Part shown: piece after piece, positions 1-37,658 of the stretch | How positions within the stretch are numbered: position 1 is the stretch's first letter | Layout of the letters: every line of letters starts with the position of its first letter | Source: a virus | IMG/VR virus record: IMGVR_UViG_3300035698_020835 | Span: 1 to 37,658 of that record | Length of the DNA stretch: 37,658 bases | Reading direction: 5' to 3' (one strand) | Translations under genes and position numbers: made by a program | The notes under the pieces: model-generated | Seen by the model: only the letters and a program-made list of their open reading frames with translations | What the model was told of the DNA's origin: nothing | Database searches by the model: none

Positions 1-127
1 GCAACAAAACATCACAAATACCAACTCCCCGGCGGCCAGAATTACCGAGAGATCTTGCTCACCATGCCCCCTAAGAATGCGGATGAGCTTAGAAATACCT
101 TTCAATCAAGTCACTTCGATGAAGCAA
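1..127. repeat. Terminal direct repeat (assembly overlap), copy 1
   Basis: Bases 1-127 are identical to 37532-37658. A length of exactly 127 matches a common maximum assembler k-mer, so this is probably the overlap of a circular contig and not a biological terminal repeat. Joining the two copies keeps the long reading frame open: 34349-37531 is exactly 1,061 codons and continues in frame at base 1. The repeat lies inside that gene, which also argues against a true phage terminal repeat. Confidence 0.93.
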
Positions 128-3100
128 ATATCTTGGCCCATACCCGCGTCAATGACCGCAAAGACTCCGAAGGCAATAAGGTTCTCTTCATTGAGGAGAT
201 CCAGAGCGATTGGCATCAGAAGGGGCGCAAAGAAGGCTACCGGACGAAGGGAGCGGCGGGGATTGTTCCAGACGCTCCCTTTAAAAAAACTTGGCATGAG
301 CTTGCTTTGAAGCGCTTGATTCGAATGGCCGCTGAAAATGGCTATGACAAACTTGCTTGGACCACCGGCGAGCAACAATCAGACAGGTATGAGCTTTCTC
401 AAGAAGTGGATATGATTCAAGTTCGTCCCGCCAAGAGTGGCGCTGGCTTTGATGTGATGGCCTTCAAAGGGACTGACCAGAAGATCAATGAGACCGCAAC
501 GTCTGAAGATGCTCTTGCCCGGATGATTGGAAAAGACCCGGCACGGATCGCCATGGAAAAAGGCGCGGCAAAAGGTCCGATCCAACTCTATGACCTTGAT
601 CTCAAGGTGGGCGGCCAGGGAATGCAAGCTTTCTACGACCAGATGATTCCTCAATACCTTAAGAAATACCTCAAGAAGTGGGGCGGCTCCGTGGGCATGA
701 CTCAAATTGAGGACAAGGGCCAAGGCACTTTAGTTCATTCAATCGACATCACCGCTAAGATGCGCGTGAGCGTGCTGGATGAGGGCCAGAGCTTGTTTCG
801 TGAGACGCCTGAGGAGTACGGCAACCAAGGGGATAAGGACCGGATTAAGAAGCTCGAGGACCTCATTCGTAACACTAAAGAAACGCTTGAGGCCACAGAG
901 ATGATTGCCTTGAATGAAGCTCGCGCCGTCATCAAGTCGGGACCTGTGAAAGAAAAGATCCCATTTAAGGATCGCATCAACACACTTACCTCAAAGCTTC
1001 GGGTTGATTTCATCTCAGAGTTTTTCCCGGTCAAGCAACTTGAGAAGGACGTCTTTAAAGTCTACGGAAAAGAGGTTCCAAGGTTTGATCTTTCAAAGAA
1101 ATTTGAGCTTGTGGCCGGTGCTCGTGGCCGCGCGGAAGCAGACATCAGAGCTTTTGAAGCTGACATCATTAAACCCATTCGAAAGAACTATGATGATTTC
1201 AATGTATTCTTGTTTCTCAACCGCACGATCTCTCGCCTTAAAACGGATCCAGACCTCAAGCGTGTGGGATCCTGGACAGTAGAGAAGGCAGAAGCCGCGC
1301 TTGACGGACTTGAGAAGTCACTCGGGGCCCTTGAGTTTAGAAAGTTCTTGCATGTGGGTCAGGAGTTCCAACAGCACATGGACAATGCCCTTCAACTTCA
1401 AGTTGATTCGGGCCGCATGTCCGAGAAGCTCTATGAGACCATCAAAGAATCAAATGATTATTACGCGCCGTTTAAGGTCTTGAAATACTTTGAAGAAATG
1501 GAAGCGGCCAAGGGCTCAGGCGGTAGGAACATAGCCACCACGCAGCAACTCACCAAGAAGATTACGGGGATCCACTCTGAGGATTTTAATATTGTGGACA
1601 TTCTCATGACATCAGAGAGTCAGATTTACAAGTCCCGTATCCTTGCCGAGAAAAACCTTAAGATGCAAGAGATAGCCAACCTCTCAGAGCTTGACACCGA
1701 GAATAAATTTATCCGACCTTTGCGCTCGCACGAGGAAGCAGGGAAGGGCATGGACGAGGTAAAACTTTTCCAGGACGGGAAAATAGTTCGACTTGAGGTA
1801 GCCCAGGACGTGGCGGAAGCAGTCAAGGGCCTCAACCATACCCAAGTCGGGACGTTCATGAAAATCTTATCTTTAGTGGCCGCGCCTCTCCGTGCGGGTG
1901 TGACCGTCAACAACCTTGATTTCCAAGCAAGGAACCTTTTCTTTGCGGATCTTCCACGAGCTGGGCTTATCTCGAAGTATGGATTTAAGAAAGTAGGCGA
2001 TATTCTGCGCTTCCCGCTTGATTGGATCTATTCAGTGGGCAGCTCACTTCATGGGAATTTTGGCGGAGATAATGAATTGTATACTCAATTCCTAAAGAGC
2101 GGCGCAGCAAATTCCACCATTGCCAGAATGATGAGACCTGAAGCCTTCCGCCGGGAGCATCGCTTAGAAAAGTCTGTTGCAAAGCAAGTGCTTGGTGTCC
2201 CTGCAGATATTCTTGACAACATTGCAAAGTTCTCAAACGCCATTGAAGAGACCAGCAAGCTCCTTGGCGTCAAGCGCGGTCTACGTATGGAAGGGTTCGA
2301 TAAGCTTTCACCGGCAGAGCAAACGAAAAAGATGGAAGAGATCGCCCACGAAGTTAGAAACTATTCTGGGAGCCCTGACTTTGCACGCAAGGGAAGAATT
2401 GCGGGCGTTATGAATCTTGTTGTGATGTTCTTTAATGCCCGCCTTCAAGGTGTGGCTGCAGATATGAAACGCCTTGGTGGCCTTTCCGGTGGGAAAGAAG
2501 CGACCATGGCGTGGACGAGAATGTCGGTCGTTGTGGGACTTCCGGCTCTCGTCCTTAGTTTGGTAAATCATTCTGACGAGAATGAAGAGGATTACTACAA
2601 GATCCCCGAAGTGGAACGCGAGAGTTATTTCATGATCCCCCGCGATAAATATTTCACCAACAAAGAAGGTGAGCAAATCCGTGAATATTGGCGGATCCCA
2701 AAACGTGAGGTCGTGAAGCTATTTTCCAACATGATTGAGAAGGGCGTTGAGTTTGCCAAGGATAAGAACCCAGACGCGCTTGCTGAGTACGCAGCCTATT
2801 TCCTTCAAGATATTTTTCCTATCAACATACAAGGGAACAACCCGGAAGAAATCACCGAGAGCTTGATTGCCTCTCTGAACCCTCTCTTTAAAGCGCCTTA
2901 TGAGTACACGACGGGACGAAACGCCTATTTTCACAACAACATCATCCCGTTCAGAATGCGTAATATTTCCCCTGAGCTTCAATATCGCTCAAATACGCCT
3001 GAAGTTTATAAGGCTGCCGCCCGGAGTAGAATTGGACAGTTCTTTAACCTCTCGCCTTTGAAGGCAGAGGGCCTAGTCAGGAGTCTTACCGGCGGGCTTC

Positions 3101-3642
3101 TTACTCAATTTCAAATCAGGGAGCCCGACGCGGGTAGAAGTAAATTCACGCAGTATCCACTTACAAGAATCTTTCACCGGTCACGATATACTGAGAACAA
3201 AGACCTTGATAAATCTCTTGATGATGCAACCCGCAAGCAAGCAGATGAGCGCTTCCTTTTGCAAGAGATGGCAGAAAAAGAGGTCGAGGGTATGGAGACC
3301 ATGACGCGCGAAGAGAAGGGTCAGAGACTTGCCGCTATTGCGCGAAACAAGCCACTCTTTGAGCGCTTCAAGAAAACTGCTAAAGACAAAATGCTCAACC
3401 TTTCCTATGCAGAGCGTCGCATTAAATCTCTTGGAGTGAACAATGGTGAGAGAGCTGCATTCATCTATGATCTTCTTAGAAAAGAAGGCGAGAATCGCTA
3501 TGGATACCTGAAGGAATTGGTTCATAAAAAAGTGGTGAGTGAGACGGTCTTGAAGCAGATTCTTGCACGAGTGATGAATGACAATACGCTGGCCACTAAA
3601 GAAGAAAAGATCTCCAAGCTAAGGGAGGCGTTAGCTAAATAA
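1..3642 (+). CDS. Giant phage polyvalent protein, C-terminal part (continues from 34349)
   Basis: This is residues 1062-2274 of a 2,274-residue protein whose start is at 34349. The frame is open from base 1, so no start should be placed here. Residues of about 1075-1195 form a block I recognise from many phage and plasmid polyvalent proteins: NYREILL, then FIEEIQSDWHQKGRKEGY near residue 1124, then VPDAPFKKTWHELALKR and WTTGEQQSDRY. Its biochemical activity is not known to me. The remainder is mostly helical and charged, with hydrophobic stretches near 1861-1960 and 2400-2570 of the window, resembling the late LPD-type domains of polyvalent proteins (exact Pfam number not determinable by eye). 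Such proteins are thought to be packaged and injected with the DNA. The position directly after internal virion genes fits that. The end is TAA at 3640-3642, overlapping the next ATG by one base. Confidence 0.85.
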   Translation, partial: ATKHHKYQLPGGQNYREILLTMPPKNADELRNTFQSSHFDEANILAHTRVNDRKDSEGNKVLFIEEIQSDWHQKGRKEGYRTKGAAGIVPDAPFKKTWHELALKRLIRMAAENGYDKLAWTTGEQQSDRYELSQEVDMIQVRPAKSGAGFDVMAFKGTDQKINETATSEDALARMIGKDPARIAMEKGAAKGPIQLYDLDLKVGGQGMQAFYDQMIPQYLKKYLKKWGGSVGMTQIEDKGQGTLVHSIDITAKMRVSVLDEGQSLFRETPEEYGNQGDKDRIKKLEDLIRNTKETLEATEMIALNEARAVIKSGPVKEKIPFKDRINTLTSKLRVDFISEFFPVKQLEKDVFKVYGKEVPRFDLSKKFELVAGARGRAEADIRAFEADIIKPIRKNYDDFNVFLFLNRTISRLKTDPDLKRVGSWTVEKAEAALDGLEKSLGALEFRKFLHVGQEFQQHMDNALQLQVDSGRMSEKLYETIKESNDYYAPFKVLKYFEEMEAAKGSGGRNIATTQQLTKKITGIHSEDFNIVDILMTSESQIYKSRILAEKNLKMQEIANLSELDTENKFIRPLRSHEEAGKGMDEVKLFQDGKIVRLEVAQDVAEAVKGLNHTQVGTFMKILSLVAAPLRAGVTVNNLDFQARNLFFADLPRAGLISKYGFKKVGDILRFPLDWIYSVGSSLHGNFGGDNELYTQFLKSGAANSTIARMMRPEAFRREHRLEKSVAKQVLGVPADILDNIAKFSNAIEETSKLLGVKRGLRMEGFDKLSPAEQTKKMEEIAHEVRNYSGSPDFARKGRIAGVMNLVVMFFNARLQGVAADMKRLGGLSGGKEATMAWTRMSVVVGLPALVLSLVNHSDENEEDYYKIPEVERESYFMIPRDKYFTNKEGEQIREYWRIPKREVVKLFSNMIEKGVEFAKDKNPDALAEYAAYFLQDIFPINIQGNNPEEITESLIASLNPLFKAPYEYTTGRNAYFHNNIIPFRMRNISPELQYRSNTPEVYKAAARSRIGQFFNLSPLKAEGLVRSLTGGLLTQFQIREPDAGRSKFTQYPLTRIFHRSRYTENKDLDKSLDDATRKQADERFLLQEMAEKEVEGMETMTREEKGQRLAAIARNKPLFERFKKTAKDKMLNLSYAERRIKSLGVNNGERAAFIYDLLRKEGENRYGYLKELVHKKVVSETVLKQILARVMNDNTLATKEEKISKLREALAK

Positions 3643-3743
3643 TGGAGATCCTTCTTTGGCGTTTAATCTTTATGGCCGGTTGCTTCATTGGGATGCTGCA
3701 CCTCTCAGCGGTGCTTGATGTTGTTCGCTACCGCAGACGCTAG
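3642..3743 (+). CDS. 33-residue single-pass membrane microprotein
   Basis: The ATG overlaps the polyvalent gene stop (TAATG), and a Shine-Dalgarno-like AGGGAGG lies at about 3621-3627. The product is 33 residues: a short start, a hydrophobic helix of about 20 residues (LLWRLIFMAGCFIGMLHLSA) and a basic tail ending RYRRR, as in a small inner-membrane protein oriented by positive charges. Its TAG stop shares the bases CTAG (3740-3743) with the stop of the convergent minus-strand gene, so the gap is filled exactly. The function is unknown. A lysis or superinfection role is possible but unsupported. Confidence 0.5.
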   Translation: MEILLWRLIFMAGCFIGMLHLSAVLDVVRYRRR

Positions 3744-4126
3744 AACCCCTCCTTAATGAGATCATCGAGTGATCGAATAATAAGATACCGACCGCCGTGG
3801 TCAACCAAATCCTTTTCGAAAAGTTTCTGCTCGTCTGACTGCCGCCCGGTTGGCGTCTTTACCTCAAACGCGTAAAACTGAGTGTGACGTATCAGGTGAG
3901 TGTGCTCCGTGTAGATTTCTGTTTTCAAGAGCATGATGTCGGGAACACCTTTGCGGGAATGTTGAGCGCTTGCCCAAAACTCACGGCCTGTCTTTTTGTC
4001 CAGCCGCTTAACGCCCGTGTTGTTTTGCCTCCAAAAGAAATATTTTTTAAGAGCTAGATACTCGCAGCACGCCGTAACGATTGGCGATTCCGTTCTGCGC
4101 GTAATCCTCGTGTTTCTGCTTTTCAT
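3740..4126 (-). CDS. VRR-NUC domain endonuclease
   Basis: A 128-residue protein with the VRR-NUC form of the PD-(D/E)XK fold: an N-terminal Glu (E13 in TESPI), then GVPDIML with D63, FEVKTPTGRQ with E88 and K90, and SDEQKLF with Q100. Phage proteins of this family are small stand-alone nucleases of the replication/recombination module. In-frame sequence extends upstream to 4192, but the start is placed at ATG 4126 because AAGGAG sits 5-6 bases before it, and the family usually begins close to this residue. It is the last gene of the leftward cluster and is convergent with the 33-residue gene. Confidence 0.85.
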   Translation of the reverse strand: MKSRNTRITRRTESPIVTACCEYLALKKYFFWRQNNTGVKRLDKKTGREFWASAQHSRKGVPDIMLLKTEIYTEHTHLIRHTQFYAFEVKTPTGRQSDEQKLFEKDLVDHGGRYLIIRSLDDLIKEGF

Positions 4127-4203
4127 AAATCTCCTTACCTTTCTTGAGATGTTTCTATAAAAGCCGTAGAGAGGATCCCGGTAGGGCCTCATTAAAGATC
4201 GAA

Positions 4204-4413
4204 CTATTTTTGTTCCGGTTTTGGGTAATAGGTATAGATGTACTTTTTCTTTTCAGACGTACAGAACGATCCTCTTATGTCATAACCTTTTGCTTTAAGC
4301 TCTTTGATCCGTACCGGATACTGAAAAATTGCAGGCTGAAGAGCTCTGAGTTCTTGGTTTGAAATGGATCGTTTTGCTTCGAAGAGTGCTAAAAGGGTTT
4401 CTTGCTGTGACAT
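4204..4413 (-). CDS. Small helix-turn-helix protein
   Basis: A 69-residue protein beginning MSQQETLLALF, preceded by GAGGTG at a good distance from the ATG. The order is helix (ETLLALFEA), SISNQELRAL as a probable helix-turn-helix entry, RIKELKAKGYDI as the probable recognition helix and wing, and a basic C-terminus. This pattern occurs in short phage winged-helix proteins near replication genes. It could be a DNA-binding accessory or a small regulator; no partner is visible. Not assigned to a named family. Confidence 0.6.
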   Translation of the reverse strand: MSQQETLLALFEAKRSISNQELRALQPAIFQYPVRIKELKAKGYDIRGSFCTSEKKKYIYTYYPKPEQK

Positions 4414-4460
4414 TGTTCACCTCATCTCGGGGGAGGGGGAAGGGTGCCGCCCACTAACGG

Positions 4461-4492
4461 TACGCGCTAGGAACCCCCGGACCTTACGCGTA
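4461..4492 (-). other. Intergenic stem-loop
   Basis: TACGCG (4461-4466) and CGCGTA (4487-4492) form a perfect 6-bp inverted repeat, with a partly paired inner stem (AGG/CCT). It lies in the 108-base gap between two minus-strand genes, the longest gap inside this cluster. There is no T-run, so it is not an intrinsic terminator. It could be an mRNA processing or stability element. Strand is assumed from the surrounding transcription. Confidence 0.35.
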
Positions 4493-4521
4493 GCTCCCTG
4501 GAACAAGCCACCCTTATTTTG

Positions 4522-4866
4522 TTATTCCTCGTCGTTCTCGATTTCCTTTGACGCTTTCTTCCGGTAAACGCGAAGCTCATCAATGGCCGACTTGTGAATG
4601 TGACTAAATGTTGCGCCATCCACAATGACAGACTCATGCCCGCCATCAATCAACATGCCAATTACTTTCTTCCGGGCTTGTTGCTTTTTTTCGTCAAGTT
4701 CCTCTTTGACCGTTGCAATTTCGTCACAAATATCCAGGTACTTTTTTGCTGCTTTATAGATGGGATCCGACTTCTTTAGATTTGCGGTCTTGGGCATGTT
4801 GTCCGCAGCCATTTCCATCTGGTCTTCATGTTCATCATCAATTTTTGATACTTTCTTCCTTGCCAT
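4522..4866 (-). CDS. Conserved-type phage protein with coiled coil, function unknown
   Basis: A 114-residue, highly charged protein. The first 40 residues are Lys/Asp/Glu/Met-rich and probably disordered. Residues of about 40-70 (YLDICDEIATVKEELDEKK) predict a coiled coil, followed by a short mixed domain ending in an acidic tail. GGAGAAA precedes the ATG at 4866. I do not recognise the family. The layout (coiled coil plus compact C-terminal domain) is common in phage early accessory proteins, so the role is left open. Confidence 0.6.
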   Translation of the reverse strand: MARKKVSKIDDEHEDQMEMAADNMPKTANLKKSDPIYKAAKKYLDICDEIATVKEELDEKKQQARKKVIGMLIDGGHESVIVDGATFSHIHKSAIDELRVYRKKASKEIENDEE

Positions 4867-4923
4867 GATGCTTTCTCCTTTGGTTGCGTTGATATTATCA
4901 TTTAATGCTTTATTGCGAGAGCC

Positions 4924-5166
4924 TTATCTAGCTCTGTTGGAGTTTTGAAGTAGCTGCGTCCCGGCTTCTTTCTTAGAGATTCCTTTCAGCGTTATGGTGT
5001 TTGCTTGAGAGTCCACGCCGACAAGCTTGAAATAATTACCAAACATTTGAACTACGGTGCCCCAGGGCGGGAGGCGTTGATAATCTTTCTGGGACGTGAA
5101 AGCCTCTTTGATATTTTCGTTTGCTAGACCGGCCATTTCTTTAATATCCCCGGTGTTTGAGTTCAT
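4924..5166 (-). CDS. Hypothetical early protein, 80 residues
   Basis: In-frame sequence reaches 5235, which would overlap the upstream gene by 59 bases. The ATG at 5166 is preferred because AAGGAGAAAAT precedes it directly. The product begins MNSNTGDIKEMAG. It contains a PWGTVVQMFGNYFKLVGVD segment and ends in basic residues. The central part looks like a small beta-rich fold. No known family is recognised. It is the downstream neighbour of the 142-residue protein in the same co-directional run. Confidence 0.55.
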   Translation of the reverse strand: MNSNTGDIKEMAGLANENIKEAFTSQKDYQRLPPWGTVVQMFGNYFKLVGVDSQANTITLKGISKKEAGTQLLQNSNRAR

Positions 5167-5176
5167 ATTTTCTCCT

Positions 5177-5605
5177 TTATGTTTTGTGAGTTGATATTGA
5201 AGCCATGATTCGAGCTGCATAAACGGGGTTGTCAACTTGCCGCTTAAGCATATCCTCGAGCCAAGACAGGTTTGATCGGTTGATCATCTTTTGGTGTTCA
5301 AGATCGTAGTAATACTTCGTGTACTTGGCCCGAGCCTTTTCTCTGAACTCATGGCGCATACGGTCTTGTTTGAGAGGCTCTTTGTCCTCAATCCTTTTCT
5401 CAAAATCCGCCTTTGATTGACGTAACTTAATGGGAGTGGTGGGGTCCGCCTTCCATTCATAGTCGTGCATAAGGCGTGTGTCTTGGCATATCTCCGCATC
5501 AATTGCCATGTTCATCTCATCTGCGGAGATGATCCCCTTCTGGAAGTCTTGATACAAAGCCTTGAAGGGATTGTTCTTGTGGGCTACTACGTCGTTTGTG
5601 GTCAT
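5177..5605 (-). CDS. Hypothetical early protein, 142 residues
   Basis: A charged, mostly helical protein starting MTTNDVVAHKNNPF. Its ATG overlaps the TGA of the upstream replication-type gene (ATGA at 5602-5605), and GAGGAGGT is placed just before it. The middle is rich in Lys/Arg/Glu and aromatic residues (AKYTKYYYDLEHQKM). The overlap suggests coupled translation and a shared role with the DnaT-like gene, for instance as a helicase loader or replication accessory, but that is context only. No motif identifies it. Confidence 0.65.
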   Translation of the reverse strand: MTTNDVVAHKNNPFKALYQDFQKGIISADEMNMAIDAEICQDTRLMHDYEWKADPTTPIKLRQSKADFEKRIEDKEPLKQDRMRHEFREKARAKYTKYYYDLEHQKMINRSNLSWLEDMLKRQVDNPVYAARIMASISTHKT

Positions 5606-6063
5606 TTGAGTACCTCCTCGATGATGTCCTTATCAGGCCGATCATCTTTGTTGACCCATTCAGGCCAGTAATCAGGTTTAAGAAAACGAACCATGTCTCG
5701 GACCATATTCTCTTTGGCCGCGTCGCTGCGCCCATAGTTCATGATTGCTAACCTAAGCTTATGATGTTGAGTTACGTCAATTTTCTTGAACCGATTGAAC
5801 GCGCCAATCTTCTCAACTTTGAGTCCATTGCGGGATGGGTAGATCTTCCAAAGCTTTTCAAACTCAGATGTGTAAGCGCTTTTCTTCTTGATCACATCAT
5901 TTGAAATGCTTGGGAAGTCAAGCTGCTTGTTCTCTGCCTGGAAGTTGGAAAGCCAATCATGCAGCCGCTTTCTTCTTGTGAAAAGCGTCTTGATAGTTAA
6001 GTCAAGTTCTTCAATACGCGCTTTTGCACAAATCGCGGTTGTTATCTTTTCATGGTCTTTCAA
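5602..6063 (-). CDS. DnaT/replication-initiator-like protein
   Basis: A 153-residue protein with an N-terminal coiled-coil segment (about residues 10-45), then EFEKLWKIYPSRNGLKVEK and a following helical stretch ending near YWPEW. The F-x-x-x-W-x-x-YP-x-x-x-G pattern is typical of the C-terminal region of phage replication proteins and primosomal DnaT-like proteins. The start is TTG at 6063, overlapping the TGA of the upstream gene by four bases (TTGA), with AAGGA about 6 bases upstream. A replication role is inferred from the motif and the coupling. Confidence 0.6.
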   Translation of the reverse strand: MKDHEKITTAICAKARIEELDLTIKTLFTRRKRLHDWLSNFQAENKQLDFPSISNDVIKKKSAYTSEFEKLWKIYPSRNGLKVEKIGAFNRFKKIDVTQHHKLRLAIMNYGRSDAAKENMVRDMVRFLKPDYWPEWVNKDDRPDKDIIEEVLK

Positions 6064-6914
6064 ATTAGATCCTTGAGGTCAACCACATCCGGCGACTCTT
6101 CTTTCCTTGTCTCAAAATTCTCGAAGATGCTTTTTTTAGTAACGTGGCCGTCTTCAAGCGCATTGAGAAGACCAAGGAGTCGGTCGCAATCCTCACCGCC
6201 TAGCTTGTCTTTCTCAACAAGCACCTTCACCTCTTCAGGCATGATGTCGAAGCGCTCAAGCCCTTGCAGTATTTCGCTTATTCTTTCGACTAGAGGTTGT
6301 TTCTTCACGCTCAAACCTTGAGCCGCTTTCTTCGTGCAGGAAATCCGCTTTGCTTCATCGAAGTAGGCCATCTTGAGGCCCTCTGGCATCGCGTTGTTGA
6401 CAGCATTCCTCACTGCCTTTGACATTCCTGAAGCAATAGCAACTTCAAGCTTGTCACCGCTCAGGGGAACCATAGCGCTCTGGCCGCGTGGCTTAAAGAA
6501 GCGCGAAACTTTAACCTGACGCATGACCCGAGTGTTTGTCTCATAGTCCATAAAAACACCCTCACAGATGAACCCGTCATCACGTTCTTCAACCACCCTG
6601 CACGCGCTGGAAGAGCTTCCCCAGCATCGCTGAATGGCCATTGCTGCTTTGATGGTGAGACCTTCTACCCAATCCGTGGTCCCTTTAGCGCGATTCTTAA
6701 AAGGGATCGAGTAGTAAATTGTCTTCGCCATGTTGGGATAAAGTTCTAATTCGTTGGTGAGTTTTTCAAGGACTTTTTGCTCATCTCGCGGACGCAAGAC
6801 TGCAATTTGTTGCTGGACTTCGTTTTCAATCCTGACTATCTGATGGCCGTCAAGCACCATCTTTTGCATACTGCTAGAGATTTGGGGTTCGGGTTTGCTC
6901 TTTGGTTTTACCAT
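6060..6914 (-). CDS. Conserved phage protein of the recombination/replication module
   Basis: A 284-residue protein whose core has a pattern I associate with widespread phage proteins of unknown structure: YYSIPFKNRAKGTTDWVEGL, IKAAMAIQRCWG, DYETNTRVMRQ, then an Ala/Gly helix (IASGMSKAVRNAVNNAMPEG). The C-terminal 90 residues are helical and charged. It sits where lambda-like phages encode single-strand annealing proteins, so a role in recombination is plausible but unproven. ATG 6914 is chosen over in-frame starts at 6926 and 6923 because GGAGG (6919-6923) lies 4 bases before it. A promoter is predicted just upstream. Confidence 0.7.
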   Translation of the reverse strand: MVKPKSKPEPQISSSMQKMVLDGHQIVRIENEVQQQIAVLRPRDEQKVLEKLTNELELYPNMAKTIYYSIPFKNRAKGTTDWVEGLTIKAAMAIQRCWGSSSSACRVVEERDDGFICEGVFMDYETNTRVMRQVKVSRFFKPRGQSAMVPLSGDKLEVAIASGMSKAVRNAVNNAMPEGLKMAYFDEAKRISCTKKAAQGLSVKKQPLVERISEILQGLERFDIMPEEVKVLVEKDKLGGEDCDRLLGLLNALEDGHVTKKSIFENFETRKEESPDVVDLKDLI

Positions 6915-6938
6915 GTGTGCCTCCAAGTTGTTTTGAAC

Positions 6939-6967
6939 ATTATCGTCTTAAATGAAATAGAAGTAAA
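6939..6967 (-). promoter_or_regulatory. Predicted sigma70-like promoter, leftward
   Basis: On the minus strand, TTTACT (6967-6962), a 17-base spacer and GATAAT (6944-6939). It lies just upstream of the 284-residue recombination-type gene, in the widest gap of this part of the cluster. It may separate the upstream accessory genes from the replication genes. Confidence 0.45.
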
Positions 6968-6976
6968 GTAGGAATG

Positions 6977-7141
6977 TTACTTATGTTTCTTGTATTTCTC
7001 TATTTGAAGCATCTCAAGTTGGTTTGCTAACTCCCCGGACTCTTGATAAACGAACACAGTGTCAAAAGACGCCATAGAATCGCTGTTGTCTTGCGTATAC
7101 AGAATAAAACCGTTTGCTACAATTTCGACTCGAAGCTTCAT
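6977..7141 (-). CDS. 54-residue hypothetical protein
   Basis: A short gene starting MKLRVEIVANGFILYTQDN and ending in a basic tail. The ATG overlaps the TGA of the upstream gene (ATGA at 7138-7141), and AAGGGGT lies 5-6 bases before it. The first half looks like a pair of beta strands and the second half like a charged helix (NQLEMLQIEKY). The function is unknown. The tight coupling on its upstream side and the good ribosome site are the main evidence that it is translated. Confidence 0.6.
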   Translation of the reverse strand: MKLRVEIVANGFILYTQDNSDSMASFDTVFVYQESGELANQLEMLQIEKYKKHK

Positions 7142-7365
7142 TTTTTACCCCTTATTGGTTGTTGTTCAAAGTGAAATACTACGATTTGATCATACCCGCC
7201 GTTGTTGACGTGCATGAGGTCCCTAGCGAGGGTGTATTCCCCGAAACCACGCCGAGTCTTCTTACCTGTGTATAAACGGCTGTAGTGACTCCAAGCCCGC
7301 AATTCAAGCGCATGTTTCATGCCCTTGCGAAACGCTTCAATTTCTCTCTTTGTTGTTTTCTTCAT
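7138..7365 (-). CDS. 75-residue basic hypothetical protein
   Basis: The start is placed at ATG 7365 because it overlaps the TGA of the upstream 57-residue gene (ATGA). An in-frame GTG at 7377 is the alternative. The product is Lys/Arg-rich (MKKTTKREIEAFRKG, GKKTRRGFGEY) with a C-terminal beta segment (YDQIVVFHFEQQ). It is probably a nucleic-acid-associated accessory protein. No family recognised. Confidence 0.55.
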   Translation of the reverse strand: MKKTTKREIEAFRKGMKHALELRAWSHYSRLYTGKKTRRGFGEYTLARDLMHVNNGGYDQIVVFHFEQQPIRGKK

Positions 7366-7535
7366 AGCTTCGCGCACCTGTAGACTTGCTTATCGCAATG
7401 CTTGCAAACATCGAGTTTGAGGCGGCCTTCACCGTAGACAGCCGCAAATTTGGTATACCGATCCATTTCAACGACGTTTGAGGGTTCGTGAACGCAGAAC
7501 AAAAAACCGAGCAGCTTGGCCGCGTATCTAATCAT
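7362..7535 (-). CDS. 57-residue zinc-finger-like protein
   Basis: A small protein, MIRYAAKLLG..., with C14-x-H16 near the start and C44-x-x-C47 near the end (VCKHCDKQ). This spacing resembles short phage zinc-binding proteins of the 'CxHxW ... CxxCG' type. AAAGGAG lies about 12 bases upstream of ATG 7535, slightly far. The stop overlaps the next gene's start (ATGA). A structural zinc site is likely. The function is unknown. Confidence 0.55.
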   Translation of the reverse strand: MIRYAAKLLGFLFCVHEPSNVVEMDRYTKFAAVYGEGRLKLDVCKHCDKQVYRCAKL

Positions 7536-7583
7536 GATGGTTTAATCTCCTTTGAGTTCGCTTCCCAATCCCCGCAAAAATTA

Positions 7584-7772
7584 TCACCATTTTTTCCTAT
7601 GTTGATTCGCGCTAGGACAAGTTGCGAAGTGAGAGGTCATTGTCTTAGGATCAAAGACAGTAGCCCCTATCGTCATCGTTTTCACATCGACCGGGTTCCA
7701 ATTACCTTTTTCAGTATTGAGCCAGTAGATTTCAGCACCGCATGATTTACATTTCGAAGTTCCTCTTGGCAT
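7584..7772 (-). CDS. 62-residue zinc-ribbon protein
   Basis: The start is ATG 7772, preceded by AAAGGA at 8 bases. The longer in-frame extension to 7961 lies inside the upstream gene and is rejected. Motifs: KCKSCGAEIYW (C8, C11), a WNPVD segment, then SHFATCP (H48, C52), giving a C-x2-C ... H-x3-C site. Compact proteins of this type, with 'CGAxIxW' and 'PVD' signatures, are frequent in phage early regions, with no assigned role. Confidence 0.65.
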   Translation of the reverse strand: MPRGTSKCKSCGAEIYWLNTEKGNWNPVDVKTMTIGATVFDPKTMTSHFATCPSANQHRKKW

Positions 7773-7785
7773 TATTTTGTTCCTT

Positions 7786-8370
7786 TCATAGTTGTACTGA
7801 ACTGAAGGTGTAAACCCACACCCGCTCGTTTCTTTCCCAGGAGCCGGGGTAGATTTTATCAATAGATTCTCTGAATAGCTCACAAGATGACCTGAACTTT
7901 GTGCTGGGCGCGTAACCCTCTTTAGCGCAATCTTTCTCAGAAATTTCACTAAGACGCTCAACCCACACGCCGGTTATTTGAAGCGTGATCCTGGAAGCCC
8001 ACCGGGGCATACTCTTCGCGGATTTCCACACAATCTCTGATCTTGTGCCCTTGTTCATTTTTTGAGTTAAGGCATGGCTCGCTTCGTAAGCAATGCAACC
8101 CGTATTCCCGGACCACTTTTCTTTGACCCAGATTTTGTCGCCGACTTGGTGAGGGGCTTTAATTTCAGGCAACCAAGACCCAGCTTTTCTCATTGCTACG
8201 GGCGTCCCGGCGTCTACGCCAAAAAAACGACAGAAACCATCTTTCTCAACTTCGATTCTATCCACCCACTCACAAGGCTGTGGCTTTACAATCCGCCGCA
8301 CCTGAGTCTTACTCCTATCAAGCAGCTTCAAGATAGAATCTTCTGGGAATACCATTGAGCGCTCTTTCAT
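7786..8370 (-). CDS. ASCH-domain phage protein
   Basis: A 194-residue protein beginning MKERSMVFPEDSILKLLDR. Characteristic stretches: KTQVRRIVKPQP near the start, QVGDKIWVKEKW in the middle, PRWASRITLQITGVWVERL and the ending ERVWVYTF. This is a common phage family with an ASCH-like (PUA-related) fold, expected to bind RNA or modified nucleosides. The true start is ATG 8370: GGAGG precedes it and it overlaps the upstream TGA (ATGA). Some databases label relatives 'morphogenetic protein' without evidence. Its direct neighbour is a second ASCH-fold protein. Confidence 0.8.
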   Translation of the reverse strand: MKERSMVFPEDSILKLLDRSKTQVRRIVKPQPCEWVDRIEVEKDGFCRFFGVDAGTPVAMRKAGSWLPEIKAPHQVGDKIWVKEKWSGNTGCIAYEASHALTQKMNKGTRSEIVWKSAKSMPRWASRITLQITGVWVERLSEISEKDCAKEGYAPSTKFRSSCELFRESIDKIYPGSWERNERVWVYTFSSVQL

Positions 8371-8618
8371 CCTTCCCTCCGCGCAGTTTCTTGATAGCTG
8401 AAAACACAAAAATCAGGTCTTTGATTAAAGCTACTCATGTAAGTGATGTAGCCTTCAATTTCCCAGCCTGTATATTCATTCTTGGAAAGATTGTGCTCTT
8501 GCAAAACAAATTTTTCGTTGATTTGAAACTTATCATTGAACCGAATCTCGAATGATTTAGCGCCGCTCCAAGAGGCCGCAAATCCTTCGCGTGTGGCTTT
8601 TAGATAGTGAGTCTTCAC
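8367..8618 (-). CDS. DUF3850 / ASCH-like RNA-binding protein
   Basis: An 83-residue protein. The start (THYLKATREGF), SGAKSFEIRFNDKF and LQEHNLSKNEYTGWEIEG match the DUF3850 family (ASCH-like fold), small phage proteins with a conserved FE-x-R-x-ND core and an 'eYTG' motif. The start is GTG 8618, overlapping the TGA of the nuclease gene (GTGA). It is followed by another ASCH-fold gene overlapping by four bases, so the pair is probably co-translated. Substrate unknown. Confidence 0.78.
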   Translation of the reverse strand: MKTHYLKATREGFAASWSGAKSFEIRFNDKFQINEKFVLQEHNLSKNEYTGWEIEGYITYMSSFNQRPDFCVFSYQETARREG

Positions 8619-9487
8619 TTTTTCACCGCTTTCTTTTTAGCTCGCTTCATCCAGAATGGAACCGTCTCTTTTCCGCCGCCGCGTTTGTAGAATTGATAGA
8701 ATTTGCAGGTTTGCGCGAACCCGCAATGATCCTCGTTACAGTACCAGGATCCCTTCTTTGCTGGCATAAACACACCCGCCTTGACCCCGTAGAGAAAGAG
8801 ATTGATTTTGTCAACAACGGTCTTGTAATCGCGCTTGTCGCGTGTGGTGCTTAAAAGAACGCGCTTCTGAGTCTTTCCTGTGTCCACAAGGTTCTCGATA
8901 TGGATCGCCCTCGGGTCTTTCTTGTAGATCGCGCGAAAGGCAAGGCCATAGATCCCGAATTGGAGATCCCGGTCTACCTCACCCTGGCTCTTTGAGCGTT
9001 TACCTGTCTTAAGATCCACAATCTCGTCTTTATCTGAAATGAGATCAAGTTTCACAAGAAGATCATATTCCTCGTTAAGCTTGACTCGCTGGAACTCTTC
9101 AACAAGTTTTGGTTGATAGTGAGGCGCTACCTGATCGGTGTAAATTTGCGCTAGACCGACCGCCTGGTCCTTTTGTTTGCCAAGGACTATCTTGTACCCT
9201 ACCGACGCCTGTTCCTTCGTTAGAGTGACTCCCTCGTCCTTTACGCGCACATCAAAGGCATCAGCGGTTGCTTCTAGAATCTTCTTCGCGCTCAGGTCTA
9301 CATAGGTCTTGATCTTCTGCTTGAAATTTACCTCGGATCCCGCGTGGACGGCGGTGCCTTTGAGAAGGTAGGCTGTGGGTGGGACTCGCTCTTTTTCAAT
9401 CTTGTTGCGACGGTAGAACTCCCCACATTTCTCTAGATAGGCGTTGATGGCGGAATGGGATATATGCTTACGTTTTGACGTCTCCAT
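8615..9487 (-). CDS. PD-(D/E)XK nuclease, RecB/Cas4-like
   Basis: A 290-residue nuclease. The active-site series is readable: H48 in GTAVHAG, D148 in VKLDLI, D158 and K160 in IVDLKTGKR, Q176 and Y180 in LQFGIY. Four cysteines are placed as in Fe-S RecB/Cas4/AddB nucleases: C21 near the start and C250, C255 and C261 near the end, so a 4Fe-4S cluster is likely. The family cuts or resects DNA ends in recombination. AAGGAG lies about 10 bases before ATG 9487. The Lys-rich tail overlaps the next gene (GTGA). No CRISPR array is present, so a Cas role is not implied. Confidence 0.87.
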   Translation of the reverse strand: METSKRKHISHSAINAYLEKCGEFYRRNKIEKERVPPTAYLLKGTAVHAGSEVNFKQKIKTYVDLSAKKILEATADAFDVRVKDEGVTLTKEQASVGYKIVLGKQKDQAVGLAQIYTDQVAPHYQPKLVEEFQRVKLNEEYDLLVKLDLISDKDEIVDLKTGKRSKSQGEVDRDLQFGIYGLAFRAIYKKDPRAIHIENLVDTGKTQKRVLLSTTRDKRDYKTVVDKINLFLYGVKAGVFMPAKKGSWYCNEDHCGFAQTCKFYQFYKRGGGKETVPFWMKRAKKKAVKK

Positions 9488-9562
9488 TGCTCATGTCTCC
9501 TTAGCTCTCGGTTCATTTGGCGCCTGATAAGCCTGAATCTCACAATGAGCTTATCTTGGCGT

Positions 9563-9817
9563 TTAAGTAGATTTTTGAGTCGTTTTGAATTTTCCACGTT
9601 TTCGGGCCTCGCTTCTATAGAATTTCTCAAGGGCATCAAATTGAGCGTCTTGAGGGGCGGTTCCTTTTTCGAACCATCGCCAGATGGTGGGCCACTTGAC
9701 GCCGATGGTCTTGGCGATGCGGTACTTCGTTATTTTAAAGTCCTCAGTGAGAATAGTGATCATTTCCAGACCCTTCTCTCTTCGGAACTTCCTATACTCT
9801 TGAGCCATTGTATCCAT
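9563..9817 (-). CDS. Small HTH transcriptional regulator
   Basis: An 84-residue protein with a clear helix-turn-helix at residues of about 28-52: KITKYRIAKTIGVKWPTIWR followed by WFEKGTAP. This is the Cro/XRE-like arrangement found in small phage repressors. AAGGAG stands directly before ATG 9817. A strong promoter and a 14-bp perfect palindrome lie within 75 bases upstream, so autoregulation is likely. With no integrase in the genome, it is more likely an early-gene regulator than a lysogeny repressor. Confidence 0.75.
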   Translation of the reverse strand: MDTMAQEYRKFRREKGLEMITILTEDFKITKYRIAKTIGVKWPTIWRWFEKGTAPQDAQFDALEKFYRSEARKRGKFKTTQKST

Positions 9818-9841
9818 AGAACTCCTTGTCTTGATGATGAG

Positions 9842-9870
9842 AATATAGCTGAGAGTAGAAAAGTAGTCAA
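9842..9870 (-). promoter_or_regulatory. Strong sigma70-like promoter for the HTH gene
   Basis: Minus strand TTGACT (9870-9865), spacer of exactly 17 bases, TATATT (9847-9842). It is the best promoter match found in the window. It lies 25 bases before the start codon of the HTH regulator and drives the leftward cluster. A TAGCT...AGCTA inverted pair spans the promoter. Confidence 0.65.
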
Positions 9871-9877
9871 GCTATTT

Positions 9878-9891
9878 TGAAATATATTTCA
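9878..9891. promoter_or_regulatory. 14-bp perfect palindrome, candidate operator
   Basis: TGAAATATATTTCA is a perfect palindrome ending 8 bases upstream of the -35 box of the HTH-gene promoter. The size and position suit a dimeric small HTH protein, most simply the product of the adjacent gene. It is AT-rich, so it could also act as an UP element. Confidence 0.4.
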
Positions 9892-9929
9892 TACTTCGGC
9901 GGATTTTGAGGAAACTTGAGGGGAAGGGC

Positions 9930-10265
9930 CTAGTGTTTAAACGTATATTTTTTATGATACCGGCATTCGCAGCAAAATTTAGCATTTCTGCCATGCTCAC
10001 AATATTGGAGGTTTTTAAGTGGGCTGTGCCGTATTAGCGCCTCATTTTTCTTGAGAGCCTTTATCTTCCAACGATTAAGGCCACACCCTCTTTCAAACTC
10101 ATGCTTTTTGCGTAAGGTAATTACACGGCCAATGAGAGCCCGCTTCCAACCTTTCCTTGGTGGCCAAGCAACACTAAGGCAATTTGCCTGAGCTCTTTTA
10201 AGACCAACCCCTTTTGACATATTTGCTTCTAACCAAGACTTTGTTACCAAAAACATACCTTCCAT
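9930..10265 (-). CDS. Hypothetical protein with C-terminal Cys/His cluster
   Basis: A 111-residue basic protein. The N-terminal half (TKSWLEANMSKGVGLKRAQ, then AWPPRKGWKRALIGR) looks like a DNA-binding module. The C-terminus has CEHGRNAKFCCEC with a further His (YCEH ... CCECRYH), a probable zinc site. GAGGAG lies 2 bases from ATG 10265 and 11 bases from an in-frame ATG at 10256, so the start is uncertain by three codons. It is the first gene of the leftward cluster after the structured leader region. Confidence 0.55.
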   Translation of the reverse strand: MEGMFLVTKSWLEANMSKGVGLKRAQANCLSVAWPPRKGWKRALIGRVITLRKKHEFERGCGLNRWKIKALKKNEALIRHSPLKNLQYCEHGRNAKFCCECRYHKKYTFKH

Positions 10266-10322
10266 AGCTCCTCTTCCTATAGAAATTTATTAAACGACAT
10301 ACCCATCTGATTCCCTCCCCGC

Positions 10323-10530
10323 ATCAGTAGCAAGGACTCCCTCAGTGGTTCTCTAGCTTGCGAGGATCTACCGAGATGCGTGTTGAGTAGCCCTTGACTT
10401 ACTAGCCTATATTTTAGAGTCTGACCAAATTCAGCCCCGCTATTGCCAACGTATTGGGTGTACCGTTGCCTCCCCGCAACCGAGGGATTGGACCTCGGGT
10501 CAGGCGCATGCTTGACGGGCCTACTGATAA
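10323..10530. ncRNA. Candidate structured RNA in the leftward leader
   Basis: ATCAGTAG near one end and CTACTGAT near the other (minus-strand reading, within 10323-10530) form a perfect 8-bp closing stem across about 190 bases. Inside are several perfect hairpins: CCGAGG/CCTCGG with a 7-base loop (TCCAATC), GTTGC/GCAAC with a 6-base loop, and CCAA-TACG-TTGG with a UNCG-type tetraloop. The segment is GC-richer than the AT-rich DNA on both sides. The open frame across it has no ribosome site and a non-protein-like composition. It is downstream of the leftward promoters, so minus-strand transcription is likely, but strand is not proven. It is not a tRNA: no acceptor stem could be built. Confidence 0.4.
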
Positions 10531-10600
10531 GACATTCGGTTAATTTCTTAAAATAACCTGAAAAGAAAGCAATGGAAAAAATAGGAGAATCACTGAAGGC

Positions 10601-10640
10601 AAAAAAAAGACGGCCAGAGTTTTGAGGCTCTAGCCGTCTT
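10601..10640 (-). terminator. Strong intrinsic terminator, leftward
   Basis: On the minus strand, AAGACGGC-T-AGAG (10640-10628) pairs with CTCT-G-GCCGTCTT (10619-10607) around an 8-base loop, and the run of T continues to 10601 (8 T in total). The central pair is G-U only in the minus-strand RNA; on the plus strand it would be a C-A mismatch. The stem has therefore been kept for leftward transcripts. It stops transcription coming from the promoters at 10718-10792 unless antiterminated. Confidence 0.85.
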
Positions 10641-10686
10641 AGAAATGCGTGAGTGTCCCCATACGCGCCAACGTAAAGAGAACCAT
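10639..10686 (-). CDS. 15-codon leader peptide before the attenuator-like terminator
   Basis: Minus strand ATG at 10686, preceded by AGGAA at a normal distance, encodes MVLFTLARMGTLTHF and stops with TAA at 10641-10639. The stop codon lies exactly at the foot of the terminator hairpin (stem begins at 10640). A ribosome held at the stop would cover the 5' arm and block hairpin formation. GTGGGTGT and ACACTCAC in the same leader can pair (8 bp, one G-U), which gives an alternative structure. An in-frame upstream ATG (10755) lacks a ribosome site. Translation is predicted, not shown. Confidence 0.45.
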   Translation of the reverse strand: MVLFTLARMGTLTHF

Positions 10687-10717
10687 GGAAAGTTCCTGGA
10701 AGAACACCCACGTTTGA

Positions 10718-10726
10718 ATTATAACA
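10718..10726 (-). promoter_or_regulatory. Extended -10 promoter, leftward
   Basis: Minus strand TGTTATAAT (10726-10718) is a consensus -10 with the extended TGn motif; the -35 region is poor. Transcription would begin about 10711 and read through the leader peptide into the terminator at 10640, giving a 100-110 nt RNA if terminated. Confidence 0.5.
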
Positions 10727-10763
10727 GATTTGGGTTGACGCGCTATTTTTTCCATAGTTTTGA

Positions 10764-10792
10764 ATTATGCGCCTAAAAAAGTAAGATCGCAA
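10764..10792 (-). promoter_or_regulatory. Second leftward sigma70-like promoter
   Basis: Minus strand TTGCGA (10792-10787), 17-base spacer, CATAAT (10769-10764). It is upstream of and in tandem with the extended -10 promoter, aimed at the same leader and early cluster. Confidence 0.45.
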
Positions 10793-10895
10793 CATTTATT
10801 TTAAGCTTCCCTGCTAAAGTTCTGTTTGAACTATCCGTATATTTAATATATCCTTCTTTTATTACTAAAAAAGGGGGTATAGGGAAGTGGCGTGA

Positions 10896-10925
10896 TTGGC
10901 ATGCGCGAGCAAGGCCTAATAATAC
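10896..10925 (+). promoter_or_regulatory. Candidate rightward promoter for the late cluster
   Basis: TTGGCA (10896-10901) followed by TAATAC at 10920-10925 (spacer 18) or AATAAT at 10918-10923 (spacer 16), about 65 bases before the first rightward gene. Another weaker pair, TTGAAC (10826) and TATCCT (10849), lies upstream. The rest of 10793-10988 is AT-rich and shows nothing else. Confidence 0.35.
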
Positions 10926-10988
10926 ACTCCCACAAAAAACCCAAGACTACCTCAAAAAATACAAAGATTTCATTAGACCAAGGAACCA

Positions 10989-12275
10989 ATGAACCTGAGA
11001 ATTTCCGGGATTAAAATTGACCTCGTTCTCGTCCTACTTGGACTCTCCCCGCTTTTCTACTACATGGATCAATTAAACCCAAACATTCGATTGCAACAAA
11101 TTAGTTTCTTTTTGTACATGACCGTGTTGTTTGTTGCGGTAATGCACAACAATAAACTTATTGGCGCGTTCCTCCTTCTCTCCGCTGCCCATCTTTTCAT
11201 GTTTGGACCATCAGAATTTTATGTAGACAAGATGATCTTCCTTACGTGCGGGGCATTGATCTTTCACGCTGTAGCTTCTGGTTATGATGGGAAATATTGG
11301 CGGCATATTCTCCTTGCTGTGCTTGTGGTGAACCTCGTGCTCTCTTTGCTTCAGATGCAAGGAAAAGACATTTTTTTCTTCCAAAACCAAGAGGCGTCAG
11401 GTTTCTTCACATTGCCTAGTTATATGGGCATTTATGCCGCTGTGACCGCGCCGGTGCTTTTCACGCTCACGCCTTGGGCTCTTGTGCTCTCCGTAGGGGC
11501 GGTGCTACTTTCAAAGTCAATCTTTTCCTGTGTTGCGCTTGCGCTTGGGATGGGCTACTTTTTCACGCAGAGATACAAATTTCGCCCAACCCTTTATTTA
11601 TGCCTATTTATCGGGGCAATTGCTGGACTAATATTTTTGGTTGCGGTGAAGGACTCGTCCACTGGCCAATGGAGTCGGCGGGGCATGGTTTGGAAGATGG
11701 TTGCATCAAAGGCATTCAGGAGCCCATTTATTGGACACGGTGTAGGGAGCTATCAAAAAACAATGTTCATCGAGTTCCGAGGCCACGAGAACACTTATTT
11801 CCAAGTGAATGTCAAACCTGAGAATGAGGAACCTCTCAAAGCAAAGATCCTTGAAATTGCTCATGCCAACGGCACCGACACATCAAGGATTGAATCAATT
11901 CACTTTAAGCAACCCGGCGGTGTGTTCCATAATTTAAAGTTCATCATGGATGACTTGCGCGGAAAAAAAGAGAATGGTTTGCATGGATACATCTGGGATC
12001 ATCCGCATAATGAATACTTGAAAGTGTTTTACGAACATGGACTTTTGGGGTTACTGCTTGTTTTATTATTGGTGCGCCGGTGGGTTTTTAAGAATACAAG
12101 CGGCACAAGAATACTTGTTTTCTCATACAAACAACTTACCGAGCTAAGTGCGCTTAGAGCGAGTGCGCTTGCCATTGCTATCGTGAGCGTTGCTCATTTC
12201 CCTTTTCACATCCCGCGATTAGCTGCTATCATTATTTTTTTACTTGCAAAACTTGACTCTAAATTTAAACCATGA
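10989..12275 (+). CDS. O-antigen ligase/polymerase-like membrane protein
   Basis: A 428-residue polytopic membrane protein with about 10 hydrophobic segments. A large soluble loop at about residues 225-350 begins with the family landmark RGMVWKMVASKAF...GHGVGSYQ and ends with WDHPHNEYLKVFYEHGLLGL. This is the conserved Arg and the H-N-x-Y-L ... E-x-G pattern of Wzy/WaaL-type proteins. Cellular members polymerise or ligate O-antigen at the periplasmic face. In a phage it could alter the host surface and exclude other phages. AAGGA precedes the ATG at a good distance. It opens the rightward cluster and its stop overlaps an ATG (ATGA). Which of the two reactions it performs is not decidable. Confidence 0.78.
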   Translation: MNLRISGIKIDLVLVLLGLSPLFYYMDQLNPNIRLQQISFFLYMTVLFVAVMHNNKLIGAFLLLSAAHLFMFGPSEFYVDKMIFLTCGALIFHAVASGYDGKYWRHILLAVLVVNLVLSLLQMQGKDIFFFQNQEASGFFTLPSYMGIYAAVTAPVLFTLTPWALVLSVGAVLLSKSIFSCVALALGMGYFFTQRYKFRPTLYLCLFIGAIAGLIFLVAVKDSSTGQWSRRGMVWKMVASKAFRSPFIGHGVGSYQKTMFIEFRGHENTYFQVNVKPENEEPLKAKILEIAHANGTDTSRIESIHFKQPGGVFHNLKFIMDDLRGKKENGLHGYIWDHPHNEYLKVFYEHGLLGLLLVLLLVRRWVFKNTSGTRILVFSYKQLTELSALRASALAIAIVSVAHFPFHIPRLAAIIIFLLAKLDSKFKP

Positions 12276-12298
12276 CAACCAACAAGGAGATGAACACC

Positions 12299-12634
12299 AT
12301 GACCGCCAAAAAGAATAAAGAAAAGGAACCGGAACCGGAACCACAAGAGCAACCCGAAATGCTTCCAACAACGGACCCAGGCCCAGCGCAAGTTGGCGCC
12401 GCTCCTGTTGATGGAGTGGAAACGTCAGAGCCACAAGTAAACGCACCAAGCGAGACTTTAATGGGCAGCACAGTCATTGTCAGAACTGAGCAGAACAAAT
12501 ACCAGCCCGCGATTGTGACGCGTGTTTGGGGTCCTGACATTGTGGATTGCACTGTCTTCGGCTATACTGAGACACCAGCACGTAATATTCGGTCTGTTCA
12601 ACGAGGGCCAAACATCAATCAATGGCAAGGTTGA
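12299..12634 (+). CDS. Small phage protein with acidic-proline linker and SH3-like C-terminus
   Basis: A 111-residue protein. Its N-terminal half is disordered, with an EPEPEPQEQPE repeat. The C-terminal half (STVIVRTEQNKYQPAIVTRVW, then VDCTVFGYTE) resembles a small beta-barrel protein often found just before the packaging genes. The start at 12299 is favoured because AAGGAG ends 9 bases upstream. ATG 12272, overlapping the previous stop, is the alternative and would add 9 residues. Function unknown. Confidence 0.6.
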   Translation: MTAKKNKEKEPEPEPQEQPEMLPTTDPGPAQVGAAPVDGVETSEPQVNAPSETLMGSTVIVRTEQNKYQPAIVTRVWGPDIVDCTVFGYTETPARNIRSVQRGPNINQWQG

Positions 12635-12645
12635 TATTTTAAAAA

Positions 12646-12669
12646 GGGCACCTCTTCACGGGGGTGCCC
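12646..12669 (-). terminator. Hairpin with T-tract on the minus strand
   Basis: GGGCACC (12646-12652) and GGTGCCC (12663-12669) form a perfect 7-bp stem with a 10-base loop. Five A precede it on the plus strand, so in minus-strand RNA it is followed by TTTTT and could terminate leftward antisense transcription. In plus-strand RNA it has no U-tract. It lies in the 56-base gap before the small terminase gene and may also affect that gene's translation, as no Shine-Dalgarno site is evident there. Confidence 0.4.
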
Positions 12670-12690
12670 ACCTAAAAAAGTTAAACTTTT

Positions 12691-13164
12691 ATGAAAAGAA
12701 AACCTAAGATTCTCTCAACTCGTCAAAAGAAACTCATCGCTGAGATAAAGCGCCAACTCGCCGATGGTGAAGACATCAACATAACTACCGCTGGAAAAGT
12801 GGCAGGATACGCCTCTCCTTCAAACTCACACGACGCCGTAAAATCAAGCAACGTTCAGGACCGTCTTAAGGATTTCTATGAAACTTTGAGCAGTCAGGGA
12901 GCCACAGACGAAAAGGCCGCACGCGTTGTTGCTGAAGCCATGGACGCGGGCTCAGTGACCATCAAGACAATTCGCTCAAAAGGGAAGCCAAAAAATCGCA
13001 AGATTATTGTGGCAGACCACGGCACGCGGCTTCGCGCTGCAGAACTCTACACAAAGATTAGAAGATTGCTAATTCCTGTGACGGGAAAAATTGAAGTGGC
13101 GACAGAAGAGGGCGGAAGAACTGTGATTGTGGTAGGTGGCGCCGGACTGGATGAAATATTATGA
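12691..13164 (+). CDS. Terminase small subunit-like protein
   Basis: A 157-residue protein beginning MKRKPKILSTRQKKL. The N-terminal part (TTAGKVAGYASPSNSHDAVK) reads as a helix-turn-helix of the terminase-small type. The segment VADHGTRLRAAELYTKIRRL matches the 'DHxxRlkAaEl' helix common in phage small terminases, and the C-terminus is a short beta region. It is expected to bind the packaging site and recruit the large subunit encoded two genes downstream. No clear ribosome site precedes the ATG. The stop overlaps the next ATG (ATGA at 13161-13164). Confidence 0.7.
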   Translation: MKRKPKILSTRQKKLIAEIKRQLADGEDINITTAGKVAGYASPSNSHDAVKSSNVQDRLKDFYETLSSQGATDEKAARVVAEAMDAGSVTIKTIRSKGKPKNRKIIVADHGTRLRAAELYTKIRRLLIPVTGKIEVATEEGGRTVIVVGGAGLDEIL

Positions 13165-13727
13165 GCGATCTACAAAAAGACCTAGAGCAAGTATTTCTTG
13201 AAGAACTCAACAACAACTCAAGCCTTGAATATTCAGGGCATGCAGAACGGCTCGCGCAAAAAGCAATTGCATTCTTTCAACCCAGCGTGGACGCGTTTAT
13301 TGAACAAGCAGAACAAAACAAGTTCCTAACCTCCGCGACAGTGATCGCGCAGTGGCACCGGGCAATCACGCTGATTCGAGATATGGAAGAGGCGCTCTAC
13401 TTGCTTCCCATTTACACCGTTCCAAATGGTGAGCTCGCGGTAAGGTGCAAGGAGAACATAGGGAAGTTCTTTGATTACGGCCCGAACAAAAGCCTTCATG
13501 CAGTTATCTTGAAGGTCATCACTTCCAAAGCACTCCTGAGGGATGTTTATTATTTCCTTGAGTCGTTGATCAAACAATCCCAGAAAGCGGTAAAGCACGC
13601 AGAAGAACCCACCAAATCATATATCGAGAATCGCATTGAGATTATGGGAGACCTGAAGCAAGGAGTCTCAGAGATTATGGCGGCGGCGGGGGTTCTTGGT
13701 GACAATCTCGAAGAGCCTGAGAGTTAA
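13161..13727 (+). CDS. Hypothetical helical protein between the terminase genes
   Basis: A 188-residue, mainly helical acidic protein starting MSDLQKDLEQVFLEEL. It overlaps the small-terminase gene by four bases and the large-terminase frame by about 30 bases, so all three are probably translated as a unit. No motif identifies it. A packaging or DNA-processing accessory role is suggested by position only. Confidence 0.65.
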   Translation: MSDLQKDLEQVFLEELNNNSSLEYSGHAERLAQKAIAFFQPSVDAFIEQAEQNKFLTSATVIAQWHRAITLIRDMEEALYLLPIYTVPNGELAVRCKENIGKFFDYGPNKSLHAVILKVITSKALLRDVYYFLESLIKQSQKAVKHAEEPTKSYIENRIEIMGDLKQGVSEIMAAAGVLGDNLEEPES

Positions 13728-15987
13728 TGCCAATGACACAGTATGGGAAGGCCAGCCCCGCCAGTTAAAGTTTCTTTATTCGCAGTGCGATGAAGCGTTT
13801 TATGGGGGAGCCGCGGGCGGTGGTAAGTCTGACGCGATCCTCGCATTTAATATCTGCAGAAGAAAAAAATACCCAGGATCCAAAGGTCTCATCCTTAGAC
13901 GCACCATCACAGAACTTCAAAAAGAAGGTTCACTCATCCCAAGGAGTCATGAACTTCTTGGGCTCCCTGAATGGAAGTGGAACGAGCAAAAGAAGAAGTG
14001 GACCGACAGAAACAATGGCGTCATTGAGTTTGGCTACTGCAAGAATGAGAAAGATGTTTACAAGTATCAATCCTCCGCCTTTGATGACATCTCATTTGAT
14101 GAGCTTACCCATTTCACAGAGTTTCAATACACCTACCTAAAGACAAGAGCTCGCTCTATTCGTGGTGTGCCAGTGGCAATCCGCTCTGCCTCAAACCCTG
14201 GCAATGTAGGGCACCTCTGGGTTAAGGATAGATTCATTGATCCATTTCCACTCGGCGAACAAATCATCTCTGAGCCCATCATAAATCCACTTACCAAAGA
14301 AACAGAATATCGTACACGAACCTATATTCCCGCGAAGGTATGGGATAACAGCAAGCTTCTTGAAAAAGATCCAAATTACCTTCTTGCGCTTCAATCCATG
14401 CCGGAAGCCATAAGAACCGCTTTGCTTGATGGTGATTGGAACACGTTTGCAGGGCAATATTTTGGAGAGTTCAAGACAAAGACTCATGTCATAAGACCCT
14501 TCAAGATTCCTGTTGAATGGCCAAGATACATCACGATGGATTGGGGCATGGCGAAACCTGCTTGTTTATTATGGATTGCTGTGGCCCCCACGGGTAGAGC
14601 CTATGTTTACCGGGAAATCTATTGCACCAACAAAATCTCATCTGTTGTGGCAAAAGAAATGAAACGCTTCGTGGATGCAGATGAAAACATGGGCGCTAAA
14701 TATTATGGGTGGCTTGCAGACCCATCAATATTTTCAAAGAAAGGTGAGGCGTCTGGATCAATTGCAAGCACGTTTAAGAAAGTTCTTGGCCGTCAGTTTA
14801 GACCTGCAAAGAATCAACGCGTGCAAGGCTGGAATCGTTTACGGGAGTGGTTCGCGCTTGCGCCTGACGGTCTTCCGTGGATACAATTCTTTTCAACCTG
14901 TGCGAACTCAATCAGAACCATCCCTGGGTTAATTCATGATGATCTTCATCCAGAGGATGTTGACACGGATGGAGAGGATCATTGCTTTACAGGAGAGACA
15001 AGGATTGGCTGTCTGTTTCGGAAAATAAAGATCAAGGATATGGTGGGAAGAAAATATTATGTTGCGACAACAAAAGGTTATAGAAAATGCCGGAGTGTTC
15101 GCCGTACTCGCGTGAGCAAGGTATGGGAGGTTACATTTGAGGATGGATCAAGCCTTAAAGCAACACCTGATCATAGGTTTCTAACACAGCGCGGTTGGAA
15201 GCATTTAAAAGAAATTAAGATAGAATCCGACGTTCTGATACAATCAGATACTTCATGTATAAAGTTATCTCTAAAACTATCCAAGAATTTAATGGAATCC
15301 GTTATTACTTGTGCGGACAATATTTTCAAAAAAAAGGTAGTCGGCTTCATCTTCAAGTTTGGAAAGACGCCCACGGAAAAATCAAGAAGGGGTTTTGCGT
15401 CCATCACAAGAATGAGAACCGCTCCGACAACAGGATTGAAAATCTACAGCTCATGTCAAACTTTGAGCATGCATCCCACCACAGCAAAGCACCCGCTAAC
15501 ATCAAACGAATCATGGAGATATTATTTACCAAGGCTCAACCAGCAGCCGCGAAGTGGCACGGATCTGAAGCAGGAAGGAAATGGCATGCCCTCCATTCAA
15601 AAAAAGTGTGGAAGAACATGGCCTTGGTTGAAAAGGTTTGTGTGGTGTGCGGCGCGAGCTACAAAACGCCAATTTCACGCCGTTCGCTTTCAAAATACTG
15701 CCATGCGAATTGTAAAGCTACAGCCCTCAGGAGAAGAAGAGGTATACAACCTCACCGTCCCGCACGTAAAAAACTACACCGTTGAGAACGGAGTCATTGT
15801 CCATAACTGTGGGGATGCAATGAGATACTTCGCTGTGACGAAACCTAAGATCATTAAAAACAAACCAACCCCCGACATTTCAAGGCTTGCATTACGAGAT
15901 CAAGCGCGTATTGACCGTGAAGAAAAGAAGAAAGAAACCGCACAACAATCAAAAGGTGTCAAAAGCTTTCTTGATACTCTAAGCTAG
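13696..15987 (+). CDS. terL: Large terminase subunit containing an intein
   Basis: The precursor is 763 residues. Removing the 275-residue intein leaves 488, a normal terminase size. ATPase: Walker A GGAAGGGKS (37-45), RR at 68-69, and Walker B ISFDE with D135 and E136. Nuclease (RNase H-like): first Asp in YITMDWGMAKP, second in YGWLADPS, third in CGDAMRYF (D707), immediately after the intein. It drives packaging and cuts the DNA. The exteins join as GEDH | CGDAMRYF, matching the usual ED-H-x-x-D-A-x-R-Y signature. The start is TTG 13696 or GTG 13699, inside the end of the previous gene; no ATG occurs before the Walker A. A separate HNH gene lies in another frame within the intein. Confidence 0.92.
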   Translation: MVTISKSLRVNANDTVWEGQPRQLKFLYSQCDEAFYGGAAGGGKSDAILAFNICRRKKYPGSKGLILRRTITELQKEGSLIPRSHELLGLPEWKWNEQKKKWTDRNNGVIEFGYCKNEKDVYKYQSSAFDDISFDELTHFTEFQYTYLKTRARSIRGVPVAIRSASNPGNVGHLWVKDRFIDPFPLGEQIISEPIINPLTKETEYRTRTYIPAKVWDNSKLLEKDPNYLLALQSMPEAIRTALLDGDWNTFAGQYFGEFKTKTHVIRPFKIPVEWPRYITMDWGMAKPACLLWIAVAPTGRAYVYREIYCTNKISSVVAKEMKRFVDADENMGAKYYGWLADPSIFSKKGEASGSIASTFKKVLGRQFRPAKNQRVQGWNRLREWFALAPDGLPWIQFFSTCANSIRTIPGLIHDDLHPEDVDTDGEDHCFTGETRIGCLFRKIKIKDMVGRKYYVATTKGYRKCRSVRRTRVSKVWEVTFEDGSSLKATPDHRFLTQRGWKHLKEIKIESDVLIQSDTSCIKLSLKLSKNLMESVITCADNIFKKKVVGFIFKFGKTPTEKSRRGFASITRMRTAPTTGLKIYSSCQTLSMHPTTAKHPLTSNESWRYYLPRLNQQPRSGTDLKQEGNGMPSIQKKCGRTWPWLKRFVWCAARATKRQFHAVRFQNTAMRIVKLQPSGEEEVYNLTVPHVKNYTVENGVIVHNCGDAMRYFAVTKPKIIKNKPTPDISRLALRDQARIDREEKKKETAQQSKGVKSFLDTLS
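14983..15807 (+). mobile_element. Intein in terL, residues 430-704, with foreign-frame insert
   Basis: Splicing elements are all visible. Block A begins at Cys430 (CFTGETRIG). Block B contains KATPDHRFLTQRGW, with the T-x-x-H motif. Block F is VYNLTVPHVKNYTV. Block G is VIVHN, with penultimate His703 and terminal Asn704, and the +1 residue is Cys705. Residues of about 521-669 have a Ser/Lys/Arg-rich composition with no endonuclease motifs; this is the stretch where another frame encodes an HNH endonuclease. The element is therefore a mini-intein whose linker is the shadow translation of an inserted gene. It should be splicing-competent, but activity is not shown. Confidence 0.88.
15255..15785 (+). 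CDS. HNH homing endonuclease, nested out of frame in the intein
   Basis: A 176-residue protein in the -1 frame relative to terL. The N-terminal part (NGIRYYLCGQYFQKKGSRLH) and the catalytic region VHHKNENRSDNRIENLQL...EHASHH give a complete HNH motif: H50-H51, N59/N63 and H72. A helical K-WHGSEAGRKWH segment typical of phage HNH enzymes follows. A C-terminal zinc finger (C129-x2-C132 ... C149-x3-C153) and an Arg-rich tail complete it. The gene ends at TGA 15783-15785, inside intein block F, so its last 27 codons are dual coding with a conserved intein region. ATG 15255 has no obvious ribosome site; translation could be independent or arise by -1 frameshifting. It would cut intein-less terL alleles to spread the element. 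Confidence 0.85.
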   Translation: MYKVISKTIQEFNGIRYYLCGQYFQKKGSRLHLQVWKDAHGKIKKGFCVHHKNENRSDNRIENLQLMSNFEHASHHSKAPANIKRIMEILFTKAQPAAAKWHGSEAGRKWHALHSKKVWKNMALVEKVCVVCGASYKTPISRRSLSKYCHANCKATALRRRRGIQPHRPARKKLHR

Positions 15988-16005
15988 ATCTGCTAATCTT
16001 TTGAC

Positions 16006-16197
16006 ATGCCAAACTCGCATATGTGCCCCGACTGTGGCTACACTGACGAATTTGAAAACTTCCCGCAAAAGCTATTGACGGCTATGTACCGGCCCAAATA
16101 TGAGCAAATCCAAGCTTTTATTGAAATCAAATGCCACCACTGTAAAAACATGCAAACAATAATTTTTGAGACAATCACAGAGGGAATGACCAAATGA
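16006..16197 (+). CDS. 63-residue zinc-ribbon protein
   Basis: Two CxxC pairs, C7/C10 (MCPDCGY) and C43/C46 (KCHHCKN), make a classic four-cysteine zinc ribbon. The ribosome site before ATG 16006 is weak. The stop overlaps the ATG of the next zinc protein (ATGA), so the pair is probably co-translated. Such proteins are often found between terminase and portal genes. Function unknown. Confidence 0.65.
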   Translation: MPNSHMCPDCGYTDEFENFPQKLLTAMYRPKYEQIQAFIEIKCHHCKNMQTIIFETITEGMTK

Positions 16198-16436
16198 GAA
16201 AAGAAGTCAGGTGTGGCGCGTGCGGACGAATGCTTTGCAAAGTTGATCAAGAAGGCGTGATCCACGTCCGTCTTCGTTTCGGTAAAAACTCTTACTCTGA
16301 GGTTCTCATCAAGGGTGAGACGCATTTTGTTTGTCCCGCCGTGGTGCATATTTCATCATCCATCATCAAGCCTTGCGGGAATGTGACGAAAATAAACAGC
16401 GAGGATTATGTTGAATGTTTAGAACAAGCGAGCTAG
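16194..16436 (+). CDS. 80-residue Com-like zinc-finger protein
   Basis: The start MRKEVRCGACGRMLCKV has C7 and C10, and further cysteines occur at C47 (FVCPAV) and C61 (KPCGNV). This resembles the phage Mu Com family ('RCxxCxxLL'), a zinc-finger translational activator, though the second half is longer than in Com. The start overlaps the previous stop by four bases. Role here is unproven. Confidence 0.6.
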   Translation: MRKEVRCGACGRMLCKVDQEGVIHVRLRFGKNSYSEVLIKGETHFVCPAVVHISSSIIKPCGNVTKINSEDYVECLEQAS

Positions 16437-16711
16437 AGCGAAGGGTTGCCGAGCTTGAGGGGATGCTTAAGGCAAAAGATTCTGAGCTTGAACGCCTGGC
16501 AAAACAGAATACGGATCTCCATGAAAAGTTTATGTGCCTGCTTGATCCCAAGTCATTGCTTTTTTACAAAAAAGGGACTGAAGAACGCAAGCCGCCAAGA
16601 GCAAAAAAACCAATGAAAGTGGATGATGTCACCGGGAAACCAAGAGAAATGACCGACATAGAAATGGGTCAAGTGATGAAAGGCTTTCAAGAATTGGGAA
16701 TCATGCAGTAG
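16415..16711 (+). CDS. Coiled-coil hypothetical protein
   Basis: A 98-residue protein. Residues 5-40 (SELERRVAELEGMLKAKDSE...) form a clear leucine-heptad coiled coil, followed by a basic-proline linker (RKPPRAKKPMK) and a short helical end. It overlaps the previous gene by 22 bases, and GAGG lies about 11 bases before the ATG. It probably oligomerises. The function is unknown. It may act at the portal or terminase interface given its position. Confidence 0.6.
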   Translation: MFRTSELERRVAELEGMLKAKDSELERLAKQNTDLHEKFMCLLDPKSLLFYKKGTEERKPPRAKKPMKVDDVTGKPREMTDIEMGQVMKGFQELGIMQ

Positions 16712-16729
16712 AATCCTACCCGTAATGAC

Positions 16730-16762
16730 TTCCGGTAAAACCGAGCAAGGGTCCTTGAACCC
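16730..16762 (+). repeat. Intergenic repeat element, copy 1 (before portal)
   Basis: TTCCGGTAAAACCGA at 16730-16744 (inverted repeat CGGT-AAA-ACCG) is followed after 4 bases by GGGT-N6-ACCC (16749-16762). The 15-mer recurs exactly at 18851-18865, again with a GGGT-N5-ACCC hairpin downstream. It occupies the 69-base gap before the portal gene, which otherwise lacks a good ribosome site. Confidence 0.6.
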
Positions 16763-16780
16763 CACCCAAACAAAGAGCCT

Positions 16781-18850
16781 ATGTTCAGTGGACTTGATTT
16801 CGTAGTTTCCGAATTGGAATTTGATGATGATACTAAACTCGTGGGTAAGATCAATCAGTGGTACGAGCAAGATGTCAACCGAAAAACAACCCGCGCACAG
16901 AACTGGTCTCAAGCCATTCACTTCCTCATTGGTGATCAATGGGTAAAATGGAACGAGCACCAACATCGATGGGAATCCATACCCGTCACAGAATCCAATC
17001 GAACCATTGACCGACCCGTCACAAATCACATGCTCCGCTGGATTATTATCAATGCCTCACAATTTACCTCAAAGCCAAATGGCGTTGTGGATCCCAACTC
17101 AGAAGAACCTGAAGACAAAAGCGCTGCAAAGATTGCCGAGACAATTCAAGCCTTTCTTTGGGATGATTTAGAGAAGGATGATCTTTATTATGAAGCTGCG
17201 CTGTGGGGCTTATGCTGCGGGATTGTGTTCAGGAAATCTTTTAAGAAAAGAACGGGATCCGTGCTTGAGACACCCAAGAAAGATGAAGCTGGGAAAGTCA
17301 CAGACGAGCTTGTAAAAACCCCAATCAAAGAACCAAATGCGGAGATTGTATCGCCATTCAATATAAGTTTTGACGGTCTTCCCTCTCATTGGCGCGACGT
17401 GGGCATTGTGATGGAATCACGACCCCGCCGAATTGATTGGATTAAAGCTCAGTATGGCCAGGGCGGCGAAGGGTTCATTGACCCGGAAATTTTAGAAGAG
17501 CAGCTACAAGAGGAAAAAGTTGTTGCAAACGTCCTTGCCCAAGGTGAGGGCCTCAAGAATCTCATTGAAGGAACATCAAACACAGGCACAGGCTCAAATA
17601 GCGGATCAGCAACATCAGGCGGAGAGATCAAAGACTCTGCTATTGTCCACGAGGTTTATGTAGAACCCTCTTTGAAATACCCTCAAGGCCGCCAGCTTGT
17701 AGTAGCCGGGGGATTGGTGCTCTACAAAGGCCCTTCAAGTTATTATTATTTGGGGGGCAAATTCTGGCATCCCTATACTTCATGGGGCCCAATGAAACAA
17801 CCTGGTTCCATTTATGCTATTTCCCTTGCTCAACAACTCATTCCACTTCAACGGAGAATCAACTCAATTGACGCGCTTGTTGCCTACAACCGTAAAGTGA
17901 TGGCTGCGGGTCATTGGCTTATTCCCGACACTGCAGATATTGCAGAGGGCTACCCTGTGGGAGTTCCTGGCCTTGAGATTCGTTATACCGTAGATCCCAC
18001 AACCGGAGCAATACCACAGAAAGTCGCGGGTACGCCGCTACCAAATCAAGTGTTGGAAGAACGCGACATCATGATCCGCGATGGAGATATGCTTGCATTC
18101 TCAGCCGACATCAGAAGTGGCAAAAACCCCAAAGGCGTGCAAACGCTTGGCCAGCTCGAGATCTTGAAAGAGGCTGCGGAAACAGCAATGAGCAAGCAAA
18201 CTGAGTCGTGGGAGAAGTTTATTGAAAAGAGTGAGCAACTTGACTTACTGGTGTTTCAAGAGTGTTATATTGCCCCTGACAAAACCCGCGCAAAACAATT
18301 TAAGAAGTTCTCAAAAGACATCACTCAGAATGATTGGGATAAGTTTGTAGGCTCTGACCTCCGAGATAATGCTTCCGTTCGAATTGAGCAAGGCTCAACC
18401 ATTGCGCGAAGCAGACTCATGCGCCAGAACATCATCATGCGTCTTGCTCAGACAGGATTACTTGGTGAGATCGTGGAAGATCCCTATCTCCACAAGAAAT
18501 TCCTTGAGCAATTCGGTCTTGCTGACTTCTTCAGTGAAAGCAATATTGATATGAAGATGGCGGAGAAAGCCATTGAAATGATGCTTGATAATAAGTATCC
18601 GCCCGTGCTTGACGAGGTGCATGACGCCGATGTTCAGCTAGTTGTTTTGGTTCGTTATATGAAAGATCCCAAGTTCCTTGAATTGGAAGATAAGACAAAA
18701 AATCTTTTCTTCAAACGGCATCAGGAGTATATTGAGATATTATCAAAGAACGAAGCAGTGCCAGAACCAGTTGAAGAGAAACCACAACCAGGCGCGTCAG
18801 GCGGCGGTGGGCAAACAAAAGGTTTATTTGACAGTCCATTAGGTAAATAG
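16781..18850 (+). CDS. Portal protein
   Basis: A 689-residue protein of podovirus portal type. It has an N-terminal helical region (KINQWYEQDVNRKTTRAQNW, QAIHFLIGDQWVKW), the stretch NRTIDRPVTNHMLRW, a central beta-rich part (IVSPFNISFDGLP), the long helix near QLIPLQRRINSIDALVAYNR, and a C-terminal Glu/Pro/Gly-rich tail. Portals form the 12-subunit ring at the capsid vertex. It sits downstream of terL and upstream of scaffold and capsid, as expected. A flexible Gly/Ser/Thr-rich insertion (about 265-285) is unremarkable. Confidence rests on these patterns and on gene order. Confidence 0.85.
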   Translation: MFSGLDFVVSELEFDDDTKLVGKINQWYEQDVNRKTTRAQNWSQAIHFLIGDQWVKWNEHQHRWESIPVTESNRTIDRPVTNHMLRWIIINASQFTSKPNGVVDPNSEEPEDKSAAKIAETIQAFLWDDLEKDDLYYEAALWGLCCGIVFRKSFKKRTGSVLETPKKDEAGKVTDELVKTPIKEPNAEIVSPFNISFDGLPSHWRDVGIVMESRPRRIDWIKAQYGQGGEGFIDPEILEEQLQEEKVVANVLAQGEGLKNLIEGTSNTGTGSNSGSATSGGEIKDSAIVHEVYVEPSLKYPQGRQLVVAGGLVLYKGPSSYYYLGGKFWHPYTSWGPMKQPGSIYAISLAQQLIPLQRRINSIDALVAYNRKVMAAGHWLIPDTADIAEGYPVGVPGLEIRYTVDPTTGAIPQKVAGTPLPNQVLEERDIMIRDGDMLAFSADIRSGKNPKGVQTLGQLEILKEAAETAMSKQTESWEKFIEKSEQLDLLVFQECYIAPDKTRAKQFKKFSKDITQNDWDKFVGSDLRDNASVRIEQGSTIARSRLMRQNIIMRLAQTGLLGEIVEDPYLHKKFLEQFGLADFFSESNIDMKMAEKAIEMMLDNKYPPVLDEVHDADVQLVVLVRYMKDPKFLELEDKTKNLFFKRHQEYIEILSKNEAVPEPVEEKPQPGASGGGGQTKGLFDSPLGK

Positions 18851-18890
18851 TTCCGGTAAAACCGACAATTTAAGTTAGGGTCAGGAACCC
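18851..18890 (+). repeat. Intergenic repeat element, copy 2 (after portal)
   Basis: An exact second copy of TTCCGGTAAAACCGA (18851-18865) directly after the portal stop, followed after 12 bases by GGGT-CAGGA-ACCC (18878-18890). The second hairpin overlaps the 5' arm of the terminator at 18886-18917, so the two structures are mutually exclusive. This would allow regulated read-through. Confidence 0.6.
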
Positions 18891-18917
18891 ACTTTGAGAA
18901 ATCAGAGTGGGTTTTTT
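18886..18917 (+). terminator. Intrinsic terminator after the portal gene
   Basis: AACCCACT (18886-18893) pairs with AGTGGGTT (18906-18913), 12-base loop, followed by TTTTTT (18912-18917). It separates the packaging/portal genes from the capsid genes. It overlaps the preceding GGGT/ACCC hairpin. Confidence 0.75.
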
Positions 18918-18929
18918 AATGGGGGAAAC

Positions 18930-19262
18930 ATGCAGAACTTAGGATATAAAGAAGAGAGATACGAGGCAGAAGTCGCTACATCATCTCCAAAGAAAACGGA
19001 AATGAAATACCCACGTCTTGAGATTGGGAGTGAGTATTCAGACGGCCCAAACGTGGACCTTGGAAATCTTAAAGCTGGCACTGAGATTACAGCCACAGTC
19101 AAGTTAAAAGTCAAAACCTCCGCTCAAAAGTCAACCGAGAAGGGCACCCGGAAGTATTACGCTTTCGAGGTTCATTCAATCAATCTCGAGGATGGCAAGA
19201 AAAGCGAATCAGAAACTAAAACCGCAAAACTTAAAACAATGGCAACAGAGTACGGAGGATAA
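18930..19262 (+). CDS. Hypothetical virion-region protein, 110 residues
   Basis: The open frame extends up to 18894, but that start lies inside the terminator. ATG 18930 with GGGGA just upstream is preferred. The product begins MQNLGYKEERY; a charged first third leads to an alternating hydrophobic beta region (AGTEITATVKLKVKT, KYYAFEVHSINLED). The arrangement before scaffold and capsid genes suggests a head-associated protein, but no family is identified. Confidence 0.6.
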   Translation: MQNLGYKEERYEAEVATSSPKKTEMKYPRLEIGSEYSDGPNVDLGNLKAGTEITATVKLKVKTSAQKSTEKGTRKYYAFEVHSINLEDGKKSESETKTAKLKTMATEYGG

Positions 19263-19267
19263 ACAAA

Positions 19268-19534
19268 ATGGCATTCACACCTGCAGTTGTAGAAAAAACA
19301 GTAATGGGCAACAAAAGAATGATCAAAGGAACCTATGTGAACGATGGCGGTTCAACCGGAGGCGAAGTCTTAACCGGCCTTAATCGCGTGGATCATTTTC
19401 AAATTCAACCCACGGGCTCCTCAATTCAAACAGGAGCACCCGTAGTAAATGAAACATTTCCACTTTCAAGTGGGGCTGTGACGATTGTTACAGACGCAGA
19501 TACTTTAGGCCGATGGGTCGCTGAAGGCGTTTAA
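19268..19534 (+). CDS. Small beta-rich virion-region protein, 88 residues
   Basis: Begins MAFTPAVVEKTVMGNKRMIKGTYVND, preceded by GGAGG. Gly/Thr/Val-rich with repeating beta-strand character (GAVTIVTDAD, ending GRWVAEGV), as in head-decoration or fibre-like minor proteins encoded near capsid genes. It has the flavour of the short structural proteins that follow 'VxTRTVFGNKR'-type starts. The exact role is unknown. Confidence 0.6.
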   Translation: MAFTPAVVEKTVMGNKRMIKGTYVNDGGSTGGEVLTGLNRVDHFQIQPTGSSIQTGAPVVNETFPLSSGAVTIVTDADTLGRWVAEGV

Positions 19535-19551
19535 TAAATCCTAAAGGGAAA

Positions 19552-19583
19552 CGCCCCGCCCCGTCATTATGGCGGGCGGGCGG
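19552..19583 (+). other. GC-rich hairpin before the scaffold gene
   Basis: CCCGCCC (19555-19561) and GGGCGGG (19574-19580) form a 7-bp all-GC stem that can extend by shifting register. No T-run follows, so it is not a standard terminator. It may be an mRNA processing or stability structure that tunes scaffold and capsid expression. It lies 34 bases before the scaffold start codon. Confidence 0.45.
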
Positions 19584-19616
19584 ACAACAAGACCGTAAAA
19601 CGACAAGGAGATTCAA

Positions 19617-20516
19617 ATGTTCTTAGCTCTAGATATATTTAAAATGTTCTTCCCGAACTTATACTTTTCGCTTGAAAACGACGGTGGTAGCGGTGACGCT
19701 GGCCAGGGCAAGGGATCCTCGTCTCCCGAATCTGGTAGTGGCGAAGATGATGGCGCTGGGGCTCCCGATCCCCAAAATGACAAGGGTAAGTCAGGCGATC
19801 CAGATCCAACCCACGACGATAAAGGTGTGTCTTACTTCAATCGTTTTAAAGAGAATGAAGACAAGTTTAAGGACATTGACCTTGATCGGTATCATGAGCT
19901 GAAGGACCTCGATCCTAAGAAATACCAAGAAGCAACCGAGTTGATTAACAAAATCACTGACGAAGGCATTTTCGATGACGTGATGGGTTTAATTAACAAG
20001 GGAAAAGCTGGTGGTAAAGGTGATGGGGGCGGCGGTACGGGTGGTGATAAGGTCGCGGACAAAGGCGATGTGAGGGATCCTAGAGTGGATAAAATGCTCG
20101 AGGACCAAGCTGCAACACGAGCTGAACAAAATCGCAAAGAGTTTGAAAGCACCTACGACAACAATGTAGCCAGCGCTCTTGAAACTGTAAAGATTGAGGC
20201 TCTGACAAGATCGGAACAACGGTATGTTAAAGAGTCAGTCTATGACGCTTATGGTGAGGATCTTGCAGCGGCACAAAAATCGGGCAGAAATCCAAAACTG
20301 AGCCTTGACAACATGACGACCCTTGTGGCCGATGCTGTGAAGTTAGTTGAGGAAGATCGCCGTACGCTACTTGCGGGAGCCGTAAAGAAACCAGGAAATA
20401 TAACGCCTGACGCGTTAAGCGGGCAAGGGTCTGGAACACCAGCCCCTAAACCAATGGGACAAGTTGAGCGGCAGCGGGCAATGGCTGCAGAGCTCAAAGA
20501 GAAATTAGCAACCTAG
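19617..20516 (+). CDS. Capsid scaffolding protein
   Basis: A 299-residue acidic, low-complexity protein directly upstream of the major capsid gene. Residues 22-75 are Gly/Ser/Asp-rich and disordered. A helical acidic region follows (KFKDIDLDRYHELKDLDPKK), then a Gly-rich linker (GKGDGGGGTGGD), then a helical C-terminus ending in basic residues (QRAMAAELKEKLAT), as used by scaffolds to bind capsid. AAGGAG precedes the ATG. Family membership is inferred from composition and position rather than from a catalytic motif. Confidence 0.75.
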   Translation: MFLALDIFKMFFPNLYFSLENDGGSGDAGQGKGSSSPESGSGEDDGAGAPDPQNDKGKSGDPDPTHDDKGVSYFNRFKENEDKFKDIDLDRYHELKDLDPKKYQEATELINKITDEGIFDDVMGLINKGKAGGKGDGGGGTGGDKVADKGDVRDPRVDKMLEDQAATRAEQNRKEFESTYDNNVASALETVKIEALTRSEQRYVKESVYDAYGEDLAAAQKSGRNPKLSLDNMTTLVADAVKLVEEDRRTLLAGAVKKPGNITPDALSGQGSGTPAPKPMGQVERQRAMAAELKEKLAT

Positions 20517-20543
20517 ATTTAAATAACCAAAGGAGTCATTATT

Positions 20544-21752
20544 ATGGGAGCAACTATCCTCGCAGACCTAGACGGTCTTTTAAAACGCCATTACGGCGGG
20601 AACTATATTGAAACACAGCAACAAACCGATCCTGATTTTATCAGCACCATGCCTCTCGCTGCAGATAAACCAGGTGGTGAAGACGGATCATTTCGCTTCG
20701 GCGTAAGAATGCAGCGCCGACAAAATGGTGGTGCTCAGAACCAAAGTGAGCAGTTCCGCGCAAATCGAACCGGTGTTCGTAAGCAGTCCTTAATTGCAGC
20801 AAAGATTAACATCTGGGCAATTGAATTAACCGGTTTTGCAATGACTCTCTCAAAGAGCCAGGTTGATGCGTTTGTATCAGGTATGGACGATGAGTTCGAA
20901 GACGCTCTGGCAGCCATGAAGAAAGATATGAACCGTCAAGCATTTGGTACAGGAAATGGAACGCTAACGCTTGTGAATGGTGCAGTAGCAGCATCAGCAA
21001 CCATCACAGTCGATTCCGTTCAATATTTCTTTGCTGGAATGACAATCGATATTTTCGATTCTGCAGGCACCACCAAGCAAGCTGCTGCCGTTGAAATTTC
21101 TTCGATTGATGAAGCTAACCTTCAGATCACGGTGGCATCCGCTGTAACGTGTGACGATAACGGCATCATTGTTCGAGAGAACATCAAGGACAGTTCGCCA
21201 GCCGAAGGTAAAGAGATGATGGGTCTCTTTGGTATTACCGACGATGGCACGGAGTTCACGACATTCCAAGGATTGTCACGAACTACGTATAGCCCAATCT
21301 GGCATGGTTCTATTACTGACGCTTCTAGCGCGCAGCTCACAAATGATCTTTTGCAGCGCTCATCTGATAAAGGTGAACGAGTTTCCGGCAAGAAGATTGA
21401 TACGGTAGTTTCTCACCGTAATCAGCGCCGTCAGTACCTTAACCTCACCACGCCTCAAAAGCGTTACCATGATGATAATCTTGATAGTGGCTTCGCGGCA
21501 CTTGATTGGAACGGTCATCGTTGGATGGTGTCTCATGACTGTCAGAAAGAAGTTGTGTATATGTACCCTAGAAACGCTGTGAAGCGCTATGAAACACACG
21601 CGACTCGTCTTGATGACACGGATGGGTCAACAGTTCACCGTATTCCTCGGACTGATACGTTTGAAGCGTATTATAAGAACTACGGGAACTGCGGAACGAA
21701 GCAGCCAAACTGCCTAGTCCGACTTGATAACCTTCAGACGTTGACAGACTAA
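20544..21752 (+). CDS. Major capsid protein
   Basis: A 402-residue protein immediately after the scaffold gene with AAAGGAG upstream. The N-terminal arm and E-loop region (FRFGVRMQRRQNGGAQNQSE) and the helix SKSQVDAFVSGMDDEFEDAL fit an HK97-fold capsid. Residues of about 135-200 form a beta-rich inserted domain (LTLVNGAVAASATITVDSVQ, AGMTIDIFDSAGTT), as seen in podovirus capsids with an added domain. The C-terminus has RNQRRQYLNL and YMYPRNAVKRYE. A terminator follows 23 bases after the stop, typical for a highly expressed capsid gene. Confidence 0.85.
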   Translation: MGATILADLDGLLKRHYGGNYIETQQQTDPDFISTMPLAADKPGGEDGSFRFGVRMQRRQNGGAQNQSEQFRANRTGVRKQSLIAAKINIWAIELTGFAMTLSKSQVDAFVSGMDDEFEDALAAMKKDMNRQAFGTGNGTLTLVNGAVAASATITVDSVQYFFAGMTIDIFDSAGTTKQAAAVEISSIDEANLQITVASAVTCDDNGIIVRENIKDSSPAEGKEMMGLFGITDDGTEFTTFQGLSRTTYSPIWHGSITDASSAQLTNDLLQRSSDKGERVSGKKIDTVVSHRNQRRQYLNLTTPQKRYHDDNLDSGFAALDWNGHRWMVSHDCQKEVVYMYPRNAVKRYETHATRLDDTDGSTVHRIPRTDTFEAYYKNYGNCGTKQPNCLVRLDNLQTLTD

Positions 21753-21775
21753 GCCAGCGTCTCTTAGCCTAAGTT

Positions 21776-21803
21776 GGGGGCTTCGGCCCCCGGCTTTATT
21801 TTG
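21776..21803 (+). terminator. Intrinsic terminator after the capsid gene
   Basis: GGGGGC-TTCG-GCCCCC (21776-21791) is a 6-bp GC stem closed by a stable UUCG tetraloop, followed by GGCTTTATTTTG. The T-tract is interrupted, so partial read-through to the downstream head and tail genes is likely. Confidence 0.7.
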
Positions 21804-21841
21804 ATTAAACGGATTTAACTTACTCAACAAAGGAAACCATC

Positions 21842-22297
21842 ATGAAAAGCTACTTTAAGATTGCCTTAGCAGCACTTTTAGTCTTCACCTGCTTTGCAGT
21901 TGATGCACTGGCTGTAACCTATACGGTGACAAGCCGTGAAGAATATACAGATGTTCTTGGAAACCAGAAAAAGCGCGTGATTGGAACCATTGCGTTTGAC
22001 TCTGATTATCCTTGTAACACCACAACCGGTCGATGCGGTGAGTATCTTGTTCCAAACCAAATTGGAATGACAAGCATTGACATTTTGAGCGTACACGCCA
22101 ACGAAACAGTTGGTAATGCGTCGAATGAAGGTATTTTTAGCTGGGCTTACCATCCTAACGGAACTGCAGGGAATGGAAGCGCAGGCGCCTTGCGTGCTTA
22201 TTATGACGATGGGACGGGTATTGGAAACGCAGTATCAGCGCCAACATACGATCTTGCGGCGCTTGACGCAGTGCCGTTTATGGCGATCGGCAGATAA
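21842..22297 (+). CDS. Virion-region protein with an N-terminal signal peptide
   Basis: A 151-residue protein. The first 24 residues are a textbook secretion signal: MKSYFK, a hydrophobic core (IALAALLVFTCFAVD) and an A-L-A cleavage site before VTYTV. The mature part (VTYTVTSREEYTDVLGNQKK, RVIGTIAFDSDYP, NQIGMTSIDILSV) is beta-rich and resembles the small minor head/decoration proteins usually found right after capsid genes, which normally lack a signal. A relative of those proteins has apparently gained, or been fused to, a signal sequence. Export to the periplasm is predicted, but the leader could instead be a membrane tether. Confidence 0.65.
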   Translation: MKSYFKIALAALLVFTCFAVDALAVTYTVTSREEYTDVLGNQKKRVIGTIAFDSDYPCNTTTGRCGEYLVPNQIGMTSIDILSVHANETVGNASNEGIFSWAYHPNGTAGNGSAGALRAYYDDGTGIGNAVSAPTYDLAALDAVPFMAIGR

Positions 22298-22791
22298 TGT
22301 TGATGCTTCCGGGTGGCATTCAGGCCCTCAAAACGCAAGACTGTTCCGAGGATTTTATCCAGGAATTGAAGGCGTATGATGATTGCCTGAATGCGACTCG
22401 TGATGTTGAAGCAAACAAAATTTATGTCTGGGCCGTGAGAAAGGGCAAACAAGTCCATGAACTCACGGTCCAGCGTAATTTTGGGGAACTTTGGCCAGAA
22501 GTGGAACGTAAGACAATCAAAAAGCTCCGGGATTGTGATGTGTGGAAGAATTTCAAGAGCGCGGATGAATTTGATGATTACCTCTTTGACAAAGAAAATG
22601 AGCACAGACAGAAGCTCAAAGCAAAGAACAAACAGGATCGCATAAGCCGCCTTAAGGAAGATCGATATGCCTTTGAAGCTGCGGTTTGGAATGCCCAAAA
22701 TGGAAGACTTACACGCGACCAAGTGCTCCCCTATAAAATCCCAAGCAATGCTCCAACAAAGGGAATCGGGAAACCTGAGCGCGTGGTTTAA
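22297..22791 (+). CDS. Hypothetical charged protein, 164 residues
   Basis: The ATG overlaps the previous stop (TAATG) with no separate ribosome site, so translation is probably coupled. The protein is charged and helical (KTIKKLRDCDVWKNF, ENEHRQKLKAKNKQDRIS), with three Cys residues in the first half. I do not recognise it. It lies between the capsid and connector genes, so a head-completion role is possible. Confidence 0.6.
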   Translation: MLMLPGGIQALKTQDCSEDFIQELKAYDDCLNATRDVEANKIYVWAVRKGKQVHELTVQRNFGELWPEVERKTIKKLRDCDVWKNFKSADEFDDYLFDKENEHRQKLKAKNKQDRISRLKEDRYAFEAAVWNAQNGRLTRDQVLPYKIPSNAPTKGIGKPERVV

Positions 22792-22836
22792 TAACAGTGA
22801 AACTTAAACAATGCTAAAAGCATAGGGAGATACACC

Positions 22837-23409
22837 ATGATACTTTGGAATACTTCAGGGAAACTTGTACAGGGAAAATTCGACGGAAAAGTCTTTACCT
22901 TTCAACCCGACGAGAACGACGGCTGTAAGCGTCGCATTGGCGAAGATGTTATCGTCAACCATCTTTATTTTAAATTATGCACCTATGGCATTGTGAAGCT
23001 TCCAGATGATGGCATCACGGACGAATTGATCAAATCCGAGCGCCTCAAAGGAATCAAGGCTCGTCGCAAGATGCTTGAGGGTCGCCTCAGAAACTATAGG
23101 ACAATGAACAAGGAGCGCGAAGCTGCAAAGCTATCGCCAGAGCAACCAACAGACATCATTATTGAGACCTGTGAGGAGCTTGACCAAGTTGATGCAATCC
23201 TTAAAACGATCAACAAGGCTGCGTTTGAGTCTGTGGACCGTCGTCTCAACACACTCCCAGAGGAAACCGCTGAAGATAATATCAATCAGCGCGAATTGAA
23301 AGTGGAGACAGGCACCTCAAGATCTCGCGTCACCGGGGGAAAACCTGTGGCTAAACCCAAAACAAAACAAAAAACCGGGATCAAAGAACCGGCAAAGGTT
23401 GCCAGCTAA
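22837..23409 (+). CDS. Hypothetical protein, 190 residues
   Basis: Begins MILWNTSGKLVQGKFDGKVF, with a small beta-rich start, then a helical charged middle (KGIKARRKMLEGRLRNYRTM) and a basic, disordered Pro/Lys-rich tail (KPVAKPKTKQKTG). GGGAGA precedes the ATG. The stop overlaps the connector gene start (TAATG). No known family recognised. Confidence 0.65.
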   Translation: MILWNTSGKLVQGKFDGKVFTFQPDENDGCKRRIGEDVIVNHLYFKLCTYGIVKLPDDGITDELIKSERLKGIKARRKMLEGRLRNYRTMNKEREAAKLSPEQPTDIIIETCEELDQVDAILKTINKAAFESVDRRLNTLPEETAEDNINQRELKVETGTSRSRVTGGKPVAKPKTKQKTGIKEPAKVAS

Positions 23410-24290
23410 TGTTGCATTTACCATCGATTAGAAATTACGTCCGAGGTGATTTCAATCAGTCCATCGCGACTGGTTTTATCAGTGAGGACGACATTGATCG
23501 CTGGGCAAATAGCGGCTACAAGCTCTATTTGATTGCTCTCATCCGCTGCAAACAGGGATTCTTCGAGCGCAAGAAAACCTATGCGCTTGTGGCAAACCAG
23601 GAAAACTATGCTCTTCCCTCGAACTTCTCAGGCGAGCGTTCCGTAATTGGAATGACTCGCCTTGAGAGGGTTCTTTCAAACTCCTTCGTGCCTCTCTCAA
23701 AACGAAAACGATATGAACAAGCAAATGCTTCATCTGCAGCGGTAGGCGCAGACAGTTATCTCCCGACCTGGGATCTTCGAGGTTCTGACATTATCCTTGA
23801 GCCAGCCCCGGCTAGCGCAGAAGCCGCCGCGCTTCAACTCTTCTACCAAGGAATGCCGCCAGAGCTAAGAGCTGCAAACCTTGTGAGCGCAACAGCCACA
23901 ACAGCGGTGCTTGATACTGGCGCAGACCCACGTGATGATTATTACAACGATGCCCTGGTGCATATTGTTTCTGGGACCGGTGCGGGGCAAACCAAAACCA
24001 TTGCTGATTACGTGGGAACCACCAAAACAATCACAGTCACGACCTGGACCGTCACCCCGGATCACACAAGCGTTTACTCCATTTTGATTGACCAAGACTT
24101 CCCGGAGCCCTTTAAAGAACTCATTCCTATGTATGCTTGCAAACGAGCTTTTCTTAAAGAACGCTCTCGGGGCGTCACTCTCAGCTATGACAAGCAAGCA
24201 CTCAAGGAACTTGAAGACGATTTCAAAGCAACTTACAAAGTAAGAACTGAAGCTAGAACATTCGCTGAACCCTGGAATATAGAAATTTAA
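23409..24290 (+). CDS. Head-tail connector/adaptor protein
   Basis: A 293-residue protein. The N-terminal part (EDDIDRWANSGYKLYLIALI), then KKTYALVANQENYALPSNF, is a pattern familiar from podovirus adaptor proteins that bind beneath the portal. A beta-rich insertion (about 155-225, Thr/Val-rich, with SGTGAGQTKTIADYVGTTKT) resembles small Ig-like or fibre-type domains. The C-terminal helix (KELEDDFKATYKVRTEAR) completes the typical fold. Start is TAATG-coupled to the preceding gene. The insertion is the only unusual part. Confidence 0.7.
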   Translation: MLHLPSIRNYVRGDFNQSIATGFISEDDIDRWANSGYKLYLIALIRCKQGFFERKKTYALVANQENYALPSNFSGERSVIGMTRLERVLSNSFVPLSKRKRYEQANASSAAVGADSYLPTWDLRGSDIILEPAPASAEAAALQLFYQGMPPELRAANLVSATATTAVLDTGADPRDDYYNDALVHIVSGTGAGQTKTIADYVGTTKTITVTTWTVTPDHTSVYSILIDQDFPEPFKELIPMYACKRAFLKERSRGVTLSYDKQALKELEDDFKATYKVRTEARTFAEPWNIEI

Positions 24291-24308
24291 TAATCGGAGG
24301 AGACTACC

Positions 24309-24710
24309 ATGCCAGTAAACAATCAAATCGAAGGAAGAAGTTCAAACGGAAACATCATTGAAGAAGCAGCGCGAAAGAAACGCTCAGAGGCGGGTCGCTA
24401 TTACTCATCCGGGGCAGTGGGAATTGCCACGGGCCAGACCAATCGAGCTCTAAGCACTGACTTCTCAACATTCTTTACAGAGCTTGACGGCGTTTGTAAT
24501 GTCTTTGAGATCTATACCGACCAAGCAATCACGCTCAGGGTTAGGACCAAAGCTTACCCGCTCGTTGCAGACAAGGCGACTGCATCTATTGACGCCATCA
24601 CATTAACCGCCAACGCACGGCGCACGATTGACTTCATCTCAGACATTGTTGAGATCTACATCACAAACGCGTCTGGGAGCACAGCTAATATTGACGTAGT
24701 AGGCGTTTAA
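24309..24710 (+). CDS. Small virion-region protein, 133 residues
   Basis: Begins MPVNNQIEGRSSNG with CGGAGG upstream. A basic helical start (EEAARKKRSEAGRYYSS) leads to a beta-rich Ala/Thr/Ile domain (DQAITLRVRTKAYP, IVEIYITNASGSTAN). It looks like a minor structural subunit. The role is unknown. Downstream is the long coiled-coil gene. Confidence 0.6.
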   Translation: MPVNNQIEGRSSNGNIIEEAARKKRSEAGRYYSSGAVGIATGQTNRALSTDFSTFFTELDGVCNVFEIYTDQAITLRVRTKAYPLVADKATASIDAITLTANARRTIDFISDIVEIYITNASGSTANIDVVGV

Positions 24711-24737
24711 ATAAATTCTTTAATCGGGAGGACCACC

Positions 24738-25616
24738 ATGCCAGAAACAAAATTCACCAGCGAAAATGTAGCCGACCTTCAGAAATCGTGGGAGTTCCTT
24801 ACTGAAGACCTAAAGCGTCTCCGAAAGGAACACAAGAAACTCTCTGAGATAGTCTCCAAAGGGCAGGCGTCTCTTGATGTTAAGGCTCAAAAGCGACAAG
24901 AGGAGATTGTTGAGCACGAGATCCGTCTTGAGAAAAAGCGCGGAATCTTTGAAAAGACCAAGAAGGAAAACCAAGCGCTTGTGACTGAGCTTAGTCTCCG
25001 CGAGCAAGCAGTATACAACGCCCTCGAGAAACTAGGCCATGAACGCGCAGAGCTGAGCGAGCTTGAGCGCAAAGCCATAAGATCGCAAACTCTTGCATCC
25101 AAGCGCTTAAATGAGGTTAAGACAGAGCGCCTCGAGTGCATTGTTGCGAAAAAAGAGGTCGGGCTCAAAGAGGCGGCGTTTAAGAAAAAAGAAAATGCAC
25201 ACATGGCGTTTGTAAGTAGGTTTAACGACTCCGAGAAGAAAAGAGTTGCTTATCTCGATGAGCAAGAAGCCAAACTTGTTAAGCTTGAAAAGAAATTGAA
25301 CGGCACGTCAAACACGCTTGACGATCGAAAAACAGATCTTGATAATTTCAAAGATAACCTCACAGGAATTGCCAGCGGTCTTACTACAGAGAGCAAAGAG
25401 ATTCAAACAAAGCTAGAAGAGGTTGCAGAACAGTTTGCAAAGCTCAATAAACGTCAGTCTGAGGTAGATCAACAAGAGGAGGTACTCGAGGGCACACGCG
25501 CCAACTTGAAGGCGCTAAAAGAGCAACTAGTCGTCAAAGAGGGCAAAATGAGGGGCGTGATTAAGCGCGAATCTTTGCTCGAAAAACACCCGGACCTTGC
25601 CGATGTTGAAATATAA
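24738..25616 (+). CDS. Long coiled-coil protein
   Basis: A 292-residue protein, almost all heptad-repeat coiled coil (KRLRKEHKKLSEIVSKGQAS, LEKKRGIFEKTKKENQALV, and so on), with no enzymatic motif. GGAGG precedes the ATG. Length is about 35-40 nm if fully extended. Position between the connector and the lysis region suggests a virion rod, a tail-associated or an ejection-accessory protein, but rods of this type are also used for length control. No family recognised. Confidence 0.7.
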   Translation: MPETKFTSENVADLQKSWEFLTEDLKRLRKEHKKLSEIVSKGQASLDVKAQKRQEEIVEHEIRLEKKRGIFEKTKKENQALVTELSLREQAVYNALEKLGHERAELSELERKAIRSQTLASKRLNEVKTERLECIVAKKEVGLKEAAFKKKENAHMAFVSRFNDSEKKRVAYLDEQEAKLVKLEKKLNGTSNTLDDRKTDLDNFKDNLTGIASGLTTESKEIQTKLEEVAEQFAKLNKRQSEVDQQEEVLEGTRANLKALKEQLVVKEGKMRGVIKRESLLEKHPDLADVEI

Positions 25617-26118
25617 AAACCTAATTATCCTTTTTGTAGTAATGCTTCTAGCCTCCAACTCGGAGGCTTTTTCTCGTGAAACACGCTTCTTGCTTGTGCA
25701 GACAGAAGATGAAGTCACCGAGATTATGAACGCTCACACCATCATCGTCACAGACGGAACACTCACCGAACCCGACCCTGGTGTCGCTCAGATTGATATT
25801 AGCGCTGGCGGCTCGGCATGTGACAATACAGTTTATGGCGCTGGCTGGAACGGAGACACCACAGATTCCGCTTGTAAAGATGCTCTTTATGACAAGATTG
25901 AGACGATTGCTTCAGGGGGTGAGGTAAACACCGCGAGCAATCTCGGTGGAGGTCTTGCTAATTATGATTCAAAAAGTGTCGCTGACTTAAGGTTTAACAC
26001 CTTCGCCGCCGCTGATTTTGATCTTGTTGCAAATCTAATCACTATTGACGCTGCTTATAACGCGCCCACAGCGTCAGCAGGCGGATCAACATTTAAACCG
26101 CAAGTGATAATTGCATAA
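25603..26118 (+). CDS. Signal-peptide-bearing fibre-like protein
   Basis: A 171-residue protein from ATG 25603 (an upstream TTG at 25597 is possible), overlapping the coiled-coil gene by 14 bases. The start MLKYKNLIILFVVMLLASNSEA is a strong signal peptide. The mature part includes NTASNLGGGLANYDSKSVAD and LVANLITIDAAYNAP, as in phage tail-fibre repeats. A perfect terminator hairpin is embedded in the signal-peptide codons (25650-25672). No clear ribosome site is present. Function unknown; it may be secreted or membrane-tethered. Confidence 0.55.
   Translation: MLKYKNLIILFVVMLLASNSEAFSRETRFLLVQTEDEVTEIMNAHTIIVTDGTLTEPDPGVAQIDISAGGSACDNTVYGAGWNGDTTDSACKDALYDKIETIASGGEVNTASNLGGGLANYDSKSVADLRFNTFAAADFDLVANLITIDAAYNAPTASAGGSTFKPQVIIA
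25650..25672 (+). terminator. Intrinsic terminator inside a signal-peptide coding region
   Basis: AGCCTCC (25650-25656), 5-base loop, GGAGGCT (25662-25668), then TTTTTCT: a perfect 7-bp stem with a T-tract. It lies 34 bases after the coiled-coil gene stop and inside the next gene, where its bases encode the Ala-Ser-Asn-Ser-Glu-Ala cleavage region of a signal peptide. Confidence 0.65.
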
Positions 26119-26162
26119 GAAAAGGAATCTAATATGAAAACAAAACTCATCTAAAGGAGAAC

Positions 26163-26483
26163 ATGGACAACTTCTTAGACATCGCAGGCAACGCAACGCT
26201 TTATAGCCTGATCGGCTTCACCTCGATCATGCTCATCATCATGGCCGTTCGTAAGGCGTGGTATTGGTTCACGGTGTTCAGCGGGATAGCGGGCTGTGTG
26301 GTTGCGGGTGAGATCACTAGTTACATCTTCCGCGACAAATCAATTAGTACTCAATACGGCGAATGGATTGCGGCTGACCCCTTCTGGGCTTGGACCGCGC
26401 TCATTTGCTTTCTAATCGCAATGATCTCGCTCGTCATACATCTCGCGGCCTACGGGTTGCGGAAGAAAAACAGGGGTAAGTAA
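26163..26483 (+). CDS. Three-helix membrane protein of the lysis region
   Basis: A 106-residue protein with three hydrophobic segments (about residues 12-30, 34-52 and 72-96), a charged C-terminus (RKKNRGK) and AAAGGAG just before the ATG. Size and topology fit a class I holin, but no holin family is recognised by sequence. It starts a run of very closely spaced small membrane-protein genes. Confidence 0.6.
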   Translation: MDNFLDIAGNATLYSLIGFTSIMLIIMAVRKAWYWFTVFSGIAGCVVAGEITSYIFRDKSISTQYGEWIAADPFWAWTALICFLIAMISLVIHLAAYGLRKKNRGK

Positions 26484-26735
26484 ATGGCACAAGAGATGAA
26501 GCAATTTGGTCAGAGCTGGAAAGTATTTATTTGGGGTGTGGGAATAGTGTTTATGGCGGGAAGTGCGTATGCCGGATACCAGCACCACGGCAACAGACTC
26601 GACCAGCTAGAGGAAACCACCCGGAAAGACCATGACACGCTCGTGCGCGTTGAACAATCCATGGAGTATGTCAAATCAAATGTTGACCAGTTACGTCAAG
26701 GTCAAAGGATGATTCTACAGAAACTAGGTAGTTGA
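26484..26735 (+). CDS. Membrane-anchored coiled-coil protein
   Basis: An 83-residue protein: one transmembrane helix at about 13-33 (VFIWGVGIVFMAGSAYAG), then a coiled coil (LDQLEETTRKDHDTLVRVEQ). The start is immediately after the previous stop. This resembles hemolysin XhlA-like or spanin-like phage proteins that act at the inner membrane. It could be an i-spanin, but the more usual order would place it nearer the lipoprotein. Confidence 0.6.
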   Translation: MAQEMKQFGQSWKVFIWGVGIVFMAGSAYAGYQHHGNRLDQLEETTRKDHDTLVRVEQSMEYVKSNVDQLRQGQRMILQKLGS

Positions 26736-26821
26736 TGACTCGTTTTGAAAGAATTAAAATTGCAATGAGTACAATATGGTTCGGGATAAAGAGCTTATTT
26801 CGCGCCTTAACCGGGAGGTAA
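26735..26821 (+). CDS. 28-residue amphipathic peptide gene
   Basis: The ATG overlaps the preceding TGA (TGATG) and the TAA ends one base before the next gene's ATG, so the gap between neighbours is filled exactly. The peptide (MTRFERIKIAMSTIWFGIKS... ending LTGR) would form a cationic amphipathic helix. The GGGAGG ribosome site of the next gene is inside its last codons. It is either a lysis-cassette micropeptide or a translational-coupling spacer. Confidence 0.4.
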   Translation: MTRFERIKIAMSTIWFGIKSLFRALTGR

Positions 26822-26822
26822 C

Positions 26823-27011
26823 ATGGATAAGATTACAGACCTAATCAATTTAGTGAAAGATCATTGGGTGGAGATTGGTGTTGTAGTGTTTGCCGTCCAT
26901 ACCGCAGCAAAAGCGATAACTGATATTACAGAGACAAAAAAAGATGATGCCGTAATTGCAAAAATTGGGCAATTCTTAGGCTATATCTTTGTTGGAAAAA
27001 GAGTTAAATAG
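26823..27011 (+). CDS. Holin-like single-pass membrane protein
   Basis: A 62-residue protein: an N-terminal amphipathic stretch, HWVEIGVVVFAVHTAAKAI as a transmembrane helix, a charged connector with KKDDAVIAKIG, and FLGYIFVGKRVK as a second hydrophobic helix. The W-x-EIG ... H-x-x-AK-x-I ... KDDA pattern is shared with small phage holin-like proteins. GGGAGG precedes the ATG. Stop and next start overlap (TAGTG). Confidence 0.6.
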   Translation: MDKITDLINLVKDHWVEIGVVVFAVHTAAKAITDITETKKDDAVIAKIGQFLGYIFVGKRVK

Positions 27012-27217
27012 TGCCTACTCTGACTTACTTTATTGCGGGGGCGATATTCTTTGTAGCGTATATCGTCTTCCGCATTTTTAAATCACGCGATGTTAAAGAA
27101 GCTGAACGAAGGAAGGCCATCGATGAGGTTGCAAAGAAACTTGATCAAGATGCTGAGTCCATGTCTCTTATTGATATTCGTAATCACTTACGGGAACTTC
27201 ACCGTTTAAACCGTTGA
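27011..27217 (+). CDS. Inner-membrane spanin-like protein
   Basis: A 68-residue protein starting with GTG 27011 (shared with the previous TAG). An N-terminal signal-anchor (YFIAGAIFFVAYIVFRIF) is followed by a charged coiled coil (KEAERRKAIDEVAKKLDQDA). That is the topology of an i-spanin (Rz type). A predicted lipoprotein is encoded just downstream, as expected for the o-spanin partner. Spanin assignment is by topology only. Confidence 0.55.
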   Translation: MPTLTYFIAGAIFFVAYIVFRIFKSRDVKEAERRKAIDEVAKKLDQDAESMSLIDIRNHLRELHRLNR

Positions 27218-27242
27218 TTAGTTTAATCTCTTAACTTAAAAT

Positions 27243-27422
27243 ATGCTTCTAAATAAGGGGCATGTATGGAGTCAAACAGGTAAGATTAAAGTTAAATCAT
27301 GTTCAAATTGCGGTGGAGAATCAAACCTTGAAAAACATCACGAAAACTATAAAAAACCACTTGACGTTGTTATTCTTTGCCGTGCTTGTCATTGGAATTT
27401 GCACAGGCTGCGCAAAAAATAA
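27243..27422 (+). CDS. HNH-like zinc protein, out of frame with the lipoprotein gene
   Basis: A 59-residue protein. CSNCGGESNLEKHHENYKKP is followed by LDVVILCRACHWNLH, giving C20-x2-C23, H32-H33, C46-x2-C49, H50 and H54. This closely follows the small phage HNH/zinc family ('CxxCG ... HHxDYxxPLxVxxLCxxCHxxxH'). It has no evident ribosome site, and its N-terminus is shorter than usual, so it may be truncated. It is dual coding with the lipoprotein gene over 27328-27422, in the -1 frame. Both frames look protein-like. Confidence 0.55.
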   Translation: MLLNKGHVWSQTGKIKVKSCSNCGGESNLEKHHENYKKPLDVVILCRACHWNLHRLRKK

Positions 27423-27558
27423 AGAAGTGATGGACGAATATACCGTGAGCGTCGCCGAGCATCAAATTGAGATCGATGGCGAGAAATTCTCATGCTTCGA
27501 CAAGAAAGCTCTCAAGGCAATGTTTGCTTGTGAAGTTGAATACGTGAGGGCACATTGA
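27328..27558 (+). CDS. Predicted lipoprotein, o-spanin-like
   Basis: A 76-residue product from TTG 27328, with GGAG ending 9 bases upstream (ATG 27262 is an alternative, giving 98 residues). A basic n-region (KNITKTIKNH), a hydrophobic core (LTLLFFAVLVIGI) and CTGC form a type II signal; the lipobox has Cys where Leu is usual at -3. The mature part is short and has two more Cys (SCFDKK, FACEVEY). It follows the i-spanin-like gene. Its signal-sequence codons are read in another frame by the HNH-like gene. Confidence 0.55.
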   Translation: MKNITKTIKNHLTLLFFAVLVIGICTGCAKNKEVMDEYTVSVAEHQIEIDGEKFSCFDKKALKAMFACEVEYVRAH

Positions 27559-28025
27559 TACAACAAATCCTAGCAGCGCTGCAACCCACATTCATTTTTG
27601 CTTTGTGTTATTCACTCGCCGGGAGGACGGAAGTCACGCTCGGGGTCAGGAGATACTTAGGATGGGGATTATTCGTAGCATTTGCGAGTATTTACAATTT
27701 CTCTTCGTACTGGCAGCTCTTGTGCTATGGGCCGCTCTTGATAGCTTTGCATCTTTCCTATGGCGTAGAAAATGACAGTGACGTTCTTAAGAAAATCCTT
27801 AAGAGATTACTGGTGGGCGTCGTGGCGGGCCTTACTGGTCTTTCTCTTGGCATCGTGCTTGATGTATGGTATCTCGGGGTCGCTCAGTTTATCCTTGCAG
27901 TGCTTGGCAGTGTGGTGCTTGGTGTATTCAATCCTTTTAAGGCTTGGATAGAAGAAGCAAGCATTGCAACCTTGTATGTTATATTAATCCCAATGATGAA
28001 AATTTTGGTGATGCATGCCTCTTGA
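27555..28025 (+). CDS. Multi-pass membrane protein, 156 residues
   Basis: The TTG start overlaps the previous TGA (TTGA). Four to five hydrophobic segments are visible (for example PTFIFALCYSLAG, LLVGVVAGLTGLSLGIVLDV, FILAVLGSVVLGVF). No family recognised. It might be a second holin, an antiholin or a membrane exclusion protein. The stop overlaps the tail gene by 11 bases. Confidence 0.6.
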   Translation: MIQQILAALQPTFIFALCYSLAGRTEVTLGVRRYLGWGLFVAFASIYNFSSYWQLLCYGPLLIALHLSYGVENDSDVLKKILKRLLVGVVAGLTGLSLGIVLDVWYLGVAQFILAVLGSVVLGVFNPFKAWIEEASIATLYVILIPMMKILVMHAS

Positions 28026-30564
28026 AGATGTTGCACCCGTAGAAATTAATGAATATTTTGGGCTGAACACGAAACAATCTCGCGCTAAACTTGCGCTTGG
28101 TTTCTCTCATTACCTTAAAAACATAGATTTATCAATCCCCGGAGTGGCGAAAACACGTAATGGTTCTGCACAAATTAATTCATATACCGCGCCTTGCGGC
28201 CTTGATGATAATGCGCTTGAGTTGGATGGCGATAGCGACTATCTCACGGTGCCTGATCATGCTGATTTTGATCTTAGCGGCGGAATTTGGACGTTTGATG
28301 CTTGCCTTAATATGGATACGCTCACTTCGGCAAACACCCTCTTCTCACAAATCACAGACGATAACAACTACGTGCAAGCCAAAGTCAACACGGACGGATC
28401 CATTGAAATCCTCGTCGTTGCAGCGTCCAGCACAACCGTAAGCATTAAGACCGCGGCGGCGGTTGTTGTTACCGGGACCTCCTATCACATTGAGCTTGTG
28501 GAAAATGGAAACACCTGGTACATCTTCGTGGATGGCGCTCTCTTGAAAGAAGGCACTGACACTAGCCGCGCCGCAAATTACACGGGTACATTTCAGATAG
28601 GTCGTATTGGGACAGGAACCCCCGCAGATTACTATGATGGCCACATGGATGAGGTGAGGCTCATGAAAGGAACTGCTGTGAACACGGTCGCATTCACAGC
28701 CCCTACCGTTGAGTATGCTTCAGATGCAAATACCTCGCTCTTGTTTCATTTTGGCGGCGATGATCAATCCACGACAATCACAGATTCGGGAAACACGGTT
28801 CACACGATTACAGCCAATGGCACAGCCAAGCTCCATGTTGGAGACCTTACTTTTACCCCTAAGACAATCTTTGATTATTTCATTCCGTCTACAGGTGTCC
28901 ACAACATCATGATCAATGGTGGGACGAAAGTGGTTAAGATGGATCATCAAGGAAGGTGGTCAACGCTTGGGGCAGGGCTCACAACAGCTCTATTTGTAAA
29001 TTATGTGAGCTATGATGATATTTGCTACATGGGCAACGGCACGGATGAGAATAAGGCCACAGACGACGGCACCAACTTTAGAAAAATGGGAATCACACCG
29101 CCCACAACCGCACCCACGGTAGCCACCGGCGCGGCGGGAGTTTTGGCAGGGGATTACCTTTATGCGTTTTCTTATTACAACTCCGCCACCCTTCACGAAT
29201 CAAACAGGACCGGGATCTCCGCGACCGTCAGCCCTTCAACTGAAAAGGTAGATCTTAGTGTAATGGCTGCCTCCGCTGATACTCAAGTCACACATAAACG
29301 AATCTATAGAACCACGGCGGGCGGCGCTATTCTCTTCCGATTAGCTGAGATCACAAACGCCACCACCACCTATACAGACAATATCGCGGATGCGTCTCTA
29401 GGAACTCTTGAGGGCCCCGCAGACAATGACGTCCCGAATACGTTTAAGCAAATGGAAGAATGGGACGGAAGAATCTGGGGATTCCAGAAAAATTCCACCA
29501 CGCTTGAGTTTTCAAATAGTGAGTATCTAACGCCAGCGGGCGCGGGGATTCCTCAAGAAAGTTACTCTGCGGATAATAGGATCAATTTCAATGCCAAGAT
29601 CTATTCAGTCCAACGCAGCCCGAATTTCAATGAGCTCTGGGTCCATACCTCAAGGGGCATTCGAGCGGTGCGCCCTACCTACGTTCCAGATGATCCCTAC
29701 ATAACCATCGTGAGATCAACATCGTGGTTTGGGATTGCTCAAAACTCAGGCTCGAACATTTTTAACGATCAATGGTTTCTTGCTGAGAATGCGAAGCTCA
29801 TGTCTATTGATTCCGCCGGTAACGTGAATTACGAATCAAATCTTATTGAGCCTGATATCTCCTCTGGCAATCTTTCCAAATACCCAGACGTCCAGGCTGT
29901 GCACCACAGAAAAGGCACGAAGAATCAATTTGTTATTGCCATTACGGAAAGCGGTAAGAGTAACCCTAATGTGATCTACCGGGCAAATTATCTTAATAGA
30001 ACGCCCGCAGATGAGAATGGCGTGACCTATCCCTCATGGGAATATCATGATTATGGATTCAATGTGACAGCGCTTGGCGTGGTTCGCAACACAAGCGAGG
30101 AAGAACAACTTTATGTGGGTTCTGATGATGGATCAATCAGGTTGCTTGATACTGGCACTAATGATGATTTAGTTGCAATTGATTGGGAGTTCTCAATAGG
30201 GTGGATGCGATCAACCATTACCCCGGAGAAAACTCTCTTCCCTCGCTGGGTGCTTGCTTTCTTTAATCCGCTCGGTGATTGGAGTTTTACGCTAAGAACC
30301 GATTTCGAATTTGGATCCCGAGGCGGGCAGACTTACTCAGTCAATGTCGCGCCTTTCGGCGGTAGGTTTGACCTTGATTTTATCTTTGATCAAACGGTGC
30401 TCGGGGGCGTCAACCCCCTCAAAGAAGTACCCCACGATTTAGCGGGGGATTACAAATATATTCAACTCACCTATTTTGGAAACGTCATTGATGAAACCAT
30501 GGAACTTCACAATATTGTGCTGCTTCCCGTAAGGATAGAGGGGTTCAGAATTGGTGGCGGATAA
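28015..30564 (+). CDS. Podovirus tail protein with inserted LamG/concanavalin-like domain
   Basis: An 849-residue protein. Residues 1-60 (EINEYFGLNTKQSRAKL, LKNIDLSIPGVAKTRNGSA) and about 290-849 (DYFIPSTGVHNIMINGGTKV, EEWDGRIWGFQ, YVGSDDGSIRLLD) fit the beta-propeller tail-tube/stabilisation proteins of short-tailed phages. Between them, about 62-285 is a LamG-type jelly-roll: ALELDGDSDYLTVPDHADFD, then YYDGHMDEVRLMKGT, then LLFHFGGDDQSTTITDSGN. Such lectin-like domains commonly bind glycans. The insertion near the N-terminus gives the tail a probable surface-recognition module. It starts inside the end of the preceding gene. Confidence 0.75.
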   Translation: MPLEDVAPVEINEYFGLNTKQSRAKLALGFSHYLKNIDLSIPGVAKTRNGSAQINSYTAPCGLDDNALELDGDSDYLTVPDHADFDLSGGIWTFDACLNMDTLTSANTLFSQITDDNNYVQAKVNTDGSIEILVVAASSTTVSIKTAAAVVVTGTSYHIELVENGNTWYIFVDGALLKEGTDTSRAANYTGTFQIGRIGTGTPADYYDGHMDEVRLMKGTAVNTVAFTAPTVEYASDANTSLLFHFGGDDQSTTITDSGNTVHTITANGTAKLHVGDLTFTPKTIFDYFIPSTGVHNIMINGGTKVVKMDHQGRWSTLGAGLTTALFVNYVSYDDICYMGNGTDENKATDDGTNFRKMGITPPTTAPTVATGAAGVLAGDYLYAFSYYNSATLHESNRTGISATVSPSTEKVDLSVMAASADTQVTHKRIYRTTAGGAILFRLAEITNATTTYTDNIADASLGTLEGPADNDVPNTFKQMEEWDGRIWGFQKNSTTLEFSNSEYLTPAGAGIPQESYSADNRINFNAKIYSVQRSPNFNELWVHTSRGIRAVRPTYVPDDPYITIVRSTSWFGIAQNSGSNIFNDQWFLAENAKLMSIDSAGNVNYESNLIEPDISSGNLSKYPDVQAVHHRKGTKNQFVIAITESGKSNPNVIYRANYLNRTPADENGVTYPSWEYHDYGFNVTALGVVRNTSEEEQLYVGSDDGSIRLLDTGTNDDLVAIDWEFSIGWMRSTITPEKTLFPRWVLAFFNPLGDWSFTLRTDFEFGSRGGQTYSVNVAPFGGRFDLDFIFDQTVLGGVNPLKEVPHDLAGDYKYIQLTYFGNVIDETMELHNIVLLPVRIEGFRIGGG

Positions 30565-30892
30565 ATACTCGCAGGGCGGTCAAGTGGGGCGGGATGCTCT
30601 TGGACAGCCTAAAGCGCCTGACTCAAAAGTCGATGAGCAAAAGACGGAGATGGAGGACCTTGCGCGTGATTCACAAAATAAAATTGACAAACGAATTTCA
30701 GTGGAACACACTTTCACTACGACAGCCGAGGAAGTCTTTAATCATAATCTTGGGCGAAAACCAACGGGATATGTTATTGTTTACCAAAGCGCCGCAGCAA
30801 CGATCATAGGAGACCGGACAAAGTGGACAGCAAAAAAAATATATTTAACTTCTTCAGCACAGCCAAATACGCTTCGCTTCCTGATCATTTAA
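30551..30892 (+). CDS. Small tail-associated protein, 113 residues
   Basis: The start is TTG 30551 or GTG 30554, overlapping the previous stop. A coiled-coil N-terminal half (KVDEQKTEMEDLARDSQNKI) leads to a beta-rich domain with FNHNLGRKPTGYVIVYQS and a C-terminal DRTKWTAKKIYLTS. The latter motif is common in short proteins that sit beside phage tail-fibre genes. Probably a tail adaptor or fibre-attachment subunit. The function is not established. Confidence 0.65.
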   Translation: MVADKYSQGGQVGRDALGQPKAPDSKVDEQKTEMEDLARDSQNKIDKRISVEHTFTTTAEEVFNHNLGRKPTGYVIVYQSAAATIIGDRTKWTAKKIYLTSSAQPNTLRFLII

Positions 30893-31221
30893 TTTGCGGG
30901 AACTGGAAAGTTATCTTTAATAAACCTTTTGGGTTTGTTGTTCAGAACACCGTAGTCCCTCAAGAATTTCATTTTGTTTCTCAGGCTGAAGGCTGGTGCA
31001 CGGGGAAGCATTGCATTAATAAAAACAATCCGGTCATGACAGCAATCAACACATTAGGTCAAAGCGTAGGTACTCCGGTTTTAGTGGATAAAGAAAGCAC
31101 CAAAGACACCGAGCGCATCCTCAGACTTCGCGACCAACATGCTAAACGTGGTCTTCAACCTGAAGAGATGGAAGAACTTCTCATCCTCTCAGGCATTATC
31201 GAAAACAAAAAGAAAAAGTAA
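30823..31221 (+). CDS. Hypothetical protein, 132 residues
   Basis: A GTG start at 30823 overlaps the previous gene by 70 bases. A later in-frame ATG (31036) would discard the apparently folded part (NWKVIFNKPFGFVVQNTVVP), so the upstream start is kept with caution. It has three Cys residues (ICGNW, WCTGKHC) and a helical basic tail (NKKKK). No family recognised. The neighbours are tail and fibre genes. Confidence 0.5.
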   Translation: MDSKKNIFNFFSTAKYASLPDHLICGNWKVIFNKPFGFVVQNTVVPQEFHFVSQAEGWCTGKHCINKNNPVMTAINTLGQSVGTPVLVDKESTKDTERILRLRDQHAKRGLQPEEMEELLILSGIIENKKKK

Positions 31222-31238
31222 AACTTTCAAAGCTTCTA

Positions 31239-31251
31239 GGGTCTAGAACCC
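31239..31251 (+). repeat. Third GGGT/ACCC hairpin of the intergenic element
   Basis: GGGT-CTAGA-ACCC (31239-31251) lies in the 60-base gap before the fibre gene. It matches the second half of the repeats at 16749 and 18878, followed by ACCGAA resembling their first half. The TTCCGGTAAAACCGA part is absent, so this copy is partial. Confidence 0.4.
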
Positions 31252-31281
31252 AAACCGAAAAATCAATATTTTCGAGGTTCT

Positions 31282-32145
31282 ATGGCACTAGCATCCCTTA
31301 CCGCAGGCATAGCAAACCAGATCTTCACAGCCGCACTTTATAACAATAACAATAATGCTATCCTTAACCAACTAAACGGAAATGTTGATGCAACCAATCT
31401 TGCAGATGGCGGCGTAACTCTTGTTAAAATGGCAAGCACTTCCGTAAGCTTTGCCAAGATGGTTGCATCAGAAGCCTTCGGACCTTTCACGGGCGATTGG
31501 TCCTTTACTGCGTCCCTTGACGTTGACGAACTTGGCCTCCAAGAACGAGCCTCGTCCCCCGGCACTGCAGCGAGTGAGTGTAAGCTTTACTCCAAAGATG
31601 TTAGCGGCGTAAATGAGGCGTTTATTCAAAAAGAATCAAATGGCACAGAGGTTCAAGTCACCTCCGGTGATTTACTCGCAGCACCCTTCAGTAGACAATT
31701 ACTTCATATCCGCGAAGAGTACACATCGGGAACCGCTGCAGCCAAAGTAGGCGGTGGTAACTCAACCGGAGGCGGCACCTGGGATCAACGTGTTTTAAAC
31801 ACCATAAAAACCAATGAAATCACAGGGGCAAGTCTTGCCTCAAGCCAAATTACTCTACCCGCTGGAACCTATTACATTGAAGCAAACGCGCCATTCAATG
31901 ATAACAATAACCACGTAGCAAAGCTTTATAACGATTCAGACTCCGCAGACATCATCATAGGTTCCGCAGAAAATGGTCCCTCTGGTGGAACAACCCACTC
32001 ATTTCTTTCTGGCCGCTTCACTTTAGCTGCGGAGAAAAATCTTGAAATTCAACACATTACAAGCTCAAACAACGGTGTATTTGGCGCAGCTCAAAGCCTC
32101 TCCGTAGAAGTGTTTGTTGATGTCAAAATATGGAAGGTCGGCTAA
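31282..32145 (+). CDS. Tail fibre/spike protein
   Basis: A 287-residue protein. Residues 1-75 are Asn/Ala-rich with a helical or fibrous start (NNNNNAILNQLNGNVD). The middle has ERASSPGTAASECKLYSKDV, a fibre-domain pattern. The last 150 residues, from LHIREEYTSGTAAAK, form a beta-sandwich (QITLPAGTYYIEANAPFN, FLSGRFTLAAEKNLEIQH) with the look of a C1q/TNF-like trimeric fibre tip. That end is the likely receptor-binding part. A small gene overlaps its stop (TAATG). Confidence 0.75.
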   Translation: MALASLTAGIANQIFTAALYNNNNNAILNQLNGNVDATNLADGGVTLVKMASTSVSFAKMVASEAFGPFTGDWSFTASLDVDELGLQERASSPGTAASECKLYSKDVSGVNEAFIQKESNGTEVQVTSGDLLAAPFSRQLLHIREEYTSGTAAAKVGGGNSTGGGTWDQRVLNTIKTNEITGASLASSQITLPAGTYYIEANAPFNDNNNHVAKLYNDSDSADIIIGSAENGPSGGTTHSFLSGRFTLAAEKNLEIQHITSSNNGVFGAAQSLSVEVFVDVKIWKVG

Positions 32146-32444
32146 TGCAGATTAGATACAATACAAAATCAGGGTTGATTCTTGAAGCTCAGTCTCATGT
32201 AAGCCATGAGCTTGTTGCAAAAGATGGGGAATTGATTGAGGAGTACACGGGGCCAGAAATCGTCAGAGCTGGAATGCTTCGCGATAGTGATGGCAGCTTC
32301 CGCCAGAAAACAAAGCAAGAGCGATCGGATGAGCACGAATCAAAGAAGTCACCTAAAACCAAACGCCTTGACAAACTAAAGAAAAAAGAAGTATTCACGC
32401 TTGCTGAAGTCACTGAGATTCTCAAGCTTCACGGATTGGCGTAG
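32145..32444 (+). CDS. Possible tail-fibre assembly or accessory protein
   Basis: A 99-residue protein starting at ATG 32145, which shares the last base of the fibre stop codon (TAATG). A short beta-strand N-terminus (QIRYNTKSGLILEAQ) precedes a long Lys/Glu/Ser-rich part (KSPKTKRLDKLKKKE) and a helical end. Small coupled genes after fibre genes often encode fibre chaperones. This one has no recognisable chaperone motif. Confidence 0.5.
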   Translation: MQIRYNTKSGLILEAQSHVSHELVAKDGELIEEYTGPEIVRAGMLRDSDGSFRQKTKQERSDEHESKKSPKTKRLDKLKKKEVFTLAEVTEILKLHGLA

Positions 32445-32452
32445 AGGGATTA

Positions 32453-32974
32453 ATGAAAGAACTTGAAAAGACAGCGAGTGTCCTAGAGAAAAAGAATGTT
32501 TCAGGCGCCCGCGATTTCATTCAAGACTTTGAGAGGAATCTTTCAAACCGCCCCGGCTTTAGTAAAGGCGACAATATCGCTTGCCCGCGCACACACTCAT
32601 TTGCCGATGGTATTTATGTCCGTGAAATTTATATCCCCGCAGGCTTCCTTGGTACGGGAAAGATCCACCGTTATGAACACCCCAACTTTTTAATGACAGG
32701 TGAAGTGATTGTGGTCACGGAGAGCGGCGGCGTTGAGCGCCTCAAGGGCCCTAGATCCATGATCTCCCCGGCTGGCACCAAACGAATTGTTTACGCCGTG
32801 ACAGATGTTGTGTGGATCACCGTGCACGCCACCAAGGAAACAAACCTCGATAAGATTGAGGAAGATATTATTGCCAAAACTTATGATGAAATAGACGGGC
32901 CAAAGCCAATTGACTGCATCACTGATGATGAGGGTATGGCGAAAATGATGGAAATAATCGAAGGGGGAAGCTAA
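32453..32974 (+). CDS. Phage cupin-fold protein
   Basis: A 173-residue protein with the phage cupin pattern: FADGIYVREIYIPAGFLGTG, then KIHRYEHPNFLMTGEVIVVT, then LKGPRSMISPAGTKRIVYAV and VVWITVHATKE. Metal-binding residues of a cupin (H in KIHR, H in EHPN, and H in TVHAT) are plausible. This family is found in many podoviruses and siphoviruses close to internal-protein genes. Its function is unknown. The next ATG overlaps its stop (TAATG). Confidence 0.75.
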   Translation: MKELEKTASVLEKKNVSGARDFIQDFERNLSNRPGFSKGDNIACPRTHSFADGIYVREIYIPAGFLGTGKIHRYEHPNFLMTGEVIVVTESGGVERLKGPRSMISPAGTKRIVYAVTDVVWITVHATKETNLDKIEEDIIAKTYDEIDGPKPIDCITDDEGMAKMMEIIEGGS

Positions 32975-33723
32975 TGTCCTATTTTGCTGTGGGTGGCGCC
33001 GTCGTTGCTGGCGGGCTTTCAATTTACAAAAGTTATGCTACGAGACCGGACAAGGCAAAGAATTACTATCCCAAGCTTTATACGCCAGAATACAAGCCTT
33101 CAAAGTATGACGCCAAGAGCGCGGAACAACTCTATGGCACCTACTCAAGACGAGCAGCGGGCAAAGATGTAGGGTTTGCCAAAGAAGATCTAGGCACCAT
33201 GAACGCCCAGGCTGTTGACGAGGGCAACCGATTCACTAATCAGCTCGTGAATCGGTCCATGGCTGGACGTAAACAAACAGGGGGGGTCACAACCGGGGGA
33301 ACCAACCGTCTTCGCGACAAAGCAATCATGGAAGGTCTTGGCGTCAGAAGCAAAGCATTGCGTGACGTGGCTATTCGAAATGCCGTACTTAAGCGCGAAG
33401 AAACAAGCCAAGGAATCACAGGTCTATTTAATTTCCTTGGAGCGGAGAGAGACCAAGCCTCAATTTTATTCCAACAAGAGATGCAACGCGCCGGGATCAT
33501 AAATAAGGAACGTCTTGGGACGGCGCGAGAACAGGCGTCGGTGGATTCTTACAACGATGACCGTACAAACGCCATGAAAAGCAAGTGGTTCGACGCGGCA
33601 GGAAGCGTTGTCAGTTCTGTTGCTGGCGCCAAAGGTGGCGGTGGTGGCGGGAGCGGTGGTGCATCCAGTGGAGCTCTGAGCATCATTTCAGACGCGCTCA
33701 AATCACGTAAACGATATTACTAA
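32974..33723 (+). CDS. Internal virion (ejection) protein, candidate
   Basis: A 249-residue protein beginning MSYFAVGGAVVAGGLSIYKS, a short hydrophobic Ala/Gly segment. The body is Ala/Arg/Asn/Gln-rich and helical with few tryptophans, and it ends in a Gly-rich linker (GGGGGGSGGASSG) before a basic tail. This matches internal core proteins of T7-like phages in layout and in its place between fibre genes and a giant terminal gene. No enzymatic motif is seen. Confidence 0.6.
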   Translation: MSYFAVGGAVVAGGLSIYKSYATRPDKAKNYYPKLYTPEYKPSKYDAKSAEQLYGTYSRRAAGKDVGFAKEDLGTMNAQAVDEGNRFTNQLVNRSMAGRKQTGGVTTGGTNRLRDKAIMEGLGVRSKALRDVAIRNAVLKREETSQGITGLFNFLGAERDQASILFQQEMQRAGIINKERLGTAREQASVDSYNDDRTNAMKSKWFDAAGSVVSSVAGAKGGGGGGSGGASSGALSIISDALKSRKRYY

Positions 33724-33733
33724 GGGGTGAGGC

Positions 33734-34348
33734 ATGGCATATAGCACAGCATTTTCTACACGAGACAAAGCACGACCCTGGGAGCGCCAGCAAAAAAGAG
33801 CTGACGAACAAGAAGACGCACAAGCTAAAGCCTCCGGTGAGAAAGCAAAGTATGATCGTGATCAACAGGGAAAAACAGAGCAATCCTCACAAAATCTTTC
33901 CAACGATCTCAAATTAGAAAAGTTGAAAGCTCTCCTTAAAATGGGTCTCGAGCAAGAAAAATCACAGAGCGCCCAAGACCTAGAAGGCACCAAACGAGGG
34001 TATGCCCCAGGCTATGATGACCCTAATCAGATTCCTCAGAGCGTGGCGGGGCAGCCTGTTAAGAGTGTTAAGCAAGGGAATTACGGGAAGTGGAACCCCA
34101 CCTATGGCCAGCAAAAGACAAGCGCTGACGATCTCATTGCTCAAATTATGGGCGGCGGCGCAGTCCAAAGTGATTCACCTCAAGGTGCAACCGCCGGTGC
34201 ACCTGCTGCAGACAACAACCCAAAAATGCAACCCGGAAACCCACGCTTTGATCTCATGTCTGAACAAGCGCAAAAGAAGGGGGCTGTGGGTTATAACAAA
34301 CGAACCGGGCAATTTGTAGACGCTCAAGGTAACGAGGTCAGTGTATAG
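33734..34348 (+). CDS. Second internal virion protein, candidate
   Basis: A 204-residue, highly charged Gln/Ala/Lys-rich protein (RPWERQQKRADEQEDAQA) with a helical first half and a Gly/Pro/Gln-rich second half. AAGGGGTGAGGC precedes the ATG, and the stop is directly followed by the polyvalent gene's ATG. No domain recognised. Function inferred from gene order only. Confidence 0.55.
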   Translation: MAYSTAFSTRDKARPWERQQKRADEQEDAQAKASGEKAKYDRDQQGKTEQSSQNLSNDLKLEKLKALLKMGLEQEKSQSAQDLEGTKRGYAPGYDDPNQIPQSVAGQPVKSVKQGNYGKWNPTYGQQKTSADDLIAQIMGGGAVQSDSPQGATAGAPAADNNPKMQPGNPRFDLMSEQAQKKGAVGYNKRTGQFVDAQGNEVSV

Positions 34349-37300
34349 ATGGATCCAAAGAATAAGAAATTCACCGACCCCGACATTATTCCTCTTCGCT
34401 CCAAACCTAGTGCGGGATCTCCCAATGCTGACATTATCCCTTTAAAAGCTGCGGGGTCTACGGACCAAGATGTCATCCCTCTTCGCTCCCGTGGCGAGGG
34501 ACCCAAAGATCAAGACCCTGATATTATCCCTTTAAAAACGTCTGGACCCTCAATTTCTTATAGCGATTCTTGGGACGGTGAGGGTATACCTAAAGACGTC
34601 TCACCCGAGCGCTTTGCCGCCTCCGAGACGCGCAATAAGAACACCATTTCAAACAAACTCATTGATCCGCTCACGCTTGGACCGATGGGCCTTGGAACTC
34701 CCGCCAAAGATATTCAAGTCAGAAAGCTCAATCGCGTCTTAAGGAGCGGCCTTGCGGGAGCTTATGAATTTACTTCAAACGTGGCTCGCGTCCCTGGGTT
34801 TCTTGCGGCTGGAATGGCCTATAGTCAACCCTCACTCCTCCCTTTCGAAGTTGAGATCCCTAACGCGTTGATCAATAACCCGGTAGCCACATTCTTTGAT
34901 GATGCCGCACAATCTGTTGAGGTAATGTCGGAACGATACGGGGTTCAACCGGGACAAATGAAGCAATTCATAGAACAAAAGGCAGCAAGCGGGGAACAGT
35001 ACACGGAAAAAGACCTCGAGCAATTTCAGCGTGACCAGCGCGTAGATTTCTTTGATCTTGTTACCAAGAACCCCAAAGAAGCGGCTGAATACTTGACTCA
35101 TAACATTATCCAGAATGTTCCCTACCAAATCATGACCCTGGCTCTTACCGTTGGAAGCGGGGGTTCCTACGTTCCTTTATTAGCTGCTGCCACTGCTTAC
35201 ACCGGGGCTGCGGAACTTGGTGACATTAACGAGCGCGAAGATATAGAAACGAATGAGAAATATGAAGTGGCAATCCTGACTGGACTAGCAGAGGCCGCGC
35301 CTGAGCTCCTGAGCTTTGGCCTTTTCAAATATGCAAGGAAGATGTTTGCCTCAATTGGGGTGAAGGCGGGCCGGGAAGTTCTGAAAAAATCTGTGGGAGC
35401 CGTGCTTATGAAAGTCATCAAGGGCGTGGGTAGCCAAGTGTTAGCTGAAGGGGCGGAGGAGTTTATAACGTCACTCACGCAAACCATGATTAAGATGCAC
35501 TACAAGATTGAAGATACAAAAACAACGACTCAGATGATGCGCGAAGCCTATGAAGCGGCGGTTATTGGTGGCGTCATGGGTGGGCTCATGAACGCACCCA
35601 CAGCGGCGTTCAGCGCTCTCAGCGACATTGAGCAAGATATTGATAGCGGGAAAATAGCAGCGCAAGACTCGCCGCTTGAACGTCAAGAGCTTGTGGCCAT
35701 GAAGTCAGAGATTGAGAACAAAATGAAGGGCATTAAAAATGAAGATGGTACATTTGCCGTGATGCCCGAGACTGTGAACTCTGAAGCAATCAAACTCCTT
35801 GAGAAGATTGATCAAATGCTTGAGACAGAGAAATACAGCGAAGGGCTCCCCGGTGAGGTATTTGAGACGACGGTTGTGGATCTAACCACAGAAGCGGCGA
35901 TGGATGAGCAAAAGAACGGATTCCAGCCAGAGGAGCAAGCGGGTCTAGAAACCGAGCTCCAAGACATTGTTCAAAACCAAGCGCTTGTGATGAAGGAAAT
36001 TGCAGAAGTATCAAACGGCGGCGGGAAGGGCTCGAACCTCATTGACACAAGCCAAGGGTTCAAGGTCAAAGCAAAAACCCAGATCTTTAGAATGAAGGAT
36101 GGATCCATCCCTAAAAGCATGACTGACTTCATGGAACTTGCTGAAGACATGCTTGCTCAAGGAAAGGGTGAGCCAAACCTTGTGGAAGATTTTAAATCAG
36201 TTTCTTCCCTCCTGAAGCATGGGCGCGTCTTGAGCCAAGCGGATGCAGATGCTATACTTCAATCAGAAGAAACGCTTGCACTCACAGAGGAAGGTCAACA
36301 AACTTATGGAGACGTCCAGGAAACAATTGCCCGATATGAACAAAGCGCCCAAGAAACCAAGCCCAAATCACGTTGGCTTCAGTTCATCGCCGCCTTACGG
36401 AAGCAAGCACAAGCAACGGGAAGAATCGATCTCCGAGGACAGAAAATTACATCTTCCAGAGACGTTGCAACGCTCCTTTCCATCTTCCGGGATCCACAGC
36501 TAGAAAAGTTTCACTCTCTCTACCTTGATGCTAATGACAATATCCTAGCCCACACCATTGTCTCTTCCGGGAACATGACCGGCGCGGCCTTTGAAGCAAA
36601 AGAATTGCTCTTTGGAATCAAGAACCGAGCAGAGCGCACGGGTGCTGCACGCGTGGTTCTTATGCACAATCATCCTTCCGGTAGGTCTCAACCCTCAAAA
36701 GAGGATGCAGACCTAACACTTAAGGTAGCTGAGAACCTAGACGGAATGCCTGTCTCACACGTAATCATCAATGGCGATAAATACTCCTCCCTCACCCCTT
36801 TCATTGATACCGACGGCGAAATGAAGAATGTCATGGGCTCAGGCAAATACAACCCTGAGCAATCCTACACCCTACCTGTGGGCGAAACGATTACCTCACC
36901 CGATCAAGCCATCTCTCTTTTTCAAGATCACAATGAAAACAACAACACGGTTTCAGTTGTGCTTCTAACCTCCGGTGGAGAAGTCGCGGGCGTGGAAGCA
37001 ATAAGCAAAGCAACATTTGATCGTGGCAACCTCTCGAAAGCAATCCAGAACATTCAGAGTCAATACGGTGTTCCTCACTACCTAGTCGTGGGCGACGCGG
37101 ACGTTTACCGAAAAACAAACCCAAAAGATTACCCTCAGGGGATAAGAGATATTATCTGGCTTGATCCATCAGGGAACCACCAATCAAAGCGCGAAAACAC
37201 AAATTATAATTGGAAGAGATTCGAAGACGAGAAAATAGGTGAAATGCGTCGGGTCATGGAAGATGAAGCGCCTGGCTACGGTGAGATGTTCTACTCTGAC

Positions 37301-37658
37301 CTTGAACGGGCAATTGAAGAGAAGATGCAAAACGCCTCCACAGCGTCTCAAATCATCGGTATCCTTAACTCTCACGGCGTCAAGAAGGATGAGCGGGACT
37401 GGACCGGCTTTGATGAGTTCATTGGCTCTAAAGAGAAATTCACCAAGCAAGAGGTGCTTGACTTTATTCGCGCGAATCAACTTGAAATCACTGAGGTTAA
37501 AAAAAGCAGAGGCGTCGAGTCAAGTCTTGGCGCAACAAAACATCACAAATACCAACTCCCCGGCGGCCAGAATTACCGAGAGATCTTGCTCACCATGCCC
37601 CCTAAGAATGCGGATGAGCTTAGAAATACCTTTCAATCAAGTCACTTCGATGAAGCAA
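34349..37658 (+). CDS. Giant phage polyvalent protein, N-terminal part (continues at base 1)
   Basis: Residues 1-1061 (to 37531) of a 2,274-residue protein. Residues 12-63 carry four DxIPL repeats in a disordered tail. About 125-440 is rich in Ala/Gly hydrophobic segments (MTLALTVGSGGSYVPLLAAA, AAVIGGVMGGLMNAPTAAF), possibly a membrane-inserting region. Residues of about 680-800 form a RadC/JAB domain: HNHPSGRSQPSKED with H773, H775 and D786, an intact JAMM metal site. That fold includes metalloproteases/isopeptidases; the RadC branch lacks a proven activity. The start is ATG 34349, directly after the previous TAG. A packaged, co-injected multi-effector is the likely role. Confidence 0.85.
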   Translation, partial: MDPKNKKFTDPDIIPLRSKPSAGSPNADIIPLKAAGSTDQDVIPLRSRGEGPKDQDPDIIPLKTSGPSISYSDSWDGEGIPKDVSPERFAASETRNKNTISNKLIDPLTLGPMGLGTPAKDIQVRKLNRVLRSGLAGAYEFTSNVARVPGFLAAGMAYSQPSLLPFEVEIPNALINNPVATFFDDAAQSVEVMSERYGVQPGQMKQFIEQKAASGEQYTEKDLEQFQRDQRVDFFDLVTKNPKEAAEYLTHNIIQNVPYQIMTLALTVGSGGSYVPLLAAATAYTGAAELGDINEREDIETNEKYEVAILTGLAEAAPELLSFGLFKYARKMFASIGVKAGREVLKKSVGAVLMKVIKGVGSQVLAEGAEEFITSLTQTMIKMHYKIEDTKTTTQMMREAYEAAVIGGVMGGLMNAPTAAFSALSDIEQDIDSGKIAAQDSPLERQELVAMKSEIENKMKGIKNEDGTFAVMPETVNSEAIKLLEKIDQMLETEKYSEGLPGEVFETTVVDLTTEAAMDEQKNGFQPEEQAGLETELQDIVQNQALVMKEIAEVSNGGGKGSNLIDTSQGFKVKAKTQIFRMKDGSIPKSMTDFMELAEDMLAQGKGEPNLVEDFKSVSSLLKHGRVLSQADADAILQSEETLALTEEGQQTYGDVQETIARYEQSAQETKPKSRWLQFIAALRKQAQATGRIDLRGQKITSSRDVATLLSIFRDPQLEKFHSLYLDANDNILAHTIVSSGNMTGAAFEAKELLFGIKNRAERTGAARVVLMHNHPSGRSQPSKEDADLTLKVAENLDGMPVSHVIINGDKYSSLTPFIDTDGEMKNVMGSGKYNPEQSYTLPVGETITSPDQAISLFQDHNENNNTVSVVLLTSGGEVAGVEAISKATFDRGNLSKAIQNIQSQYGVPHYLVVGDADVYRKTNPKDYPQGIRDIIWLDPSGNHQSKRENTNYNWKRFEDEKIGEMRRVMEDEAPGYGEMFYSDLERAIEEKMQNASTASQIIGILNSHGVKKDERDWTGFDEFIGSKEKFTKQEVLDFIRANQLEITEVKKSRGVESSLGATKHHKYQLPGGQNYREILLTMPPKNADELRNTFQSSHFDEA

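Follow-up and report, generated by a model that had tools for sequence, protein, structure and literature searches.

Positions 10713 to 10603, on the minus strand of a tailed, uncharacterised phage, probably constitute a stand-alone small-RNA gene with a product of about 105 nt. The RNA would most likely be a phage-encoded small RNA of a known kind, placed by Rfam outside the C4 and IsrK families. The first-pass annotation of this DNA had proposed a leader-peptide attenuator and had named a stand-alone RNA of 100–110 nt as the alternative, and it is the alternative that fits the computational results best.

Genomic setting

The window, that is, the whole stretch of DNA analysed, is an entire virus record of 37,658 bases, possibly a fragment. 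It encodes a terminase, a portal, a major head protein, an adaptor and a large polyvalent protein, all recognisable yet distant. The candidate RNA gene sits at the divergence point of two gene blocks. The leftward block (approximately 3740–10265) contains a nuclease, a replication-initiation-like gene, an exonuclease and a weakly HTH-like gene, and the rightward block starts at 10989 with an O-antigen-ligase-like gene, followed by the head genes. The product of this O-antigen-ligase-like gene (10989–12275) is a membrane protein with a Wzy_C domain (PF04932), for which no match was found in the phage records searched. In addition, the gene of the terminase large subunit (13696–15987) contains an intein (PF14890, E 8e-14). 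A minus-strand ORF of 172 aa (10277–10795) that spans the RNA feature was rejected as a gene on its negative codon-usage score and the lack of any family.

Fold of the RNA and its terminator

The elements of the RNA are as follows.

10603–10713, minus strand: proposed small RNA gene, about 105–110 nt (fold z, terminator)
10702–10712, minus strand: closing stem (11 bp), 5' arm (folding)
10679–10696, minus strand: hairpin A, 6 bp, loop with UUCCAU (pair probability about 0.7)
10662–10675, minus strand: hairpin B, 5 bp (folding)
10648–10658, minus strand: closing stem (11 bp), 3' arm (folding)
10607–10640, minus strand: intrinsic terminator hairpin, followed by U8 at 10607–10600 (folding)

From its 5' end, the RNA has a closing stem of 11 bp that encloses the two small hairpins, then a short unpaired linker, then the terminator. 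With a 13-bp stem (10640–10628/10619–10607), a loop of 8 nt and an energy of −21.6 kcal/mol, the terminator is the strongest intrinsic terminator in the window, and the 13-bp stem described by the first-pass annotation is borne out together with its U8 tail. The same annotation had remarked that the one imperfect stem position is a G-U pair on the minus strand only, which holds for the single non-Watson-Crick position, 10632 U / 10615 G. The second pairing that it had drawn around the peptide region is likewise present, and measures 11 bp (10712–10702/10658–10648).

Folding of 10713–10603 gave −47.6 kcal/mol for the minus strand versus −36.2 kcal/mol for the plus strand, and comparison with shuffled sequences gave a fold z of −6.5 for 10599–10714. 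Windows over 10713–10603 had the lowest fold z among the 3004 evaluated, so that this stretch ranks first for folding in the 37.7 kb record; the second best region in the window, with a fold z of −5.8, is 2451–2560, within a large ORF (55–3642). The 5' domain folded without the terminator was still better than all 200 shuffles (z −3.9), remained unchanged at every transcript length folded, and was simply joined by the terminator in the longer transcripts. The pair probabilities of the closing stem and the terminator stem were mostly near 1, so that both structures coexist without competition.

Promoter matches

Two promoter candidates precede the RNA.

10718–10726, minus strand: P2, extended −10 promoter TGTTATAAT (TATAAT at 10723–10718; predicted start at about 10713–10711)
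10764–10792, minus strand: P1, upstream promoter match TTGCGA-17-CATAAT (weak, chance level)

The match TGNTATAAT at P2 is the sole exact extended −10 in the window, both strands having been scanned, and the start predicted from it coincides with the base of the RNA's first stem. The −35 element of P2 is very poor. The scan that found P1 returned 7 sites versus 5.2 ± 2.1 expected, and P1 ranks 106th in the window. Of the two promoters of the first-pass annotation, P2 is thus a candidate with a unique exact extended −10 and a poor −35 element, and P1 does not rise above chance.

Promoter match, fold, terminator and the coexistence of the two structures are results of computation, and we infer that the small RNA is transcribed. 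On the proposed mechanism, the polymerase would start at P2 and stop at the intrinsic terminator at about position 10603, and the product of about 105 nt would carry the 11-bp stem with its two hairpins at the very 5' end, then the single-stranded linker, and lastly the terminator hairpin with its U-tail.

Complementarity to the ribosome-binding site of gene 1

The nearest gene downstream of the RNA, and the first of the leftward block, is hereafter named gene 1.

9930–10265, minus strand: gene 1, 111 aa, no known family
10240–10285, minus strand: proposed target, the ribosome-binding site (RBS) and start region of gene 1 (pairing at 10276–10248, start codon at 10265–10263)
10674–10700, minus strand: RNA segment complementary to the gene 1 RBS and start (hairpin A loop, 3' arm and junction)

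The C-terminus of the gene 1 product is rich in Cys and His (YCEHGRNAKFCCEC); the codon-usage score of the gene is weak and its Shine-Dalgarno (SD) sequence strong.

In the predicted duplex, 25 bases of the RNA pair with positions −11 to +18 of the target at −28.7 kcal/mol, the target side having two bulges, of 1 and 4 nt. With the RNA's own complement set aside, a single site in the window pairs better than gene 1, and it lies inside the portal gene. When the energies of 18-nt duplexes were compared among 41 gene starts, gene 1 came first with −23.0 kcal/mol (mean −14.5, sd 2.7), and with reversed and reverse-complement RNAs it was not favoured. Shuffled 5' domains matched the 18-nt duplex energy of gene 1 in 0.2% of cases (n = 1000; P 0.002), a value to be read for a target that was chosen after several RNA segments had been tried. 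After correction for the cost of opening both partners, gene 1 again led the 41 gene starts, with the exonuclease gene from its own block in second place; its score was a modest −7.3 that lies between the 1% (−8.2) and 5% (−4.4) points of random sites. Dimerisation of the whole RNA with the gene 1 target (−10.2 kcal/mol) was no better than that of shuffled RNAs (P 0.44), and by this measure gene 1 was second of 41, with the exonuclease gene ahead. Duplex energies computed for the whole domain, a separate measure, were uninformative because long bulged duplexes dominate them. For a transcript reading through from P2, pairing in cis between the segment and the RBS amounted to 19.2 expected pairs, versus 1.7 ± 3.8 in shuffles (P 0.007).

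These calculations suggest a function in which hairpin A, through its loop and 3' arm (UUUCCAUGGUUCUCUUU), would pair with the SD sequence and start codon of gene 1 (ATG at 10265) and repress its translation, either as the small RNA acting in trans or, in P2 transcripts that continue past the terminator, in cis. That gene 1 is held down in this way is put forward tentatively, as a possibility well below even chances.

Flanking inverted repeat

An inverted repeat surrounds the RNA gene.

10743–10761, no strand assigned: inverted-repeat arm on the P1 side, 19 nt (sequence scan)
10566–10584, no strand assigned: inverted-repeat arm beyond the terminator, 19 nt (sequence scan)

The arms match at 17 of 19 positions with the identical core ATGGAAAAAATAG, and such a repeat turned up in 1 of 3000 shuffles and a single time in the real window. 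Each arm can also start a short ORF beginning MEKI, of 38 codons on the minus strand, where it lacks an SD sequence and is in frame with the 15-codon peptide discussed below, and of 17 codons on the plus strand. An invertible segment between the arms was considered and dropped, no recombinase having been found among the proteins scanned.

For P1 transcripts, folding predicts that the two arms pair and that the pairing of the RNA segment with the RBS is abolished; at such distances, folds are unreliable. A two-promoter switch could be imagined from this prediction: read-through from P2 would mask the gene 1 RBS, transcripts from P1, which would start about 44 nt upstream, would unmask it via the repeat, the choice of start site would set gene 1 translation, and the terminated P2 RNA would repress in trans. 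Such a switch is highly improbable as it stands and is mentioned as a speculation.

Alternative readings of the locus

The reading put first in the first-pass annotation was an attenuator governed by ribosome position at the stop codon of a leader peptide. Spelled out, a ribosome translating the leader would reach that codon, block the terminator hairpin and let the polymerase enter the leftward genes, and termination would follow when the leader is untranslated. The leader in question is a 15-codon ORF.

10639–10686, minus strand: 15-codon ORF MVLFTLARMGTLTHF (ATG at 10686, TAA at 10639; translation doubtful)

Its sequence elements are all in place, with AGGA at a good spacing of 7 nt before the ATG and a TAA that overlaps the base of the terminator stem. 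In E. coli, termination at an intrinsic terminator is suppressed when a ribosome sits at a stop codon a few bases ahead of it (PMC4824070), so that read-through would be expected here if the peptide were translated. However, an SD sequence followed by an ORF of 8 codons or more that closes within such a stretch occurred in 1–3% of shuffles and in 4% of real 111-nt windows, which puts the leader peptide near the level of chance. The SD sequence moreover lies in hairpin A, and opening the start site costs 10.1 kcal/mol, versus a gene median of 7.1 and a 90th percentile of 11.9. SD-like and AUG-like sequences tend to occur in a self-folding loop that is complementary to an RBS, and the semblance of a leader peptide may have arisen in this way. 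No antiterminator competing with the terminator was found at any transcript length folded. The claim that the element stands at the head of the leftward operon proved loose as well: gene 1 begins 341 nt past the terminator, after a stretch without coding signal, and the second leftward gene carries its own promoter match (9870–9842), the top score in the window. The attenuator is therefore not upheld and is regarded as improbable; the coexistence of the 5' domain with the terminator, the 341-nt gap and the separate promoter match of the second gene favour a stand-alone RNA instead. Within the gap, 10266–10600 (about 330 nt without coding signal) holds three neighbouring small hairpins at about 10465–10516, whose fold is within the shuffle range. 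A tRNA, a tmRNA or another structured RNA was sought in the hairpin-rich part, 10280–10560, and none was found, the fold there being not beyond shuffles.

The locus might also be no more than a terminator that stops transcription arriving from the right, the upstream fold and the −10 match being incidental. The terminator is indeed by far the strongest single element, but the 5' domain beats every one of its shuffles when folded alone, the unique extended −10 is placed exactly at the 5' base of that domain, and little leftward traffic would arrive because transcription of the rightward block heads away from it; this explanation is accordingly judged unlikely, if slightly less so than the attenuator. 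A more serious competitor accepts the small RNA but gives it host RNAs or a protein (a chaperone, the polymerase or a defence component) as its target, with the match to gene 1 fortuitous. A pyrimidine-rich loop with CCAUGG suits many SD-AUGG starts, the 10674–10700 segment pairs moderately with many of the window's gene starts, and gene 1 is unremarkable in full dimer energy. Against this stand the prominence of gene 1 in the duplex-energy and shuffle tests and its position next downstream. A host or protein target is a possibility, at clearly lower confidence than the stand-alone gene itself.

Search for relatives

The Rfam search gave no relative of the RNA, all its matches being sub-threshold, and neither did searches of viral and genome contigs with exact pieces. 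Six protein queries retrieved protein relatives approximately 25–41% identical. A covariance-model search of 24 records of distant relatives did not find the RNA, a weak negative as the model was built on one sequence. Several of the relatives' terminators are strong, with no evident counterpart of the one described here.

Comparison with known phage RNAs

The gene for C4 lies upstream of its target and on the target's own strand, while OOP and Sar are encoded antisense to their target. The C4 RNA of phages P1 and P7 (RF01695) is a small multi-hairpin phage RNA, a loop of which occludes the ribosome-binding site of its target by pairing with it (PMC5320573). The RNA described here is likewise a multi-hairpin phage RNA and, if the pairing is real, would also place a loop on an RBS. 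In contrast, C4 is about 77 nt long, is cut by RNase P from a longer transcript and has two target loops, a' and b', whereas the present RNA comes with a promoter match and a terminator of its own and with a single target-like segment. Scored with the RF01695 model, it reaches 12.2 bits against a gathering score of 45, which excludes it from membership.

IsrK of prophage Gifsy-1 is an intrinsically terminated small RNA that heads an operon and whose read-through transcripts are the operon mRNA (PMC4825925). The likeness lies in a short, intrinsically terminated RNA that precedes an operon, and, if the pairing is real, in an organisation where one promoter serves both the short RNA and a read-through mRNA. 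IsrK activates translation of the read-through mRNA in trans, whereas the pairing proposed here covers the RBS and start codon and thus predicts repression; furthermore, read-through is known for IsrK and putative here. No match was obtained in Rfam at the gathering score, and IsrK was absent from the weak matches too.

OOP of phage lambda and Sar of P22 are short phage RNAs that lower the expression of phage genes by base pairing (PMC12197685). The present RNA resembles them as a short phage RNA with a proposed base-pairing repression of a phage gene, and differs in lying on the strand of its putative target and in its partial complementarity. Ribosome-coupled attenuators of the pyrBI type share the short ORF that ends at an intrinsic terminator; here, however, that ORF is near chance level, its translation is doubtful and a regulated gene does not adjoin it.

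To our knowledge, few phage small RNAs are known outside the model temperate phages. If the reading proposed here is true, it would extend RNA control of the C4 and IsrK kind to a new phage lineage without a close known relative, and the possible control of gene 1 through pairing with its ribosome-binding site offers a directly testable prediction.

Follow-up and report, generated by a model that had tools for sequence, protein, structure and literature searches.

The stretch of viral DNA analyzed here (the window, 37,658 nucleotides, IMG/VR record IMGVR_UViG_3300035698_020835) carries a terL gene as a single open frame at 13696–15987, and this gene contains an intein across which an HNH endonuclease gene is read in another frame. 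The features are as follows.

13696–14982, + strand: terL N-extein, starting at TTG 13696 or GTG 13699; matches phrog_979, terminase large subunit (E 5.5e-47)
14983–15807, + strand: intein of 275 aa, Cys1 to Asn275, in the terL frame; Pfam Intein_splicing, NCBIfam intein_Nterm and intein_Cterm, predicted Hint fold
15163–15174, + strand: block B T-x-x-H (TPDH), with T61 and H64 invariant across intein alignments
15193–15198, + strand: intein Gly-Trp, GGT TGG, which gives no HNH-frame start codon in the window
15247–15693, + strand: shadow segment, the intein frame across the HNH gene, with no stops; residues 91–240 at pLDDT 32–58
15255–15785, + strand: gene for an HNH endonuclease, with HNH_3 and a zinc finger at the C terminus, read in −1 relative to the terL frame
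15345–15473, + strand: HNH_3 core, residues 31–73 (Pfam PF13392)
15639–15713, + strand: zinc-finger cysteines C129, C132, C149, and C153; in family alignments the first three are invariant and C153 is conserved in at least 90%
15694–15785, + strand: dual-coding tail, HNH zinc-finger helix and C terminus over the intein strand leading into block F (from DSSP and the pLDDT of both models)
15802–15807, + strand: block G His-Asn (His703-Asn704)
15808–15987, + strand: terL C-extein, whose first residue is the +1 Cys; the flanks once joined read EDHCGDAMRY

The initial annotation described a terL intein with every splicing motif, and this description holds, since Cys430, T-x-x-H, His703-Asn704, and the +1 Cys705 are all found in the window and, when intein and HNH profiles were searched against both frames as that annotation had proposed, each frame matched its own families. 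The intein frame matches Pfam Intein_splicing with E 7.8e-14 within TerL and E 5.8e-15 as the intein alone, and TerL matches NCBIfam intein_Nterm at 430–497 (E 1.8e-7) and intein_Cterm at 682–705 (E 2.7e-6). The N part, shadow, and C part of the intein form one open frame (13657–15984), so in the window the N and C halves do not belong to different ORFs, as they would in a split intein or fractured gene. In the AlphaFold2 model of the intein, residues 1–90 and 241–275 are confident (ten-residue means of 81–96 and 88–95), and together the N and C parts form a Hint fold (Foldseek best match 6frg, E 1.9e-9; 1mi8 at rmsd 1.8). The residues between them, where the intein frame had been said to stay open across the HNH gene, are indeed read without a stop and are modeled with low confidence.

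The HNH frame matches HNH_3 (E 3.1e-14) and, over residues 5–157, phrog_15471 (E 4.5e-30), and it has the core residues and zinc finger of an HNH_3 homing endonuclease. Its AlphaFold2 model has a mean pLDDT of 92.8 and a terminal helix at 151–164. By sequence profile the best solved-structure match is the homing enzyme I-HmuI (PDB 1u3e; positions 19–83, E 0.0012), while a fold search with the HNH gave nothing better than a weak match at E 0.08. The intact ORF thus bears out the claim that a complete HNH gene in the −1 frame lies where an in-frame endonuclease would be, and the window does not have the canonical full-length intein with the endonuclease fused in frame. It had also been claimed that about 80 bases serve two proteins; an overlap is present. 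The model places the start of the intein strand at residue 238 (15694), and HNH coding overlaps the C-terminal splicing part from 15694 or 15703 to 15785, which is 83–92 bases, of which 44 (15703–15746) have confidently modeled structure in both frames.

An arrangement of this kind could arise artificially if assembly or sequencing indels had shifted the frame of an HNH domain originally fused to the intein, and the unusual layout, though nothing more, speaks for that. The same layout is present at 84 other loci, four of which are in an annotated phage collection (L045, L046, L047, and L127). In addition, some bases encode both the zinc finger and the strand ahead of block F, an overlap that two indels in a fused gene would not create. 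Recurrence across independent loci led us to reject a frameshift artifact, an explanation to which we attach practically no probability.

The recurrence was measured in loci of the HNH family. The main HNH scan relied on a single zinc-finger pattern, and of 201 loci the 80 most similar to the window HNH were retained, so the 85 nested −1 loci among the 109 sampled are not a prevalence estimate; the others are 2 nested +1, 15 split inteins, and 7 with the HNH alone, and none has the HNH in frame. After clustering at 80% identity, the 80 clusters comprise 59 nested −1, 1 nested +1, 13 split, 7 HNH only, and 0 in frame. The copy of the window (L001) was left out of all classification counts. An intein query returned 6 further loci, all of them nested −1, and a genome-contig scan for prophage relatives with A3 gave 4 pattern matches and no relative. 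More of the sampled loci have the nested −1 layout than any other, so it is not unique to the window, and the proposed out-of-frame nesting within what looks like a complete intein is real. Since the nested class is defined by its open frame, a fairer contrast is among clusters with both intein halves in the −1 register, where 59 are open and 2 (L065 and L126) have stops between the halves. In three named phages (L045–L047) the whole element is annotated as a single terL gene, which illustrates how HNH genes within terL can escape annotation.

The window HNH might instead be a decaying copy, with only the intein functional. Its nearest relative is 54% identical, which leaves no close relative from which to gauge selection on it, and there are relatives in which the HNH is degenerate or absent while the intein persists (L125, L028, and L129). 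The initial annotation had counted such relatives in advance against its own reading, and they do occur, yet loss of the HNH with retention of the intein is also what a dispensable homing gene predicts. The full-length ORF, the family-invariant residues, the four zinc-finger cysteines, and the confident model all argue against decay in the window, and we consider it very unlikely.

Judged from sequence, both frames are under selection in the relatives. Across the HNH, the intein frame lacks stops in all 59 nested −1 clusters, where 9.4 would be expected from shuffling their own codons (stop or N-holding codons inside HNH matches were taken out first), and in 56 of 56 nested loci, where terL codon usage gives an expectation of 4.45 (loci with fewer than 150 terL codons or without an N-block match were left out). 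Split controls (n = 12) have a mean of 5.2 stops with 4.4 expected, and 1 of the 12 is open with 0.8 expected. The remaining forward frame has about 18 stops on average, and we attribute use of the −1 register to the almost stop-free shadow that this HNH family leaves in −1. Met followed by Ile, Met, Thr, Asn, or Lys forces a TGA in the intein frame; this occurs at none of 79 Met in nested loci and at 15 of 48 in controls (Fisher 9e-8). For the window HNH itself, synonymous shuffling leaves the intein frame free of stops with a probability of about 0.03, so the open frame is modest evidence alone and strong evidence over the HNH family. A shadow can be open by chance in GC-rich phages, as with L046 (P 0.79 by shuffling) and L052, which is free-standing and open with P 1.0.

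HNH dN/dS has a median of 0.17 and a maximum of 0.47 in the 170 measurable pairs of 235 (64 were left out for saturated dS and 1 for zero dS, and the window is in none of the pairs), and over the same bases the intein frame of nested relatives has a median of 1.23. In the relatives, selection shows in the HNH frame as this low median and in the intein frame as freedom from stops.

How the HNH would be initiated bears on a further alternative. No Shine-Dalgarno match precedes the window HNH ATG at 15255 (0.4 kcal/mol), and the same is true of the window ORFs at 12272, 12691, 16006, and 16781. Among nested loci, sites with ≤ −4 kcal/mol precede the best ATG in 37% of 51 and internal ATGs in 29% of 78, which is hardly commoner, so we rejected Shine-Dalgarno pairing as a general HNH start signal; at ≤ −7 such sites are found in 17 of the 60 rows for nested loci and in 15 of the other 20. 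Where the HNH frame is open at the intein Gly-Trp, GGA or GGG is used in 24 of 24 nested loci (13 clusters at 60%, hence not independent), with 12.1 expected, and GGA or GGG followed by TGG gives ATG or GTG in the HNH frame of these relatives. In the window the HNH frame is open only from 15219 and does not reach the Gly-Trp. Programmed −1 ribosomal frameshifting, yielding a fusion of the N-intein with the HNH, would fit the lack of a Shine-Dalgarno sequence in the window and would also account for the constant −1 register, which is seen in 85 of 87 contiguous nested loci. Against this, only 6 of 59 clusters have a correctly framed slippery heptamer close to where the HNH begins, the register is already accounted for by the stops in the alternative frame, split relatives show the HNH in all three frame relations to the N half, and the codon choice at Gly-Trp preserves ATG or GTG. 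We therefore give frameshifting little credence.

The distribution of the element among terL genes points to joint transfer of intein and HNH. In the 17 terL loci without an HNH match, the intein-less site DTDGEDHC is uninterrupted in 16, and the remaining one (L028) holds a split intein. The intein and HNH show higher similarity than the N-extein in 29 of 29 pairs, which are not independent, and in 25 of these both parts exceed it by at least 5 points (44 pairs before those with N-extein identity ≥98.5% were left out). An element more alike than its terL is expected of homing. Synonymous distances mostly agree; the exception is L075/L077, without excess likeness, where dS is 0.99 for the extein (46 codons), 0.83 for the intein, and 0.96 for the HNH. 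This evidence comes from relatives and, with the nearest HNH only 54% identical, does not extend to the window itself. The tree omits L033, L066, and L014, and the distance correlation omits L014, L066, L120, and loci with fewer than 600 bases of extein.

Published work has suggested that HNH proteins encoded next to terminase genes act as packaging cofactors, and the HNH could be such a cofactor of terminase rather than a homing endonuclease. The terL nuclease motif lies at the insertion point in nearly all exteins (it is unclear in L014, L100, L120, and L126), of ten exteins sampled, eight match terminase families and two, L122 and L075 (46 aa), have no PHROG match, and free-standing HNH relatives adjoin terminase genes or sit in packaging modules in six named phages. 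However, some terL relatives lack the intein or the HNH, and the element is common to diverged terL genes, both of which homing would predict, and the best solved-structure match by sequence is a homing enzyme, even though the fold match is weak. A packaging role is in our judgment highly improbable.

We consider it very probable that a mobile intein occupies the nuclease motif of terL and that its homing endonuclease, instead of being an intein domain, comes from a distinct HNH gene overprinted in the −1 frame. This HNH gene would occupy the usual endonuclease insertion point of the intein, ribosomes reading terL would go straight through it, and the resulting shadow peptide of about 150 residues would form a loop between the two Hint halves. 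The Hint splicing domain is then predicted to excise itself from TerL. Translation of the HNH protein would begin independently, at a start codon of its own within the shared message, and the protein is predicted to cut intein-less terL at the insertion site, after which repair would copy in the whole element, intein and HNH. As the initial annotation proposed, nesting may also uncouple splicing from endonuclease dose. One stretch of DNA can in this way carry a splicing device together with its own mobility gene, the latter an independent gene inside the splicing domain, as homing genes are in introns.

More tentatively, overprinted inteins may be a distinct and widespread class that locks a homing gene and a splicing protein into a single register, with the conserved intein Gly-Trp giving the homing gene its start codon in many members, the HNH having given up Met-Ile, Met-Met, Met-Thr, Met-Asn, and Met-Lys dipeptides to keep the intein open, and the zinc finger also serving as the strand ahead of block F. 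The marks of overprinting are measurable in both frames, as stop avoidance, dipeptide avoidance, and a start codon inside Gly-Trp. If such a class exists, terL translation would hold endonuclease output down through the one shared message, and a stop in the shadow would turn the element into a split intein, so that phage split inteins, such as L065 and L126 with their stops between −1 halves, may derive from this class, which offers a testable route linking mini-inteins, mobile inteins, and split inteins.

In accounts of intein evolution, endonucleases are usually presented as in-frame domains. I-HmuI, which the window HNH resembles as an HNH homing endonuclease by profile and only weakly in overall fold, is encoded within a group I intron. 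A preprint on unusual intein architectures may, to go by its title, already describe the present arrangement in actinobacteriophages. The fractured genes of Dassa et al. 2009 reportedly have split inteins with a free-standing endonuclease ORF between the intein halves, and L025, L032, and L053 are alike in having the endonuclease as its own ORF between halves; there the halves are separate proteins, whereas the window intein frame runs continuously through the endonuclease gene. A nested HNH layout was reported in 2015 for brucellaphage terL in a short passage (PMC4422536), which is alike by its description and does not itself analyze splicing blocks, register, selection, or spread. The hidden HNH insertion of ShiLan in phage methylases (PMC11855218) is described as likewise out of frame, with an open host frame and homing-like spread, but as lacking an intein splicing domain and thought to remain in the protein, whereas in the window the HNH lies between the two parts of a full Hint domain. 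Self-excision is reported for the cyanophage CL131 dCTP deaminase intein (PMC6293099), which also has an HNH_3 but, as described there, carries its HintN and HNH_3 domains in one protein and in frame.

The HNH gene of the window, a virus record of 37,658 bases, lies nested inside the terL intein, and reading of the ORFs gives the following arrangement:

13696–15987, plus strand, terL, a single open frame
14983–15807, plus strand, intein, Cys430 to Asn704 of terL
15255–15785, plus strand, HNH ORF, −1 frame relative to terL

The initial annotation had assigned the intein and the HNH gene to different frames, and a search of both agrees, since each is supported independently by family matches. 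The extein junction after joining runs from ...DTDGEDH directly into CGDAMRY..., and an empty counterpart of this site exists, with DTDGEDHC unbroken in 16 of 17 terL loci without HNH; the seventeenth, L028, has a split intein there. The start of terL (TTG 13696 or GTG 13699) lies inside the 3′ end of the preceding gene (13161–13727; overlap 13696–13727). Elsewhere, 55–3639 encodes a 1195-aa protein that matches phrog_9854 (unknown function) and, more weakly, a large endolysin family.

To place this layout among its relatives, each locus with an HNH match was classified by six-frame profile search (109 loci including the window), and because the best 80 of 201 matches of the HNH scan were retained, the layout counts are not prevalence figures. 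In this sample the related terL inteins with nested HNH genes that the initial annotation proposed looking for were found, with 85 of 109 loci nested −1, meaning that a single open frame holds both N and C intein blocks and the HNH is at −1 to it, 2 nested +1 (L089, L090), 15 split and 7 with HNH alone, and an HNH in the intein frame in none of the 109. Clustering at 80% identity gives 59, 1, 13 and 7 of 80 clusters, respectively, and an intein-frame query added six loci (L134–L139), all nested −1, of which L137–L139 resemble one another. Annotated phage records with the layout are Rhodobacteraceae phage LS06-2018-MD07, Tetrasphaera phage TJE1, Acinetobacter phage Highwayman and the unverified faecal clone MT838676; the first three leave the HNH unannotated and give the whole stretch as one terL. 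At the insertion point, the extein of almost every locus has the terL nuclease motif (L014, L100, L120 and L126, with N-block matches that are partial or truncated, are doubtful), and 8 of 10 sampled exteins match terminase families. In L089 and L090 (HNH 4019–4495), the sole nested +1 cases and identical in the compared parts, including synonymous distance, the stop-free frame is the other forward one (0 stops, shuffle P 0.011). In the split terL of Lactobacillus phage CL2 (L053, 2487–2771), the annotated CDS stops within the intein N half, the HNH follows, and the intein C half lies mostly (2580–2693) between annotated CDSs.

In-frame LAGLIDADG domains occur in the first terL inteins of Vibrio phage 1.238.B (L126) and Microcystis phage Mic1 (L128), and HNH is absent from L129, the second intein of L128 and split L028. 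The terL of 1.238.B has two inteins (413–1417 and 2702–3748), the second with an out-of-frame HNH and stops in its intein frame. In Brochothrix phage BL3 (L125, 1936–2529), a split-intein terL seems to be divided between gp2 and gp3, which are separated by a short HNH remnant. For another gene, the CL131 dCTP deaminase, HNH_3 is reported as an in-frame intein domain (PMC6293099).

Constraint in each frame was measured in 235 pairs of nested relatives from 42 loci other than the window. The HNH dN/dS has a median of 0.17 and a maximum of at most 0.47 (170 computable pairs), and the same bases read in the intein frame give a median of 1.23 (at least 0.9 in 215 of 235 pairs), yet that frame is kept stop-free. 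With the HNH protein held fixed and terL codon usage, 4.45 open loci and 3.5 stops per locus are expected, whereas 56 of 56 nested loci are open; 12 split controls have 5.2 stops against 4.4 expected. By own-codon shuffling, 59 of 59 nested −1 clusters are open versus 9.4 expected, and in the seven HNH-only clusters the mean is 4.7 stops, 1 cluster being open versus 1.2 expected. Openness is uninformative for single GC-rich loci (L046, shuffle P 0.79; free-standing L052, open at P 1.0). Stop avoidance extends to the HNH protein sequence: a Met with Ile, Met, Thr, Asn or Lys as its next residue necessarily creates a TGA in the intein frame, and nested HNHs have such a pair at 0 of their 79 Met (21.3 expected), control HNHs at 15 of 48 (12.4 expected). 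The −1 register is used because the other forward frame over HNH averages 18 stops.

The start of the HNH gene leaves a similar mark. A Gly-Trp pair follows block B in the intein of 30 nested loci, and in all 24 where the HNH frame is open at that point the codons are GGA TGG or GGG TGG, which supply the HNH frame with ATG or GTG (12.1 GGA/GGG expected from terL glycine usage; own-gene probabilities multiply to 3e-8; the 24 loci form 13 clusters at 60% identity). Where the frame is closed, GGT is used in 5 of 6 loci, and in 4 of 6 other loci; 20 of the 24 have no alternative start upstream of the HNH domain. The window has GGT TGG, its HNH frame is open only from 15219, and its likely HNH start is ATG 15255. 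No SD match precedes this ATG, nor the window ORFs at 12272, 12691, 16006 and 16781.

An AlphaFold2 model from an alignment of 28 nested inteins is confident for residues 1–90 and 241–275, the Hint domain, with pLDDT block means of only 32–58 for 91–240, and matches solved inteins (6frg, E 1.9e-9; 1mi8, TM 0.83 by target, rmsd 1.8). The HNH model has a mean pLDDT of 92.8. Bases 15694/15703 to 15746 are predicted to encode both the final HNH helix (151–164) and the intein strand preceding block F; that strand is assigned from residue 238 and modelled with confidence from 241. Paired indels in a fused in-frame gene are a very unlikely source of these shared bases, since they would not create an overlap of this kind.

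To ask whether intein and HNH travel together, we compared identities in 44 nested pairs with HNH DNA identity of at least 75%. In all 29 with N-extein identity below 98.5%, the intein N block and HNH are both closer than the N-extein (by at least 5 points in 25), these pairs being overlapping and non-independent; in L091/L092, terL is 64%, the intein N block 97% and HNH 95% identical. Synonymous distances concur in most of nine pairs tested (L002/L003: extein 1.57, intein 0.24, HNH 0.28), with L075/L077 an exception (extein 0.99 over 46 codons, intein 0.83, HNH 0.96). Over 53 loci, intein and HNH distances correlate with a Spearman coefficient of 0.49, or 0.37 as a partial correlation controlling for the extein; none of 500 permutations gave so high a value. 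The window's nearest relative is L022 for both intein and HNH, and L024 for terL. The HNH tree has repeated switching among nested, split and free forms (10, 5 and 6 changes, bootstrap not settled; starred branches alone force 6, 2 and 6), and terminase genes adjoin free-standing HNH relatives in six named phages. In L112, L115 and L123, synonymous distance is larger for the HNH (0.33–0.90) than for the intein N block (0.07–0.16), as though portions of the element had been exchanged separately.

The sequences thus show the layout and the empty site and, among relatives, that both frames are under selection and that intein and HNH have been transferred together. We consider it very probable that the element is an overprinted HNH homing gene in a splicing terL intein: the TerL intein would splice, the HNH would be translated from its own start codon and would cleave intein-less terL, and repair would drive copying of the element into the cut gene.

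Among the matches listed in the open-licence literature, we found no family-wide two-frame test, dipeptide and start-codon marks or element-versus-terL comparison. Priority for an out-of-frame HNH in an intein lies partly elsewhere: brucellaphage terL is reported to contain an out-of-frame HNH, putatively encoded by an intein (PMC4422536), and a preprint cited in PMC11855218, whose subject is actinobacteriophage inteins of non-canonical architecture, may describe the arrangement too; no further account of an out-of-frame endonuclease in an intein appeared among the listed open-licence matches. PMC11855218 itself deals with HNHs hidden out of frame within phage methylases, where no intein is involved, whereas the HNH of the window sits within an intein.

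Follow-up and report, generated by a model that had tools for sequence, protein, structure and literature searches.

A functional lipoprotein gene appears to start inside a small accessory HNH gene in the genome of a tailed phage, the HNH gene being intact but of uncertain expression; this is the reading that we favour, with a little better than even confidence. The overlap is short and probably real, and it represents a mildly unusual arrangement made of known kinds of parts. Should both frames be translated, the conserved HNH catalytic core has been overprinted with a signal peptide and a lipobox, which would show how easily an export signal can overprint a gene when hydrophobic codons meet a wobble base. 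If the HNH frame is a mere relic, the case becomes an ordinary one of a gene start placed on the remains of an accessory gene.

The window, i.e. the whole stretch of DNA analysed here, is a 37,658-base IMG/VR virus record carrying a 127-base direct terminal repeat (1–127 and 37532–37658), and because of this repeat the genome is probably complete and circularised. It encodes a terminase, the major head protein and an SU10-like adaptor, together with a conserved tail/connector protein (28015–30564), and the virus is a tailed phage with an apparently complete genome of about 37.5 kb. A large gene apparently runs across the genome ends, and a 1195-aa ORF at 55–3642, which contains an LPD38 domain (E 2.3e-19) and matches a phage endolysin family less strongly (E 2.4e-8), is probably part of a giant virion protein. 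Near the terminase, positions 10989–12275 encode a 428-aa protein with a Wzy_C/O-antigen ligase match above the cut-off (E 1.9e-11), and in a stretch from a related phage (L098), an open frame of 451 residues with the character of a membrane protein lies upstream of the terminase.

The earlier note had described two overlapping frames, and both their coordinates and their phase are correct: the HNH ORF occupies 27243–27422 (59 aa, ATG start, TAA stop), and the lipoprotein frame, at 27262–27558, lies in +1 relative to it, all on the plus strand. The latter is open from ATG 27262 to TGA 27558; within 27328–27422 it reads NHLTLLFFAVLVIGICTGC, and its order is a basic stretch, a hydrophobic core, ICTGC and then 48 further residues. 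The most likely start of the lipoprotein is TTG 27328, because a ribosome-binding-site-like GGAG (27315–27318, within the HNH gene) stands 9 nt upstream and a 27-residue signal peptide follows. Two other starts were considered and rejected: with ATG 27262, 22 residues would precede the signal peptide and AAGG is just 3 nt away, and GTG 27313 has no Shine-Dalgarno match. From TTG 27328, the lipoprotein gene covers 27328–27558 (76 aa, TGA stop), and the two genes therefore share a 95-nt terminal overlap (27328–27422), in which the 3′ half of the HNH ORF is read in +1 as the signal peptide and lipobox, with neither gene lying within the other. The description of the pair as nested thus gives way to that of an end-to-start overlap; the first 85 nt of the HNH ORF precede TTG 27328, and even with ATG 27262 as the start, the HNH ORF would not be wholly within the lipoprotein frame. 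The TGA of the lipoprotein overlaps the TTG start of the following gene (27555–28025), which encodes a multi-TM protein of 156 aa with no relative found in viral contigs. Out of frame within that gene, a hydrophobic 59-aa ORF with a lipobox-like start (27772–27951) is probably spurious.

That the upstream frame encodes an HNH-like zinc protein, as proposed earlier, is borne out by its family match, by the residues that it conserves and by a core with a predicted beta-beta-alpha fold. The ORF carries CSNCG, HH and CRACH (sites C20, C23, H32, H33, C46, C49, H50 and H54) and matches phrog_2340 (endonuclease; E 1.8e-11) over profile positions 119–163 of 171, as well as phrog_11793, a family of 65 positions (E 2.4e-9); in Pfam, nothing scored above the family cut-off. 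All zinc/HNH core residues of the phrog_2340 type are present, namely CxxC, HH, CxxCH and the last His, with Asn for the usual Asp at 35 and Ile for the usual Trp at 44. Relatives are very common, at least 539 being found among at least 599 candidate stretches in viral contigs. All eight positions that are invariant in an alignment of 75 sequences are kept in this phage; seven of them are the Cys/His of CxxC, HH and CxxCH, which the core search pattern demands and whose invariance hence comes from the selection of the sequences, Tyr36 being the only independent one. An AlphaFold model built on 54 sequences predicts a strand-strand-helix order (strands 29–32 and 43–46, helix 47–58), in which the block pLDDT is 82–89 from residue 21 onwards and confidence is low at the start. 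The best Foldseek match of this model in the PDB is the HNH nicking enzyme 4h9d at E 0.87, which is not independent proof, no PDB structure matching at E 0.001 or better; the A4 profile searched against PDB sequences gave at best E 0.015, to a ribosomal protein.

The HNH ORF is a genuine homologue that comprises the C-terminal domain only, and its expression is doubtful. The N-terminal region (phrog_2340 positions 1–118) is absent, and an in-frame TAA (27237–27239) stands just before the ATG. Cores were surveyed in 89 sources (the window, L008–L015 and L016–L095, some nearly identical), of which 86 yielded 87 cores, L009, L033 and L070 being left out for lack of a core match. The HNH ORF of this phage is the shortest among the ORFs of these 87 cores, the other short ones having 68 and 73 aa. 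In two viral contigs (L020 and L021, around 2001–2135), the same core stands at the C-terminal end of an open frame of 620 aa.

Expression signals upstream of the HNH ORF are scarce. No Shine-Dalgarno match was found at its start, 27243, which lies 25 nt past the preceding stop. In a survey of 33 starts, including those of both HNH ORFs and two alternative lipoprotein starts, a match of at least 4 nt occurs at 20, versus 20.8% of random positions, and no match at seven (27243, GTG 27313, the start of the other HNH ORF at 15255, and 12272, 13696, 22297 and 25597). The last four lie inside an upstream ORF or on its final base, which is not the case for the HNH start. The HNH codon score, −0.044 per codon, falls between the coding and non-coding sets. 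Leaderless expression from TTGATT-17-TAAAAT (27214–27242) was considered and rejected, because the −10-like hexamer extends right up to the ATG and a transcript would be expected to start downstream of that hexamer. Promoter-like sites in the region are at the level of shuffled sequence (six found versus 4.6 expected).

The prediction of a lipoprotein stands, given its signal peptide, its ribosome-binding site, its codon usage downstream of the overlap and its place as the only good candidate in the genome. The 76-aa product consists of a signal peptide (residues 1–27), the lipid-attachment Cys28 and a mature part of 49 aa; besides Cys28, it has Cys25 in the signal peptide and Cys56 and Cys68 in the mature part, and it contains no proline. 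In the lipobox, ICTGC, position −3 is occupied by Cys, which departs from the usual [LVI][ASTVI][GAS]C, and the +2 residue is Ala. Outside the overlap, the gene scores 0.153 per codon, which compares with a mean of 0.135 (sd 0.096) for 30-codon windows from the 15 ORFs of the window that served as training genes, and −0.165 (sd 0.109) for open off-frame windows; the overlapping part, at −0.044, falls between the two sets. At 60 aa or more, it is the sole lipoprotein-like ORF on the plus strand, with one weak candidate on the minus strand, and block-shuffled genomes contain 0.05 such ORFs each. A laxer pattern, down to 30 aa, gives further candidates that are short, run antisense to long ORFs or fall within other genes, none of which was judged convincing.

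The earlier note had also held that both proteins look like members of real families, and this applies to the HNH protein, which has its family match, and not to the lipoprotein, which is an orphan whose homologue searches were empty. No credible score was obtained against Pfam, PHROGs or NCBIfam, and no relative was found in viral contigs, genome contigs or PDB sequences; a search of phages returned five records, all with E of 3 or more, and seven related virus records gave no relative in a search that had no positive control there. A single-sequence model (mean pLDDT 77.9) predicts a long helix at the N-terminus, then three strands and a second helix, and has no match at E 0.001 or better in BFVD or the PDB.

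The composition of the overlap argues for selection on the signal peptide. When the HNH protein was kept fixed and 200,000 synonymous recodings were drawn with the codon use of the phage, the +1 frame was open in 23.6%, open and at least as hydrophobic in 0.153%, and open, as hydrophobic and endowed with a lipobox-like motif in 0.007%. The openness of the frame is thus ordinary and its content is not, and since such hydrophobicity arises in just 0.15% of recodings, the signal peptide is probably under selection. In the converse experiment, 100,000 recodings of the lipoprotein left the HNH frame open in 18.0% and contained CxxCH in 1.2%. The hydrophobicity of the +1 frame, 2.71 in this phage, is reached by none of the 86 other cores, the next-highest values being 2.19 (L008) and 2.14 (L043 and L044); L002, examined separately, has 0.75. 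The second codon position of the lipoprotein coincides with the wobble position of the HNH frame, and the overlap is workable because HNH codons ending in T spell Leu, Phe, Val or Ile in the lipoprotein frame. Among the 276 possible single changes over 92 bases of the overlap, 165 alter both proteins, 57 are silent in the lipoprotein only, 51 in the HNH protein only and 3 in both. All 11 conserved HNH sites within the overlap are intact, and since 22 of the 57 lipoprotein-silent changes would alter one of them, some conservatively, the lipoprotein sequence alone does not dictate the conserved HNH residues.

The tail protein and the terminase served as queries in protein scans for related phages. 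The tail protein is 48% identical in G002 (IMGVR_UViG_3300023222_000137) and 53% identical in G004 (IMGVR_UViG_3300023284_001240); a third record (G009) matches over 161 residues only, four of the seven records searched give no match, and no relative was found in genome contigs. The window ORFs compared from 24738 to 28022 have no convincing match in the G002 stretch L007 (tblastn, E 0.001 or better), while both flanking genes match, and the HNH/lipoprotein region is for this reason regarded as a variable module (24711–28014, plus strand), set between flanks that are shared with a related phage (24309–24710 and 28015–30564). At the corresponding place, G002 carries a 72-aa lipoprotein-like ORF that is unrelated to the present one, the direct comparison being empty; G004 has no lipoprotein-like ORF there, and elsewhere it has a short one. 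A query that does detect the window and L002 gave no phrog_2340 match in G002, and none was found in the seven related records, where control genomes were also silent. No relative with both genes was found among these related phages.

In the reading that we favour, the variable module upstream of the conserved tail/connector gene holds a free-standing HNH gene of the widespread phrog_2340 type, and the lipoprotein would very probably be translated from TTG 27328 by means of the ribosome-binding site within that gene. After export, the product would receive its lipid at Cys28 and be displayed in the envelope; its most likely task there would be either lysis, with the protein serving as the spanin subunit of the outer membrane, or envelope modification or exclusion. 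The HNH protein, judged by its family, may be a mobile accessory module that nicks or cleaves DNA in a metal-dependent manner; its frame, older and widespread, is the likely template, on which the export signal was presumably overprinted, unless the signal was captured when the HNH element landed. Somewhat unlikely, though to be taken seriously, is that only the lipoprotein is functional and that the HNH frame is an untranslated recent relic, the former C-terminus of an endonuclease, which supplies the DNA of the signal peptide. Its being the shortest of 87 ORFs, its match confined to the end of the phrog_2340 profile, its weak codon score and its absence from both relatives agree with such a decay, as does the missing ribosome-binding site, the four other, non-HNH gene starts that lack one all lying in upstream ORFs. 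A relic of this kind has nonetheless acquired neither stop nor frameshift, its conserved overlap sites are intact despite the 22 lipoprotein-silent changes able to alter them, and short HNH ORFs exist elsewhere, at 68 and 73 aa, as does the family phrog_11793, which spans just 65 positions. Far less credible is that the lipoprotein frame is no gene but a chance open frame running over and beyond the HNH gene. Openness alone would come about by chance in almost a quarter of HNH recodings, no homologue was found and the lipobox is atypical; against it stand the hydrophobic core, which only 0.15% of recodings reach, the typical coding score outside the overlap, the ribosome-binding site, the stop/start overlap with the next gene and the rarity of lipoprotein-like ORFs in block-shuffled genomes.

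Whichever HNH reading holds, the class of the lipoprotein has to be weighed separately. The label spanin-type, given to it earlier, is unproven: it has no proline and no family match, no confident i-spanin accompanies it and no endolysin was located among the ORFs searched. Small phage lipoproteins of the superinfection-exclusion or host-envelope-modifying type include T5 Llp and phi80 Cor, and it is quite possible, if short of an even chance, that the lipoprotein is real and belongs to this non-spanin type, which is compatible with either view of the HNH frame. Besides the missing proline and family match, no sequence or fold relation to known o-spanins was found, one relative has no lipoprotein-like ORF at that place, and the i-spanin candidates are unconvincing. 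The 83-aa protein at 26484–26735, with an N-terminal hydrophobic segment and a coiled-coil-like remainder, and the 68-aa product of the preceding gene (27011–27217), with an N-terminal TM segment and a charged remainder, both have the general shape of an i-spanin; the former matches phrog_1152 (Rz-like spanin) at a non-significant E of 0.2 and coiled-coil proteins at a similar place at E 0.034 in G004, with nothing in G002. Conversely, the lipoprotein sits among several small membrane-protein genes and, if the host is Gram-negative, it is, as the sole good lipoprotein, the only candidate found for a two-component o-spanin. A predicted signal peptide, a lipobox and cysteines available for an intermolecular disulfide are o-spanin features that it possesses, a proline-rich or proline-containing mature part being absent, and its two C-terminal cysteines and membrane-protein surroundings fit an o-spanin of the T4 kind. 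According to PMC6139136, cysteine occurs at least once in 507 of 528 two-component spanins, o-spanin lipoboxes can depart from the consensus, and the T4 o-spanin has two conserved cysteines and no proline-rich region.

The claim that this is the second HNH overlap in the genome is confirmed: a 176-aa ORF at 15255–15785 (HNH_3, E 3.1e-14, above the cut-off) is embedded out of frame in the ORF of the terminase (13696–15987). The latter contains an apparent intein of 275 residues (14983–15807; Pfam Intein_splicing, E 7.8e-14, above the cut-off), whose borders read C...VHN followed by C and whose frame stays open around the HNH ORF within it; in both related phages, the terminase is uninterrupted at the intein point (L097 and L098). 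An intein with its homing endonuclease encoded in another frame would be unusual, a literature search for such an arrangement having yielded only the ShiLan work and a genome announcement, and this case looks more interesting than the HNH/lipoprotein overlap. Both HNH ORFs recognised in the genome share DNA out of frame, and both lack a ribosome-binding site. Taken together, they suggest that small HNH genes of the phage may persist by sharing DNA. A stronger version is improbable in our estimate: in it, both proteins would be made and the HNH elements would owe their persistence to DNA shared out of frame with needed genes, so that loss of the HNH frame would damage the needed gene, be it a lysis or envelope lipoprotein or, through the intein, the terminase.

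Compared with known systems, the HNH protein shares with phrog_2340 (e.g. Sf6 gp26, annotated ‘endonuclease’) and the mini family phrog_11793 the C-terminal core CxxCG...HHxDYxKPLDVxWLCRxCHxxxH, in which its invariant sites are kept. It differs from phrog_2340 in having 59 aa only, without the N-terminal region, and from both families in that its last 31 codons double as a signal peptide, which is seen in none of the 86 other cores. The T4 o-spanin PseT.2, as described in PMC6139136, resembles the lipoprotein in lacking a proline-rich region and in having two Cys about a dozen residues apart near the C-terminus, and the partner candidate likewise has no cysteine; the conserved prolines of the PseT.2 family are, however, missing here, no sequence relation is detectable, and its beta-alpha-beta order contrasts with the predicted beta-beta-beta-alpha. 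As in lambda Rz/Rz1, the lipoprotein gene begins in the +1 frame within another phage gene, although here the host gene encodes an HNH protein in place of an inner-membrane spanin, a proline-rich region is missing from the lipoprotein, and a terminal overlap spanning the signal peptide replaces the lambda arrangement, in which the whole lipoprotein is covered. Judged from the titles and the openings of abstracts of the papers listed, no published report of an HNH/lipoprotein overlap was found, and searches of phages, viral contigs, genome contigs and related records gave no insertion-free homologue of the lipoprotein that would represent an empty site. The nearest published arrangement found, in PMC11855218, is an HNH endonuclease without a detectable ribosome-binding site, located out of frame inside a phage methylase gene. 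The HNH ORF described here likewise lacks a detectable ribosome-binding site and shares DNA with the frame of another gene; in the ShiLan-type case the whole HNH is an insertion in the host gene, whereas here almost half of the HNH ORF lies upstream and only the start of the lipoprotein gene is overlapped.
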